Source of the DNA: Sarcomyxa edulis
Taxonomy: Eukaryota > Basidiomycota > Agaricomycetes > Agaricales > Mycenaceae
DNA: 64,000 nucleotides
Direction of reading: 5' to 3'
Assembly: GCA_009761415.1 (NCBI GenBank)
Contig: QUOL01000015.1
Span: forward strand, 1 to 64,000
The translations under genes were made by a program, and so were the position numbers. Below are positions 1 through 64,000 of this stretch, piece by piece; the stretch's first letter is position 1; each line of letters starts with the position of its first letter. The notes under the pieces were generated by a model. That model did no database searches. It saw only the letters and a program-made list of their open reading frames with translations, and had not been told where the DNA came from.

Positions 1-181
1 ACCTCATCATCTCATACCCACCTCACCACCATACGAACACATTATCCAAACACAAGTCACTGGGCATTAGGATTTCTCGCTACGTAAAATCCCCTCCGAG
101 AAAACGTCACCTTACCCCCTAGAGGCGAACTATAGTTAGGAGTCTAGCCCATCTACTCCTAGCGCCGCAGTCCTCATCACA
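1..181 (+). repeat. 3' end of the 5' LTR
   Basis: Identical base for base to 15768-15948. It ends in CATCACA, as does the 3' LTR, so position 181 is the LTR/internal boundary. The first about 1.56 kb of this LTR lies to the left of the window. Confidence 0.9.
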
Positions 182-183
182 AC

Positions 184-203
184 TGGAGCCCACCGCGAGG
201 GGA
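184..203 (+). other. Candidate primer binding site
   Basis: TGGAGCCCACCGCGAGGGG begins two bases after the LTR, where a Ty3/Gypsy primer binding site is expected, and starts with TGG (complement of tRNA 3' CCA). The reverse complement also resembles a tRNA T-loop followed by an acceptor end, but I cannot assign the tRNA. Confidence 0.55.
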
Positions 204-211
204 TTTAAAAG

Positions 212-2061
212 GTGTCTACTAGACGAGTTACCCGAGCCCAAACTCGTTTAGCTGAAGCAGAGCTTCAAGCCTTCTCTCAAACTTCCCGTATACCACATTT
301 ATCCGTCGAATATCCACAAAGCGACCTTTCCGAAGAAACGACTCCGCCCGAATCGTCACCGCTATCGGACGTACCATCAATAAATCTTGATTGGTTGCCA
401 TCCCAAACACCTCCTTCCAACATAGATACCTCAGACGAAGAATTGCTCCCACGTTCCGTTGAATCGGACACTATTTCAACAGAAGCCTCCCTTACGCCCT
501 CGGAAGACTCGGTTAGCCTAGCCCAGGGAAACGAACCGTCGAACAGTTTACCAGCCGAACCCTTATCTCACCTCCAATTGGAGTCTCGAATCCTATCCAT
601 CCCTTCCCGCCAAACTTCAACACAAGACCAAACGCAGACTCAGCCACCTCCTCCGTCTCAGATACCGTTACCATCGAATCGCATAAACCCTCGAATATCC
701 CAACCCCGAATACAGAAAAACCTTCCGACAATGACGTCAAGACCGCCGCCCACCCGGACCAGCAGGGATGCTCCAAAATTTGATGGTCTCGACGAATCTG
801 TTACAAGGTATTTCGAAGACATAGACCAAGTATGCACGGCGGCTGGGAAAGCGTCGGATAAAGAGAAAATCGACATGGCTAGGTACTACCTTGGGGCGGA
901 AGACGAATCGCTTTGGAAGGTGGTTACCGCAAAAGACTGGGACGCCTTCAAATCCGAAGTCCGGAAGCTTTATCCCGGATCAGACGAGAAAAAGAAATAT
1001 ACGCTCAATGATCTAGAGGTCTTGCTTGCAAAAGAAGCAGCAATACCGATTAACACCAAATCGGACTTTGGAAAATACCATCGTTCTTTCACCAGGATAT
1101 CGCATCATCTCAAAGACCAAAAAAGATCTCTGCTAAAGAAGAGAATCGCCTCTACGTAAAAGGACTCCACCCGCAGTTTCTGGTCCAGCTAATGGCCCGA
1201 CTAAAAATCAAGAAGCCCGACCAGGAACTCGACGAACCATATATGATCGATGACCTCTACAAGGAAGGCCAACATATCTAGGAGGACAGGTTCTTTACAG
1301 CGGAACACAGACGACTGGAATGGATCCGGTAGTTAAACAAGAAATAGACGAAATGTCGAGGGAAATAAAGGCGCTTAATAGGGAGTTGGCAGCAAGCATG
1401 AGTACGTTGGCAGCCACGGTTATCAAACATGGGGGCAAACCAGGCCATGTCATACAATAACCGTTACCAAGGCTATGTCCCGGCGCAGGGAAGGGCACCT
1501 AACCCATTCCTCGATCGATCCCCTGTCCGAAGAACTCAAAACGGTCCAGGAAACGGCTCGGTTTGTGCGTTCTGTTCGGACACGTCTCACTTCATTCGAG
1601 ATTGTCCGAAGGTCGCCGAATTTATCAGAGACGGGAAATGCATGCGAAACATGAACGGAAAAGTCGTACTTCCGAACGGAGCATGGGTTCCTTCAAATAT
1701 AGAAGGAATCAACTTGGCTGCCAGAATCAACAGGTACCATGAAATGTATCCGGGGTCGATTATAAATGGCGTCAACTTTGTACGCGATGCACCTCCCCAT
1801 GCCTCTACCATGTGGTTCGCATCGTCCGGAGAAACTTCTAGTTCGTACTACAAAGAGTCAAGGATCGAGGAGATCGAGGAAGAAGAAGAAGATATCGGAG
1901 AAGTCCTAGCAAACGAACAAGCAAGAAAAACCCGTAATGGCAAACCGCTGGAACCTACGGAGAAACCTGTACCTGCTATGCGAAGGAAAGGACCCCCGGA
2001 CGACCTCAGCCGCTCCCTGACGATCCGGTCAGCCAAGTTCCTCCCAAAAGGAAAACGGTAG
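212..2061 (+). pseudogene. gag region, frame-broken, with CCHC zinc knuckle
   Basis: This is the Gag structural region. The first frame opens at 212 with GTG where the conceptual protein would begin (S-T-R-R-x-T-R-A-Q); the first in-frame ATG is at 730. A zinc knuckle C-x2-C-x4-H-x4-C is encoded near 1564-1605 (C-A-F-C ... H ... C), which fixes the identity. Reading by sense rather than by frame, the Gag-like text jumps frame near 1115-1125 (run of A), 1276-1279, 1431 (run of G), about 1990 (run of C) and 2096-2110. None of these looks like an intron. Either the gene has decayed or the assembly has homopolymer indels. Gag of this copy should not be made as one protein unless the errors are technical. 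Confidence 0.75.
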
Positions 2062-2146
2062 AATTCGAAAAGGATGCGACCGAAGGAAGGAAGCAGTACA
2101 AACTGGTCCGCAGTATAAATTCTCAACGCCGATAGAAGATCCGGAG

Positions 2147-2870
2147 TTGGCAAAAAGGGTCTTGAACCGATCACTTGATACTCAGATATCCATCTCACAA
2201 AGAGAATTACTTTCGCTTAGCCTAGACGTCAGAAAACAGTACAAGGAACTGGTGTCTACTAAAAGGATTCCGACGGTTGGACGACTCGAGTCGATTAATC
2301 CGGACAACATCGACGAACCGGACTCCAGTTATATCCTTCGGTACGAAAATCCGAACGGACCGGACGAAGAAATTCTCCTCACGGGCTCATCCATTGAAAA
2401 AACTCAGAGTAATCTACCCGACTATCGAGGATGAAAAGGTCGAATGTGTGTTGGACGGAGGGTCGGAAATAATTGCCATGAACAAGGGACTTTGGCAGAA
2501 ACTCGGAATACACTTGAGACCGGACCATAAAATCACTATGGAATCGGCCAATAGCCAGCATGACACGACTACGGGGCTTATCGAGGACCTTAAATTTAAT
2601 ATCGGAGGACTCGAAATCTATCTGAAGGTCCATGTGGTGGAAAACGCTCCGTTCGAAATACTAATGGACGACCATTCTTTAAACTAACGGGATGCGTTAC
2701 CAAGGACTATACGACCGGAAACCAGGACTTGACCTTGACCTGCCCTAATACAGGAAAGGTTGTCACAGTTCCAACGTTCGTCAAACCAAAACGATCTTCA
2801 CCGACATCGGTGGGTTTTCGCCCGGTCGGAGGCCGTCAGTAGTCGAGACGAACCTTCGAAAAAGCATATC
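2147..2870 (+). pseudogene. Retroviral-type aspartic protease region, frame-broken
   Basis: Continues the gag frame set. A Gag-tail segment ending in I-S-Q-R-E-L-L-S-L-S-L-D-V-R-K-Q-Y-K-E-L is followed by the protease signature V-L-D-G-G-S-E near 2450 (active-site DGGS variant of D[ST]G). Frame changes are visible near 2393-2403 (a run of six A), 2664 (one G missing before R-P-F-F-K-L-T-G) and about 2810-2835, just before pol. As in gag, the shifts are single-base and mostly at homopolymers. The protease normally cuts the Gag-Pol polyprotein; here it is split between two frames. Confidence 0.7.
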
Positions 2871-2886
2871 GGTCAAGTATTTTACG

Positions 2887-5800
2887 GTGACCGACGATAC
2901 CCAGACTGCTGAAATTAACGATCATAATGTAACAACGAACTCGACGACACGATTTTCCCCTTCCAGACTGGGCCACCCAGCAAGTAACATATTTACCGGA
3001 ACACGCTACGAAAACATGGAAACGGAGGGAGCGGAGCAAACCCTCAACCAGCCCTCATGTGAAAATTGTATACTAAATGAAAATACGCAATGCCTGACGC
3101 TTTCGGACAACAAAATACCGCAGAAGAGAAAGAAGGGGAAGAAGTACAAACCGGTAGATAAAAGGACCCAACCGGTCGCTGCTACGCTACCAGAGGAATA
3201 CAGGATAGTACGAAAGTTCCCGTCGGACCCGCTGGAAACGCTGCCTGAGCTACCAACGCATCCACCGCGATTCGAACCAGGCACGAGATATACGATGGAA
3301 AGGATGATGGAACAGAATATCAACCCGGACGGCTTTTTATGGCCTGAGGAAGAAAAACTAGTCCATCATATAATCAAAACGCACGAAATGGCGTTCGCCT
3401 GGAACGAGATGGAAAAGGGCCACTTCAGATCGGACTACTTCGAACCGATTAAGCTCCCAGTTCTTGAACACACCCCTTGGAGCTATAAAAACATTCCGAT
3501 ACCACCGGGAATACGAGATAAGGTGGTACAGGCAGTCAAAGACAAGATAGCGGCAGGAGTATATGAACCATCGAATTCATCGTACAGGTCGAGGTGGTTC
3601 TGCGTGCCAAAGAAGGATGGGGTATCGTTAAGGATTGTGCATGATTTACAGCCTCTTAATGCTGTAACGATAAAGGACGCGGGCTGCCCGCCAATCGTCG
3701 AAGTCTATGCGGAGTCCTTCGGTGGGGCCACAATATATGGAATGTTCGATCTGTTTGTGGGATTCGACCACAGAATCCTCGCTATACCCTCAAGGGATCT
3801 TACGACGTTCCAAACGCCGATGGGCACTTTCAGGTTAACAAGGCTTCCACAAGGATACACTAATTCGGTCCAGATACAACAGGGAGATGTTTCGTTCATC
3901 CTGCAAGACGAGATTCCGAGCATCACACAACCGTTCGTGGACGATTGTCCGGTGAAGGGACCAGCAACGTACTACCAATCGGAAACTGGGGAATACGAAA
4001 CAATACCGGGCAACCCAGGGATAAGGAGATTCGTGTGGGAACACCTGGTGAACGTCAATCGAATCGTTCACCGAATAAGGCATGCAGGAGGAACGTTCAA
4101 TGCCAAGAAATCATTTCTGGCAGTACCATCGGTCGTCATTGTTGGCCACCGCTGTAACGTGCATGGCAGGATCCCGGATGAAACAAAGGTCCAGAAAATC
4201 AAAGATTGGCCGCCCTGTGAAGATTTAACAGATGTCCGAGCCTTCCTAGGAACGCTCGGACTAATGAGAATCTTCATAAAGAACTTTTCGCTACATGCGC
4301 GGCCGCTGGTCATGCTTACACGAAAGGATGTCGATTTCGTCTTCGGATTGCCACAGATAAAAGCCATGGAAACGCTCAAACATCTCTTAATAACCTCTCC
4401 GGCACTCCGAGCAATAGACTACCACTCGGAAAGGATGGTCTATCTAGTTGTCGATTCGTCTTGGAGGGCGATGGGCTGTGTCCTGCTGCAACTCGGACAA
4501 GACGGGATCGAATATCCATCCAGATTTGGCTCTATTACATGGAATGAACGCGAGCAAGGATACTCCCAGGCAAAAATCGAACTCTATGGCTTATTCAGGG
4601 CCCTCAGGGCTTATAGGTTATACATAGTCGGGGTTAAAAACTTGACGGTCCGAACAGATGCGAAATATATCAAAGGGATGCTAAATAATCCGGATATACA
4701 ACCTAATGCGGCTATCAATAGATGGATAGCAGCTATCCAGCTGTTCACGTTCAAACTAGAGCACATTCCAGGAACGGCGATGGGGCCGGCGGACGGTCTA
4801 TCTAGACGACGAAAGGCCCCGGAAGACTCGGAAGAAGAAGACGACGTCGAAGAATGGATCGATAGGGCATGCGGATTTTCGGTCGAAATGCTAAACTGGA
4901 ACGAAAACAGAGCTCGGTCAATATTGGATACGGTGCCGCCTCATCGATTAATGATAAATGACCGCGATTTTCCCGAAGCCATAGCAAAGGCATATTTCGC
5001 CTCGTTACCTGGCCGAAGAAGAGAAGTATCGGCAGTCCTTATTGGCGAAGTTGTCCCGAACGTGGTTATTCCTCAGTCGACTCTCGCCATCAAACAAGAC
5101 GAAGAACTCGTACGAATAACGGAGTACCTTGAAACGGCGAACAGGCCCGAAGGATTGTCCGATAAACAATTCAAAGCGTTTATGAAGAAAGCAGCTCACT
5201 TCTTTGTCCTAAATGGGCAATTATGGAGAAAGGACAGGCAGCTGAAACACAAAGTCGTACTCCCACCGGAAAAGAGGATTCAAATAATGGCCGAACTTCA
5301 TGATAAATTCGGGCATAAAGCAACGTGGACAACGAAGGTCAGGCTGATGGATAGGTTTTGGTGGCCAAGCATGAGCAGAGATGTGTCCTGGTTCGTCAGG
5401 ACGTGTCACCAATGTCAACTCAGAAACAGTTCGAAGATCCACATTCCTCCGACTGTGGCGGTTCCGTTTCCGCTATTTGGGAAAATCTACATGGACACAA
5501 TGCACCTTCCTACAGTCGATGGCTTTCATGTGATTGCTCATGGACGATGTTCGCTCAGCTCATATCCGGAGTGGAGAATGCTGAAAAATGAAAGCGCTGT
5601 TAATCTGGCCAGTTTCATCTTCGAAGATGTCCTATGCAGATGGGGAAGTATAATGGAAATCGTCACGGATAATGGGAAACCTTGGGTCAAAGCGGTCGAT
5701 CACCTCAAAAAGCAATATGGAATCAATCATATACGAATTTCGGGTTATAATTCGCAAGCGCAGGGGGTCATCGAGCGAAAGCACTACGATGTCCGAGAAT

Positions 5801-6561
5801 CGCTCATTAAGTCGTGCGATGGGAATCAATCAATTTGGCCGAAAGCAGCGCATGCCATATTTTGGGCCGAGCGGATTACAATTCAGAAATCCACGGGGTA
5901 TTCGCCATATTACATAGCGCACGGTGTCCAGGCGATACATCCGTTTGATTTGGAACAGTCAACATACATGCACCCGTTTATCGACGAAGAAATGGACTTC
6001 GGAGAACTCATAACGCGAAGAGCGATGAAGCTTCAAAGACGGGAAAAGGAGCTATCGAAAATACAGAGAGACAAGTACAAGGCTAGGCTCGAGTCGGCAG
6101 AGCAATTCCTGAAGAAGTATGAAGGACAGATTTACGATTTCAAGTTCGCCCCGGGGAGGCTCGTACTCATCAGAAACACAAGGATCGAGAAGGAACTGAA
6201 TAACAAGATGAAGCCCCGATATATAGGTCCGATGGTTGTTGTCCGGCAAACGAAATCGGGAAGTTATATACTCTCCGAAGTCAATGGTGCGATCGCGGAA
6301 CATCGATTTGCGGCGCACCGACTGGTACCATACTTCAGGAGGAACGAAATCACTATCCAAGTCACAACTTTAGTAGGTAAAACTACGAAACAGCTGAACG
6401 AGATGGCGGACGACGATACACCAGACGAATACAGCTTGGTGGAGCCAGGGGACGACTCGCTACCAGGAACATACAGGACGAGACTTTGGCAGTTCCCCAG
6501 GAAACCGGAACACGAAGGGACGACGTTAACGCCAGAACAAACGGGGCAAAAGAGGACGTAG
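2887..6561 (+). CDS. Pol polyprotein: reverse transcriptase, RNase H, integrase
   Basis: One uninterrupted frame of 1224 codons; the start shown is a GTG and the frame is open upstream, so Pol is probably translated as part of Gag-Pol. Reverse transcriptase: the first catalytic Asp lies in M-F-D-L near residue 288, and the FVDD box is at 350-353. RNase H spans about 515-655. Integrase: the HHCC zinc domain runs from H-D-K-F-G-H (about 805) to C-H-Q-C (about 840), and the catalytic triad has Asp in M-D-T-M-H (about 870), Asp in T-D-N-G (about 928) and Glu in I-E-R-K (about 963). A GPY/F-like module (R-Y-I-G-P-M) follows near 1115. I see no chromodomain. All key catalytic residues are present, unlike the broken gag-protease next to it. 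Confidence 0.93.
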   Translation: MTDDTQTAEINDHNVTTNSTTRFSPSRLGHPASNIFTGTRYENMETEGAEQTLNQPSCENCILNENTQCLTLSDNKIPQKRKKGKKYKPVDKRTQPVAATLPEEYRIVRKFPSDPLETLPELPTHPPRFEPGTRYTMERMMEQNINPDGFLWPEEEKLVHHIIKTHEMAFAWNEMEKGHFRSDYFEPIKLPVLEHTPWSYKNIPIPPGIRDKVVQAVKDKIAAGVYEPSNSSYRSRWFCVPKKDGVSLRIVHDLQPLNAVTIKDAGCPPIVEVYAESFGGATIYGMFDLFVGFDHRILAIPSRDLTTFQTPMGTFRLTRLPQGYTNSVQIQQGDVSFILQDEIPSITQPFVDDCPVKGPATYYQSETGEYETIPGNPGIRRFVWEHLVNVNRIVHRIRHAGGTFNAKKSFLAVPSVVIVGHRCNVHGRIPDETKVQKIKDWPPCEDLTDVRAFLGTLGLMRIFIKNFSLHARPLVMLTRKDVDFVFGLPQIKAMETLKHLLITSPALRAIDYHSERMVYLVVDSSWRAMGCVLLQLGQDGIEYPSRFGSITWNEREQGYSQAKIELYGLFRALRAYRLYIVGVKNLTVRTDAKYIKGMLNNPDIQPNAAINRWIAAIQLFTFKLEHIPGTAMGPADGLSRRRKAPEDSEEEDDVEEWIDRACGFSVEMLNWNENRARSILDTVPPHRLMINDRDFPEAIAKAYFASLPGRRREVSAVLIGEVVPNVVIPQSTLAIKQDEELVRITEYLETANRPEGLSDKQFKAFMKKAAHFFVLNGQLWRKDRQLKHKVVLPPEKRIQIMAELHDKFGHKATWTTKVRLMDRFWWPSMSRDVSWFVRTCHQCQLRNSSKIHIPPTVAVPFPLFGKIYMDTMHLPTVDGFHVIAHGRCSLSSYPEWRMLKNESAVNLASFIFEDVLCRWGSIMEIVTDNGKPWVKAVDHLKKQYGINHIRISGYNSQAQGVIERKHYDVRESLIKSCDGNQSIWPKAAHAIFWAERITIQKSTGYSPYYIAHGVQAIHPFDLEQSTYMHPFIDEEMDFGELITRRAMKLQRREKELSKIQRDKYKARLESAEQFLKKYEGQIYDFKFAPGRLVLIRNTRIEKELNNKMKPRYIGPMVVVRQTKSGSYILSEVNGAIAEHRFAAHRLVPYFRRNEITIQVTTLVGKTTKQLNEMADDDTPDEYSLVEPGDDSLPGTYRTRLWQFPRKPEHEGTTLTPEQTGQKRT

Positions 6562-6669
6562 GGCCGGCGAGGCAACGATAAAGACTTCTTAAAATTTCAC
6601 CTTATATTCATCTGGCTTATTTAACAAGAAATCGATTCATATTTCTACATTAAAGGTGGTGTCCACCGA

Positions 6670-6685
6670 GAAAAGGGGGGGGAGC
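6670..6685 (+). other. Internal polypurine tract directly after pol
   Basis: A purine-only stretch, GAGAAAAGGGGGGGGAG, lies 108 bp after the pol stop. In a conventional Ty3 element a tract like this would sit against the 3' LTR and prime plus-strand synthesis. Here it is 7.5 kb short of the LTR, so it may be a central or relic tract. Confidence 0.4.
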
Positions 6686-6753
6686 GTACAAAGTCGGAAA
6701 TCTGCGACGGGTTATCAAAAACAAACAAGAAAATACGAGAAGGTGGACTTGTG

Positions 6754-8240
6754 CTACAAGAACGCCATAGCAATCTCCTCCTCGTCCGCCTCATCGATAG
6801 CATCCTCGATCAAGACGCGATACGCCAAACCAATTTCCTTCATTACTTGATCAATAATCGGGGTCATATGATCAACGACAACGGGGCTTAGCACGCCAAA
6901 AGCGGACGAATCACTGGCACCGTCGAGAAGACGGGACCTAGAATTGCGAACGATGGCATCCATTTTCTCGCTGCGTGCGATACTGGAATCAGATCGTGGC
7001 CGAGGATGGTGCTCCGGAGACAGGCGAATGACTGGACGTCTGGGGTCGATACGCGAAAGGGAGCCAGAAGCCACGTTACGAAGGAGGGGAAGGGCTGACG
7101 AACTAGCAGTCGGGTTCGCCGATGTCTTAATCTCACCGGACGCCTCGCTGGAAACGACTTCGGGCCTTTTTAGGACCTTGATGCAGCCGGTAGCGCGAGC
7201 CATTAATTCGCCTACAAAGGGGAAAGAATTTCTATGGTTGCAGTTGTGTCCGTCACTACAGGGAGAAGGCTCACTGAGGTTATCCTCTCCACCTACGAGA
7301 TTGCATGCGGACTGCTTCCCTTCACAGAAGTCGCATGCTTGAGACCTGAAACCGGGGCAAGAAACGTCATTGCGAATACATTCGGAACATCGGTAGTCCT
7401 TGAAGAGGGTAAAAGATGGGGTCAATGACTTGAAAAACATAGGATGAGATACGGGGAAAGACTGACTCTGGCTCGGATAAAAAAGAGGCGGTTCTTTCTG
7501 GATGCTCTATCCTGTTTCGCTGAAGAAAGTGTTCGATAGGCTTCAACTGCTGGGAGGACGGTGATTTTGGGTACGGGGAAGCCGGTAACTTTTCTCGACC
7601 GACGGGTAGGTTGGCTGGTCCGTTCCCTCCCCGGAGAGTCACTTTGGGGCTCGACATCGCTAGCAGCTACGACCATTCGGACGCGGGCAACTTTAAATGA
7701 CCGGCTTACGGGCGCGAGAAGAGTACTTACAAGAATCGGCCAACTCGTCGCTCGAAAACTCAGGATCGAAATTAGCAACGGCCACGGTGCGCGGAAGATT
7801 ATACGAAATGGCCTCGAGAAGAAAGTCGGGAACGTAGGGAAAGTTATTAATGAACTTTATAACGGACGAATTCAATTCCGGAAAATTGTGGAAATAGGCT
7901 GGCGGAGCCCTAGGATAACCGATCGATAAAAGGGTGAACATCATGGACCTCAATTCTTTCGACGACTTCGTGATACGATCAGGCATTAATTGCCTGTAAA
8001 CACCGAAAAGCGAACCGGGAATTCGTCTAGTCGATATAAGGGCGCTTCGCTGAGCAGCGGAGAGGGTTCGCAAATCAGTATCACCAGAAAGGGCGGACAA
8101 GAGAGGCTGTGCGACGGTGCCATCCAGAATATCTGAACAAAAAACTTGTTATCAAACCAACTATGGACGATGAAGGAATATCGCGAACCCGTGATCGACC
8201 TATTAAACTTTCCTGAAAAAGCACCAGTGGTGGACGACAT
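6754..8240 (-). CDS. Antisense gene A6: protein with Zn(II)2Cys6-spaced cysteine array
   Basis: Reconstructed as four exons on the minus strand: 8240-8189, 8132-7731, 7666-7467 and 7398-6754, giving about 432 aa. The introns are 56, 64 and 68 nt with GT...AG ends and correct phase. The start of exon 4 encodes six cysteines at residues 222, 225, 232, 240, 243 and 250 (C-x2-C-x6-C-x7-C-x2-C-x6-C), the spacing of fungal Zn(II)2Cys6 binuclear clusters. The loops have fewer basic residues than classical DNA-binding members, so DNA binding is inference only. Upstream is a hydrophobic N-terminal half (I-N-N-F-P-Y-V-P-D-F-L-L); the C-terminus is acidic. It is not a clear member of the A1-A5 family. 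A TTATAA sequence at 8582-8587 lies 340 bp upstream, so a further 5' exon is possible. It is the last gene of the antisense cluster, ending 192 bp from the pol stop. Confidence 0.6.
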
Positions 8241-8925
8241 ATCTAAGAACCCTGATGGACGAAGAAGATACCGTCAATAAAAGAGGTTTCGAGAATAAAA
8301 GACCTCTCCTAAAAAGAATCTCAGCCCGGGTATCTCCAGCCACGTGGAAAAGAAGCCGAATCGATTGCCGAAACGATAAGGTCTTTGGTAAACAACCGCT
8401 CACAAAAAGAAGGATGGCGATCTATGAGGAGAAGAGGAAAAGGATGCTGCTACGCACTAATAGCAATAAGAACCTGGAAGTCAAAATACGAACGTTAAAT
8501 TGGAAGAACACGAAAGGAAGAAATACGAAGAACCGAAATACGAGACAAGCAAGAAAGAATAGTATGGTTGGCGCATGGGGCTTATAACCTCGTAACGGAA
8601 CGGATAGAGAGCGACGGCTCTCCTGTACACAGTGACGAAATACTGCGAAAAAGACCACGGACGACAAACGATCGAAAGAAATTGGAAGAAAACGACTATG
8701 CGGGGTTCGGAGACGGTAGATCTGGCTGGCCAGCGGATCTACTGACGCAGACCGAACCCAATTATGCGCTGATATGATAAAAGTATGCAACTCACGACGT
8801 TTTACAGATTTACGAGGAGACCGAGACGCTGGGTCTCACACTATGCAAAATTATGAACGAATTATGCGCCTGTTATCAGGCATTTATTTTACAAGAGACA
8901 AGGAATCGGAAACTCATCGGACGGT
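8241..8925. other. Gap between A5 and A6 without a confident gene
   Basis: About 690 bp that is AG-rich on the plus strand. It contains a palindromic TTATAA (8582-8587) and a 33-codon minus-strand frame after it that might be an A6 leader exon. Nothing firm. Confidence 0.35.
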
Positions 8926-9861
8926 CTACAGAATGGTAGTATCAGGTACCGCTCCAGCTCCTCGACGATTAGCCCTTGCCCCTCCGCGACCTCTCACACG
9001 CGTCGCACCGTTCCGAGGATCTACCTGTCCGAAAGCTCCAGGGCCGAAATGAACTTGGTGGAGGCCTCCGAGACGAGGATCGGGAACGTCTCCATGAAGA
9101 CGGACCTCTTCAAAGCCCTCTTTTACGGGAAACCTCGCGACGAAGGGGACAAGAGGATATTGAGGAGCAGGAAGAACAGGATTGGGAACGAAAGCCGCCC
9201 GCAATTTGAGCAGGTCGTTAACTTGCTGCTGCTTCATTTCGGGGAGCACGCCGTACACGTTGTACGCATCGGACGACTCAAATCCATCGAAATCCAGGGC
9301 AGTTCCGACGTATCCGACCTAGAAAAAGACGAAAAGAAATAAATCAACGAAGAATGAGAACCAAGAAATATGTAAAACGTGCCTGGGCAACCATCTCGCT
9401 CTTCACCGACGACAAAAGATACCCAACGTTCCTAACGTTGACCGCAACGTAGTCCCCCTCGAAACCAAAGTTCTTCAGAAAGAACTCGAGCATGGCGACG
9501 GTAGTGGTGGCTTGAGCGGGAATTGGAATGGTATCCCAAGAGCCTGATTTAATGGCCTCGGAGGCTCGGAGTTTCATAGCTTGATGCTGGACGGACGATG
9601 TTGAAAGAGGAACGATGAAGGAAAAACAAGCGAGCCGCTTACTACGTAATTGACGATCCGGGTGAGGAGGGTCCTGACCCAGAGCCTTTCCTCGAGAGGA
9701 ACGTCCGTCGGACACCTCCCATTAACGGAGAGATGAACGATGCCTAGGAGGCTACGAATTGACCGAGACCAGATGGTGGTCGGAGACCTCTCATTCTCGA
9801 GGTCGGGATCCTGGGGATTTTCGGGAAAGCGATTTGCAGACAAACGGAGAATAAAGGACAT
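8926..9861 (-). CDS. Antisense gene A5: family protein with extended Pro/Arg/Gly-rich tail
   Basis: Three exons: 9861-9643, 9586-9383 and 9318-8926, about 271 aa. The first intron is 56 nt, GT-AG. The second (9382-9319) begins with GC (CAG/GCACGT) and ends in TTTCTAG; phase is kept, but a GC-AG intron needs RNA evidence. Family features: S-I-R-S-L-L-G-I-V-H-L near residue 35 (block 1) and I-P-A-Q-A followed by a hydrophobic helix and F-G-F-E-G-D-Y in exon 2 (block 2, compare V-G-F-H-G-D-W in A2). Exon 3 adds a Q-Q-Q-V-N-D-L-L-K-L segment and a proline- then Arg/Gly-rich tail not seen in its paralogues. A TATA box (TATATAAA, 9913-9920) lies 52 bp before the ATG. Function unknown. Confidence 0.62.
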
Positions 9862-9912
9862 CGTTGATGGAACTTTACTGACTTAAGGATCAGAGCAAAC
9901 GATTCGGGGAGG

Positions 9913-9920
9913 TTTATATA
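9913..9920 (-). promoter_or_regulatory. TATA box of A5
   Basis: Minus strand CATATATAAACC, 52 bp before the A5 ATG and 43 bp after the A4 stop. Confidence 0.55.
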
Positions 9921-9962
9921 TGCAGACTACAATAAGTGGCATATGATTCTGGGAGCGTTACT

Positions 9963-10681
9963 TTACTCCGTCGTTTCCTCCTCCGACCCTGGCCAGTCCT
10001 CCGCGTCGCTATATCCTGCACCTTCGGACTCCCCCTCGACTACGACAACGCGCTTAGGTACGACCCTTTCGAGGAGATCGAGACGGATCGATCTGGTCAT
10101 CGCGCTTTCCAACGCGGCATCCCCGGGCTTCTCGTACTCCGGCCAATCGAAGGCATCTTCAGCCGACGCGTAAGCCGCCAGGGCGCGTATGCTAAGCTCG
10201 GTAAGAGCTCGGACGGCTTCGACCTCCCAATGAATGGGGCTTGCTGGCTGAATTCGGACAGCCCGACAAATCAAGCGCAAATGGCTAATCGTTCTATTCA
10301 TCTCGGACGGAATCATGTATAAACGCCTGTCCTGCTTGTTCAGCTCCTGCCACTGGCTGTGGAAATGGACCTGTTACCGATCAAGTGAAAACCCGTTAAA
10401 CAATGAGATCGCTAAGGGTCGAGCTTAGACCAACGTACCGCGAGGAGCAACACGATTTGCGCATTGCAGTAGTAGGGAACCCTCTCGCGACCAGTTAAAG
10501 CTACGAAGTAGCCATCGGGCCCGAGTTCACGGAATATAAAATCGGCAACGAGGCCGACAGCGGGGCGCAGGAGGCACCTGAGATAGTGAATCATTCCGTC
10601 ACGATCAAGGATATCGAACGTTGCTGCCTCTTGGGCAAGAGTGTTCAAAAGGACTTGGTGTAGGGGTTCCATAATTTTCAT
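9963..10681 (-). CDS. Antisense gene A4: small paralogous family protein
   Basis: Two exons, 10681-10439 and 10370-9963, separated by a 68-nt GT-AG intron (GTACGT ... GTAACAG) in phase 0; product 216 aa. Block 1 reads I-H-Y-L-R-C-L-L-R-P-A-V-G-L-V (compare F-L-R-F-R-L-R-P-M-M in A3). Block 2 is M-I-P-S-E-M-N-R followed by a hydrophobic helix. Block 3 is D-W-P-E-Y. The C-terminus is strongly acidic (E-G-E-S-E-G ... E-E-E-T-T-E). TATAAAAA (10722-10729) lies about 41 bp before the ATG, and the gene starts only 87 bp from the stop of A3. No domain recognised; the intact frame and clean intron argue for a real gene. Confidence 0.65.
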
Positions 10682-10721
10682 GGGCTCTGCGGTGACCTGT
10701 ACGGAGGAATTGATTCACCCT

Positions 10722-10729
10722 TTTTTATA
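10722..10729 (-). promoter_or_regulatory. TATA box of A4
   Basis: Minus strand AGTATAAAAAAGG, 41 bp before the A4 ATG and about 40 bp after the A3 stop, so A3 and A4 are nearly abutting but separately promoted. Confidence 0.55.
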
Positions 10730-10767
10730 CTAAAAATATCGCGCTATTCAGCTATCGGACACCCCTT

Positions 10768-11363
10768 CTACTTGCCCGTACCCTCCCCTGCCAACCGTAT
10801 CACGAACTCCGGAAATTCCACGGCAGCTGCCTCTCGGTGCATTACAGGGACGATAGACCAAAGGAACTCCTTCGTTAAATCCTTCCTCTTCACAAGTACA
10901 TCCTCATCGTACCCGAGCTCAACTCCGTGATGGATAAGGAATAGCTGCACCATGCTTGCGAGGCGCAACGCTTCTGACGGAACCACGGCCTCGTCTCCTC
11001 GGCCAATTGCCGTCACCCTATCCCTAAACCGTAGAATGGCATCCTAGAAGACGTAAGGTTAACACTCCGAAGCTCACCGAGTGAACCACGGACGCCTACC
11101 AAATGATCCAACACGATGCGGAACCAGCCTTTCGTCTCGCTCCATATGATTGGTTCAACGGTGTCTCTCGGGGAACTCGTTATAAGATAAGCCGCGTACC
11201 CCCGCTCGACGATCTCCATCATAGGGCGGAGGCGGAACCGAAGGAAATTTGTAAAGCCCTCGGTAGGAGCGAAATCCCCGGCAAGAACTTCAGGAGGATG
11301 AGCGTACGACAAAAACTCGTCTCGGAGAGCTTGAGTAAACGATGAACTAACGACATGCGACAT
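10768..11363 (-). CDS. Antisense gene A3: small paralogous family protein
   Basis: Two exons, 11363-11100 and 11043-10768, joined across a 56-nt intron (GTAGGC ... TTCTAG, phase 0), giving 179 aa. Sequence matches to A2 are direct: P-T-E-G-F-T-N-F-L-R-F-R-L-R-P-M-M here against P-H-E-G-F-D-G-F-F-R-K-R-L-R-M-M there; V-P-S-E-A-L-R against I-P-S-E-V-S-R; and E-F-P-E-F-V against E-Y-P-E-F-E near the C-terminus. TATAAA (11407-11412) lies 44 bp before the ATG. No catalytic motif, signal peptide or membrane span is evident; the protein looks like a small helical, possibly interacting, protein. Confidence 0.68.
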
Positions 11364-11406
11364 TTTGGCTGGAATAACGATGGCTATCCTGCGCCAGCTG
11401 GCGTTC

Positions 11407-11412
11407 TTTATA
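11407..11412 (-). promoter_or_regulatory. TATA box of A3
   Basis: Minus strand GGTATAAAGAAC, 44 bp before the A3 ATG. Confidence 0.55.
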
Positions 11413-11453
11413 CCTCATCGGACTTAGGACTGACGTCTCGGACCGATAAGAGG

Positions 11454-11797
11454 TGTCCGAACGGACTCCGTGCAGCCACTGTTAACCGTTGGATTTTCCG
11501 GACCGTGCCTTATCAGAAGCAGTAAAGACGCATGTTCTTCGGTATAGATGCTCACGGAACGATTGCGAATGCCACATGCAAAAGAACACGAGCTGGCCGC
11601 CACGTCGCGCCGCTACCCTGGGACCATCTTTTCGACTATTGTCGCAGGTCCTTGCCTCACCTGATACACTTCGCCGTGTCTCGTTCCTTCGCAAAGATTT
11701 CGCAAGATCGCGGTCACATCACCCGCACACGTATTAACCCGCACAGTCTCAACTGCGCCGTAAGAACAACGACGATCAGGACGCAAGCCACCTCGAT
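11454..11797. other. Unassigned stretch inside the antisense cluster
   Basis: Short minus-strand frames only (longest 70 codons), none resembling the A-family blocks. It may be 3' flank of the broken A2b copy or decayed coding sequence. Confidence 0.3.
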
Positions 11798-12166
11798 CTA
11801 AACGGCCATGACTTCATGAAGCCACTGGCGCTTGACGGCTGTCGGCTTTGAGCGCTGTAGAAATGCAACTGCATCATCTTGAAGAAGAGAACAGCATCTT
11901 GCGCCGGCCGAGTTATTGAACGGGACGAGAAGATCATCCTGACATCGCATATCGGCGAGGCTACGGAAGAACGAAATGATGACCAGGCCACTGAGCGATA
12001 TAGCGAAATTGTAAAGGAGAAAAGCTCTGAAAGCATTAATAACCTCTCTCCGTTCTCATCTCACTCGCCTCCCCTCTGAACTTTCCTCTCATCAAGAGCC
12101 GCTGACGGAGTTACGAACTGTCCGCGATTCAAATGTCTGCGCACAGCGGGTGGAATCATCGGACAT
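11798..12166 (-). pseudogene. Antisense A-family copy, probably broken (A2b)
   Basis: A TATA-like palindrome TTTATAAA (12175-12182) precedes a minus-strand ATG at 12166, but its frame soon stops. In another frame, 12043-11798 is open for 81 codons and begins with F-R-A-F-L-L-Y-N-F-A-I-S-L-S-G-L-V, resembling block 1 of the A-family (A4: I-H-Y-L-R-C-L-L-R-P-A-V-G-L-V). An intron from about 12118 to 12044 would join the two in phase, but its splice sites are weak. I take it as a degenerate or poorly resolved family member between A2 and A3. Confidence 0.3.
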
Positions 12167-12425
12167 CGGTACCCTTTATAAAGGAGGTTGGGAGGCTGCC
12201 CGAAATCGTTGTTGCCCTCCGGACTGACAGTGCATTCCATAAACTACAAGATCTCTGAACACGGCACGCGAAAGGAGTGTTTACCCATTAAAGTACCAAC
12301 GACGACAAAAACCCCCTCGGTCACATCCAGGAAAGCTTCCCCGCTACGCGTGCGTTCTGAAATGCGAATTTCCGACTATTAGTATCCCTCTGAGGGGCCC
12401 AAAGAACGAGACCGACGGCGCCTGC

Positions 12426-13013
12426 TTACCAGAACACCAGGTCCTCAAATTCGGGATACTCCTTTGCCCCGCCAGTCAATGAAGCGTTAACGTCGGCCTC
12501 ATCTTTTAGTGACTGAAGCATTTCCCTCCTCTGACCGACGCTGCTGAGGGCCCAGTCCCCGTGAAATCCGACCTTGTCATAAACGATAAGACTGAACTCC
12601 ATCATACGGGATACCTCTGAAGGAATTTTAAATTCGGCGGCGTTGGCATCGGTCCTGGCCCGCTGACGGTATGCAACGATGAGTTCCTGCGCAGAAGGAT
12701 TTTTTAGTATCTCTGCGTTGCCCCGCTGAAAAACGGTGGAAGCCCGTACAACGTTCTCGACGAAAAACCGCATAAGCCGCCTCGACAGCGTATACTGCCC
12801 GATAACGCTATCGGTGTCATCGGGAAATGCTGTCACCCTATGGGGAAGCGTCGCCTGGATGACACCGAACATCATACGAAGGCGTTTGCGGAAGAATCCA
12901 TCGAAGCCCTCGTGCGGATAGAAGACGGGTCGAATGAAGGACGGGACGTTCAGCGTCATGAAGTAGTCGCAGAGTCTCTCGCGAGCCATTTGCATACTGC
13001 GGGCAGGCATTTC
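12426..13013 (-). CDS. Antisense gene A2: small paralogous family protein
   Basis: Single-exon frame of 195 aa from the ATG at 13013; an upstream in-frame TTG is not needed. Block 1: P-H-E-G-F-D-G-F-F-R-K-R-L-R-M-M. Block 2: I-P-S-E-V-S-R-M-M-E-F then D-K-V-G-F-H-G-D-W. Block 3: E-Y-P-E-F-E-D-L near the end. An ATATAAAC TATA element (13039-13046) lies 27 bp before the ATG, an exceptionally short leader. The last codons overlap a potential 5' splice site (TG/GTAAGC), but every acceptor I tried ends the protein at about the same place. No recognised domain; homology to A1, A3, A4 and A5 is the main evidence that it is real. Confidence 0.68.
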   Translation of the reverse strand, partial: EMPARSMQMARERLCDYFMTLNVPSFIRPVFYPHEGFDGFFRKRLRMMFGVIQATLPHRVTAFPDDTDSVIGQYTLSRRLMRFFVENVVRASTVFQRGNAEILKNPSAQELIVAYRQRARTDANAAEFKIPSEVSRMMEFSLIVYDKVGFHGDWALSSVGQRREMLQSLKDEADVNASLTGGAKEYPEFEDLVFW

Positions 13014-13038
13014 GATTTTCAACACGAAAAGACTCGTC

Positions 13039-13046
13039 GTTTATAT
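13039..13046 (-). promoter_or_regulatory. TATA box of A2
   Basis: Minus strand ATATAAAC, 27 bp before the A2 ATG and 60 bp after the A1 stop. Confidence 0.5.
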
Positions 13047-13105
13047 GTACATGATGACTGCATGCCCTCGATCACCTCTCCGAACCCTTCCCTCTTCTTG
13101 CCGCC

Positions 13106-14044
13106 TCATGCCCCCGACAAATTGTTTAGTCCCTGTTCGATAATCGCCGCCCCGCCAATCAAACCGTTCCTCTCCTCTTCGGATAACGTCTCCAAAAGCA
13201 GGCGAAATGCCCCGTGTGTTGCCAAGCTTGCGAGTGGCTGGACTGTACCTCTCCGATCAGCTCGTTGCCGCACCGCTAAAGTGTCAGAATTCTTACCGGA
13301 CAAGGCCCTTTCTACCTCGGCCACCTCCATTTCTTCGTCCCCGTCGTCCGTTGCAATACTTATGACGGATATGCCTTCGTCTTCGTTGTTAGCCGGATTT
13401 TCTTCCCCCTCGAGGCTGTTGCCCCTGTCCGTACTAATCGTACCATCTCGATGTACCCTGGGACCGCTGTATGGATGCTTCTTCAACACGGCATGCGCAT
13501 GGAACCGACCACGCGGGTCCGCCTCGATGTAATCGAAAGCGACGCCGAATGTCGATCGGCGGGCGTATTCTTCTATGAAGTACAAGATAACGTCGATCTT
13601 ATGTGCCTCGTCCTCGTCCTGATTCCCGGAAAACCCTACGACGTGGACGCACCGCTGCACCTGGTAAACGGCGGTCACTGCTTCCTTGGGAAACGGCTCC
13701 GTGGTATCGTCCATGCACCTCCCCTTCAGTACCCATCTAAGTCTGAGCATGAATACCTTGACCTTCGCAATTAGCACGGACCCCCTGAAAGACGCACACG
13801 CACTCACCATGTGCTGGCACAAGATTTTAACGTGCTTTCTCAACGTGTATACACCGTGACTCGAGAACTCCGGAAGGAGAACGTCCGCCACTGCATCCTG
13901 AAAAATGCAGCTAACAACTAGGTGAACCATGGGACGGATATTGTTACGCAGGTATCCGAGGAAAGTTGCCATCGTAATATCGCCATCTATCCCGTCTAGA
14001 TCGAGGCAGCGCGTAAAGAAGAGTTCTTTTGCTATGGGATCCAT
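13106..14044 (-). CDS. Antisense gene A1: largest paralogous family protein
   Basis: Single-exon frame of 312 aa and the first gene of the antisense cluster, starting 160 bp inside the 3' LTR boundary. Block 1: F-L-G-Y-L-R-N-N-I-R-P-M-V-H-L-V near residues 28-44. Block 2: P-F-P-K-E-A-V then a hydrophobic helix and H-V-V-G-F-S-G-N-Q. About 130 extra residues follow, including an acidic segment (E-G-E-E-N-P ... D-D-G-D-E-E-M-E) and L-S-E-E-E-R-N-G-L near the end. A TATAAA element (plus strand TTTATA, 14091-14096) lies 47 bp before the ATG. Coding density and the shared blocks argue against chance; function unknown. Confidence 0.7.
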   Translation of the reverse strand: MDPIAKELFFTRCLDLDGIDGDITMATFLGYLRNNIRPMVHLVVSCIFQDAVADVLLPEFSSHGVYTLRKHVKILCQHMVSACASFRGSVLIAKVKVFMLRLRWVLKGRCMDDTTEPFPKEAVTAVYQVQRCVHVVGFSGNQDEDEAHKIDVILYFIEEYARRSTFGVAFDYIEADPRGRFHAHAVLKKHPYSGPRVHRDGTISTDRGNSLEGEENPANNEDEGISVISIATDDGDEEMEVAEVERALSGKNSDTLAVRQRADRRGTVQPLASLATHGAFRLLLETLSEEERNGLIGGAAIIEQGLNNLSGA

Positions 14045-14090
14045 TTGGCTTGTTGCTTTCAGGAAAGCTCTGGCTGTCTTAACCTTGGAA

Positions 14091-14096
14091 TTTATA
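14091..14096 (-). promoter_or_regulatory. TATA box of A1
   Basis: Minus strand CTATAAATT, 47 bp before the A1 ATG. It lies between the A1 start and the polypurine tract, outside the LTR, so A1 has a promoter of its own. Confidence 0.55.
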
Positions 14097-14186
14097 GGTC
14101 CTTGGCCGGTCGTCCTTGCCCTGTTTTGGTCACGGGCACGTTGTTGTGTTTGCCCTCCGGATGATCGACCGGGGACGGTCGATATT

Positions 14187-14203
14187 TAAAAGTTAGGAGG
14201 AAG
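14187..14203 (+). other. Polypurine tract next to the 3' LTR
   Basis: AAAAGTTAGGAGGAAG ends directly at the TG that starts the 3' LTR, the position required for plus-strand priming. Confidence 0.6.
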
Positions 14204-15193
14204 TGTGAGGATGCCAGCATCCCCAGCCAAGGAATCGACAACTATACAACAACCTACTCTTATGCGACTCCCCAGACATAGCTAACTACAGAGACACTGG
14301 TGGTATTACCACAAACGACTTACTTTTCGAATGACCGGACACTGAAAGACACCAAGTACCCGCTACTTGACGGTTCCTCCCCGAAAGCGGCCTCTTCATC
14401 CACTCACGAAACGCTAACCCGCCTTCGGTCACGTCTCAGAACGTTTTGGAATACCTGAAATCACACACGAACAACTTCTCCGAAGGAAATCTACCGCCAG
14501 AACCCAATTCCCTATCGTCGTTTCACCTGACCGAAGGCCCAATGTACTCGATCACCTCTCCGCAGCCCCCTAGATCCTTCGGACAGATCCCAAATCGTTT
14601 CAGCAGGCTCCCTTTCACCTCTAGAAGACCTCATCGAGAGATACTTCACCGATAAAACATTGCCACCAGTCGACATACCGCCAACGTGATGCTTACTGCC
14701 CTGAGCTGTTCTTCCTATCAAATCGGACATATTCCCTTTACATTGTGATCTCAATTCACACCTTTCCATGCATCTGGACGCCTCGTTAAGACCTCCGTCC
14801 ACCCTGACCAAGTGGTGCTACGGAATATTCTTCCCTCTGTGTTTATCACATGACACAGCACTTGTAAGCGAGGTATCGCCCGCTAACAAAGACACTACAG
14901 GTCTCCGCCTAGCAACCCACATCAAATTCACTCTTCTCGGACAACTTTGGCCGTCGCATCTTGGAAAAATCTATCGGAAGCTCCCCATCATCCTGCTCAC
15001 TCGGACATGTTTCATCCCTTCACAAATTCACCTTGCAACGCTTTCAGAAAACACCTCAGGCCCTAACCTTTCACACTGAGCGAGGTTCGGACACATCAAA
15101 ACCAATACCGGATCTGTTTCATCATTGGAGATCTCGGGGACCTTGGGATGGCACTCGGGGTGAAGAATTAGGCAAGGACAGGGAAGGAATTCA

Positions 15194-15200
15194 TATATAA
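15194..15200 (+). promoter_or_regulatory. LTR TATA box (sense promoter)
   Basis: CATATATAAAGTAGG in the LTR, the likely core promoter for the genomic retroelement RNA; transcription would start roughly 25-35 bp downstream. Confidence 0.5.
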
Positions 15201-15412
15201 AGTAGGATAGGACATGGAGAACGGTAGATAGAACCAGTGTGGACGAGAACCAGAGGAACATACCCGAATCGACCAACTACCCAGTCACTCTCTATAGGAA
15301 TTCTATCTCTTTCTCATACTTCTGAAACCGAGACAAGGAACGATTACAGGAGTCGGTCAAAACAAGAGAAAAAGGACTTGATTCAGTCGGCAGTACCACT
15401 CCCGGAACAAAG

Positions 15413-15725
15413 GAAGCTCTCCGAAATCAGTCCAGAGCTGTCCGAAACCCTCGAAGCTCTCCGAAATCAGTTCAGAGCTGTCCGAAACCTTCGATAGCTC
15501 TCCGAAGACGTTTTATAACTATACAAAGCATCGGTCAGCTCACCAAAAGCTGTCCGAGGCCCTCGTAGGTTCTCCAAGATCGAACTTATAGCTGTCCGAA
15601 GCCCCCGATAGCTCTCCGAAGACGTATTATAAGCCGTCCGAAGCATCGATCAGCTCTCCGAAAGCTGTCCGAGGCCTTCGTAGGTTTTCCAAGATCGAAC
15701 CTATAGCTGTCCGAAGCCTCTAAAC
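15413..15725 (+). repeat. Tandem AGCT(C/G)TCCGA repeats in the LTR
   Basis: A unit with GAAGCTCTCCGAAATCAG recurs with 40-bp period at 15413 and 15453, continuing as GATAGCTCTCCGA at 15493. From 15493 a second level of repetition has a period of about 114 bp (15493 and 15607). The core AGCTCTCCGA or AGCTGTCCGA occurs about ten times. It lies downstream of the LTR TATA box, so in the R/U5 part. Confidence 0.75.
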
Positions 15726-15948
15726 GGCCTACCGAGAACGATCCTACAAGTCCGAAGCTTACCTTACACCTCATCATCTCATACCCACCTCACCACCATA
15801 CGAACACATTATCCAAACACAAGTCACTGGGCATTAGGATTTCTCGCTACGTAAAATCCCCTCCGAGAAAACGTCACCTTACCCCCTAGAGGCGAACTAT
15901 AGTTAGGAGTCTAGCCCATCTACTCCTAGCGCCGCAGTCCTCATCACA

Positions 15949-18940
15949 GCGTACGATGATCGGTTATGATAGTGATGTGTGAGCCGAGGAGATCCACCCG
16001 CCATTTCTTCAATGCTCGAATAATGGCGAGCATTTCCTGCTCGTGAACCGGGTAGTTGAGTTGTGCGCCCGTGAACTGCATTGAATCGTAAGCCACAGGA
16101 CGGGCGGTCTCCCAAGTCAAACCAAAACTGAGAACGGCGCCTGTTCGACGTTTACTGGCGTCGCACGTCACGAAGATCTTGTTGTCCCCTGGGTTGTCAT
16201 GTTCGATACGCGTGAGACATTCACGACTGAGGACGAGATCTTTAATCGCCTGAAAGGAGGCCTGGTGTTCGGCGGTCCAAGGCGGGAAATACGTGTTGCA
16301 CTCTTTTGTTGTCAGAGGCGTCAGGACGGAAGTGTGTTCAGCAAGGGCGGGCAAAAACGACGCAATGTAGCGTACAAGGCCGAGAAACATTCGAACGTCT
16401 TTGGCTCGCTTTGGTACGGGCCAATTTACAATGCGCTCGACTTTGGCTGAGTCGGCTTCAATTCCCCTGGCAGATATGTGATGCCCAAGAAAGTCGATTT
16501 CGGTACAAAACAAGTTCGTCTTTTTCATCGAACAGTACAGGTGAGCGTCGGCGAGTGCGGACAAGATCAGGGAGCAATTGACTTCGTGTTCGGCGACCGA
16601 ATTGGACCAGATGATGATGTCGTCTAGATACACGTGGCATATCTTTCCAATATATTTCTTTAGTGCTAGCATGACACGTCGCTGATGAGTGGCGGGAGCG
16701 TTCCGGAGCCCCATGGGCATAACGACCCATTCCCACAGACCAAAGGGAGTCAACGTGGCTGTATACTTAATATCGTCGGGATGCATGCGAGTTTGAAAGA
16801 AGGAGTTGGTCATATCAATCTTTCCCCATATTTTTCCTTTCGCACAGTCGGCGAGGATGTCGTCGATTCGTGGCAACGGATAACTATCGGGCACCGTTAC
16901 AGCGTTGAGCAAGCGGTAATCATTTACCCATCGAGGTAAGGCGGCCTTGTCGGCCTTGGGAATGATGAAGGAAGGGGAGGCGTATTCTGAAGATGACGGG
17001 CGTATACGACCCGCTTTAGCGTGTTGCTCGATTAATATTCGCCAGGATTCACGGAATTTCCTGGGGCATGTGTACGCGCGTGATACTCGAATCTTTTTGT
17101 CGTCCTTTACGACAATGCGATGAAAAACATCTGTCGGTAGCTCTTTGGTGTGTGGAATATCGGTGGGGAAACGATCGGCATGTTTCTTCTTAAGTTTGGC
17201 GTCGAGTTTATCGAGACGTTCCCGCTCTGCCAGTTGTTGTATCCTGGTGCGAACGTAAGCTATGACCGGTACCCCCGATGCTGGTTCGCAGGACGCGTCA
17301 ACCCGTTCTTTAATGTCGTCCCGTAAGAAGCGTTGCTGGAGAGCAAGACGTGTTTGATCCTTCAAGATCTTCCCCGCGGCAACCCATTCCTTCCGCAAGG
17401 CACGAGGAGATTTGACGCCGCCGGCCTTCTTACGCGCGAGCTTAGGATCAGGTGGATGAAGTAGGTCATGAGAGGTCCCCCGGATAATAGCCGAACGTCG
17501 ACCGACGTCGATTACAATGTCGTTATGTCCAATGAAGGACGTCCCCAAAATCAGATCTGCGTGGAGGCCGGGGCATAATACGGCGTAAAGTGATTTCGAT
17601 TGAAAAGCGTAATCTTCGGAACATACAGACAATTTAACAAAACGATCAAGAGCAATGCGGGAACCATTCTTTCCACCAGTCGAATATGCGGCGTTTACTG
17701 TGAGAGGCTTGTGTAGGGGTTTCACTTGGAGGTGGAGGACTTCGGCGAGTTCAGGAGAAATCAGCACTGTAGGACATCCAGTGTCAATAAGGGCTTTAAT
17801 AACGGGAGGCACATCTGTGATGGGACCGTCGACTCGACAGTCCCACCACAGCGGGGGAAGGAGATTGGTGGGATTTGGTTCTAGAACGTACGCGTCAAGA
17901 GATTCCGAATCACCCGAGTCCTCGTCAAAAACGGAGGAAGACTGAGCAGATCCGTCGTCCATATCTTCGTCGTCGTCGGTGTCGTTTCCAAAGACGGCGT
18001 TCACGGTGACACCGTTGGCTTTGGCCTGGAGGGCGTTGTACGCAGCTTTGGCCGCTTTCGCAATGGCGGCGGTGATTGGAACGTAACCGTCGCCGGAAGG
18101 AGCTTCGTTGGGACATTTCTTTGCCCAGTGATCGGTGTATAACTGGCGACACTTTAGACAGCCGTTGTTTTCGTTAATGAGACGGCGTTCCTCCTCTGTG
18201 ATTTTAGGAGGACGAGTAACAGGAGGGGAGGTGTTGGAAGTAGAAGCGGGCGTGTTCGAGGACGAGGAAGCGGCCCGAGGCCCGTTTCCCGCGGTTTTGG
18301 CAGGTTTAGGGGGGTCGTCTTTCATGTGAGAGAGCCAAAGGGTGTTTACGCGCTTTTTCTCCATGTCGAGCTCGTCGTCAAGTACGCGCACCTCATCCAC
18401 CCAGCGATTAAGATCGGTGATATCCGAGATTTCATCTTTCTTATCGTTTTTCTTGTAGGCGGCGCGCAACTCGGCATTGAGACGATCAAACAAAAATTTA
18501 CGCAAGTCGGCGTCGGCAACGTGGTCTTCGGTACCAATGAGCAGGATGTTGTCGGCACGAACGGCGTACTGCCAGTCGAAAAAGGAGCGACGTCCCTGCA
18601 TGCTGATCATTCTGGAACGGATTGAGTCTTCCCAGCTCTTGGGGAACCACTTAGCTTTGAACGCTGTGCAAAAATTGGCGAACGTCATTTTGAGGAGCGC
18701 GTTTTCTTCGACATTTATCCATTCAATCATTGCAGGGTTTTCGAGGTTGTAAATCACGCGTCCGACCTTTTCGTCGTCCGGAACCTTCTTCGTCGCAAAA
18801 TAGCGTTTGCACATTGTCTCCCAGCGATTATACACCGCCGGTGTGACATCGCCAGTTCCCAGAGTAGGAGCTGTGTTGGGAGAGGCTTGTGTGACTACTG
18901 CATCGCGAGGATTGGGTGTGGAATGTTTAGCGAAGGACAT
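15949..18940 (-). CDS. Gag-Pol of a second Ty3/Gypsy element, truncated in RNase H by insertion
   Basis: Single minus-strand frame starting with ATG at 18940 and running 997 codons to the junction with the giant element; the final codon and the stop come from its LTR. Gag occupies about 1-260. A zinc knuckle C-x2-C-x6-H-x4-C is at 261-276 (two residues longer than the usual CCHC spacing). Protease: L-I-D-T-G-C at about 384-389. RT has the Y-L-D-D box at 771-774. RNase H begins near 921 (C-D-A-S) and is cut at T-D-H-R-T, just after its last visible catalytic Asp. The rest of RNase H, integrase and the other LTR would lie left of the giant element. Gag and Pol share one frame, unlike the first element, so it is a different lineage. 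The frame has no stop, so the host element was intact or young when hit. Confidence 0.92.
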
Positions 18941-19560
18941 GATGGGTAGAGGTTCGTTGTCGGACTCGGAGTCTGAATCGGGTACAGAATGGGGATATAT
19001 GCGGTCTGGTGACGGCGTTAAAGACGGTAACGAGGAAGAAGCGTTCGAGAGAGGATGAAACGAAGGGCTGGAGCGTGGATATCGTGCGGAAAGACGGGGC
19101 GGGGTGACGACAGCCAGCGCAGGTGGCTGTATGCTATCTGGATCGAGTTCGGGGATTCGTTACGGGATCGGAGGTAATACCCAAGGCACTACGTCGGTGT
19201 GAGGGATGATAAACAAGGAGAACGAAAGAATCGTAGAACAAAAATTGAACAAGGCGGGTACGGAAAGACAGGAAATACTTCCGCGGAAGCAAAAACGACC
19301 CGCCGGGATCAAATCTCGATGAAAGTTCTTTGAAAAACTTCGAGGGGTTTGGAATACTATGTCCGATTTTAAAAAAAAGTGTGAGCCCACGGAGGTGGTC
19401 TACACTGAGGATGAGAAACAAGTAAAATGAAACAGAGTATCGATTAAAAGGTAAAAGGTAAGAGTACAGGCTGAGCGTTCTATGTAAGGCTGTAGTCTAA
19501 CACGAGCAAACATTGGTAAGCTACGGTTACACATTCAGGGATTTTGTCGAATCTCGAATC
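18941..19560 (-). mobile_element. Probable 5' leader/LTR side of the second retroelement, unresolved
   Basis: Lies upstream of the gag-pol ATG on the minus strand, where leader and 5' LTR are expected. Candidate LTR edges exist (minus-strand TGTAACCG near 19533, CTCACA near 19198), but no second copy is in the window, so boundaries are not set. No gene seen. Confidence 0.35.
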
Positions 19561-19932
19561 CTTCCTAGCTCGGACACGTTATCGCTGTGGTGACCATCTC
19601 TCTCTTGATAGTATAGGAAGTGAGGCTAAAATGCCTTTCAGGCGCGAGGCCCACAGACTGGTATACACGAAATGTTCTTGATTCCGTTGGGTAAAGTATC
19701 TTCATCTGTTGGAGCTCGGGCTTCAGTCTGACCTTCATGTTATGACCTAGGTCGTCTATACACGTATGTCTATCATCTATGGCAGACCTTTTCCAACCTA
19801 CACTTTTACAATTCCTGGATTGTATAGGAACACTCTGTTGGCCGTACGTCGAGTTACCGAGATTCAAATTGGTTGCCATCTAACCAGAAGATCGTGTAGA
19901 CCTTAAACTCTCGTGCATCCATTCAGCGCGAC

Positions 19933-20186
19933 TTAGACTCTGCTGCCGATCTCCAGAGCATCCACTTGACCGTACGCCTTGCTCCCCTGTGAAGCTTGAT
20001 CATTATCACTGACTGATGACGTCCTACCAGCGTCTCGCCCCCACTAAAACAGAAGTCCGAATTGATGTAGAGCGCCAGGAGGCAGATGATGATCATACAA
20101 CCTCCAAGCAAGATGGCTCGTCCAGGTCGGACTTTCATTCGTACAGAAAAGATATGCCGTTGTAGAGGGGGACCTCTCAAGTTCAT
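19933..20186 (-). CDS. Possible small single-pass membrane protein
   Basis: Minus-strand ATG at 20186; the frame encodes an N-terminal basic segment (M-N-L-R-G-P) and a hydrophobic stretch (A-I-L-L-G-G-C-M-I-I-I-C-L-L-A-L-Y-I) suited to one membrane span. A 41-nt GT-AG intron would connect it to G-S-K-A-Y-G-Q-V-D and a stop at 19933. Downstream, 19565-19879 holds another minus-strand frame of 104 codons that could be a further exon. Not recognised; it may be a decayed gene. Confidence 0.25.
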
Positions 20187-20249
20187 GCTTCCGCCTTGTG
20201 TCGATATCGACTCAGTGCCTCGTATCTGCTTCTTAGCCACTGAGGGTGC

Positions 20250-20999
20250 TTAGTATCCCTCTTTGCGCTGGTCATTCAAGGACGGGCTGCTCGCCGACAT
20301 ATGTGCTTCGTGTCAATTATTTTCATATTCTATCGTGATCATGGTCGCCTGACGCATTTTCTGCCTTGTTTTTCACATCCAAAACGATATATGATATACT
20401 ATCACAGCAACTGATCCAGAGCCTCGATCGCTTCTCCGACCCTTGAATAGTGACCTTGAGCCTGAGGTCAGTGCTCACCTTGCTTATCTGCTCTCTGCTT
20501 ACCCTTTTTGCCTAGCGTATTGAATGATTATATAGTGCATTCGCCACTATAGCCAATCAAGGTAAGTAAATTAAGTCTTCTTCGCTCGGCTGTCCAACGC
20601 CACGAGCACGAGATGTGTATCGAGACAGTCGAATTTGCTGGTTACGCACGGAACACTCAGTATGACTCTTACTATTCATGGCCTTCAGCGGCTACACTTA
20701 TGCTTCCCAAGTCGCGGAGAGTCGACCACCACAAATACACAATCCAAAATCCCACAAATTGCTGGGCAATTGCCAGGCACGACCTTAGCCGAGCAATCGG
20801 TTCTAGCCAGTGGAGGCAATTGCAAGTTGCCGACACTTTTCTTTTGTGGTCTTCTGTTCCCATATTCGTAGTCGCTGAGTGCAGAACTGGAGCTCATGCC
20901 GTTGTCGGATGGATGCGAGCCTAATAGGCCCCATCAGATGATAAAGGTCCTGTATAGAAACGCCTCTGCGTTATCCTCTTTCCTCGATATTCCCCGGCC
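20250..20999. other. Intergenic, promoter side of the OYE gene
   Basis: Only short unsupported frames (longest 103 codons, plus strand, no recognisable motif). No gene called. Confidence 0.4.
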
Positions 21000-22501
21000 A
21001 TGTCTACCTTGAATATTCCTGCGACCGGTGTCGATTACTTCATTCCTGCGCAGGATCCCCCCGCTGGCACTGCTACAGATCCCCAGCCCAATGGCAAGGC
21101 TATTCCAACTCTTTTTCAACCTATTATAATTCGTGGAGTGACTTTCCCAAATAGAATCTTTGTGAGTTTAAACTCTACGTTGCTCGAATCTTGAATTGAA
21201 TATAATGATCAGGTATCCCCTATGTGCCAATACTCGGCACAAGATGGTCACCCGAGCATCTGGCACACCACACATCGTAAGTGACTTGTGTTCATCATAC
21301 TACTGAACTGCTGTCTGATATCGAGCTTACTAGTGGGAGGTATTTTTACCAGAGGACCTGGATTGACCTTTGTCGAGGCTACATCCGTCACTCCCGAGGG
21401 GCGTACTTGTCCGGAGGATCTTGGAATCTGGAAGCAATCCCAAGTCGACGGTCTCAAGAAGATCGTTGAATTCGCTCATTCTCAAGGCCAGAAGATTGGT
21501 CTCCAGCTACAACATGCCGGTCGTAAAGCATCCACCATTGCTCCTTGGCTCGGCTTCATGACAGCCACGGCGACGGATAATGGATGGCCTGATGATGTAT
21601 GGGGCCCCAATACCACGCCGTGGGCTCCTACGTTCCCGACGCCGAAAGCCTTGACTGTGGATGGCATTGCAAGGATTGTCAAGGCGTTTGGAGATGGCGC
21701 AAGACGTTCGGTTGAGGCTGGTTTTGATGCGATCGAGATCCACGCTGCGCATGGCTACTTGCTCAACTCATTCATGAGTCCTATCAGCAATGATCGCACA
21801 GATCAATATGGTGGTAGTTTCGAGAACCGTGTCCGCATACTAGTGGAGGTCATTGAGGCAATTCGCGCTAACATTCCCGAGAGCATGCCATTTTTCGTTC
21901 GGTAAGCCCGTCCTTTCAATGCATGTAGATTTACAGACGCTCATTTAAGTCCGTTGCCAGTGTTTCCGCCACTGATTGGCTCGAAACTTCGCTTCCCAAT
22001 GAACCATCCTGGAAGTCCGAAGACACCGTCAAACTCGCACAATACATCATTGATCGTAAACTTGGTGTCGATCTTCTCGACATCTCCACTGGGGGCAATC
22101 ACCCGATGCAGACTGTCACTTGTATTGACCGAAAGATAGCATATCAGGCTCCTTTCTCTCACGACGTCAAGAAGGTCGTGGGTGACAAGCTCCTCGTCGG
22201 AGCTGTTGGTTCTGTGACCACGGGGAAAGTTGCTCAAGAGATCCTTGATAAGGGTCAGGCTGACGTGGTGTTCGCGGGCCGTTGGTTCCAGAAGAATCCT
22301 GGTATGTTTTGAATGTGTTTCGTCTACAATCCCCACTCATAATCTTGATTGTGCACAGGACTGGTGTTGAGTTTCGCGGATGATTTGGACGTCGATTTGA
22401 TTTATTCTCATCAGATGGAATGGGGGTTCAAAGGACGTGGTACTGTCAAGCCTAAGCTGCAGGCTTACAAGCCTGGAACCGCGTCCAACTACTCCAAATA
22501 G
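21000..22501 (+). CDS. NADH:flavin oxidoreductase, old yellow enzyme family (YqjM-like)
   Basis: Five exons: 21000-21161, 21213-21276, 21334-21901, 21961-22301 and 22359-22501; 425 aa, all introns GT-AG and phase-consistent. This FMN enzyme reduces activated C=C bonds using NAD(P)H. Family landmarks in order: S-P-M-C-Q-Y-S-A near the N-terminus (flavin contact Cys of the YqjM class); a T-x-V-x-P-E-G-R region; the L-Q-L-Q-H-A-G-R-K strand; the substrate-binding H-A-A-H-G-Y-L-L-N-S-F-M-S-P; D-L-L-D-I-S-T-G-G; and the phosphate-binding V-V-F-A-G-R near the C-terminus. Length fits fungal members. The physiological substrate cannot be read from the sequence. Confidence 0.92.
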
Positions 22502-22964
22502 CGAGGCTCAGAAAATAGAACTCCTCTGTATTCTTAGCGCTCTGTATAGGGTCTTGAACGAACACCTACTTTTCTCTTGAATAAAGGCATGACCTTGGCT
22601 TCCACACTGAGAAGATATTTTGAAACTGTCGTCTGCAAAGGTCCGTGAGAATCGTTACAGAAATCAAGAACGATTAGGACCAATTAGTCAACTAAATCTT
22701 CGGAGGGAACTCAAAAATGACGGGTTTAGTGAGACAAGGATACCGAGATAGTGTGGTCGTTGTGTGGACCTCTGGTAAAGATCTTCTGAACCTCGCCGTC
22801 CAAAGCCGGATATGCCTTGCTTATCCGCCAAAGCGAATGGAAGTAGGTCAGAAGAAGTCCAAGATAGATTGTTATTAGATCGATAAGTAGATGCAAGTAC
22901 TTTGGTCCCCCCTCCTTTGTCTCCTCTCTTCTAGTGAGGAACTACAAACGTGATGTTGGAAAGC
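22502..22964. other. Intergenic region between convergent genes
   Basis: Holds the two 3' ends of the OYE gene and ERG4; no further gene seen. Confidence 0.5.
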
Positions 22965-24975
22965 CTAGTAGATACCAGGTATGAACTTGTATTTAACGAC
23001 AGAGCAATACCGTTCCCAATCCTTTCCATACTTGATGGAGCATCTGAAAGATATTCAAATGAGTCAGCAAATAGAGAAGACACGAGAAAATGGAAGCGCA
23101 CCGTTCGAAATCCCGCCCACAACGATGAATGAGAACTGTGATGAAGAACACAGAATAGAAATACGGGATGGGAGTAGCGAGTCCGACGACGGCGCCCCAT
23201 GTGAAACTCATAGTCCAATCTGCCACGTAATTCTGGGTAGGAAAGATGTTAGAGCGAGGATGAACATAGAGGAACAGAAAATTGGCTGTAGGAAAGTACG
23301 TACGGGTTTCCGTGACCATGCCCACCATCCACTTGTCAATAGTCGGTTCCTACGCAAGCAAGTTAAGTTTTGGAGAATGATATAGAACATGACTGGACAT
23401 GTAGTACGGACCCATGTGCAGTCTGGATATAAGTTGGATTCTCGACGACACATCCAGGTAATTGGGGGAAGGTTTTGCGGAACGTCGTTATCCCTTGTGT
23501 TTGCATTTTGAAGTGAGATTTTTGTGCCATTGCAGTGTCCCATCTAATTTGAGGACGCGTCCTGTTAGCAAGGCGCATGAGACAAGAAGAACGAAAGAGC
23601 CGTACATGTAGTAAGCAGTCAAAAGGGTCGTGAATAACACGACGTAAGTCGGCGTAGAGAATTGATATTTGGACGGGTCGTGGGATGCCATATACACGAC
23701 AGAGTAAACGTATGTCTGTGATTAATGATTAGTGAAAGACACGGTTCTGAAATGGGATCAAACGCACGAATGGCACTCCAGCGAAGTTCCAAAATATGAC
23801 CATGAAACCCCATCTGAGCGATTGACATTAGTCTCAGAACAAAATCGTTAAAGGAAGTGAGGCTACTTCTCATAGTACATGTCCCATGTCTGTGGGATAC
23901 ATTCTTCGCCCTTTCCACTGTTGCTCGGTCAGAATGGCGACTAATTTGAGAGGGATCGATAGACATACCATGCATTCAGATATAGCCATGTAGCAAGAAT
24001 CATGAACGCCATATTCTGTAATCACGATGAGTCCAACTCATAATAAAATATGCTCAAACGAGAACATACCGGAGTAACATAACCGTAAGTCTCGTACTGT
24101 TTGCACCCACCACTAACAGCCAAAAAGAACACAATGACCCATGGAATGCGGACTTCTGCCCACATCTTCAGGTCGATTGGCCCAATTCTTGGGTTCAACG
24201 ACGCGCCCATGAAGACGTCGTAGATCACATTTCCACTCATGCGGATTTGGTTTCCTTGCAGCACTGTTATCGCATAGACACCGAAAGACACCCCGAACCC
24301 ATAAATCATGGCAACCGTCATGAGATGTCCGTAGTTGTCGATGATCTCCGTCAAGCGGAAGATGTGGGTAGTGTGGAGGACGGCGGCGGTTATCATAGTG
24401 AAGTACATGGAGTACAGAGCGTTGCAATTGTACATGAGGGTTTTGTAGCCGAGTGAGGGGACTGGAAGACCTTCTTGCATGTATCCTGGCATCACCCAGG
24501 CTAAAGCCAATTGAAAGATGACGTTGCCGGTGTAGACTTTCCAGGCGTAGAAGTTTGGGCTGGCATCCTATACATGGGGCTTGAATAAACATATTAGGAG
24601 AATAAAACGGAACGTATGCACACCTGACATATGTGCCCCCACATCCGAGCCAGGAAAGGCTTTATATCATCTACTGAGTCGGGCCATATCAATTGACCGT
24701 CGTAAAACCATAGGCAGATCCAGAAGTAGTACATCAAGATGGGAAAGCCTGTCATTATGGCAATGACACCGAAAGGGCCACCGAACTCGTATCTACAAGT
24801 CGAATTCAATTATTCCTCAGAGGTTGCCACGAGAAAAAGTTGATGGCTACCCTTCGTGTTTATCCAGACGTTCGTCCATCTTTTTACCTTCCTCCGTGAT
24901 AACAGAAGTCGAAGGGGTTGATTCGGGTTTCCGTTGGCGAAGGCCATTCTCCTTGCTGGTTCCGTTTGCGACCAT
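22965..24975 (-). CDS. ERG4: Delta(24(28))-sterol reductase (ERG4)
   Basis: Multi-exon minus-strand gene from ATG at 24975 to TAG at 22965. It reduces the C24(28) double bond with NADPH in the last step of ergosterol synthesis in the ER membrane. A short hydrophilic N-terminus leads into F-G-G-P-F-G-V-I-A-I-M, the usual entry to the ERG4/ERG24/lamin-B-receptor fold. Several hydrophobic segments follow (around L-M-Y-Y-F-W-I-C-L-W-F-Y; A-G-V-P-F-T-Y-V-Y-S). The C-terminal signature K-Y-G-K-D-W-E-R-Y-C ... K-F-I-P-G-I-Y is typical of sterol reductases and is completed by a small last intron. Exons are separated by short introns, including one after K-H-E-G near 24855. I see no disruption. Confidence 0.9.
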
Positions 24976-25341
24976 GGTGAATGACGCGTGAAAGCACAAG
25001 AACGGAAATAGGAAATCGGGAAATTTTGGGTGGTCCGACAAAGTAATCCGCGAAGGTCTAGCTCAACAAGGACAAGCCAAGCAGCACAGCAACCTGGACA
25101 CATTTCACATCTGAGGACCCTCAAGCAATCCTCAAGTCATATGGAAACAATAAAAATGTCCCTATGCAAATTTTCGATGAAATACTGAGAAAGATCAAAG
25201 TTGAGCTCGCGAGATGATACCTAAATTTTGGCCAATTCACGAACGAAAAGTGGGATGGAAAAATAGTGTACAATTATTCATTTCTTTGTAAGTACTTCAA
25301 GTTTACTGCCAATTCCCCTATGCTAACGATACGAGATCCCT

Positions 25342-26762
25342 TTATTTTTCCTTGACCCATCCGACACGCTTGATGTAAGCAGAGGCAGCGGCATCAGCGC
25401 CAAGGATGGCGTTGTAGACGATGTCTTCGGTGATGACCTGGTCGAGATTCCAGATGGTCTCGCCGGCAGAACAAGCATTCTTGGCGACTTGGTGGAGTGT
25501 GGCTTCGCTGACACCTTCGCAACCAAGAGTCTTGAAGTTGATAGGTAGGTTCTGTGGGGAGATAGTTTAGGGATTTGAATGACTTGCGCTTGAAAGGAAT
25601 GATGCTTACCACAGAGAGCATCAAAGCGAGGTAGCGGTCGAGCTCGTCGCTCGTAGCGTTGTCGAGGATGAGCTGGCACACAATACCGAAAGCCACCTTC
25701 TCACCGTGCATGAGGTGGTGGAGTTCGTGGATGACGGTCAGACCATCGTGGATCTGAATGGGTAGAAGATTAGCTTGATTATGACGACGAAAGCGATGAA
25801 GACATACAGCATGAGCAGCTCCAAGTCCACCAGACTCGAAACCCAATCCGGATAGAAGGGTGTTGGCCTCAACGACGGCTTCGAAGGCTGGCGTGATGGC
25901 GTGAACCTTGTTGGCTTCGTAAGCGAGTTTACCGTACTGGAATAGGATGTCCTCGCATTGCTGGCCAATGGCGACAGAGACACTAGCTGGGAGTCCTCCA
26001 CCGGTGTTGATGGCGTTGCGAGTGCGACGAGCCTCGACGTTGGTGGCGAGAGCGTCACCGAGACCAGAGGCGATGTAGCGAGCGGGGGCCTTGGAGATGA
26101 TGCTGGTGTCGACGAGGACAAGAGCGGGGTTTTTGGCGAAGTATGTGTAACGATCAAATGTACCGTCTTCGTGGTAGAGGACAGAGAGCGCAGAACAAGG
26201 AGCATCGGTGGAGGCGACTAAGGGATGTATAGTCAGTGAGATGTTCCAGATCAAAAGGGGATGGTGTACGAACTTGTTGGAACAACGACAACATCAATTT
26301 GGAGCGCGTCGGCAGTGGCTTTGCCAGAGTCAGCGGTCTTTCCGCCTCCAATAGCGACAACGAATTCGATCTGTGAGATACTTGAGTTAAGAAAGTTTAT
26401 GAGTCGGGATAACGATGCATGCTGACCTTGTTCTGCTTTCCGAGAGCAACAAGACGGCCAACTTCCTCAGCAGAAGCTTCTCCGCCGAAGGTGGCGACGG
26501 TGACGTTCATCTTCGCAGCCTTGAGGGAAGCGACGACAGAGGCACCAGCTGTAAGTAGACAAGTCAGCGACGAAGCGTAGTCAAAAGTTCGAACTATAGA
26601 CGTACCGATCTTGTAGACAATGTTATCGGACAAAACCATAACATTCTTTCCGAAAGGAGCCAAGTATTTGGCAGCGTTCTGGATGGCAGTAGGACCCTGA
26701 ATGTACTTCGAGGGGCACTGGAAGACACGCTCGAGGCAGACGGGGCGGATGGGGCGGGACAT
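25342..26762 (-). CDS. Glycerol dehydrogenase (iron-containing alcohol dehydrogenase family, GldA-like)
   Basis: Minus-strand gene, ATG at 26762 and TAA at 25342, with several short introns. Product starts M-S-R-P-I-R-P-V and contains the dinucleotide-binding V-V-A-I-G-G-G-K-T motif and the metal-site Asp/His residues expected for GldA: G-L-G-D-A-L, then A-A-H-A-I-H-D-G-L and M-H-G-E-K-V. It oxidises glycerol to dihydroxyacetone with NAD+, normally using zinc, in the cytosol. The C-terminal frame ends [12 protein letters not shown]. The small exon carrying the GGGKT motif is near 26290-26370. Confidence 0.9.
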
Positions 26763-26770
26763 TGTTGAGT

Positions 26771-26794
26771 TTGGTTGGTTGGTTGGTTGGTTGG
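26771..26794. repeat. (TTGG)6 microsatellite in the glycerol dehydrogenase leader
   Basis: Six TTGG units end about 9 bp upstream of the gene's ATG (CCAA repeats on the coding strand), so they are in the 5' leader. Confidence 0.85.
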
Positions 26795-26899
26795 TTTGGA
26801 TAGGCAAGGGATGTAAGGATGAGGGGATGAGAAAACACTGTCGTGTCTTAGAGTTTTTATACCTCCTCAGGGGGTCAATTCTTCCCCGCGACCGGGAAG

Positions 26900-28658
26900 C
26901 GGGCAATTGTGGGCCGCCGTGGGGACAGGAGGAGGGGCGTGAGGGGCACGCCTGGACGTGCTGGGGGAGGGTTGGGGAGTGGGGCAGTGGCAGCCTAAAC
27001 TGTTAACCACGACTAGATGACCTATCTGGCAAATGGCGTAGACAAAACTGGTACGTTGGTGTTCGAGATCCGGGGCAGGGTTGGCGCAGGACAATATAGC
27101 AAGGACATAAAAGAATATGAACCGAACGAAGGCAGATGAGATGAAGCCAGAAAGAGAGAAACCTTACGAATCTGGACTCGCATAAACGAAGCCCGGTATG
27201 GAGAGTTATCAATAAGAGTTAATCGCAAGTAGTGACATTTGAACTCACCCCGTCTAGCCTCGCTACATCTTCGCGCAGCCCAACAATAATGGGGCCACAA
27301 CGGGGACCTACACCGTGGATTGGCAATATCATTGGCAAGAGTTTGGAGGCTGGAGCGCAGGAACGCGACTAAGATGGCCCGAGAATAGGAGATGTAGAGC
27401 CATTGGATTCAAATACCCGCAAATAATCTTGACTCTCCAAGAATCCGGTTTGGTTGTTTCTCCTATTTGACAGAAGTGCGCGCGACGAGGGAGGCCAACA
27501 TTCGAGAAAAATCCCATAGCCAGAGACTGTTTCGGTGGAATATTTTTGATGATCTCTGGGATGAACGGAGTCAACTGGGATACTTTCAAATCATGGCAAT
27601 GTCATTGGGGAAAGAAGTCGGGCCTCGCCACCCCGAGAATCTATTAATAAGGTAGTGGGCGCCATTGTTGAGGGCCGTCCACGTAGTCAGCGCGATCCTC
27701 CATGCATGAGTTCCGTATTTTGCGCGTTGAGTTCGGAGAATGACGACAGACGCGGTAGTCACCTAAAAGAGGTTCGTCGTGCTTGTAAGTCATTACGAGT
27801 CAGGGAATACCTGAGGATAGCCGAGTCACGGTGATACAAATGTTGAACGTTGATCTAGCAAGTGGTGAATATTACTGCTGTAAAGGACGTCATCGGCTCA
27901 TCTCTACGCTCTGTTGCAATTGAGGCCCATACGGGATTCGAGTTTAGACGCGTCCCAGATCGACGGCAGTCAGTGTGAACACCTGAGGGTGTTCAAAGAA
28001 TATAGAGTCAAGTCTCTAAAGGCTCTGATGTTACAGTTCAGACGCGTTTTCAATCGTCGACGCGACAATTATCACTGATAACCTCAACGAATAATAAGGG
28101 CAACGAACGATCGTTTAAAATTACAACGGGACTACAAAACAATGTGAGCTACACGACAACGAAAAGCAAAAAGATGTTCCACCCAATCAAAACGTCGTCC
28201 TTGGGATGCAAAAGAAGGTAGACGATCTGCGAAGGGTAGATTGAAATTTCGATCTGGCCAAGTCGTTTAACGTGCAAGCATGTGGGGTTTCTAATGCGAG
28301 GCGTTGATGAACGAGGCGGGTTCTTACCCAAAGGGCCAACAATTAGAATGAATTCGCCCATAGTCCCCATACTACGAGTCACAGCCTAAGTCGAGATGGA
28401 GAAGCGACTCAGGTGATGAGCTGGATTGAAAATGATGGAAAAGTTCATGACATTGAGATAGGTTGATGAGTTACATGGTTATGATGATAGACGTCGACGA
28501 TGTGGAAGAGGCTGAAAAACAAAGTGTAAATTTTTCAAGTCCGTCAGTCACTGTGGTGTGACTGAGGTGACCGTCACGCATTGCTTCGATCAAGTTTACA
28601 GCAACTCAGCATCGAGCGAGCGCCCTGATAGACGGTCTTCCTCGTCTCTCTCGTTTTC
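26900..28658. other. Long intergenic region
   Basis: About 1.75 kb between divergent genes. The only minus-strand frame worth noting is 28149-28382 (77 codons with an internal GTAAGA donor), which I do not recognise. Promoters of both flanking genes must lie here. Confidence 0.4.
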
Positions 28659-31270
28659 ATGTCCCACGCCCGGAATCTTTCCACAAAGCCCATTTCTATT
28701 CCTTCCAACGTACATTGGCTCGAGTTCCCAAGATCAGATGGCGACGTCAGGACTTGGCCAAAAAATACCACGAAAGTGGTCGACCATGAAGGAGCCGTCA
28801 ACTTCATGCGTCCAGTCCCTCTGAACGACCCTGCTTCCATCTCTTGGCGTAGTAAACTAGGGGGACCCATCGCCAAAAAGCTGGGAATGCCTGGTACGCT
28901 GCGAAAGCTGTACTTAGATGTCATACTGCTTACTTCGTGATCAGAGGGACCAACTTATATGCTCAAGGATTGGCCTAAAGATTATGGATTTTTTGATCAC
29001 AACAAAGGAAAGGAAGCCAGTCCAAGACATGACCTATATCTTCATGGTAAGACCGTGAACCTATCATATTCACGAGCCTCTATCGATAGCCTCTTCCCAC
29101 AGGTGGAACGGCTCGGTTTCGATCTGCCCCAGAATTTCTCCCGCATGCTATCTGGCTCATGCTCGACCCTCCCTTCTCAGCACCATGCGAGTGCAAATAT
29201 TGCACGAAGAAACCGCAGCGAGAAATTACTATGGCCCTGACGCAATCCGGTATCCTTCCCTCTGGTAGTCATTCTCCAGGACCTTCCCGCACGCAGAGAC
29301 ATCGCGAACCAAAACGCGATCCCTTGACAAAAGCCCGAGAGCATCGCGCTCGCAATGCCAAGGTTTACTCAGCAGTCCAGAAGGTTGTTAAACCAATGAA
29401 ACAAGCAGTCGGACCAAAAGAGCCTATGCTTCGAGAGCGCAGTAATGACCTGCGGGCCGTTCTTTCGAAGACGGGGATGAAGTTGCAGCGATGGTTCAGG
29501 GAAGGAGAATTGTTATGGTGTGCTTTGGACCCGCCGATCCCGGGAAAACGAGGAGATATCGATTCCATAAAATTTTGGCCTGGATTGGTGGAGGATGTAT
29601 CTATAAAGAGTGAAGCAATCCCTACACCTCCGGATCGAGTGGTGAACGCGAATAGTAGCAATGGTCGCGTCGATGGTGACGATCCTGCTGCGACTAAGGA
29701 AGACGATGGGATTCCAAGGCCGTGGACTGTCCGGCAACAATCCGTGTACAAAATGAAACTACTTGCTATCTCCCATAATTACACTGTCACCGACGAACAT
29801 GTTCTTCCGTATCAAGCCTATGCACCTCCAGGCGACCTCATTCAGTCTCTGCAGGAGTTCCCGAAAGAACAACTCGATCTAGATCCCGAACGCATCGCTA
29901 CCTTCAATCCATGTCCCTCAACTCCAGAACCCGAATCCAGCACGTCGCCATCGCTATTTGACCGAGCCGTTTCTGCGTACGCTACCGCTCTCCAAATTGG
30001 TGCTAAAATATCTGGGTATTGGTGTCTTACTGACGACTGGGACTTCAAATATCTCGTCCCACCTCACAGCGCCGCTCGTCCACCCCCACCATCTGGCGCC
30101 GCGTCCCTACAAGCTGCAATCGATGCAGCAAGCGCGAACAACGCTATGGTCCAAGCTCACAATAATGAGTCAATATCGACCGGGCCTCCTTCTCATTACC
30201 ACCATAATATCTCTCCTCCTAATAAAGGCATGTCTGCCGAGGAACTTCAAGCCCTTGGAAATCGATTATTAGGGCCCCCGTTACCTCCGGCTCAGACCGT
30301 TACGCAAACTCGATATCAAGGACTCTGGTGGGGAGCGGAACGAATATGGACAGACGAACTTATTAGACTTAAGGTATCGCGGGGATGCCTTGCGCCCAAC
30401 GGAGCGGAGAACATATACCCACCTTCTGGACCAAGTCGGTCTGTTCGTGACGCGTGGATGGCTTCGGGTAGGGATCCAGATGAGATGGGGGCAAAGGCGA
30501 GAGGTGTCTTCATGAAGCTAGACGCGTTATTTGTTGTCGACGTTCCCCAACAGGATGGGTCATTCAAGAAGGAGTGCAGGGCGAGTGGGATGTTGTACGA
30601 ACTCGCAGATGAAGATTGGGAAGATCCCAACGAAGTGAAACCTCAGGAGACGATAACTACAAATGGCACAAGTTCCACCACGAATGGCCATGCTGAAGCA
30701 GGGCCGTCCTTCATGCCAGTTGCTTCACCCCTCAAACAACCAGCACTACCGAATTTCGATCCTTCAGTACCGATAGACGCGACTACATCAACAACAACAT
30801 CTACTATGCTCTCTCAACCTCCCACTAACCAGAATGATACACTTTCCCCAAACAGTCAGTTATCACATCCACCCTCTTCTACTCGATGCGTACTTCCGCC
30901 AGCACCTATCGGCTATAAATTCCGCCCCATCATGCCTCCTGGACACGAATCTGTTATGTCTCTGAATGTCATCAGTGGACGTTATTACCCCGGACTACTT
31001 TCGCATCCGCTCTTGGAACCTGTCTTGCAGCGGGCCATTTCGACGCCGCTGGAAGAAGGTGGTCTGATGGAAAACAACAATCTATGGGCTTTAGAGGGTC
31101 TTTCGGCTGGATTCTACAACTCTGTTGATCCTACGCATGCGAAGGCTAGTAGGATGATGATGGCGAGGGATGCTGATGCTGAAGGGAGGGAGGATTTGGC
31201 ACTACATGTCCAGGCGATGTTGCATAGACCGACTCCCGAGTCTACCCCGATGGACGTTACTGTATCCTGA
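28659..31270 (+). CDS. clr2: Cryptic loci regulator 2 (Clr2) homologue, SHREC complex
   Basis: Three exons: 28659-28893, 28945-29046 and 29103-31270; 834 aa. The N-terminal Clr2 module is read across all three: W-P-K-N-T-T-K then D-H-E-G-A; Y-M-L-K-D-W-P-K-D-Y-G; P-R-H-D-L-Y-L-H-G; and a Cys pair C-E-C-K-Y-C. The rest includes G-V-F-M-K-L-D-A-L-F-V-V-D-V-P (about residue 460) and a low-complexity Ser/Thr/Pro segment, then G-H-E-S-V-M-S-L. In fission yeast Clr2 belongs to the Snf2/HDAC repressor complex SHREC, which lowers nucleosome turnover in heterochromatin. The same role here is inference by homology. Confidence 0.85.
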
Positions 31271-31709
31271 ATTGATCGTTTCTGAGATGTCTTTCGATAC
31301 CGAAAGAATGTATATATATTTAATGTCGTATCTTCTAGCACATATGTATATGGGATTTCTTGTGTCTCGAGCTGAATGAGGCCAAAAACATGCTGCATTG
31401 TTAGTTTCTGAATTGAGTCGGCAGCGCCACGAGAGTCGCTCATTTACTCCCGCCAACTTGGACAACGCTGAACAGTCAACATTCTCAATCTCACTGCTAG
31501 TTCCTCCTAAATTCTCCAAGCTTGACCTGCATCTCCCTTCAAGGACTCGGGATCCGTCGGTGTCGTGTCCAGCCTTCTCCAAAAATATACCCTTGTACGA
31601 CTTTGGGCAGTGGCAGTACTGTGACTTCGACGGATCCTCTAAATCCTTGTAAACCACCCATTGTTCATATATCTCATCCCGGTGGTCTTTTCTTTGCTAT
31701 TTCTCCGAT

Positions 31710-34644
31710 ATGGCCATCTCTTCCCCGAGCTCCGTATCTACTTTCAGCTCCTCCTCCCAGCGCAGTCTCGAATACATACCACCACCTTCCCCGGCAGCGT
31801 CCAGTAGTAACTCTGCTTCATCATCCAAGATCTCGTTCACTACGGCAGATGATGGTAAGATCTTGGGACTTTGTGCATCAGATCTCGTTCTCACTAATAT
31901 TGCACAATATAGAGAACGTCACAATAACTTCCAGCAACCGAACTATGTCCAAAACCCTTGGGAAACAGAAGAGCAACGAGTACGTCGCGTCGATCGAACC
32001 CTTGGGTGTTGATTCTTACGATGTTATTATAGGGATCTCCTCGTGTTAGCTGTCTCGACGCATATGACGGAACTGTCCTATAGTATATCTGATATTCAAA
32101 CACGCATATTTGGTATGATCTGAATCGCTTCCTTTGATGCCATACAACTGCCCACACCATGTTCTCTTCTAGAGATACAGGAACTTCGACACAAATCCCA
32201 ATCTTCCTCGGGAGACACGGCAGGTACCACAAGTATCATCGATCAGTCCTTGATGAACTTGGACGAACGGCTAGAGTCTGTAGGGAAAGGCATGAAATCT
32301 ATCGCTGATGCTCTGGATCCTCTTCAAGCCTCGTCTGCACCGACATTAGCATCGAATGGACAGAATGCCATGATTCTACGGAAGCATGCAGCCCTCGTTG
32401 CTGAATGGGAAGCGGTACAGGATGAAAGTGATGTGTTGCGGGAAGAATTGAAAGAGGACAAATGGTTGACGGTGTTTCGTACGGTCACTGATCAAGCAGA
32501 CGGTATGATGTCGAGTCTCGAGAAAGCAGTCAATCGATGCCAGGTACGTCATTGCTATCTGTTATCGCCGCTTTTACCAAGTTGATATTATCGTGAATTA
32601 GGACTTCATATGGCAGGTTCATCGGCTAGGTCTGGACAATCCATCTCAATCCCAGTCATCCTTGTCCGCTTCTCAGCGAAGCGATAAATCCCCGGTCCTA
32701 AGTTTCGATGTTTTCAACTCGCTCCTTGACTCTTTCGAAGCAAAGAAAAAGTAAGATATGCATCTAAGTCATCCCACGTGTTCTTAACATGACTCTTGCA
32801 GGCATTATATGCCAGCAACGTCGAAAGTCCTCTCTATCATTGACAAAGGCGTCCAGGATCGTGTAACGAAGAACGGTGAAACACTTCGACGTCACGCAGA
32901 ATCTGCGCAGCGCTGGAAAAATCTCCGAGAACGCATATCCCGGACTGACGTAGAAATGGAAACCGTTCGCAAGATCTTGCTCAGCCTAGATGCACCTCCC
33001 AGTGAGAATGGGTCCAGTACATCTGGTGTTTCAACACGGAACGGATATCTTGCCACTCCTACTGATGGCCGTTCAGCTAGGACACCCAGCGGATCAAGTA
33101 CGGCGCTTTCTAGATCGATCTCGCCTTTCCGTAAATTTGCTCGAAAGATCACGGGTAATACGAAAGCTCCGCCAGTGACTCCCCTTGTTGTCAAAAACAA
33201 GACATCTCGAACGCCTTCTTCTGAGCCCGTGCCACCTCTTCGTCGCCAAAGGACTTCCATATTTGCGTTTCGCGGTAGTCAGCCGCCTACACCTAGTACT
33301 CCGGAACGACCTGTACACAAATATAGTCAGAGTTTAACACCGGATTCCTCACCGCAGGCTCTTCACGTTGATACGAATTCCACTATCAAAAACCGAACGC
33401 CCAATAACAAACAAAGGTGGAACAGCTCGACCAAAGTAGAGAATGAAGAACGTTCAGGTACGGTGAAAGGCACTCCCCCGCGACGAGCACCATCCTCTGC
33501 TGGTATGTATGATGGTGCTCCGCCAGTCCCGTCTGTTTCGTCGACATATCGGCGAAGTCTGTCGCGCAGTTCCATGGCATCTGGGCGGCCATGGTCTCCA
33601 ATCTCCTCCTCCATATCCACCAACCAATCCTCTCATCCTCCTATGCCAATATTTCGACCTCCTTCTCGCGCTCAAACACCTTCTCGCGCTATCACTCCCG
33701 GTCTAGGCCTATCCTCCACTCCTCGTCCTCGTCCCAAGACCCCCAGTCATATCCCAGCTCCTGCAAAAATGCGCTCCATATCTGGAAGTCAGTCTGAGAG
33801 TAGTTTCGAGGACGGTGAGAATTCTTCCCTTATGCAGCGTGCCTTTTCGCCGTCGTATTCAGTCTCTGGACTCAGTAATTCTAATTCTCCTAAAGGAGGT
33901 CATCCTCCACGTCCCCCCAGTCGATCCATGATTCCCGTTCCAAGTCTTCACCTTTCCTCTCCGTCCAGACCAGGTTCCGCGATGTCTCAATATGCCCGTT
34001 CTGAAAGTCCCACTACCTCCTCGTTCCGAAGCTCTGCAAATCGAGCTCAAACACCCGAATTTGCTCTACGCGCTAGAGCACAACAAGTTCCTTTCTACCA
34101 GGGAGGTCCTTCTTCCACACCCACCACGAATCCAAGAACTAGTGGTCGACCGTCACTCCAGAAGCTCCCGCCGTCTAGTTTCAAAGATGGAGGGAGCCGC
34201 GCCCCCTCACGGCCTGGTTCTCGTAATGGTGCATATACCCCTACCATGGATCAACAACCTGTATACGAATATGTTCCTAGCAATCCCAAAGATCCTTTAG
34301 ATGCTGAAGTGGCGTTAGTCGTCAATTCTGTCGCGCATGGTTTACTCGTAGAAAGAGTTGACCCACCACTGCGGAAGATTCCTCGTGAAGGCGAGGAAAT
34401 TAGGGCTCAGTATGCTTTCTCAAACGCGTTGGCGAAGAAGATTGTTACCTGTAGGCTGACTACCCTGACGAGGTCAGGGAGAGCAGCTAATGGAGATCCG
34501 ACCAGCAAGAAAGTGATGTGTCGCGTCGGAGGAGGTGAGCTTGTCGTCATACCTCTGAGTAGGTATGTGTATTGAAGACTTGGCGTTTGTGTAGGTTGGC
34601 AAGATCTGCAGCTATACATGCTAAATCGTCAAGCGGGGCTTTAG
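31710..34644 (+). CDS. Kar9-like microtubule-associated protein with C-terminal GAR/GAS2 domain
   Basis: Seven exons: 31710-31854, 31913-31979, 32084-32112 (29 nt), 32173-32543, 32602-32750, 32802-34534 and 34595-34644; 847 aa. The N-terminal half is helical (L-V-A-E-W-E-A-V-Q-D-E-S-D-V-L; S-L-L-D-S-F-E-A-K-K-K). The middle is Ser/Pro/Arg-rich, a typical microtubule-binding linker, and the C-terminus is a GAS2-related domain ending C-R-V-G-G-G-W-Q-D-L, completed only by the last small exon. Kar9 family proteins link microtubule plus ends to actin during nuclear positioning. The Kar9 assignment rests on architecture; the GAR domain is clearer. Confidence 0.75.
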
Positions 34645-35075
34645 AAGTCAAGATACCAGGGCGGATTTCCGAGCGGAGTCCACCCCATACATCAGTCATT
34701 TATTCAGTTGTACAGCACATGCATGTCGCGCTTTGATCCATAATAGTATGCTCCTAATTCGCTGTAAGTATGACATATATGGGGAATATCTGCGGGGTGT
34801 CTCGGAAGCTAAGGCGTATCAACGCGATCAAGGCCTATCACAATTGAAACGCCATTCTCCTGTTTATTCCCTAAATGCTGGCCGAGACCTCCTAATATTT
34901 CCATTGCGGATGTATCTGGACATGGCTAGCCGCCTGACGTACCCGCAACGTGATTAGGGTACCGGCGACATGAGGAGGCTATCCTCCTAGACATCTGTGC
35001 AGCTGGTCTAGATATAAAAGAGAGCGCTCTTGGACTCGGGACGTTCTCAACTTTCACAATTGCACATCTAGCACA

Positions 35076-38000
35076 ATGCCCTCATCTTCCGGTCCCAAAA
35101 AGGCGCAGGGGAAGGTCAAACATCTCGTCCAGCGATTTCAACATTCTATACATCATATTCCGCTCGTCAAGCATCACCACCATCACCACCCTCCCGCCGC
35201 AGAAGATGATTCCGAGTCCGCCACAGCCACGGAGTCTGATGCGGAGTTTAGCCACGCCCATACTCCGACCGATGCCGATAGTCCCGCCGCCCCCGTTGCC
35301 GCCCTTCCTTTCGTCGACGAACACGACTATCTTTCCCTCCCTCTCCCCATTTCTGAACCAGACTCGCCTAGATCTGGTACAAGCTCTCGCACTTTCGCGT
35401 CCAGTATCGCCTCTGAGGAAAGTGACGCCGTATTTGACTTCCGTCGCCGTAGAACGGATTCAAGCGTCAGTAACACTCCCTCCACGACTGGCCAGTCTTT
35501 CATGTCTACGACGACACACTCTGTTGACGATCTACCGACCAAGGGGCAAGATGGAACTCATGTTTTGGAAGTAATTGAAGAACCGAGGGGTGAGTCGGAG
35601 TCGATGAATGAACTCGAGCCGCACGATATCGCGGTGGTCGAAGAATCTCACGCCACAGTGCTTCCTATCCCACATCCCACGGATGTGATGCCTTATTCTC
35701 CAGACCATACTACCGAGGAACCAAATCCTACCGTCGTTTCAACTGCTTCTCCTCATTCGGAAGAGGATTTGCAGAGCACGTACACATCGATGCCTCTTGA
35801 AGAACCTCGTATTGTCGTGACGGACGCATTGACGACTCCTCCTTCCGGCTCCCTTGAAGAGAAATCGCATTCTATAGAGGTATTGACCCCTTCTGTGGAC
35901 CATGCTGAAGCAGGATCGCATATTACAGATCAATCGCTGTCTCATCCGGAGCATTCCGAAGAACATCATGCTATAGATACATCGGTGCCCCCGTCTTCAA
36001 TTCATATCCAAGAGAAGTCACGCATTACGGACGCACCGACAAGTCCTCCTTCAGACGATACTGAAGAGAAGTCGAATATTATGGACCAATCGATAGCCCC
36101 TCTTCCAGATCAATTCGAGGAAGGAATACATACCACGGATGCGTCACTGTCTCCTTCTGACTCTCCTGACGAAGACTCGCATATTACAGATCCTCCTTCG
36201 GTTCATAACGAAGAAGTTTCACATACCACCGATACCCAGATACCTCCATCACCATCATCGATGCCTCCCCCGAAGCTCCTCGAACCAGAACCTTCGTACC
36301 CGGGAGAGGTATCGTCAACAGAAGAGCCCATGTTTACCAGCCCTCCTCCACCTTTTGTCGAACCCGACGTTCCTGACCCGTTTTTGGTTGACGATCCTGA
36401 GAACCCGATGTCTGACGATGAAGAAATACCGATTCCAGATGTCTCGGAGTCTCAGCAATCTATAGCACCAGCGGAAGACATTCCTTTGACACGTCCCTCA
36501 TCGTCACCTCCATCTACTGCCCCTCTCCCCTCCGCTAATTTCAATAAAGCTGTCCCTCCTCCACCGCCCGAAAGCGACGATGAAGAAGATGAAGAGGAAG
36601 AAGCACCGGAGATCTATTTGCCAGCACTCATTATCCCTACGATGTTCCTTCCGATCCCGAATGTACGCCCATGTTTCTCTCATTCATATTTGACATGGTG
36701 GCTACCCAGATCTTTAATGTATTATCATCACCACAATGCATCTTAGACAGATCCTTTGACTACGCTCCTCACAAAATATATTTATCCACCTGATAAGCGG
36801 CCTGTTCGAGACCTCACCGGCGAATGGCAAAGGAGTGACTTTCATACCTTAGTCGTGAGTTTTGAGTTCTGAGCCTCGAATCGGATACGAAGTAATGAAC
36901 GGATGTCTCCAGATGACCAACAGTTGGAGATCGTTGGCTAGAATGGCTCGCGATCGAATAGTGACCACAGATCCTGAAGATCTGACCCTCATTCTAGGCG
37001 TAAGTCCATGTCGAGCTACTCTACAAACGACTTGTCTTGACGCGTCACTAGCTATGGTACCTTCGTCTAGCCTGTCTTGCTCGTCTCCGACTTTTCAATC
37101 AAACCTCAGCAGAATGCACAAACCTCTTCTCTGTCCTCAACACGATTGAACCTCCCTCTGCTCGTGCATGGCTATTCGATCGTATCCTGCCTTTCGAGCT
37201 AGAAGTCATGCAAGCGCGATTGAAATATTGGGCCGGAGACCACATGGCCTACCTCGATGCTCTCAACGCGCTACTGAAGAAATGCAAAACGAAGGCTCGA
37301 GAGGCCAAATCTGATACCTCTGTCCGAGCTATGTGGCAAGAAAGAGGGTCTAGAATTTGTTTGATTCTTGCATCGCAGTTGATGGAGATGAAGGTCTTTG
37401 TCTTTTCCGGCCACCCGTCTTTTCAAGACAATTGCCCTAAATCCTGACTCTTCGTAGGACTTTACAGCAGCCGCGAAGCTTCTCGAACCCCTCTGCAAAC
37501 AGCCCGATGGAGTCGCTTCCCCCGCCCTCCGTTCTTCCTTGGCTCGAATCTACCTACAAGGAGGATACGTCAGTAAGGCTGCCCAGCATTTCGAAATCGT
37601 CAGTAATGATCCTACCGCCGAGCAATCTCTAAAGGACATGAACACGGCCCTCCTTGCTTCCGCCCAGGGAGATTGGGAACTCGCGAGTTCGACTCTACGA
37701 AACCTGCTTGAAAAAGACGCTGATAATTATGTGGTAAGCTATCTTGAAATGAGACCTCGCATCGAATATTGAACTGCTTGCAGGCCGTGAACAATCTATC
37801 TGTCGCTCTTCTAAGTCAGGGAAAGTTGAAAGAGGTGATCAACTAATGCATCTTTCCTCACATGAAACTAACTCCGTCTTTAGGGAATCGAGGTTTTGGA
37901 AAATGCGTTGAACGCTTCCCCATCGAGCGTCGTGGTCGCTGAACCCTTCCTGTTCAACCTATGTGAATCATCTGGCTCATTTTCTCATTTCGTTAACGCT

Positions 38001-38140
38001 CATTTTTATCAATTCCAGCAACACTCTACGAGCTTCGTTCAGCAACAGCTGTACAGAAGAAACGCGATCTTCTCATCGAAGTCGCGAAATGGAGTGGAGA
38101 TGGCTTGAAGACGACGTGTTTGAAGATGCCGTCGACTTGA
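35076..38140 (+). CDS. TRAPPC12: TRAPP complex subunit 12 homologue (TRAPPC12), TPR protein
   Basis: Eight exons: 35076-36662, 36747-36854, 36913-36999, 37052-37393, 37458-37733, 37784-37834, 37884-37962 and 38019-38140; 883 aa. The first about 530 residues are disordered and acidic, with an H6 run and degenerate repeats (E-E-K-S-H/N-I ... T-D). The conserved part begins D-P-L-T-T-L-L-T-K-Y-I and D-L-T-G-E-W, then N-S-W-R-S-L-A-R-M-A-R-D. Tetratricopeptide helices follow (L-A-R-I-Y-L-Q-G-G-Y; N-N-L-S-V-A-L-L). TRAPPC12 is a subunit of TRAPPIII-type tethering complexes in ER-Golgi traffic and autophagy. The N-terminal repeats are poorly conserved-looking. Confidence 0.85.
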
Positions 38141-38547
38141 TGACTATATCAGCGATGTTCTCGGGAATTCAAAAGTGGCGTCGATATTCTTGATCAACAG
38201 CAGTTTCTTTCGACTTCATGTATGATATCGGACGTATATTTGCACCCGACTTCTATCCAAGCTTCAGAGCCTCCGGTCCGAGTTTTGCTTCCGAGCTCCT
38301 GGCTATCATAGCATAGTTGAACATTGATGATTCCCAAGGATCTGCTAAGAACGCCCGAATTCCTGAAGTATCTTGACTCTTACTTATACAGGAGATATAC
38401 GGTACTACAAGGACAGAAACCGGTAAGAAATCGATATCACAAGCCCACTCATATGCTGACTTCTAACTTCTAGGCTTGACTAGACCAGTGGCCTGAGAGC
38501 AAAACAAGTACTCTTAGCGCTAGCTAAATATTGATAAGTTCGCGTTT

Positions 38548-39269
38548 ATGCATCAAGGTCCTAATTTCAATCCACCTTTCCAATCCCCACAAGAGTGAGT
38601 CAATGCAGTATTCATACCACAACTCTAGATTCAACGACTTCCTTAGTGTATGAAGGCCTTAATGACGATGAAAGTGTTCATTACGATGAAATATATGCCC
38701 CTCCTCGCCTTGTCGAAGAAAACTCTCCTGGTGCTAGGGCTCTCCGAGTACTCGACCTGGTCGTCCCTATGCTTCAAGAAGGGATACGGGATCCTCTGAT
38801 GATTGAGACCGTCACACATATAGAGCGGTGAGTATTGCACTAGCTAATCGTGAGTTTTTTCATCATGCTGACTTGCTTCGTGTAGAAGCATAGACCTAGC
38901 CGATCAGGCAGACTCGAAGCACACGATCCTACCGGGCAAAAGGCTTTACACAAAATTTAAAGCCGAGCAGGAAATGAAGAAAGCCGAGAGAGCAGTAGTG
39001 GTACGTATGTCTCGGTGTCTCCACTCCAACATCTATATTGATTTACGATCTATCACTCAAATCAGAGAGCCGCCGAGAACTATACGAAGACAGATTCAAA
39101 CCTTGACAAGCGGGAGGAGGAAAATGGCGACCAGGTAAGGAGGACCATAAAGTCTCTCTGTGTATATATCTCAACTCGTTTTGTGTCTATCTTGGATTGT
39201 CAGAAAATCAATCACATGTCGTACGGACACGTTGCTCCAGGCAAGATAATCTTGCCCGTCGGGAGCTAG
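38548..39269 (+). CDS. Small conserved-looking protein, unrecognised
   Basis: At least four exons on the plus strand, ending at TAG 39267-39269. The clear part encodes V-Y-E-G-L-N-D-D-E-S-V-H-Y-D-E-I-Y-A-P-P-R-L-V, then V-V-P-M-L-Q-E-G-I, then A-D-Q-A-D-S-K and a final K-I-N-H-M-S-Y-G-H-V-A-P-G-K. Introns near 38828-38885, 39001-39065 and 39136-39202 are GT-AG and in phase. The 5' end is uncertain: a first exon M-H-Q from 38548 needs a non-consensus GTCCTA donor. About 150-160 aa, hydrophilic with a charged helix. Two open conserved-looking ends suggest a real gene of unknown role. Confidence 0.5.
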
Positions 39270-39622
39270 GGACGCCTAGTTTCGAAGCTGCTCAAGAGCG
39301 TGCAAGGAAATGAACATTGTTATTCTAGCAACACCTTCATATTAATCGGATGCCGTCTATCACTGTCAAGTTGCTGAAGGAACCCTTTGTCTGGAAGGAT
39401 TCTGATATGGTACACCGACGTTCACAGAAAGAGGGTATATATATATTATGATATGTACGCACGTCTAGGATAGTCGCAGAGGGATTCTCTGTATATCAAG
39501 ACCTGTGATTCCGCGTTCTGCCTGTGCTGCACTGTATATACATGAGGTAGACACGAGATAGGATCGATTCAGGAATTACCATTATAATGATTCGTTGAGT
39601 GAGATCAGAAAATGTCGATACC

Positions 39623-40852
39623 CTATGAGAAAAAGGACCACGAGGCATCGGGATTGCAATAAGGGCAACGCGAACCGATAGAGATATCAGACGCTGAGGG
39701 CCTGAAGAGCTTCACCTTGCAGCTTTCCCCTGCTCTGGAGAATTGGGTCGGGCAGCTCGGGCAGTGAACGACGCGTGAATATGCGTGAACAGGGTCTCTG
39801 TGACAGTCGCGAAAGCCGAAATTCATTTCAACACATTGGAGCATCGGAAGTCGGTGCGCCTGTGCAGGAGGAGGGCTACAGCCTTCTAGACATCTACGAA
39901 TAAGTTCCATAATGTCAGGGTCGTCGACGAGTCCAAGATTCGGCCACAATCCGAGTTCGGATCTCTCGTCGAGAGCGTCATATAGATGGTCCTCCGATTC
40001 TGACTCTGTCATTGAGTCGGAGTACTCGACTACTATTCCATCACCGAGTGGTATAGTGCCTGTGTATATCTCATAGATGATCATCCCCATAGCATGTCTA
40101 TCTTCTGCGTATGTAGGAGGTTCGTATGGAAAAACAGAGCGTCGCCAAGATGCATAAGGAGGTGAGCATGCGTAGGGATTAACGAAGGCGTCATTCTCGA
40201 AACGAGCGTCGTCAAAATCGCAGAATCTAATCTGGCCATCAGAGCACATGAGCAGATTTGCAGTTTTAATGTCCCCGTGAATGATTTTACGACTGTGGAG
40301 GCGATCGACGAGCGCGACCAGTTGATCGATAAAAGCGCGGCGTTCATCCTTCGACGTGAGCTCAACCCTCTTTGGGCCCTCAATACGGTTTGGGTATGCA
40401 GAAGTTATGATAGTTTCGATAGGCATCATATACCTGTAAGTCGATACATCATAGTCAGTAAATTGCATTGACGGCTACAGATGAAGCACTGACGACTGGA
40501 TATGCTCACCCTTGAACCTTCGACCAACGATCGGCACAGAACAGTCCCCAGCAGCAGAGATAATTTCCAACACCCGCTGCAGCTCAGACCTAGCTCTGAC
40601 TATCATCATAACATCCGGATCGATATCTGATAAGGAATCGTCTAGACTGAGATAGTCCTTGAGTATGTAGTCTTTGTGGAGCCAAAGGCTGACTCCTGAG
40701 CTAGAATGAATACACTTTAGCCCTGTATTTGCATCGTCAAGCTGTGCAGTGTATTTGACGTTGCGGTCGAGTGTATAGCCGCCATAGGGCGACGAAGCAG
40801 ATTTAAGATCGAGAGATGGCATGTTTGCCACTGAAACACCTCTTAGAGACAT
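39623..40852 (-). pseudogene. Protein-kinase-like gene, copy 1, with an in-frame stop
   Basis: Minus strand from ATG 40852. Reading straight through gives a protein co-linear with the intact copy at 42444-43625, except for one TAG at 40477-40475 in a poorly conserved linker (after S-S-V-L-H-L). Kinase landmarks: K-D-Y-I-L-K-D-Y (candidate ATP-site Lys), catalytic loop I-H-G-D-I-K-T-A-N-L-L (HGD in place of HRD), D-F-D in place of DFG, and a P-P-T-Y-A-E-D-R-H-A-M-G segment. A C-terminal cysteine domain has C-x2-C and C-x2-C pairs. A GT-AG intron over the stop (76 nt) would shift frame, so I favour a nonsense-mutated copy; other splicing remains possible. Confidence 0.65.
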
Positions 40853-41468
40853 TCTCTACTGGGGGAGTCAGCCAGAGTGTTGAGAAACAGGTTTTGACTC
40901 GGAGAGACAGCCAGTCGCAGCCAAGAGAGCCTCAGAAAGATAATCGATATCGATAACTTGTCCGACTCAGGCAGTGGTCTGCGACTCAGCGTAGTCACAG
41001 TCACGTCCGGAAGCAATCCGGGAACCAAAAAAAAAAACAATCACGTGCTCAGCGCCTGTCGCGTCGCGTCGATCTCGATCGTGAATGACGCGCACATCCT
41101 GAGACATCCAACTTCCAAGGACTAACTAGTGCATTTAGAGATGTTTAAGATCATCGGCTGTCCATTCAATTGAGGTCCACGACTTGCTAGCTTCTAAAGT
41201 CCTGAACTACTTACATAGTAGTACCCTGCAGATATCGGAGGTTTACGATTATGACTTATCTCCCAGCAAAGAATATGAACCTAAAGCTCGATCTACACGA
41301 AGAATTCGCATATATTCACTTCATCGGACTCGACAACCTGGAATCAATCATTCTTACTAAGCATGTGCATTGAGACGCCCCTAATGCAAGTTCGATGCGG
41401 CCCTATCGACGTACGTTGATCAGCATCGGTGGTGATCATTGGGAAAAGGATGACGACCTACATATCAA
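40853..41468. other. Intergenic region
   Basis: Promoter side of kinase copy 1; contains an A run at about 41029-41039. No gene seen. Confidence 0.45.
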
Positions 41469-41687
41469 TCAAATAATGATTTGAATGTCATTGCAAGCAG
41501 GGCAAACGAGTCTACTTTTGCTCTGGAGGTTGGGAGATACCACGGCATAGTGAGGCGGATTCACGTTGATGACCGGGCACCACGGCCCATTGGCATCCTT
41601 CTGGGCTTTACATTTGTGATTCTCGTAGTAGATATGCTTGGGGTTAGCCCTGCATTGGATGTAGACTCTCTCGCTCGAGTCACACAT
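41469..41687 (-). CDS. Stand-alone cysteine-rich domain related to the kinase C-terminus
   Basis: A 72-codon minus-strand frame from ATG 41687. It has I-Q-C-R-A-N-P-K-H-I-Y ... H-K-C and, near the end, L-V-C-P-A-C-N-D. The two kinase copies nearby have F-R-D-C-R-A-D-P-T-H-A-Y ... C-x2-C ... R-C-P-H-C-N in the same order, so this looks like the same zinc-binding-type domain without the kinase. It may be a real small protein or the only surviving part of a fourth copy. Confidence 0.4.
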   Translation of the reverse strand: MCDSSERVYIQCRANPKHIYYENHKCKAQKDANGPWCPVINVNPPHYAVVSPNLQSKSRLVCPACNDIQIII

Positions 41688-41699
41688 GGCGGGACTGCT

Positions 41700-42443
41700 A
41701 AGACGATGTAAGCAAGGATGATCGGAAAGTATATCGAGTCGAGGTATACCTCGTATATGATAATAAGCTGTCAGCAAAAGTTAGTGGGCAAGTGAGCAGT
41801 GCGCGCGAGGAAAGTAGAGGGATGTACCTGGGGGGCAGATAATTGAACTGTTTACTTTCGCCAAGTTGCACATAGCTGTATTTAAGTGACTGCCGTAGAT
41901 TTCTCACAATGAAGAGCCCAGCACTATAGATCACCATCTTTCCAAGTACAGAGATACGTGGGTCAGCAGGTCCGAGCAGATACCCACTGTCCACACGTGT
42001 CTCAGCGGAGCTAGATAGCTCATGAGATTGTTGAGCGACGATAAAGACACCGACAGTTCTCTGAGATAGGTGACACAATAAGAATAGACTGAGGTGGGAC
42101 AAAGGGGCGAACGCTAGTAGCCGAGCATAACGTGCTATGGGACTCAGATAGAGTGATTGCCTGTTGGGGAAAGCATGAGAACCTGTAAGCCAAAAGGTAT
42201 AGCATGCTGCACATATCCTCTCAGAAGTGGTCTGTCAAAATCGAAGCATACAAATCTGGGCCACGCATTATCGATTTGTTATCTCTATGTAATCTCCTCC
42301 ATACCATGTAGCAAGGGAGCACGACAGGCATATAGCAACTGCAATCGTTGTCCAACTGATTTCGGTAGTAAAGCTGTCTAAGTCAAGTGGCGGAGCAAAA
42401 TAAGTGGCATACTTTCCAACATCAGGAGTGGACACATACTTTA
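41700..42443. other. Intergenic region between kinase-family loci
   Basis: Short unsupported frames only; no kinase-domain remnant recognised here. Confidence 0.4.
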
Positions 42444-43625
42444 CTAGAAGTAGGCCCAAGTCTCTCTTTCGTTACAGTGAGGGCAGCGAGGACTGAGTGA
42501 CACGTCAGGTTTTGAGGGTCTCAGAAACCTTACTTTGCAGTTTTCGATGGTTTTGGAAAACTGAGTCGGACAGCTCGCGCAATGGAAGACGCGTGAATAA
42601 GCGTGAGTAGGGTCTGCACGGCAGTCGCGAAATCCGATGTGCGTTTCAACGCACTCAAGTTCTGGTAGTAGGCGTGCCTTTGCAGGAGGAGGGCTACAGC
42701 CTTGAAGACATTCGTAGATGAGCTCGGCAACAGCGGAGTCATCGACGAGGCTCATGTTTGGCCACAAGCCCAAATCTGTTCTTTCATACACAGCGCATTC
42801 TAAGTCCTCCGATGATGCCTCCGGACCTATTCCGTCGCCAAGTGGGAGAGTACCCGTGTAGATCTCGTAGATCACCATCCCCATCGCATGTCTATCTTCT
42901 GCGTATGTGGGCGGCTCGTGCGAGAGCACAGAACGACGCCAAGATGCGTAAGGACTTGAGCAGATATATGGATCGACGAAGCTCTCGTGCTCAAAGCGAG
43001 CATCGTCAAAATCGCAGAATCTGAGTTCACCGTCAGAGCATACGAGCAGATTCGCGGTTTTGATATCGCCGTGGATAATCTTTCGACTGTGGAGGCGATC
43101 GACGAGCGCGACGAGCTGGTCGATGAAGGCACGACGTTCGTCCTTCGAAGTGTATTTGACCGTCTTCAGACCATCGAAGCTGTTTGTGTTCGGGAACGCA
43201 GAATCTATGATTTTCTCGATGGGCATCATATATCTGTTCCGAATTTTTTCTAAATCAGCGTGCAGCAGCAGCGACAGCAGATTCACTGACGCTATTATAT
43301 TGTCACCGTCAAATCTTCGACCAATTATCGATACCGAACAGTCCCCGGCAGCGTGAATGATCTCCAACACCCTGCTCAGACTAGACCTCGCTCTGATCAT
43401 TTTCATAACGGTCGGATCGGTGTCTGGTGGATAATCGTCTGCGGTGAGATAGGTTTTCATGACATAGTCCTTGTAAATCAGAAGGCTGACACCGCACGAG
43501 CCGAGGTGGAGGAGTTCCGATTCTGAGGGTCCATTGGCAGCAATGGCAGCGCGTACTTGGGCCACAGTGACATCTAACGGAAAGCTGCCGCAAGGAGATG
43601 AAGCAGGGTTGAGACAGGCAGACAT
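42444..43625 (-). CDS. Protein-kinase-like protein with C-terminal cysteine domain, intact copy 2
   Basis: Continuous minus-strand frame of 393 aa from ATG 43625 (an earlier in-frame TTG is ignored). N-lobe: G-S-C-G-V-S-L-L-I-Y-K-D-Y-V-M-K, with a weak glycine loop and a candidate ATP-binding Lys. Catalytic loop: H-S-R-K-I-I-H-G-D-I-K-T-A-N-L-L; metal-binding motif D-F-D rather than DFG. A-M-G-M-V-I-Y-E-I-Y-T-G is the helix-F region. The last 75 residues contain C-R-A-D-P-T-H-A-Y, C-A-S-C and C-P-H-C, suggesting a zinc-bound domain. Catalytic residues are mostly kept, so activity is possible though atypical. Substrate unknown; expanded as a local family with copies at 39.6, 41.5 and 55.9 kb. 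Confidence 0.8.
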   Translation of the reverse strand: MSACLNPASSPCGSFPLDVTVAQVRAAIAANGPSESELLHLGSCGVSLLIYKDYVMKTYLTADDYPPDTDPTVMKMIRARSSLSRVLEIIHAAGDCSVSIIGRRFDGDNIIASVNLLSLLLHADLEKIRNRYMMPIEKIIDSAFPNTNSFDGLKTVKYTSKDERRAFIDQLVALVDRLHSRKIIHGDIKTANLLVCSDGELRFCDFDDARFEHESFVDPYICSSPYASWRRSVLSHEPPTYAEDRHAMGMVIYEIYTGTLPLGDGIGPEASSEDLECAVYERTDLGLWPNMSLVDDSAVAELIYECLQGCSPPPAKARLLPELECVETHIGFRDCRADPTHAYSRVFHCASCPTQFSKTIENCKVRFLRPSKPDVSLSPRCPHCNERETWAYF

Positions 43626-43639
43626 TTCCAACGATGAGA

Positions 43640-44500
43640 AACGCGATTTCTAGTCAGCGCACACTACAAACTAGGATCAAGGGCAGTACGTAGTCAGTGA
43701 TGTACATACACTGCAGCGGCTGAGCGGCAGTAAAATGCTTCAGTTGTTCAAACGTCACATGTGCTCCCGCGCGTCGCGGGAAACGCATTTCAGAACAATT
43801 TCAGAACCCCATGTTAACCAGATCTGACTCTCAGTAACGATCTCAAAACCACGAGTCGAACTGTTGGTCTGTTGTATCATCAGACACGTGTACCTATCGC
43901 AACTCTACATGCCTTCCGAAAGGCAGATCGTACAGAAGATAAAATGCACATGTTGTCATTCATGTAATTCGATGTAGATGGAAAGTAACAACTCTTAATT
44001 GGCTCCTAGAAATTTGATCGAGTGCCAAAACCCGTGTCCTTCAAGGCTCGTCGCGCAATCGTCAGGATATCAGACTTTTAGGAAGGATGAAGTTATCTAT
44101 CAGATGCATTCGGTCATGAGGCTCGATGAATGCTTCTTGTTCCACGAAGAACAAGTCATGAGCGTGTTGACAATTGAAAGAAGTGTCTCAAGAATCAATA
44201 TGTTTCGCTGAGCCATCGATGGATTCGATTCGATCGGTGCAGATCCCTAAATCGCGGGCAAATCATCCGACGAACACTTGACGCATGTCCTGCCCAACAA
44301 TTGATTTGTGTTTCTCAGGAAAGAAAGTCGACAAGAATTGTGTGCAGAGCTTTCCAGTGAAGAGAGTGTAGAATAATTAGCGCATATGTATGTATGTACC
44401 TTATGTATTCGTTCTCTGAAAACTTGAAGCTTTTTGAAGCCTATAGGGCCATACATAAACAATATCGGCAAGAAGGTGGGGGGGTCCTACGATGTAATCC
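43640..44500. other. Intergenic region
   Basis: About 860 bp upstream of kinase copy 2 and downstream of the sterol acyltransferase. Only short unsupported frames. Confidence 0.45.
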
Positions 44501-44506
44501 CACACC

Positions 44507-46796
44507 CTAATATGCGACATATGCCACGCACAGCAACGGAAGCCCGGCATAAATACCCAACCAGAAGACGACGTTTCCCAGCAGCTTGTTACGCTTGATC
44601 GCGGGTGTCCGGCTAATGGCGATAAGAGGGATCTGGATGAGCTAGAAAATAGCATGAGACAACGGAAGGGGATAGTGCGACAAAAGCTAGGGACCTGTAA
44701 GAGGAATAGGTACATTCTGGAGAAGCTCAGCATGAGATTGTGTGCGACTATGTTCAACCCGGTCCACGTACCGAAACTTCTGCGTCACAACTACCATGAC
44801 AAGCTCATGCACACATGCACTCAATAAAAACGTGACGAACATGGCACCGTTTCTTGAGAGTTTATAACTCGCCATTGTTGAGGTGTAGACATGCCTGAGA
44901 AGGAAGGTGTGGACGGGCTTGTTCCACTTCCGCGAAAATTCATCCCAAGAAGTCGAATTCCACCTGCATTGATGATTCAGAAAGCCTGACAACAATACGA
45001 AACCATAACGCGCACTGAACGATCAAAAGAGAGGGTTAGATTGATCTGAATTGACAAGTATGAGTTGGTCTCACCCAGTCTTCATAGAATTGTCTATCAG
45101 CGAAACTAGAAACGCTACGCCGTCAGTCATCTATAAACATGATGGAAATCTGATTGTACCATGAGAGTTCCGCAAATCCATTACAGATGCACTCTATCAG
45201 AGATCAGAAATCAGGTCTGATAAGACGGTGAATATTGAACATATCTTTCGCACCGAAAATTATGTAGAAAACGAGTAGATAAGCGACCATGAAGGGAAGT
45301 GCGAGATCGAGCAGCGACCGGAAGAATGACTGATCTGGCGTAGGCGTGAGCGGTAGGATGAAAGACTCCGTAACAGTGTAAAGGAGGACGAAAGTCCCAA
45401 ATGTTGCAACGGTCTTTTCGAACACATACAACGGTCGGATACTATATGAGAAGATCAGGACGTGTCATAAGGAGGGCGTTATCGAATAACCTCACCGTTC
45501 AGTTCTCGGATACTCCAGCTCGTACACGAGTGTAGGGATGAGCATGTAGACAGAAAAGTCTTTCCAGGTTATGTTATTGGGCCACTTCACATAATTGGGC
45601 CCTGGACTGGTCAACTCGGCCTCGACCTCCGAGTAGTCCCTTGCAATAGCTGATATATTTGGATCAGGATGATCACTCAAAGGATGTGGGCCGACCGGGG
45701 AGGGCGTCGACGGTTCGCTATTAATCGATTCAGTGGCAATCTTCTCGTCCGTAGCAGTTTTGTTGTTATTGGAAACCTGAATAAGGCGTTTCCGTAAGGC
45801 TACGGACGTAGGCACGTCGACGTACGACGAACTAGTGCCTTCCGAAAGAATTATCGAGGGTGTTCCAAGTGGGCTATCTTGCATATCGCCGTTCGAGCCG
45901 TTCATACCATTGGACCCCTCCAAGTCCTTGAGGTGGGCCTTTGCGTCTTTCATAGCCTGGTCCCATCCACCAACCGAAAGAGTTGCTTTACGAAGTGTTG
46001 CCAATAACACATCGCGCTGGTCTGCGGCGTATTGAAGTTGTCCGTTTATATTCATGTAAGAGTGCATCTTCATGATCAGAACCTAGATGACATCGGGATC
46101 AACAAGTGAGTTCAGATGTATTACCAATATAAACGCACAAGAGAATGTAGAGTGAGGAATCCTGATTGGACCCAGGGCCAGTGTCTACGGGTCTCAAGTC
46201 AGTAACAACGACAAGTATAAATAGCGGACATCTCTCACCTGTTGAATGTCCAAGTGACTGCGAAAGCCAATATCGAGGTTTGGTATATGTGCTGCAATAG
46301 TAGACCAGACCAATTGTAACGGATCCACCCGCTTCGGAGGCCCTTGGCGAACAAAACACAACCGCTGGTGCTTAGCACCAGTACAGCATCGGTGAGTGCC
46401 AATGTGATTGCATCTTCCGAAAACCTCGAAGCAAATCCCATGTTCAAGACATATCCATTCGTCTCGAAACTGCGAATATATGTTCGGACGGTGAATAGGA
46501 ACATTGATATCCAGAATAGCGTGAAGAATCCCTGTATAAGTGCATACGTCATGAGCTTTGCGGAATCCTAGTGTCAGAAAATTTGGCGGGCTTACGCGAA
46601 ACTCGTTACTCCCGGAGGACTCATTGCCAGTGTCGAAATGCGATTTACGCGGGGCGAAGGTAATCAAGGCGCGTAGTTTCTTCGTAGACTTGGAGCGGAA
46701 CGGTTTGGAAACGTAGAGGGTTCCCTCTGAAGTCTTGAAGCCTCCGCTGTCAGTACGGTTCGGCGTTGGCGCGACTTGTACTCCTTCAGTCGCCAT
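44507..46796 (-). CDS. ARE2: Sterol O-acyltransferase (ACAT/ARE family, MBOAT)
   Basis: Minus-strand, multi-exon, ATG 46796 to TAG 44507. Membrane-bound O-acyltransferase of the ER that esterifies sterols with fatty acyl-CoA for lipid droplets. Signatures: a first cytosolic segment rich in basic residues, H-S-Y-M-N-I-N-G-Q (sterol-acyltransferase conserved His/Asn region), the hallmark F-Y-E-D-W-W-N, and the catalytic-His helix S-A-C-V-H-E-L-V. Multiple hydrophobic segments (F-W-I-S-M-F-L-F-T; F-G-T-F-V-L-L-Y-T-V). A low-complexity acidic insert lies between about N-G-S-N-G-D and P-S-P-V-G-P. DGAT1 shares the fold, but the H-S-Y-M and F-Y-x-D-W-W-N combination favours sterol acylation. Confidence 0.85.
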
Positions 46797-47370
46797 ACTT
46801 CGTTGTCAAGGTCGTATAATACTACGGGATGTGCGATGTCAAAATCGTCGCGACGCTTTGATCATAAAAGCTCTAATTACTTACAATCTGTTGTATTCTC
46901 GAATAGGAGGACGCAGTTTACGAAACCCGATGTGGTCCGACTCTATAAATTACAAAACACGTCGAGCTCGCCGTTGGATATCCTCGGTGCACAGTCCGGA
47001 GGTGCGCAGAAGAAATGTGGGTCTGAGATTGCGAAAATGAAGAAACGAAAGTGGTGGATGATGTTGAAGATATGAGCTGAGTGTTCCGGCTCAAAACGAA
47101 AGGCCTCTTGACCTCCAGACTCCGGAAACGGTGCCGGGGTATTCGGTGACGGAAGCGGAGTGACCGGGGTCCTTGTCACCGCACATCTACGCCCACAAGT
47201 CAAATCCGAGCATAATATTAATATTGCTCAATAAAATTGAATAAATTACAGTCAAGTTCCTTGCATACGTGACTACACAAAGAAGATAGCAAGGTTTATT
47301 TGACACGTCTATGGTTCGTCCAGAGACGTGGAAGTGACTCCCGTTCATTCGACCCTTGTAAATACAAAAC
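46797..47370. other. Intergenic region
   Basis: Promoter of the sterol acyltransferase and 3' flank of the F-box gene; nothing else recognised. Confidence 0.45.
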
Positions 47371-49152
47371 TCAATAAACACCCATACCCCAGCTCCTGAC
47401 CTTCGAGAAATTGAACCATTCCCTCTTCTCCTTCTCTGACTTCACATTCGAGACATCTCCAGTCTCAACATTCACCGAATCGTAGGTCTTGATGGATAAT
47501 TTATTCCAGCGACCGAAATGGGGACGAGAATCGAGCGACAGAGTCATCCGGAATATGTAACGGGGAGCGACAATAGGTGCAGGGGGGTGCGTCGATGCAG
47601 AGTGAGAACCAACCAAAGTATGAGAGCGCGGTGGCATTGGAGGAACTGCAAAACGACCGCTAGCATCGAAAAGGTCAGTCAAACAAATAGTCCTCCCGTC
47701 TAGATACCACGTTCCTACGAATAGACCCTAGGGGAAATGTTGTTGAGGGAGACTATACATCTAAAAACATACGCACTTTCATCCGAAGAGTAGGTTTTAG
47801 TATCGGTATTATCTGCTGAGGGCTGAGCTCATCGTTGACGAGCAGAGAAAGAACTTGTCCGTTTGGAAAGAATCGTCTGTGCATCGATCAAGTTCTACAA
47901 GATCAATCGAGAGGGAAAGGGTCTTACAGGTATCGATGATATGTCACCAAGTGGCTTATCTGCATAGATAGGTTTGAAATGGATTTAGACTGCAGTGTAT
48001 AGGTGAACACGCACGTTCACCCAGTGGTTCTCACTTAGACCATGGCGGCTTAAAGGGTCGATAGCAATATAAAAAATCAACGTATCTCACTCGAAGGATG
48101 GAGATTCACGTACACATAACGACACACGGATATGTACACTCCATCCAGTCGTACTCGCGGATGTTCGATGAACACACGCCTGTAATCAGAGAGGTATCGC
48201 TTAACGACCGGTTGTAAACTCCAAGCATCCGGGATTTGAGGCGGTTTGTATGTAGATTCCACCAACTCTCTTTGAGAAAGACGCATCATCAATATTCAGA
48301 TCCGCAGATATGGAATATTACAGAGCTGACCTCCAGATGGATGAATCTAAAGTGACAACGCGTGCTTTGCGACAGACAGTCGCGAACTGTTCGATAGTGC
48401 TCGGATCCATCTTTCGTATGATGAGCACTAGGACTTCATCTGGAACTGTGTTCAAGGGAGTCGGAACGGTCTCGTCCTCCGGCTGGAAGGTGAGAGACTC
48501 GGGAAAGCCAGCCAATACGGTCGCAATGCTTTCTCTACCATCTTTGGCTTTCGCGACGCTAGAATTTGGCCGCAAGGAAGTGGCTTCTGCATTGTTCGGG
48601 ATGGCGACAGTATCAGAGGTGCTGGCGCTGATGGACACTGCCCTCATTCGGCGTTCTGCAACGGATAGGAGTGTCTCTAGTTTGGATTCCTCCGCTTGGT
48701 ACACTCTATCAACCTGTGCGTCCATTCGGAAAGCTTTACGATAGAGAACAAGTGCATCATCTAGTTCGCCCCTCTGTTCGTGTAGGACTGCGCGACGATA
48801 TATATCTACGGCTGGTCTCGCAGCCGCGTCAAAGGAGGGAAGCGGACGCTGTTTGGCCGGGATCGAGACCGAGGAGGCAGATGTCCCCGATATTTCCTGA
48901 GCATTTGCAACAAACTGGGCATTGCCGTCAGATATATCCTTGAAGCCCGTAGAATCATCGGTACGCTTGCTGGTACTCGCAATGGGTTGAGTCTGCTGTT
49001 TCTTCCTCTGAACCTCGGCTTTCCATGCTTCTCTGAAGACAGCAAGCTCCTGCATCAATAACATCAGTTGAAACACATATTCATACCACAACTCGCAATA
49101 TATATACCGCAGGTTCGTATTCTTGTGGAGGAACTGTGGGTGACGGTTGCAT
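47371..49152 (-). CDS. HRT3: F-box protein, FBXO9/Hrt3 type
   Basis: Minus-strand, several exons, ATG 49152 to TGA 47371. The first exon encodes M-Q-P-S-P-T-V-P-P-Q-E-Y-E. A TPR-like helical segment (Y-R-R-A-V-L-H-E-Q-R-G-E-L-D-D-A) is followed by the F-box V-P-D-E-V-L-V-L-I-I-R-K-M-D ... C-R-K-A-R. The C-terminal domain has L-D-G-V-Y-I-S, then V-T-Y-H-R-Y-L-R-F-F-P-N-G, W-Y-L and F-R-M-T-L-S-L. FBXO9/Hrt3 proteins are substrate receptors of SCF ubiquitin ligases. Order and spacing of the domains match the family. Confidence 0.88.
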
Positions 49153-49292
49153 TAGTCAAGGAAAGCCTATTAATTAGTTTCTGCTAAGTCCCCCCTCAGA
49201 AACCAATCAATTAATCTAACGGCACTTGGCAACTACTTAGCATTCCTCCACGTCTTCTCTCGGAGTCCTCCCACCTAAATCCTGTACCACCC

Positions 49293-50927
49293 ATGGAAAG
49301 TAACAAGGAAGAAGCTCTACGGAGTCTTGCCATCGCCAAAAAACACAGAGATGCAGGCAACTACCCATCCGCGCGTAAATTCGCCCAGAAATCCATATCT
49401 CTGTTTTCTACCCCCGAAGCTCTCAAGCTCCTTGCATCTATAAACTCTGCCGATTCTGCGTCTGCCGAATCGTCATCCAATGCTGGTCCTTCATCTAATA
49501 CTGCTACGGAAGAGCACCCATCTGCCTCTGGTGTGAAACACCGGCATCATGCGTCCAATGGGAACGGGAACGGGACTGCTGGAGGGATCGGAGGAGAGAA
49601 GAGGGACTATACACCGGAACAGCACGCAGTTGTGAAACGGGTTAGGTCATGTAAGGTGACTGAATATTATGAGATTCTCTCTGTGCAGAGGGATTGTGAC
49701 GAGGGGGAGATTAAGAAGGCATATCGCAAGGTGCGTTCATGCTATACTTCGGTTCATATGCATGTCTAACAAATGTGTGTGACCACAGTTGGCACTGGCG
49801 TTGCATCCAGATAAGAATGGGGCGCCTGGTGCAGATGAAGCGTTTAAATGTAAGTACTGGATTGTAGTCACGGTCATGATTTTGACTGATAGTTACACTT
49901 CATAGTGGTATCAAAGGCATTCCAGGTTCTATCAGGTAATCATTGCCACAGAACGAGGCATAACCCATGCTAATATGTTTTCTACCTTTCTCTCCTAGAC
50001 ACTCAGAAACGAGCAATATACGACCAATCAGGAACAGACCCAGAGGACCGATCAAGCGGCATGCGACCGCAATCTGGTTTCGCCAGAAGTCCTTTCGGTG
50101 GTGGTGGCGGTGGAACTCGATTTGAGGGTGAGATAAGTCCTGAAGATTTGTTTAATATGTTCTTTGGGGGAGGAGGTGGTGGGGGCGGCTTCACCAGTTT
50201 CGGTGGAGGCCCAGGTATGTCGCAAATTCATCCTCTATCATTCTGGACACTGATTGATGCCGGCTATTCAATAGTATACACGACATCATTCGGGCAAGGA
50301 GGGTTCCGTACTCAACGAACTCAACGCCGACAGCCCAACGCCAACGCAGCTCCAGCGGAACCAAAATCTATATTCGTACAACTTCTCCCACTACTAATAC
50401 TTTTCGCATTTTCATTTATATCGGCTTTGCCAAGTATGTTATCGACACCGCCAACGCCAGATCCACGATATAGTTTCACTCCATCGCAAAGATACGACGT
50501 AGGCATGAAAACGGGCGGTTTGGGTGTGCCGTACTTTGTGAACGGACAAGAGATATTAGGGCACACAGCGATTGGGCCGGAACTAAAGGCTGAGGGTGTC
50601 ACGTTGGGGAATATAAAGAAGGTCAGTTCGGAGGGGCTGGTAGCGGAAGGGGAGCCAGAGGAGCAGAAGACGCAACGAACGCAGAAGAAGGACAAGAGAT
50701 TCAAACATTCCACGCCGGCACTCTCGCGGTTCGAGGCAACGGTCGAGCGCGTCTTCACGCAAGAATTGTATACCATGTGTCAGCGGGGGATGGAGCAGAA
50801 GGAGAGAAGAAAGGAGCAGGAAGTTGGAGTGTTTGGGATTGGGACTGACTGGAACAAGGTACGGCGGATCGAGGCTGAGAAAGTGGAGAGTTGTGATAAG
50901 CTGAGGGAGTTGGGTGTTATTCGGTGA
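49293..50927 (+). CDS. ER-type DnaJ protein (DNAJB12/DNAJB14-like, DUF1977)
   Basis: Exons 49293-49730, 49789-49849, 49906-49935 and 49999 onward; the frame is also open through a possible further intron near 50215-50271. An N-terminal TPR-like helix (A-L-R-S-L-A-I-A-K-K-H-R-D-A-G) precedes a J-domain containing Y-Y-E-I-L-S-V and the H-P-D-K motif that activates Hsp70. A Gly/Phe-rich region follows (F-G-G-G-G-G-G). A single hydrophobic segment, L-L-P-L-L-I-L-F-A-F-S-F, probably anchors it in the ER membrane, followed by the DUF1977 tail (R-V-F-T-Q-E-L-Y, C-D-K-L-R-E-L-G). The divergent F-box gene starts 140 bp away. Confidence 0.9.
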
Positions 50928-51161
50928 GGGTTTTAGAGCGTTGGTATATTTATCAGGATTGTATTGTTGTAAATGCATGCATGATATAAGGGACATCTTA
51001 TTCGTCGCAGTATCAAACCTAGACCGAGGCTACGCCGCTAGACAAGCGCGCGGTGCTCTGGACCCCACTTACTTCACCCGGATGCAGAGATTCTGAGTCA
51101 TTTTAGATGCATTCTGCTTGAATTGACAAACGAATACCCCGTGCCCTCCATCTTCGAATGT

Positions 51162-51451
51162 CTATTGTTGCTGCCTCTCCCTCTCCAACTTGATGTAGAA
51201 TTCTTCCTGGTGGGCCACTACGAACGAAAGTTAGCACCAGAGCACTTTGACACGGGTATTGTCTGCACTAACAAGCCTTGAGATGGTACCCATACCTATA
51301 GAACAAGCGTTAGTAGACTTATCGTAGCACAAAAAAAGAGGTAGATGCACCAGTATGCGTAGGCTGCAGAAATGCCGAGGCCAAATGCGCAAGAGGCATC
51401 AAGCCATAGTCTTTTTCTAAGCTTTCCTACGATGGGTGCGATGGGAGCCAT
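51162..51451 (-). CDS. COX9: Cytochrome c oxidase subunit 7A (Cox9)
   Basis: Minus-strand, three exons, ATG 51451 to TAG 51162. Exon 1 encodes M-A-P-I-A-P-I-V-G-K-L-R-K-R ... A-Y-A-Y-W; a small exon gives Y-G-Y-H-L-K-A; the last gives A-H-Q-E-E-F-Y-I-K-L-E. The product is 59 aa, the length of yeast Cox9, with one membrane helix (A-F-G-L-G-I-S-A-A-Y-A-Y-W) and the charged matrix or intermembrane ends expected. It is a nuclear-encoded subunit of respiratory complex IV. A typical gene finder could miss it for its size. Confidence 0.85.
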
Positions 51452-51739
51452 GAGAGTGTTCTCTGAGGATGATGGTTGTTGGAAAGAGAAAGGGAAATGT
51501 CGGATAGCCGGGGTGTCTCAAAGTGGCGTGGCCAAATAAGGGTAGCCCAGTAATTCCCCCCTTGCGGCTTGAGGCTTGTGGCTCTTTCCTTCTATCCATC
51601 CTTCTTCTTCACTTTCGCGAAACATCTCCCAATCTTTCTACTACTTTCTTCTTCATCTTATCGGCAAACTCTCCACAAAATACACCCAAATCCATACAAA
51701 ACAAACACCGCCCAATCTCCCTATAACTTCAAATCTATC

Positions 51740-53636
51740 ATGGACACAGATCCCTCCGGCTCAGGTGGCTGGCGTTTTGCTCAATGTTTCGGTGACAAGG
51801 GCGAGGTCGAGGATATCACTGAGGGTTCGTGAAAAAAACCCCTACTTTTACCCCATCGTCGTTTACATCGGACGTCGGTGTGGGGGCAATGCGTGTTTCA
51901 TCTTTGGCTGACGCACGCTCTGTAATCTCGACAGCGGATATCATATCCACCGTCGAATTTGATTCTACAGGAAACTATCTAGCTACGGGCGACAAGGGAG
52001 GTCGTGTCGTTCTCTTTGAACGCAACGAGTCGGTGCGTAGTATCATCCGTTCCGATCACTCTATCTGGCTGATGACTGTATTTCCCTCCTCGATCGCCCA
52101 TTTCTCGCTTGCTTTTATCGAATCGATCGTGATTTCACCCACTTGTGCAGAAAAAAGGCTGCGAATACAAGTTTTACACCGAGTTCCAGTCACACGAGCC
52201 CGAGTTCGATTACCTCAAGTCACTCGAAATTGAGGAGAAGATCAACAAGATCAAGTGGTGCAGACGGCAGAATTCTGCTCATTTCTTGTTGTCCACAAAT
52301 GGTGTGTTCTTTCTCCTTCATTCTTCGCGTCATACTCACTGATCCGGACATCCAGACAAAACCATCAAATTGTGGAAAGTATTTGAGAAAAGTTTGCGTG
52401 TCGTCTCGGAATCCAACCATTTTGAGGGGCAACGCGTGCTTCCTCAACCAACGTCTCCTTCACATCTCCGACTCCCTCGCATGACACAGCAGGACAACAT
52501 CATCGCCGCAGTACCGAGAAAGGTTTATTCAAATGCGCACGCCTACCACATACACTCCATCAGTGTCAATTCCGACCAGGAGACGTACATCTCTGCTGAC
52601 GATCTCAGGATCAACCTCTGGAACTTGAATATCAGTGACCAGAGTTTCAGTAAGCGACTTTTCTGCTCGCGATGTGCGCGTAGCTGATGCAATATGACGT
52701 CTTCTTTAGACATCGTCGATATCAAACCGGTGAACATGGAGGAACTGACGGAGGTCATCACCGCCACCGAGTTCCACCCTCAGCATTGCAATCAGTTCAT
52801 GTACTCGAGCTCAAAGAGTAACATCAAGCTTGCAGACATGCGCGAGTCGGCCCTCTGCGATCGGCATGCAAAATGTGCGTGCATTCCGGCGTTTTGTGAC
52901 GTTACGAGTCGCTTTGACTCACCACATCCTTCTCTTCTTCAGGCTTCGAGGAAGAAGAAGATGTGTCGACGCGCTCCTTCTTCTCGGAGATCATCTCCTC
53001 GATTTCTGACGTCAAATTCAGTCATGACGGACGATACATCTTATCCCGGGACTACCTATCACTCAAGATCTGGGATGTCAATATGGAATCCCGGCCGGTA
53101 AACACGATCCCTATCCACGACCATCTGCGAGGAAAGCTCTGTGATCTCTATGAAAACGATTGCATATTCGATAAATTCGAGTGTGTCTGGGGTGGGAATG
53201 ATCAGTACGGCCTTCTCTTATCCCTCTATCTGATAGTTTCGCTGACGTGTTGTATGCCTGTCAGACACATTTTGACTGGCTCATACCACAACTACCTCCG
53301 GATATACGATGTAGACACGTTGAATGACGTCGTCTTGCAAGCGGACAAGTCAGCCTTCAAAGCAAAGAAAATTGGAGGCCCGTTGCCTGGGGCTAAACCC
53401 GGAGTCAAGAACGGAGCACGCCAGGCTGGACTAAGAGACGCTATGCAGTTGGACACCTTGGATTTCAACAAGAAGATTCTCCACGCTAGTTGGCATCCTA
53501 GAGAAGACACTATTGCCGTCAGTCATTTCTACTTCGAGTTGCCCCCTCACGTTTTCGATAACGACTCTTTTCTCTTATATTTTCGTTTGCGTAGATCGCA
53601 GCGACGAATAATCTGTTCTTGTACAGTGCTGCATAA
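51740..53636 (+). CDS. CDC55: Serine/threonine phosphatase 2A regulatory subunit B (B55/PR55)
   Basis: Plus-strand, about eight exons, ATG 51740 to TAA 53636. WD40 propeller subunit that targets PP2A in mitotic exit and morphogenesis. Diagnostic text across exons: [81 protein letters not shown]; and the last exon A-A-T-N-N-L-F-L-Y. Very strongly conserved; no disruption seen. An insert ([11 protein letters not shown]) between late blades is usual in fungi. Confidence 0.95.
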
Positions 53637-53639
53637 GCG

Positions 53640-54560
53640 AAAGAATGTCAGGACCCCACCCATACCTACAGCCCAACGATCGTCCATCCATTCAAGATTC
53701 CCTGCTTCCTCCTTCCATTCATGACAAACGACCTACAATATACAATATGACGAACTTCTGGGTATGTAGACGAACCACGAAACGACAAGACACCTCACGC
53801 AGACACACGCATTGACATTTCTCATTTTCTCCTTCTTGTGAACACTTTTTCCCACCTTTTTCTCTCTCGCAATCCTGGTGATCGAAAATCTCCATCCACT
53901 ATAGCGCTCACCCCGCTCCTCGTCATCCTCTCCACACCATCCTTATTTAATTCTACTCCATACATCTCTCTTCATCCCTTTCTTTATCCTACCTGTCTTT
54001 TACTTACAGTTTACATCTACCGTATACCAATCTCCACCTACTTCTACAATCTCTCCTCCATCATCCTTTTGTCGCTGTGCTGTGTCTCCGCAATTCGTTT
54101 CCATGTTCGCTCCCCTCCTTCTTGATTCATCTTGTTCGTTGTTGTTATGACTGGTTTTTTCTTCTTAATCTGGTGAAAAGAGGGGGGGGTTGTAGAGTAA
54201 AAGAGAGACGACTGTAGTAAATTTGGGAGGGTCTTTTCAGTTCTTAGTCTTTGGAAGAAGAAGTAATGAATTAAATGGGTCTTTTGTATCATATCAATCT
54301 TGTTCTCTTTCTTCGCGATTGTGAGGAATTTGAGGATCGAGTTCTAATGTGGCGAATTACATGCAAGCAGTGTCGCCTTCGAATTCCCTCAGCCATTCTA
54401 ATGATCTCACGACTTTCGAGGCCGTACAATTGCATCCAGTACAAGGACCGTGTATTGGTACTGTTGATTGAGAGATCGATCCAGTTGTCAGTACCGCGTT
54501 GTCGGATGTATATATGGGAAAGAATGAATACAACTGCGTACTGATAGTATTCAACGGCGG
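53640..54560. other. Intergenic region between convergent genes
   Basis: About 0.9 kb, pyrimidine-rich on the plus strand near 53830-54120. Contains the 3' flanks of B55 and the methyltransferase gene; no other gene seen. Confidence 0.5.
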
Positions 54561-54562
54561 TG

Positions 54563-55314
54563 TCAGATCAATCCAGGAAAAAACCAGTACGGCACGGTAG
54601 CGGCGTATATATCCCATTCTTTCTCGAAAGTCTTCCTCAACGCTTTGTCTTCGGCTTGGGCTCTGCTCCTAGCCACGGCAAGACACCATGTCCACCATGC
54701 CGCCCAAACTACGGTGGCACCGCGTACACCAAGAGGGCTGCATTCGGTGAGCCAGCTACCTTTTGACAGATGGGAGAAGGTGATCCCAGCAACGAGAAAC
54801 ATGCCACCGGTGTAGGAAGGATGACGGACATATCCGTACAGATGGTGGGTTATGAGTTTGTGTTTAGGGAGTATAGTAAGGTCGAATGTGAAATGCTCTC
54901 CGAGGGTGTAGAAACAATCGAGACGGATGTATGTTCCCAGGGACGATATTAAGACACCAATAAGAGATATAGGAGTGGAGTAAATCCGCGGCTGAGATGA
55001 GAGACAGAGTGGAGACGAGATGGGCATATTCAGAGAGGCATCCGGGGTGAGCAGGAATGTGGCGAGGTACGATAGAGCCTCGAAGAACGTGCATGTCCAG
55101 ACGATTATCGGACTGATCTGAAGGAGTGCGTGATAATCAATGGATGTTACTAAGGTTGTACTGTATCACTCACTTTGAAGATGAAGGGTGCAATTCGGGC
55201 CCACATTTCATTTGAATGATAGAGGCCTTTTGAAGGCGAAGGGTTGGGTGCAGTCCATGCTAGCTGATAACCGATAGCTTGCATAGCAAGAAGGGCCGTC
55301 CTTGTAAGAGACAT
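54563..55314 (-). CDS. STE14: Isoprenylcysteine carboxyl methyltransferase (Ste14-like)
   Basis: Two exons, 55314-55174 and 55117-54563, with a 56-nt phase-0 intron; 231 aa. Integral ER enzyme that methylates the C-terminal prenylcysteine of CaaX proteins such as Ras and pheromones, using S-adenosylmethionine. Landmarks: R-L-D-C-F-Y-T-L-G-E-H-F-T-F, H-L-Y-G-Y-V-R-H-P-S-Y-T-G (SAM contact region) and E-D-K-A-L-R-K-T-F-E-K-E-W near the C-terminus. Hydrophobic segments precede each. Whether it is the sole Ste14 or one of the expanded basidiomycete paralogues is not visible. Confidence 0.85.
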
Positions 55315-55865
55315 TTCGGAAGGTATTGGCTACCAACTAAAACGGAGAAAGATGCGAATATGCAGAGAAAACGCCTCAGATACTGAAGAACGACTCGGAT
55401 GCTGCCCAGGATCTAGTAGCACCAAATTCACCGATGTCCCAGAAGTTCCGGCCTGAGAGCGGCGTGATGTATCAGTCATGGAACCATACAGCCTGCAGTG
55501 AGGTCAGTTGAATCTGTTTCTCTCGGAGAATACTACATTCCGGAGAATCAGAGGGTGACATCAAGAGTCAATTGCTGAAATGAAAACACACTTAGAACAT
55601 TTTAAGAACATCTAGAAGGACTGAGTTCTAGATTGACCGGTAGAACCACTCACCTGGAGATCTATATTGCGTCAGATCATCCTGCAGGACATGTACTCCC
55701 GGCATCTCCTCGACCTTGCACTCTTTCAGTGGTGGCGAAACTCGGGTGAACCAAGGTGCATTTCCATTTTGGGCCCACTGCACAAACAAACGATACGCGT
55801 CTGTCACGGTCACGCTGGCCTTTCTTTCCCCACTAGCTACGGTCTACCCCAGTAAATCCCCACAG

Positions 55866-56374
55866 ATGACATCCGATCTCAGCAACGCTGCTTCTGCACC
55901 GTACGGATCCTATTCTTTCGATATCACTTTTGCTGAAATCCGCACTACTGTAGCATTTCATTCAATTCGTCAGTCACGGGTCACAGAAGGCCCTGTCCAA
56001 AACGAATTTTGACACAGGTAACGCGTCACAGGGCCTTGTGTCGAATCCAAAATCTGAATCACGTGCCGGATTTGCCTAAAGCGGCGAAGAAACGGGCAAA
56101 AGTCGCCCAAAATGTTGAAATGTCGCGTCCCAAAAAGGAAACGACGAAACGACGAATCGGTCAAACGAGTCACGGTCACAGGTACCTGACGAATTGAAGG
56201 AAATGCTACAGTAAACGAACCCAACCGAACGCAAAACCCGCTGGTACCCTCATTCACTGCGGATTAGGTGTCGACGTTTGGCTCTACAAGGACTGCGTCC
56301 TAAAAGACTACACTTTCGACAAAAACCTTGATCCAATCGTAGAACCCATCAGCAAAAGGGACCGGGCCTCCTGA
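55866..56374 (+). pseudogene. Kinase-family fragment, copy 3, interrupted by a MITE
   Basis: Plus-strand ATG at 55866 begins M-T-S-D-L-S-N-A-A-S-A-P-Y-G-S-Y-S-F, matching the N-terminus of kinase copy 2 (N-P-A-S-S-P-C-G-S-F-P-L). The frame is broken by a 264-bp insertion. After it the family text resumes with G-L-G-V-D-V-W-L-Y-K-D-C-V-L-K-D-Y (compare G-V-S-L-L-I-Y-K-D-Y-V-M-K). If the insertion and one TA copy are ignored, the two parts are in the same frame. The frame then stops at 56374 before any kinase catalytic motif, so the gene is also truncated at its 3' side. Confidence 0.75.
55948..56211. mobile_element. 264-bp MITE with TA target duplication
   Basis: Ends are CTGTAGCATTTC(A/C)TTCA... 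in inverted orientation: 26 bp with one mismatch. They are flanked by TA on both sides (55946-55947 and 56212-56213), the duplication left by Tc1/mariner-type transposases. Inside, AAGGCCCTGT and ACAGGGCCTT form another inverted pair around 55987-56036. No coding capacity, so it is non-autonomous. Confidence 0.8.
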
Positions 56375-56379
56375 CGGCC

Positions 56380-56640
56380 CGTAATTCGTCGTGAAGCTCA
56401 AAATCCGTCATGAAGCTCGAAATGTTCATGACGATCTCATGAGAGCCTCGTCAAAAGACTAAGTTTTCAGAATTTCTCATGAGGCTTCGTGTAGTTATTG
56501 AGGCTCATGAGGCTATTCGAGGTTCACGAGGGTTAGGGAGCTTAGTGAGGCTCTTTAGGCTTAGGGAGCTTATATTGATCGAGCTCGAATATGGGCGTAA
56601 TAAAATAATATTGCATGAAGTACAAGTCTACTAAAGTCCT
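56380..56640. repeat. Degenerate GAGGCT/GAAGCTC-rich sequence
   Basis: Short motifs such as CATGAGGCT, TGAGGCT and AGGGAGCTTA recur imperfectly after the kinase fragment. Low-complexity; no gene. Confidence 0.4.
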
Positions 56641-56905
56641 ACAGGAGAGGGAAAGCGGATGAAGTAGGCGGCGAGAGAGCGAGTCGGAACAGCTTGAGAT
56701 GTGCGAGGGAATGAGCAAAGCGACTGCTAGATAAAGTCAAGTCAGACTTGCAGATCGAAAGGACACGGAACTGAGCACATACCGGAGAAATATAGAGAAG
56801 AACTGGTACAAGAACAGCTACAAGATAAGTCACTGAGTAGATATAGAAAAAAGCATGAGGAGACGGCATACCTTTGGGAGATGCCGGGTGGTGGAGCGAC
56901 AGAAA

Positions 56906-57085
56906 GAGCGATGCGACGATTAGCGACCGATGGGCGGTGCGATTATTAGCGATGAGCGATGCGACGATTAGCGACCGATGAACGGTGCGATTATTAGCGA
57001 CGATGAGCGACGATTAGCAACCGATGTGCCGTGCGATTATTAGCGACGATGAGCGACGATGAGCGATGCAATTCATAGCGATGAT
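56906..57085. repeat. Minisatellite, about 48-50-bp unit, three to four copies
   Basis: Unit starting GAGCGATGCGACGATTAGCG and including CCGATG...GGTGCGATTATTAGCGA recurs at 56906, 56954 and about 57005, with partial units beyond. Noncoding. Confidence 0.75.
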
Positions 57086-57480
57086 AACGGTGAGGAATAG
57101 TGTGTGACGGCGGTGAATATTGAAGGGTACTACTGAGAGATAATCAGCTCAGTGACATGTACACGAAGCCTCGACTTGCTTACATACCAAGAATATACAG
57201 TTGTTTGAATGAGAGAGACCTAGGTATGCTAGGGCCCATGAGTATAGCTGGAGATCTGGACAAGACCACAACTTACCGTTGTAATCGTTGATAGCCGAGT
57301 GATTACTATCAAGAGATGCGAAGGTCCATCAAACCAATGGAAAGAAGTAATATGGAGGAGTGAACGTACAGTGATGATGAATTTCGCAACGTTGGGGGGC
57401 AGACAAAAGCTATTTGCTTGGAACGTCAGAAAATCGAGTTTGAAAACAACGAATCACATACAATTGACATGAAAAAGACT
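57086..57480. other. Intergenic region
   Basis: No gene or clear repeat recognised between the minisatellite and the DUF6698-like gene. Confidence 0.4.
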
Positions 57481-59177
57481 TCAAGTTGAGGTGGACGCCG
57501 GATTAGGGTCTGAGGTGTCCGAGGCATCCGCATTCAACGCTTTAATTTGAGCTTGTAAACTGTTAACCTGGTCTATGAGAGCCTGCTTTCGCGCAGCCTC
57601 AGCCCGTTCGAGTTCGAGTTCGGCTTCTGTTGATGCGTTGGCTTGGGCTGCAGCTGCTGCCTTTGCAGCCTTGCGGTCTTGACGTTGTTTGCGAAGAACG
57701 TCGTCGTCGTCATCGCTGTCGTTGATGCCATCGGAGGAGCCACTGTCAACCAGAGACGAACCAAATACTTCCCTATAATGGATATGATGTGACAACTTCA
57801 TGGGAAGTAGTTGACAGACAAGCGCACCTTTGCCACCATGAAAGAGTCTGTATAGACCACTCAGCCTCGCGATCATCGAACAAAGCGACAATACGGTTGT
57901 GAAAGTCCGGAAGATTGAAAGCCCCATACTGAGGGCCCCAGTTTTCCATCGAGCTGATCATGAACCAAGCCTATGTCTAGCTATCAGACTGAGTCAGACA
58001 AAGTAGAATATAATTGTACATACCTGCACCGCACAGTATGCAATCATCTCCGGAGTAATTTGGGGTCCATGAAGCCTTCCGTTGTTTCGTGGGGTAAAGA
58101 CAACCGTGGTGCCTGCATCAGGTTTCTTGAAACCCGCAGTAGGGCCACAGAAAATTCGCCTCGCACACTATACTCATTAGCAACAATATAGATCTTCTCG
58201 ATTGCGGAAGACGTACTCGAATTGGGAGGAAACCGCGGAGAAGCCCAAGATCAATTTGTTCTGCATCGTATACACCTTCCTCGTATAAGAATGACGGCCA
58301 GTTCTTCGCGTTCATCTTCAGTTCGCCGTTCTGGAGCTTGAGAAGAGTGCTTATGATAAAGGTCTGTGAGTTGAACCTATCTTCGTACATATATATGCGC
58401 ATATACGTACCTTGCAGGATGAGATTCCAGTTCGTCGAGATACTTCCTGGGACATATCAATTTCCTGAGCATGGGGTGATTTAATCCTCGAGGGCCCTTA
58501 GACTTATCATCCAGGGCGGGAGAAAGTGGTGTATTTGGTTCAGAGACAGCATAGGTGAGAAGTTGGCGAAGACTTGACGTGTCCCCACTACGAGCAGACA
58601 TTTGAGCGCTGGTGATCTGGAACACACTCGTTGAGTTGAAGACATTCAGATAAGATTGAGACTTACAACGTGGCACAATTCCGTCCAAGCCTCCTCCGAA
58701 GCCTGGGACCGGTCCTTATCAAACTCTTCGACCAATTCCTTGAAGCCAGGAATCACCGCAAACACCTTCTGGTATACATCAAGATGGCGACGTCTCTCTT
58801 CTGACGCCCTGTCAGGAAGACTGGTTCGGTGCATGTTAACACTGTGAGACGATGAATGAGACACTGACTCTTGTGATATGTTGACGGTGTTTGCACTGTC
58901 GTTGGCGACAGGGGGTGCTTTGGTGCCATGGTACAGAATAAGATTGACAGATATGAAAGGATCTACTCCTCTGGCCAGCATTCTTCCAGCGTCACCATAA
59001 ATCGCTCTGGGGTCTTTTGTCGCAACTCTGCAGACGCAAACTGAGCTTAGAAATACTTTGATATGGAAGGACATACTTTTTCTTCTTATTAGGCTGAGTG
59101 GTGGTTGAAGGTTGACCACGGATTGCAAGGCAAAAGGCATCAAATGTTCGCTTATTGGCGGAGGAAGTGGAAGTCAT
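57481..59177 (-). CDS. DUF6698-like protein of mobile-element-rich Agaricomycete regions
   Basis: Minus-strand, multi-exon, ATG 59177 to TGA 57481. N-terminus M-T-S-T-S-S-A-N-K-R-T-F-D, joined by an intron to A-T-K-D-P-R-A-I-Y-G-D-A-G-R-M-L-A-R-G-V-D-P-F. The core includes E-E-A-W-T-E-L-C-H-V, K-G-P-R-G-L-N-H-P-M-L-R-K, L-L-R-G-F-L-P-I-R and W-F-M-I-S-S-M-E-N-W-G-P-Q-Y-G-A-F-N. An acidic, then coiled-coil C-terminus follows (A-K-A-A-A-A-A-Q-A-N; L-Q-A-Q-I-K-A-L). I recall this layout as the DUF6698 family, abundant and expanded in Agaricomycetes; function unknown. It lies 560 bp from, and in the same direction as, the Plavaka-type transposase gene. Confidence 0.6.
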
Positions 59178-59738
59178 GATGGAAGATGGTGTCGGACTTG
59201 TCACTTGATCGACTTCGACGCGTTGATGCGAAGTCACAGCATGTCACACATCATTTTTGGTAAATCTTGCGTGGGCTCAAAAGACTTGGAAAAACTGACA
59301 GTCACCAAGGGAGTGTGCAAGAGAATATTTTATCTCTATAAAGCAAAGAAATTCAAGGTCAGGAACATCTGGAACTAATTCCGTCACTCTCATGTGACTG
59401 GTGTTACACATGCGTGACTCCTGTGACAGGATGGAGGAGTATCGAAGAACAAATGTCCTCTACATTCTTCATATAGCCTATGAGGGCTTCTCAAACATTT
59501 TCCCTGCTAGGAAGATATATAGTACTATCACTTCTCCTGAACAAGTTTGTTCCCAGAGTCTCTCCATGTCCATCTGTAAATCAATCTTTCATAGTCTCCT
59601 GACAAAAAAATCAAATATGTTCGAGAACTAGCTTCATTTTGGCAAAGAAAATCATGCAGAACTATGTATATAAGAGTATTGGAATGAATAAATAAATCTG
59701 GCTTTGAGTTGACGGTCCAAAAAAATCTGATGCCAAGT
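59178..59738. other. Gap between the DUF6698-like and transposase genes
   Basis: About 560 bp with a short inverted motif (CACATGCGTG near 59407). I could not find a CACTA-type terminal repeat here. No gene. Confidence 0.35.
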
Positions 59739-62700
59739 TCAAAGCTCAGCATAACCCTCTTGCTCCAAGATATCAACGCCGCATTCATCACCATCCTCAG
59801 CTCCCAAACCTCCTTCTACTGCGGCTACAGCATCGTCGTCATCCTCCTCTTCACTACCATCAGACTCTTCACTCTCTGAAGCTGACTCGTCTTGGGCTGA
59901 ATCCTCAGCCTCCTGATCCTCTCGTGCCGAATCTGCTAAAACGGATCTGTGCAAATCGTCCAATTCAGCCTCTGTTAGGTCTTTTACCATACCTTCATCC
60001 ACAGGAGCATCCGCTTCATCTCCAGGATCAGGCTCTGCTTGAATGTGGTGTCTTACGAAATGACGAGTATCAAAGTGACCCACACCGCCACTGCGGTACC
60101 GCATGACCATATCGCGGTCAACGAACCTACAATAATAATAGAATTAGAATCAGATCCAAGCACAGAGAAATGGACTTACATATTGACGTAGTAGTAAACA
60201 TAATCAAGATCATTTTCATCCACCTGACGAGCGATGCTTGGAGCAAGAAGCTCATCGGTCTGGCCATAGTGGAAACCAGGAATCAGATGAACGCCGCGGA
60301 TGATTTCCCCCGGGTCAAGGAATCCAAAGGCACCGTCAGATTCACCATCAACAAAACCAAGACGGTGCAGGCGTTTACAGCCTGCTTTATAGCTTAGATC
60401 CCTGCCGTACCATCGCACCCACAGGAACTCCATATGTTGTGGTTCCCGGGATTTCGAGTTAGCAGCAAGATGACACACGTTGGCGTGAAAGACCCCAATA
60501 ATCCGCCCGTACCAGTATGGATGAGATGGGGTTGTCTCATCGTCGTCCTCACGTGAATATACCATGAAATCGGCGTGCGTTCGAGGGTTGAGGGAATCTT
60601 GGCTGCGGCGGACATCATAGCTAGTATAGTTGATACGGAGAATTTTGTGAGTATAGAGTTTGTCTTGCAGAATAACGACCTCGTTAAGCTGTTCAGGAGT
60701 AAAAACTGTCTCGTCGCCATCATAAACATATCCGAGAAGCCGTCCCAAAAGGTGCGACTTCAATCGCGGTACGAAATCCTAACATGCACCGCTTATCAGC
60801 TAGATATTGCAAAATTCCATCGTGTTCAACGTACCTTGATAGCAGGATCACCCTCGTGATTACCCAGATATGTGGGAATGTTGATTCCAGTGCGTCGGGA
60901 GTCTGAAATGTGGTGATGTTGTCTGGGAGCGGTAGGAGGGAGTGGTTCCGATTGAGCGAACGTGAAAGACGGACGATCGTTGGTGGCTCTGGTAGTCGTA
61001 GGGGCAGGTGGTGCATTAGATGTGGCAGCAGCGTCAGCGTCGTCCATCTTGCGTTTGATACCGCGCAGAAGTCGTTGGCGGCGCTCTTGTCTAGCAACTT
61101 GACGAGTGTACTTGTTTTTATTTGTGCGAGCGTAATAACGCTTAACCCGACGATGTTCTAGTTCACCCTGTAGCAAAACCCCTTGATGTGAGAAGACTAT
61201 GCAGAAAAGAGAAGATAAACTGACCACTTGAGTTGAGTAGGAGTCCGAAGTACCGTATCTGATTATGGAAGCAATGTAGTCGCCAAGGGCGTGCAGTTTG
61301 TATGTAGAAAGATTGAAAGCTTTTGATATTTTTGGAAGAGGAGTACGCAGTGGAGCGGCGGCCTGAGCGGAACCATCTGTTTTTGCTTTTTTAGCTTGGG
61401 TACGGCGTGCCCGAGCTTCTTGCTCTCTTGGAAGTTCTTTAGTATCAAACGCAGCACAGGTTCGGTCTTTAAAGAGCCGTAACTGTCGTCCGAGTTCGTA
61501 CGTAACAGATCTGAGGTCGGTAAGTGTTGTATCGGTGTGTAAGCGAAGCTTTGCCAGAGCATGCCATTCACAAAGGACAAAAATGAGATCCAAGACGATG
61601 GTGTTGTGCGGTTCAGGAAGCAGTCCTTCGAATACAGGAAGGGCACACTTTTAATTTAGATGTTAACGTCAGATCAAATGACGCTGAAAAGATGGAGGAA
61701 CATACCATAAGGAAGTCCTCGAAATCACGAGCAGCGAGTTTCTTCATAGCAGAGACATCTGTGGCAAACCTTCGGATAGTATCTCTTCCAAAGGTAGATA
61801 TCTTACGATAGCTAGATTGATGTGTTATTATAGGTAAGAAGAACCAAGTAATTGTACGAACCGTTCATTGAGGAGAGAGACTTTGTCAGATCCAACAGCG
61901 TAAAGGATACGAATAAGATGCGTGAACACAGACTTCCAGACACCTAGCTCAAATTCGTGAAGGAAATCCGGAACAAACATCCCGTAAAAATTGAATCCAT
62001 GGACAAGAAGTTTCGAAAAGGCATTCTGTTTAGTAGAATGAGTCAAGTCTGACTAGTACGGAGAGCATGAAAACGTACGCGAGTAGGTACAAGAGAGGTC
62101 GGTTTCATAATCCGTTCAACAGCAGCGCCAGTGACTAATCGGCCGGTATCAAAAATCCAGGTTCGCACGGTTTCGATTTTCTTCTGTAGCCATGTAGAAT
62201 CGACTCGTTGATTGCGTACATCTTCACGTCGGCGCATGTCACGTTTGGAGCCCATCTGGTAGATCTGGTCTTTTGGTATCAAGCAGCGAGGACATGGGCA
62301 GCCACCGAGATATTTGATGGTAGCGAGTAGTACTCTGATAGAGCCAGTTTAGTAGAATAGAGACCATGAAAAGAAATGGACAAACTTCTCTGGATAATCG
62401 GCAGCATAGGTGAAAAAGCGAGGGAAGATGAGACGTGTGACACCATCGTAGCATTTGATCTTTTCGCCGTGGACCCATGCGTGGATAAAGGCAGGCGTGA
62501 GGAGTTTATCCCATACACCATGCATCAGCTCACGCTTGAGATGTGTCAGCATTGCAGCTGTCGGCGCTTTGTGGAATTTTTCACGGTAAGCTTCATTTAT
62601 AGAGTCAGGAAGCTATGAATAACACATCGTTTAGTGAAGGATTGGCTCGATCAAGTGGTTCGAACATACGGAGGGGATATACGCTTGATGGTGACAAGAA

Positions 62701-64000
62701 TGCGACGTTGGTTTGGCACGAATATATTTTGACAAGTTGCCGAAGAACGTATACAGCGGCCAGAGCGACGCGGTTCCAAAGTTTGCAAGATGAGTAGAAT
62801 CTGACCAGAACATGTACGCCGCAATGACTGTCTCAAGGTTAGGATGTGCAGGTAGCGCACGGTGAGCTTCGAGCATCGCCGGTGATGTGTATAATTCACC
62901 GTACGTTCGCTCGTGTCCCGGGGGGGGCTCAGGGATACCAGAGGTCTCGTAACATGGTGCTGGTGTAGTTGTGGAGTGGGAAGGGTCAGTGGGGTCATGA
63001 GTAGGATCCCAAAACTGATCGAACGGTGTCAAATGGTAACGTAGAAACTCCTCGCTTTGGAACGCTTCCTTCATGACATCAAGAAGAGGCCGGATAAGAA
63101 CCCCCTCCACCTTGAAGACCGCAGCATCCTTTTCTGCACGCTTGACCTTGGGCCCAGGTAGAGGGATTTCGATTGTAACGGTCTCCCAGCCATCTCGAAG
63201 CTCAGGTGTATCAGAGTCCAAGTGACCTGGAGGACCAAGCGGCACCTGAGCGTCTATGTTATCTCCGTCGACAGGCTGTTGGTCAAAATCCTTGTCCAAT
63301 CGTGCATGTTCACGGTTCGCACTAAACCCGCGTAGATCGGAAACCTTGAAATCTTCCTTTAGAAGGACATCCTGTACAAGACGGTCCAATTCACCGGCAG
63401 ATTTGAGGTTGGATCCGTTGTGAAACCAGCACATGAGACGAGCGGTCGAGGCATTTAATAAGGGAGCAAAGATCGACTCGGATGAATTAGCTTCTGACGA
63501 CGGGATATGGGGTGGTTCATTCGAGGGAGGTTTTGCGGTCAAAAAATTGGGAGAATCGCAAAGGTCGTCCAAGGATATACCTGCATCCGGATCGTGGGTT
63601 GGTTTCTGCGGGTATATTTTGTAGAGCCCAGCACGATTGACTTCAGTCTGGAAGCAGACAGGTGGTGGATTAACGGCAGCGGCAGGCGCATTAGTTGCTT
63701 GATTGACAGGGCTTGGTGCACGAGGAGCGTTTGCGAGAGCAGAAGGAGCTGGTGGCATGATATCGAGATATCGCTTTGGCAGCTTCTTTTGACGGCGTAA
63801 GTGTCCTCTCGGTCCAACAGGAGGAGAGGGTGGTGCGGGAGAGACATGTGGACTCGGAGACGGCGGGTCAACGTCCATCATATCCTAAGTGTAGATGAGC
63901 CATGTAAAACGATGAACAAGCTGCAAATAGTCTTACGTTGTTGGAGTTTTGAGCTGCGCCATCATCAACGTTCAACCCAGGCGCCGCACGGGGAGCCGAT
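59739..64000 (-). CDS. Plavaka-type (CACTA-like) transposase, 5' end outside window
   Basis: Minus-strand, about ten exons, stop TGA at 59739; the 5' part continues past 64000 (the first visible exon, ending N-S-N-N, precedes D-M-M-D-V-D-P-P). Order of landmarks: a disordered Pro-rich N-terminus; F-W-S-D-S-T-H-L-A-N-F-G-T-A-S-L-W-P-L-Y; F-F-G-N-L-S-K-Y-I-R-A-K-P; Y-A-A-D-Y-P-E-K; the cysteine segment G-G-C-P-C-P-R-C-L; F-V-P-D-F-L-H-E-F-E-L-G-V-W-K; H-A-L-A-K-L-R-L-H-T-D; and G-E-L-E-H-R-R-V-K-R-Y-Y. An acidic tail ends the protein. These match my memory of the fungal Plavaka transposases, cut-and-paste elements common in Agaricomycetes. All exons join in frame, so the copy may be functional. 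Confidence 0.75.

What the first reader, a model, noticed from the sequence alone, without database searches (positions are those of the whole stretch)
6754..14044. A giant Ty3/Gypsy element carries a cluster of six or seven antisense genes between pol and the 3' LTR
Seen: between pol (ends 6561) and the 3' polypurine tract (14187) nearly all coding signal is on the minus strand, with at least six genes that read well after splicing. Known: Ty3/Gypsy elements usually have nothing, or an env-like sense gene, here; antisense ORFs are known in some plant LTR elements. Inference: the retroelement mobilises a separately expressed gene set. I do not recall a described fungal element of this kind with so many antisense genes.
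Basis: partly seen in the sequence, partly recalled or inferred. Interest (0 to 1): 0.95.

Follow-up and report, generated by a model that had tools for sequence, protein, structure and literature searches.

The report
Retrotransposon with an antisense gene array
A large, recently active fungal jumping element carries a conserved set of six protein genes written on its opposite strand, and shorter relatives seem to carry only those backward genes, which suggests that the genes serve the element itself.

Summary
Window 1-15948 is a Ty3/Gypsy element whose 5' LTR is cut by the contig start. Its pol-to-3'LTR interval holds six minus-strand genes, four of them with introns: ZnC, a cysteine-cluster protein with Zn2Cys6-like spacing, beside pol, then five small proteins, G5 to G1. 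Pooled pN/pS is 0.06-0.16; eight control ORFs gave 0.33 or more. The block belongs to the element: it was read in place in 11 other copies, and G5 occurs in 31 family-1 loci. Five of seven LTR-bounded units have 4-bp target duplications; four have LTR pairs without mismatches. Two extensions go beyond the finding. A second family (20.6 kb, pol 84% identical) has the same genes in the same order, although the proteins are only 27-49% identical. And 15 loci carry the array with a diverged ZnC and no pol match nearby; the one read in full contains only antisense genes. ZnC is a swapped module: synonymous divergence reaches about 1 on a nearly constant background. Single antisense genes are known in plant elements and in Botrytis Boty. 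An intron-bearing array, or elements made of it alone, did not turn up in my paper searches. Its function (regulating the element) is inferred.

The parts
1..181 (+). end of the 5' LTR (the rest is cut off by the contig start)
   Evidence: 100% identical to 15768-15948; complete 5' LTR seen in other copies
184..200 (+). primer-binding-site-like TGGAGCCCACCGCGAGG
   Evidence: follows the LTR end; also present after the 5' LTR of the short element C34:37990-49688; the tRNA was not identified
212..2690 (+). gag and protease region, several frames, with a CCHC-like knuckle near 1570 (by eye)
   Evidence: ORF list and sequence; weak zf-CCHC_2 match below cut-off
2887..6561 (+). pol: reverse transcriptase (FVDD), RNase H, integrase
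   Evidence: Pfam RT_RNaseH and Integrase_H2C2; PDB matches to Ty3 Gag-Pol and PFV integrase
6754..8240 (-). ZnC: four exons 8240-8225, 8132-7731, 7666-7467, 7398-6754; 420 aa; Cys cluster C-x2-C-x6-C-x7-C-x2-C-x6-C
   Evidence: gene model and splice conservation; pN/pS 0.16; no Pfam family above cut-off
8926..9861 (-). G5: three exons 9861-9643, 9586-9383, 9318-8926; 271 aa
   Evidence: frame intact in 10 of 11 other copies; 31 family-1 and 9 family-2 loci
9963..10681 (-). G4: two exons 10681-10439, 10370-9963; 216 aa
   Evidence: intact in 10 of 11 other copies; pN/pS 0.14
10768..11363 (-). G3: two exons 11363-11100, 11043-10768; 179 aa
   Evidence: intact in 11 of 11 other copies; related to G2, BLASTP E 8e-7, hhalign 98%
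12426..13010 (-). G2: one exon, 194 aa
   Evidence: pN/pS 0.06; frame broken in 9 of 11 other copies, 8 of them by a length not divisible by 3; cause not established
13106..14044 (-). G1: one exon, 312 aa
   Evidence: pN/pS 0.10; 25 full-length family-1 matches, window included, 23 without internal stop
14164..14183 (.). palindrome ATCGACCG-GGGA-CGGTCGAT upstream of G1 and beside the polypurine tract
   Evidence: conserved in the second family with one change in the spacer
14188..14203 (+). polypurine-tract-like run
   Evidence: conserved between families at the LTR boundary
14204..15948 (+). 3' LTR, 1745 bp, TGTGAGG...CATCACA; tandem repeats with TCCGA units at about 15400-15720

Best explanation
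This is a recently mobile giant Ty3/Gypsy lineage in a fungus. Its pol-to-3'LTR interval is a lasting second gene set on the antisense strand. SHOWN: six genes in this family; a colinear set in a second family; purifying selection; presence in copies with pol and in at least one copy, and probably 15, without it. INFERRED: the genes are transcribed from their own antisense promoters. Because they run against the genomic RNA, their introns are not spliceable in that RNA and survive reverse transcription, which fits their presence in copies with mismatch-free LTR pairs. INFERRED and less certain: ZnC is a DNA-binding regulator of the element's LTR and array promoters, and G1-G5 are accessory proteins that serve the carrying copy (regulation, escape from silencing, or particle or nuclear steps). 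Elements that lost gag and pol keep the array and move in trans. That points to a benefit to the copy that carries it.
For: G5 in 31 family-1 loci: 16 with an F1-type ZnC (one of them only a 21-residue match at a contig end) and 15 with a diverged ZnC and no pol match nearby. The short element C34:37990-49688 was read in full: LTR, PBS, antisense ZnC and G5-G1, LTR; 11,699 bp. Same order in family 2 with 27-49% identical proteins. Selection on the antisense genes against controls. ZnC exons of five other short elements against C34b: dN 0.025-0.134, dS 0.21-1.12. LTR pairs with 0 mismatches in 4 of 7, though one of the four (C25a) is probably the window's own locus. 4-bp duplications in 5 of 7. 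Zn2Cys6-like spacing in F1 and short-element ZnC. LTR repeats built on CCG-containing units in both families.
Against: No RNA or protein data. ZnC has no Zn-cluster Pfam match even at E 10, so DNA binding rests on cysteine spacing alone. CCG triplets as such are not enriched in either LTR, TCCGA is also somewhat enriched in gag-pol (39 against a shuffle mean of 23.6, maximum 38), and tandem duplication alone would produce the repeated units. The family-2 cysteine-cluster gene was not found by a search with window ZnC, and its second gap is x8. G1-G5 have no recognisable fold: models with pLDDT 44 and 58; the second gave no structural match. Of 10 comparable copies ZnC is intact in 5; G2 is intact in 2 of 11. 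That 14 of the 15 loci lack pol rests on a search that scored 45 of 173 candidates.
Confidence: 0.6

Rival explanations
1. The antisense array is the selected unit: a hitchhiker that uses the LTR, PBS and PPT signals and the gag-pol of relatives. The short pol-less elements are its pure form and the gag-pol copies are one of its carriers.
For: 15 loci without a pol match nearby against 16 with an F1-type ZnC. The short elements have their own ZnC lineages, 36-40% identical to F1 ZnC over the N-terminal part, with dS up to about 1.1 and low dN in the six compared. The short element read in full has an LTR pair without mismatches.
Against: LTR and G5-G1 of that short element are 99% identical to those of the window, so they were recently joined to the same lineage. 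Family 2 has the array next to its own pol.
Confidence: 0.22
2. Captured host genes that benefit the fungus and are kept by host selection.
For: Spliced genes with introns look like chromosomal genes.
Against: No copy outside the elements was recognised at E up to 1 for G1, G5 or ZnC; G2, G3 and G4 were not searched alone. One homologue of G1 and two weak ones of the family profile in 5.8 billion proteins, none for the ORF with ZnC exon 4; that search needs shared 5-residue words and its sensitivity is limited. Selection is seen across several copies.
Confidence: 0.06
3. The antisense RNA matters, not the proteins: it pairs with genomic RNA and limits copy number, or feeds RNA interference.
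For: The genome has Piwi-domain loci. dsRNA effects of antisense transcripts are discussed for plant elements (PMC7264820, passages).
Against: Codon-level constraint, conserved splice sites and protein-level conservation between families are not explained by RNA alone.
Confidence: 0.09
4. A secondary insertion or host segment trapped in one copy.
For: None found.
Against: Block in 23 places and at the same position in the copies read; the target duplications found flank the whole unit.
Confidence: 0.01

Closest known systems
Boty (BcGypsy1) of Botrytis cinerea with antisense gene brtn (Zhao et al. 2011, not read; cited in PMC7264820 and PMC8365987, passages read)
   Same: LTR element of a fungus with an antisense gene between pol and 3' LTR
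   Different: One antisense gene named there; here six, four of them spliced and at least two paralogous, in two families, plus elements without pol. Sequence homology of brtn was not tested.
Plant Retand, Grande and RIRE2 elements with antisense ORFs (PMC11963269: abstract, section 11 part 1 and passages; PMC7264820: passages)
   Same: Long pol-3'LTR region with antisense coding regions; tandem repeats in about half; defective families keep the antisense ORF
   Different: Plants; 104 antisense ORFs, TRP28 domain in 61 of the 63 listed clusters; in Table 1 no cluster lacks all of GAG, AP, RH and INT, but that survey started from RT and so could not find elements without RT. Here no TRP28 match, introns, and a pol-less form.
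Large retrotransposon derivatives (named in PMC6431247, passages)
   Same: LTR-bounded, most of the original coding sequence replaced, moved in trans
   Different: Their interior is described there as not necessarily coding; here it encodes constrained antisense genes shared with autonomous relatives
HTLV HBZ-type antisense retroviral genes (named in PMC11963269, passages)
   Same: Antisense gene in a retroelement with a regulatory role in the named case
   Different: No homology tested; one gene against an array
Fungal Zn2Cys6 transcription factors (spacing rule recalled)
   Same: Cysteine spacing of ZnC in F1 and the short element fits
   Different: No Pfam Zn-cluster match at E up to 10

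Membership tests
Ty3/Gypsy LTR retrotransposon | LTRs with TG...CA ends | tested here: met
   14204-15948; LTR pairs in other copies
Ty3/Gypsy LTR retrotransposon | order RT - RNase H - integrase in pol | tested here: met
   RNase H at 490-618, integrase zinc-binding domain at 793-848 of pol; RT and integrase matches in PDB. Pfam RVT_1 itself was not listed
Ty3/Gypsy LTR retrotransposon | target-site duplication | tested here: met
   4 bp in 5 of 7 complete units; C25a and C11b do not match; the one family-2 copy looked at does not match
Ty3/Gypsy LTR retrotransposon | tRNA primer-binding site | tested here: inconclusive
   TGG-starting 17-mer after the LTR; tRNA not identified
[quoted passage not shown]
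Retand lineage | TRP28 (PF04195) domain | tested here: not met
   no such Pfam match in ZnC or G1-G5
Boty-like elements | homology of the antisense protein to brtn | not tested
   brtn sequence not fetched
LARD (short elements) | LTRs without gag-pol | tested here: met
   one element read in full; 14 more loci without a pol match nearby
LARD (short elements) | non-coding interior (as recalled) | tested here: not met
   constrained antisense genes
Zn2Cys6 transcription factor (ZnC) | C-x2-C-x6-C-x5to12-C-x2-C-x6to8-C (recalled) | tested here: met
   window and short-element ZnC; the family-2 gene has x8 in the second gap
Zn2Cys6 transcription factor (ZnC) | Pfam Zn_clus match | tested here: not met
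Zn2Cys6 transcription factor (ZnC) | sequence-specific DNA binding | not testable with these tools
   needs experiment

The most novel reading that the evidence does not exclude
The two strands of this retroelement hold two gene sets with separate lives. The sense strand is a copying machine, and the antisense strand is a spliced, modular regulon that can shed the machine and live as its own mobile unit. ZnC works as an identity or immunity module. Old ZnC types are kept and shuffled between otherwise nearly identical elements, as repressor types are in phages, so that a copy with a new ZnC escapes control by resident ones.
Probability: 0.22. Interest if true: 0.93.

Novelty: new variant of a known kind. 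Interest (0 to 1): 0.82.

Why it matters
The function of antisense ORFs in LTR elements is an open question (stated in PMC7264820, passages). This system bears on it in three ways. The array persists without gag and pol, it is under measured selection in several copies of one genome, and one gene has many natural variants on a near-constant background. It also gives a simple reason why spliced cargo of a retroelement must lie antisense: only then do its introns survive the RNA stage. If ZnC is a type-specific regulator, this would be an immunity-like system between copies of a retrotransposon.

Tried and rejected
Rejected: (1) a seventh gene from the frame-2 ORF 7657-7430: dN/dS 0.75-2.85 where defined, with a stop in each copy compared; the frame conserved there is ZnC exon 3. 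(2) An intron after G2: by eye on the sequence the spliced form would stop at once, so G2 was kept as one exon. (3) Minus ORF 11776-12036 as a gene: pN/pS 0.75. (4) Secondary insertion: see the copies.

Led nowhere: Pfam and NCBIfam for the array proteins (G3-G5 were not run against NCBIfam); PDB profile search; AlphaFold models of G1 and G2 (pLDDT 44 and 58) and fold searches of the G2 model (best E 1.5 and 0.33); viral contigs; Rfam. A more distant pol copy (51% identical, C16:166610) showed no convincing array match (best E 0.10) in the 8.5 kb after it, where several ORFs look by eye like host genes. That is one copy only. A search for papers on zinc-cluster or non-autonomous antisense elements gave nothing relevant in its listing.

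Paralogy of G1-G5 is graded. G2-G3 is firm (hhalign 98%). Seven further pairs (G1 with G2, G3, G4, G5; G2-G4; G2-G5; G3-G5) have low probabilities (5-42%) but scored above all 126 shuffled controls, the best of which was 14.8. G3-G4 and G4-G5 did not, nor did any pair with the extra family-2 gene or with ZnC.
Full report
WHAT WAS CLAIMED.

THE ELEMENT. Window 1-181 is the end of a 5' LTR, 100% identical to 15768-15948. The contig starts there, so the 5' LTR is cut. The 3' LTR is 14204-15948, 1745 bp, TGTGAGG...CATCACA. Pol (2887-6561) has RNase H and integrase domains and matches solved Ty3 and spumavirus enzymes. The window is C7:1-64000 of an unnamed 35.6 Mb genome. That the host is an agaricomycete-like basidiomycete is my impression from intron sizes and neighbouring ORFs; it was not tested.

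THE ANTISENSE GENES. Codon-position counts of substitutions between copies pointed to minus-strand exons. The final models (stop of G5 corrected) are ZnC (4 exons, 420 aa), G5 (3 exons), G4 (2), G3 (2), G2 (1) and G1 (1). Pooled over two diverged copies (C7b and C3a), pN/pS is 0.06-0.16 for the six genes (partial output). Eight control ORFs gave 0.33 or more, seven of them 0.66 or more. Single pairs with few changes scatter more, up to 0.59 for G1 against C40a on 3 changes. Of 11 other copies, G3 is intact in 11, G4 in 10, G5 in 10 and G1 in 8; one of the three others is cut by a contig end. ZnC is intact in 5, not intact in 5, and of another type in 1; three of the five not intact are type-B copies, where the coordinates carried over from the window may be off. 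G2 is intact in 2. Eight of the nine G2 breaks are lengths not divisible by 3; I suspect base-calling in a run of A, but I did not test it. These 11 include C25a, which is probably the window's own locus (below).

IT IS PART OF THE ELEMENT. The block matches 23 places in the genome, window included. Units with both LTRs that were read are 17.4-17.5 kb (C25, C40, C3, C7, C11) or shorter (two on C34), and hold the block at the same position. Five of seven units examined have a 4-bp target duplication; C25a and C11b do not. C25a has 0 substitutions from the window over 3001-15948 and shares 1.7 kb of right flank with 3 gaps and no mismatch, so it is probably the same locus assembled twice, or the other haplotype. 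LTR pairs have 0 mismatches in 4 of 7 units (C25a, C40a, C34a, C34b), and 1, 2 and 6 in the others. All 13 pol matches that cover at least 989 of 1024 residues at 98% or more have ZnC, or part of it, directly downstream in antisense.

SECOND FAMILY. Pol copies at 83-84% identity mark another family. The C12 copy spans 984684-1005290 (20.6 kb) with identical 2089-bp LTRs; I read it in pieces, not all of it. Downstream of its pol, on the minus strand, lie a cysteine-cluster gene, then homologues of G5 (46-49% identical), G4 (27%), G3 (34%), an extra gene, G2 (32-40%) and G1 (37%), in the same order. Pol differs by dN 0.11 while the parts of the array genes that I compared differ by dN 0.38-0.88; synonymous sites are saturated or nearly so. 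The cysteine-cluster gene of this family was not found by a search with window ZnC; its kinship rests on position, strand and cysteine pattern. The flanks of this copy do not form a target duplication. By G5 the family has 9 loci.

POL-LESS ELEMENTS. G5 is found in 31 family-1 loci. By their ZnC match, 16 have an F1-type ZnC (one of them by 21 residues at a contig end) and 15 have a ZnC only 36-40% identical over its N-terminal part. None of the 15 has a pol match nearby, which scored 45 of 173 candidates. One of them, C34:37990-49688, was read in full: LTR, primer-site-like sequence, antisense ZnC, G5-G1 at 99% DNA identity, LTR; 11,699 bp; 4-bp duplication; LTR pair without mismatches. In my paper searches (open-licence PMC library only) I saw no LTR element described as made of antisense genes alone. 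I read the Retand table: none of its 63 clusters lacks all of GAG, AP, RH and INT, but that survey was seeded with RT and could not have found elements without it.

ZnC IS A SWAPPED MODULE. Along the element, type-B copies (C7b, C11a, C1) differ from the window by 12-34% over about 6500-8500, against 0-8.4% on either side. Against C34b, the ZnC exons of five other pol-less copies have dS 0.21-1.12 and dN 0.025-0.134, and different exons give different nearest relatives, so ZnC itself is mosaic. Where listed, the array blocks and LTRs of these copies are 98-99% identical to the window; they were not compared with each other directly. The ZnC proteins are constrained, not fast-evolving. The simplest account is template switching during reverse transcription that joins old ZnC lineages to a recently spread G5-LTR half. 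Selection for diversity is possible but not shown.

WHAT THE PROTEINS ARE. ZnC of window and short element has the spacing C-x2-C-x6-C-x7-C-x2-C-x6-C, which fits the Zn2Cys6 rule as I recall it, but it has no Pfam match above cut-off, and the ORF with its exon 4 found no homologue among 5.8 billion proteins. G1 has one homologue (78%, a 1.2 kb contig). The family profile adds two weak ones that by eye resemble G5 and the extra gene of family 2. These searches need shared 5-residue words, so remote relatives can be missed. G2 and G3 are paralogues; G1, G4 and G5 are probably remote ones. Models suggest all-helical proteins but are too weak to use.

LTR REPEATS. LTR1 has 21 TCCGA against a shuffle mean of 5.5 (maximum 14 of 100 shuffles). 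LTR2 has 9 CCGATCGG against 0.11 (maximum 2). CCG as such is not enriched in either (56 against 48; 80 against 77), and TCCGA is also above its shuffles in gag-pol (39 against 23.6, maximum 38). A palindrome with CCG-N4-CGG lies between G1 and the polypurine tract in both families. This fits, but does not show, a ZnC target.

MECHANISM. Introns run against the genomic RNA, so they cannot be spliced from it; copies with mismatch-free LTR pairs still have them, as expected. The proteins would be made from separate antisense transcripts. The persistence of a constrained array in pol-less copies argues that it helps the copy that carries it. I think it most likely that the array regulates or protects the element's own expression. 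The host has Piwi-domain genes, so antisense transcription may carry a cost that the proteins must outweigh; this is speculation.

PRIOR ART. [quoted passage not shown] PMC8365987, passages; PMC11963269, abstract, section 11 part 1 and passages). In a review of giant elements, of which I read passages only, the word antisense does not occur in the main text (PMC6431247). A paper on extra ORFs of rotifer LTR elements was seen in passages (PMC5408684). I therefore file this as a new variant of a known kind.

Noticed in passing
window 15947-19159, minus strand: A 1071-aa open frame that begins at the element's right edge and by eye reads like another retroelement polyprotein; the element may sit inside another retroelement.
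   Followed up: no
C25:95784-114999 and window 1-17665: 0 substitutions over window 3001-15948 and 1.7 kb of shared right flank (3 gaps): probably one locus present in two contigs, or two haplotypes.
   Followed up: partly
L032:203-2291: The second family's LTR holds tandem repeats built on CCGATCGG-type units.
   Followed up: partly
window about 12700-12705 (run of T on the + strand) and other copies: G2 is broken in 9 of 11 other copies, 8 by a length not divisible by 3; base-calling error at this run or real decay. The link to the run is my guess.
   Followed up: partly
window 39626-40474 and 42447-43649, minus strand: Two neighbouring ORFs share a similar stretch (YMMPIE.II) and look kinase-like by eye; perhaps a tandem duplicate.
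   Followed up: no
L031 7371-8053: The second family has an extra array gene between the G3 and G2 homologues; Logan protein P0003 resembles it.
   Followed up: partly
L030 about 450-1110 and L031 about 350-1020: Repeats between pol and the cysteine-cluster gene in the second family, a feature also reported for plant Retand elements.
   Followed up: no
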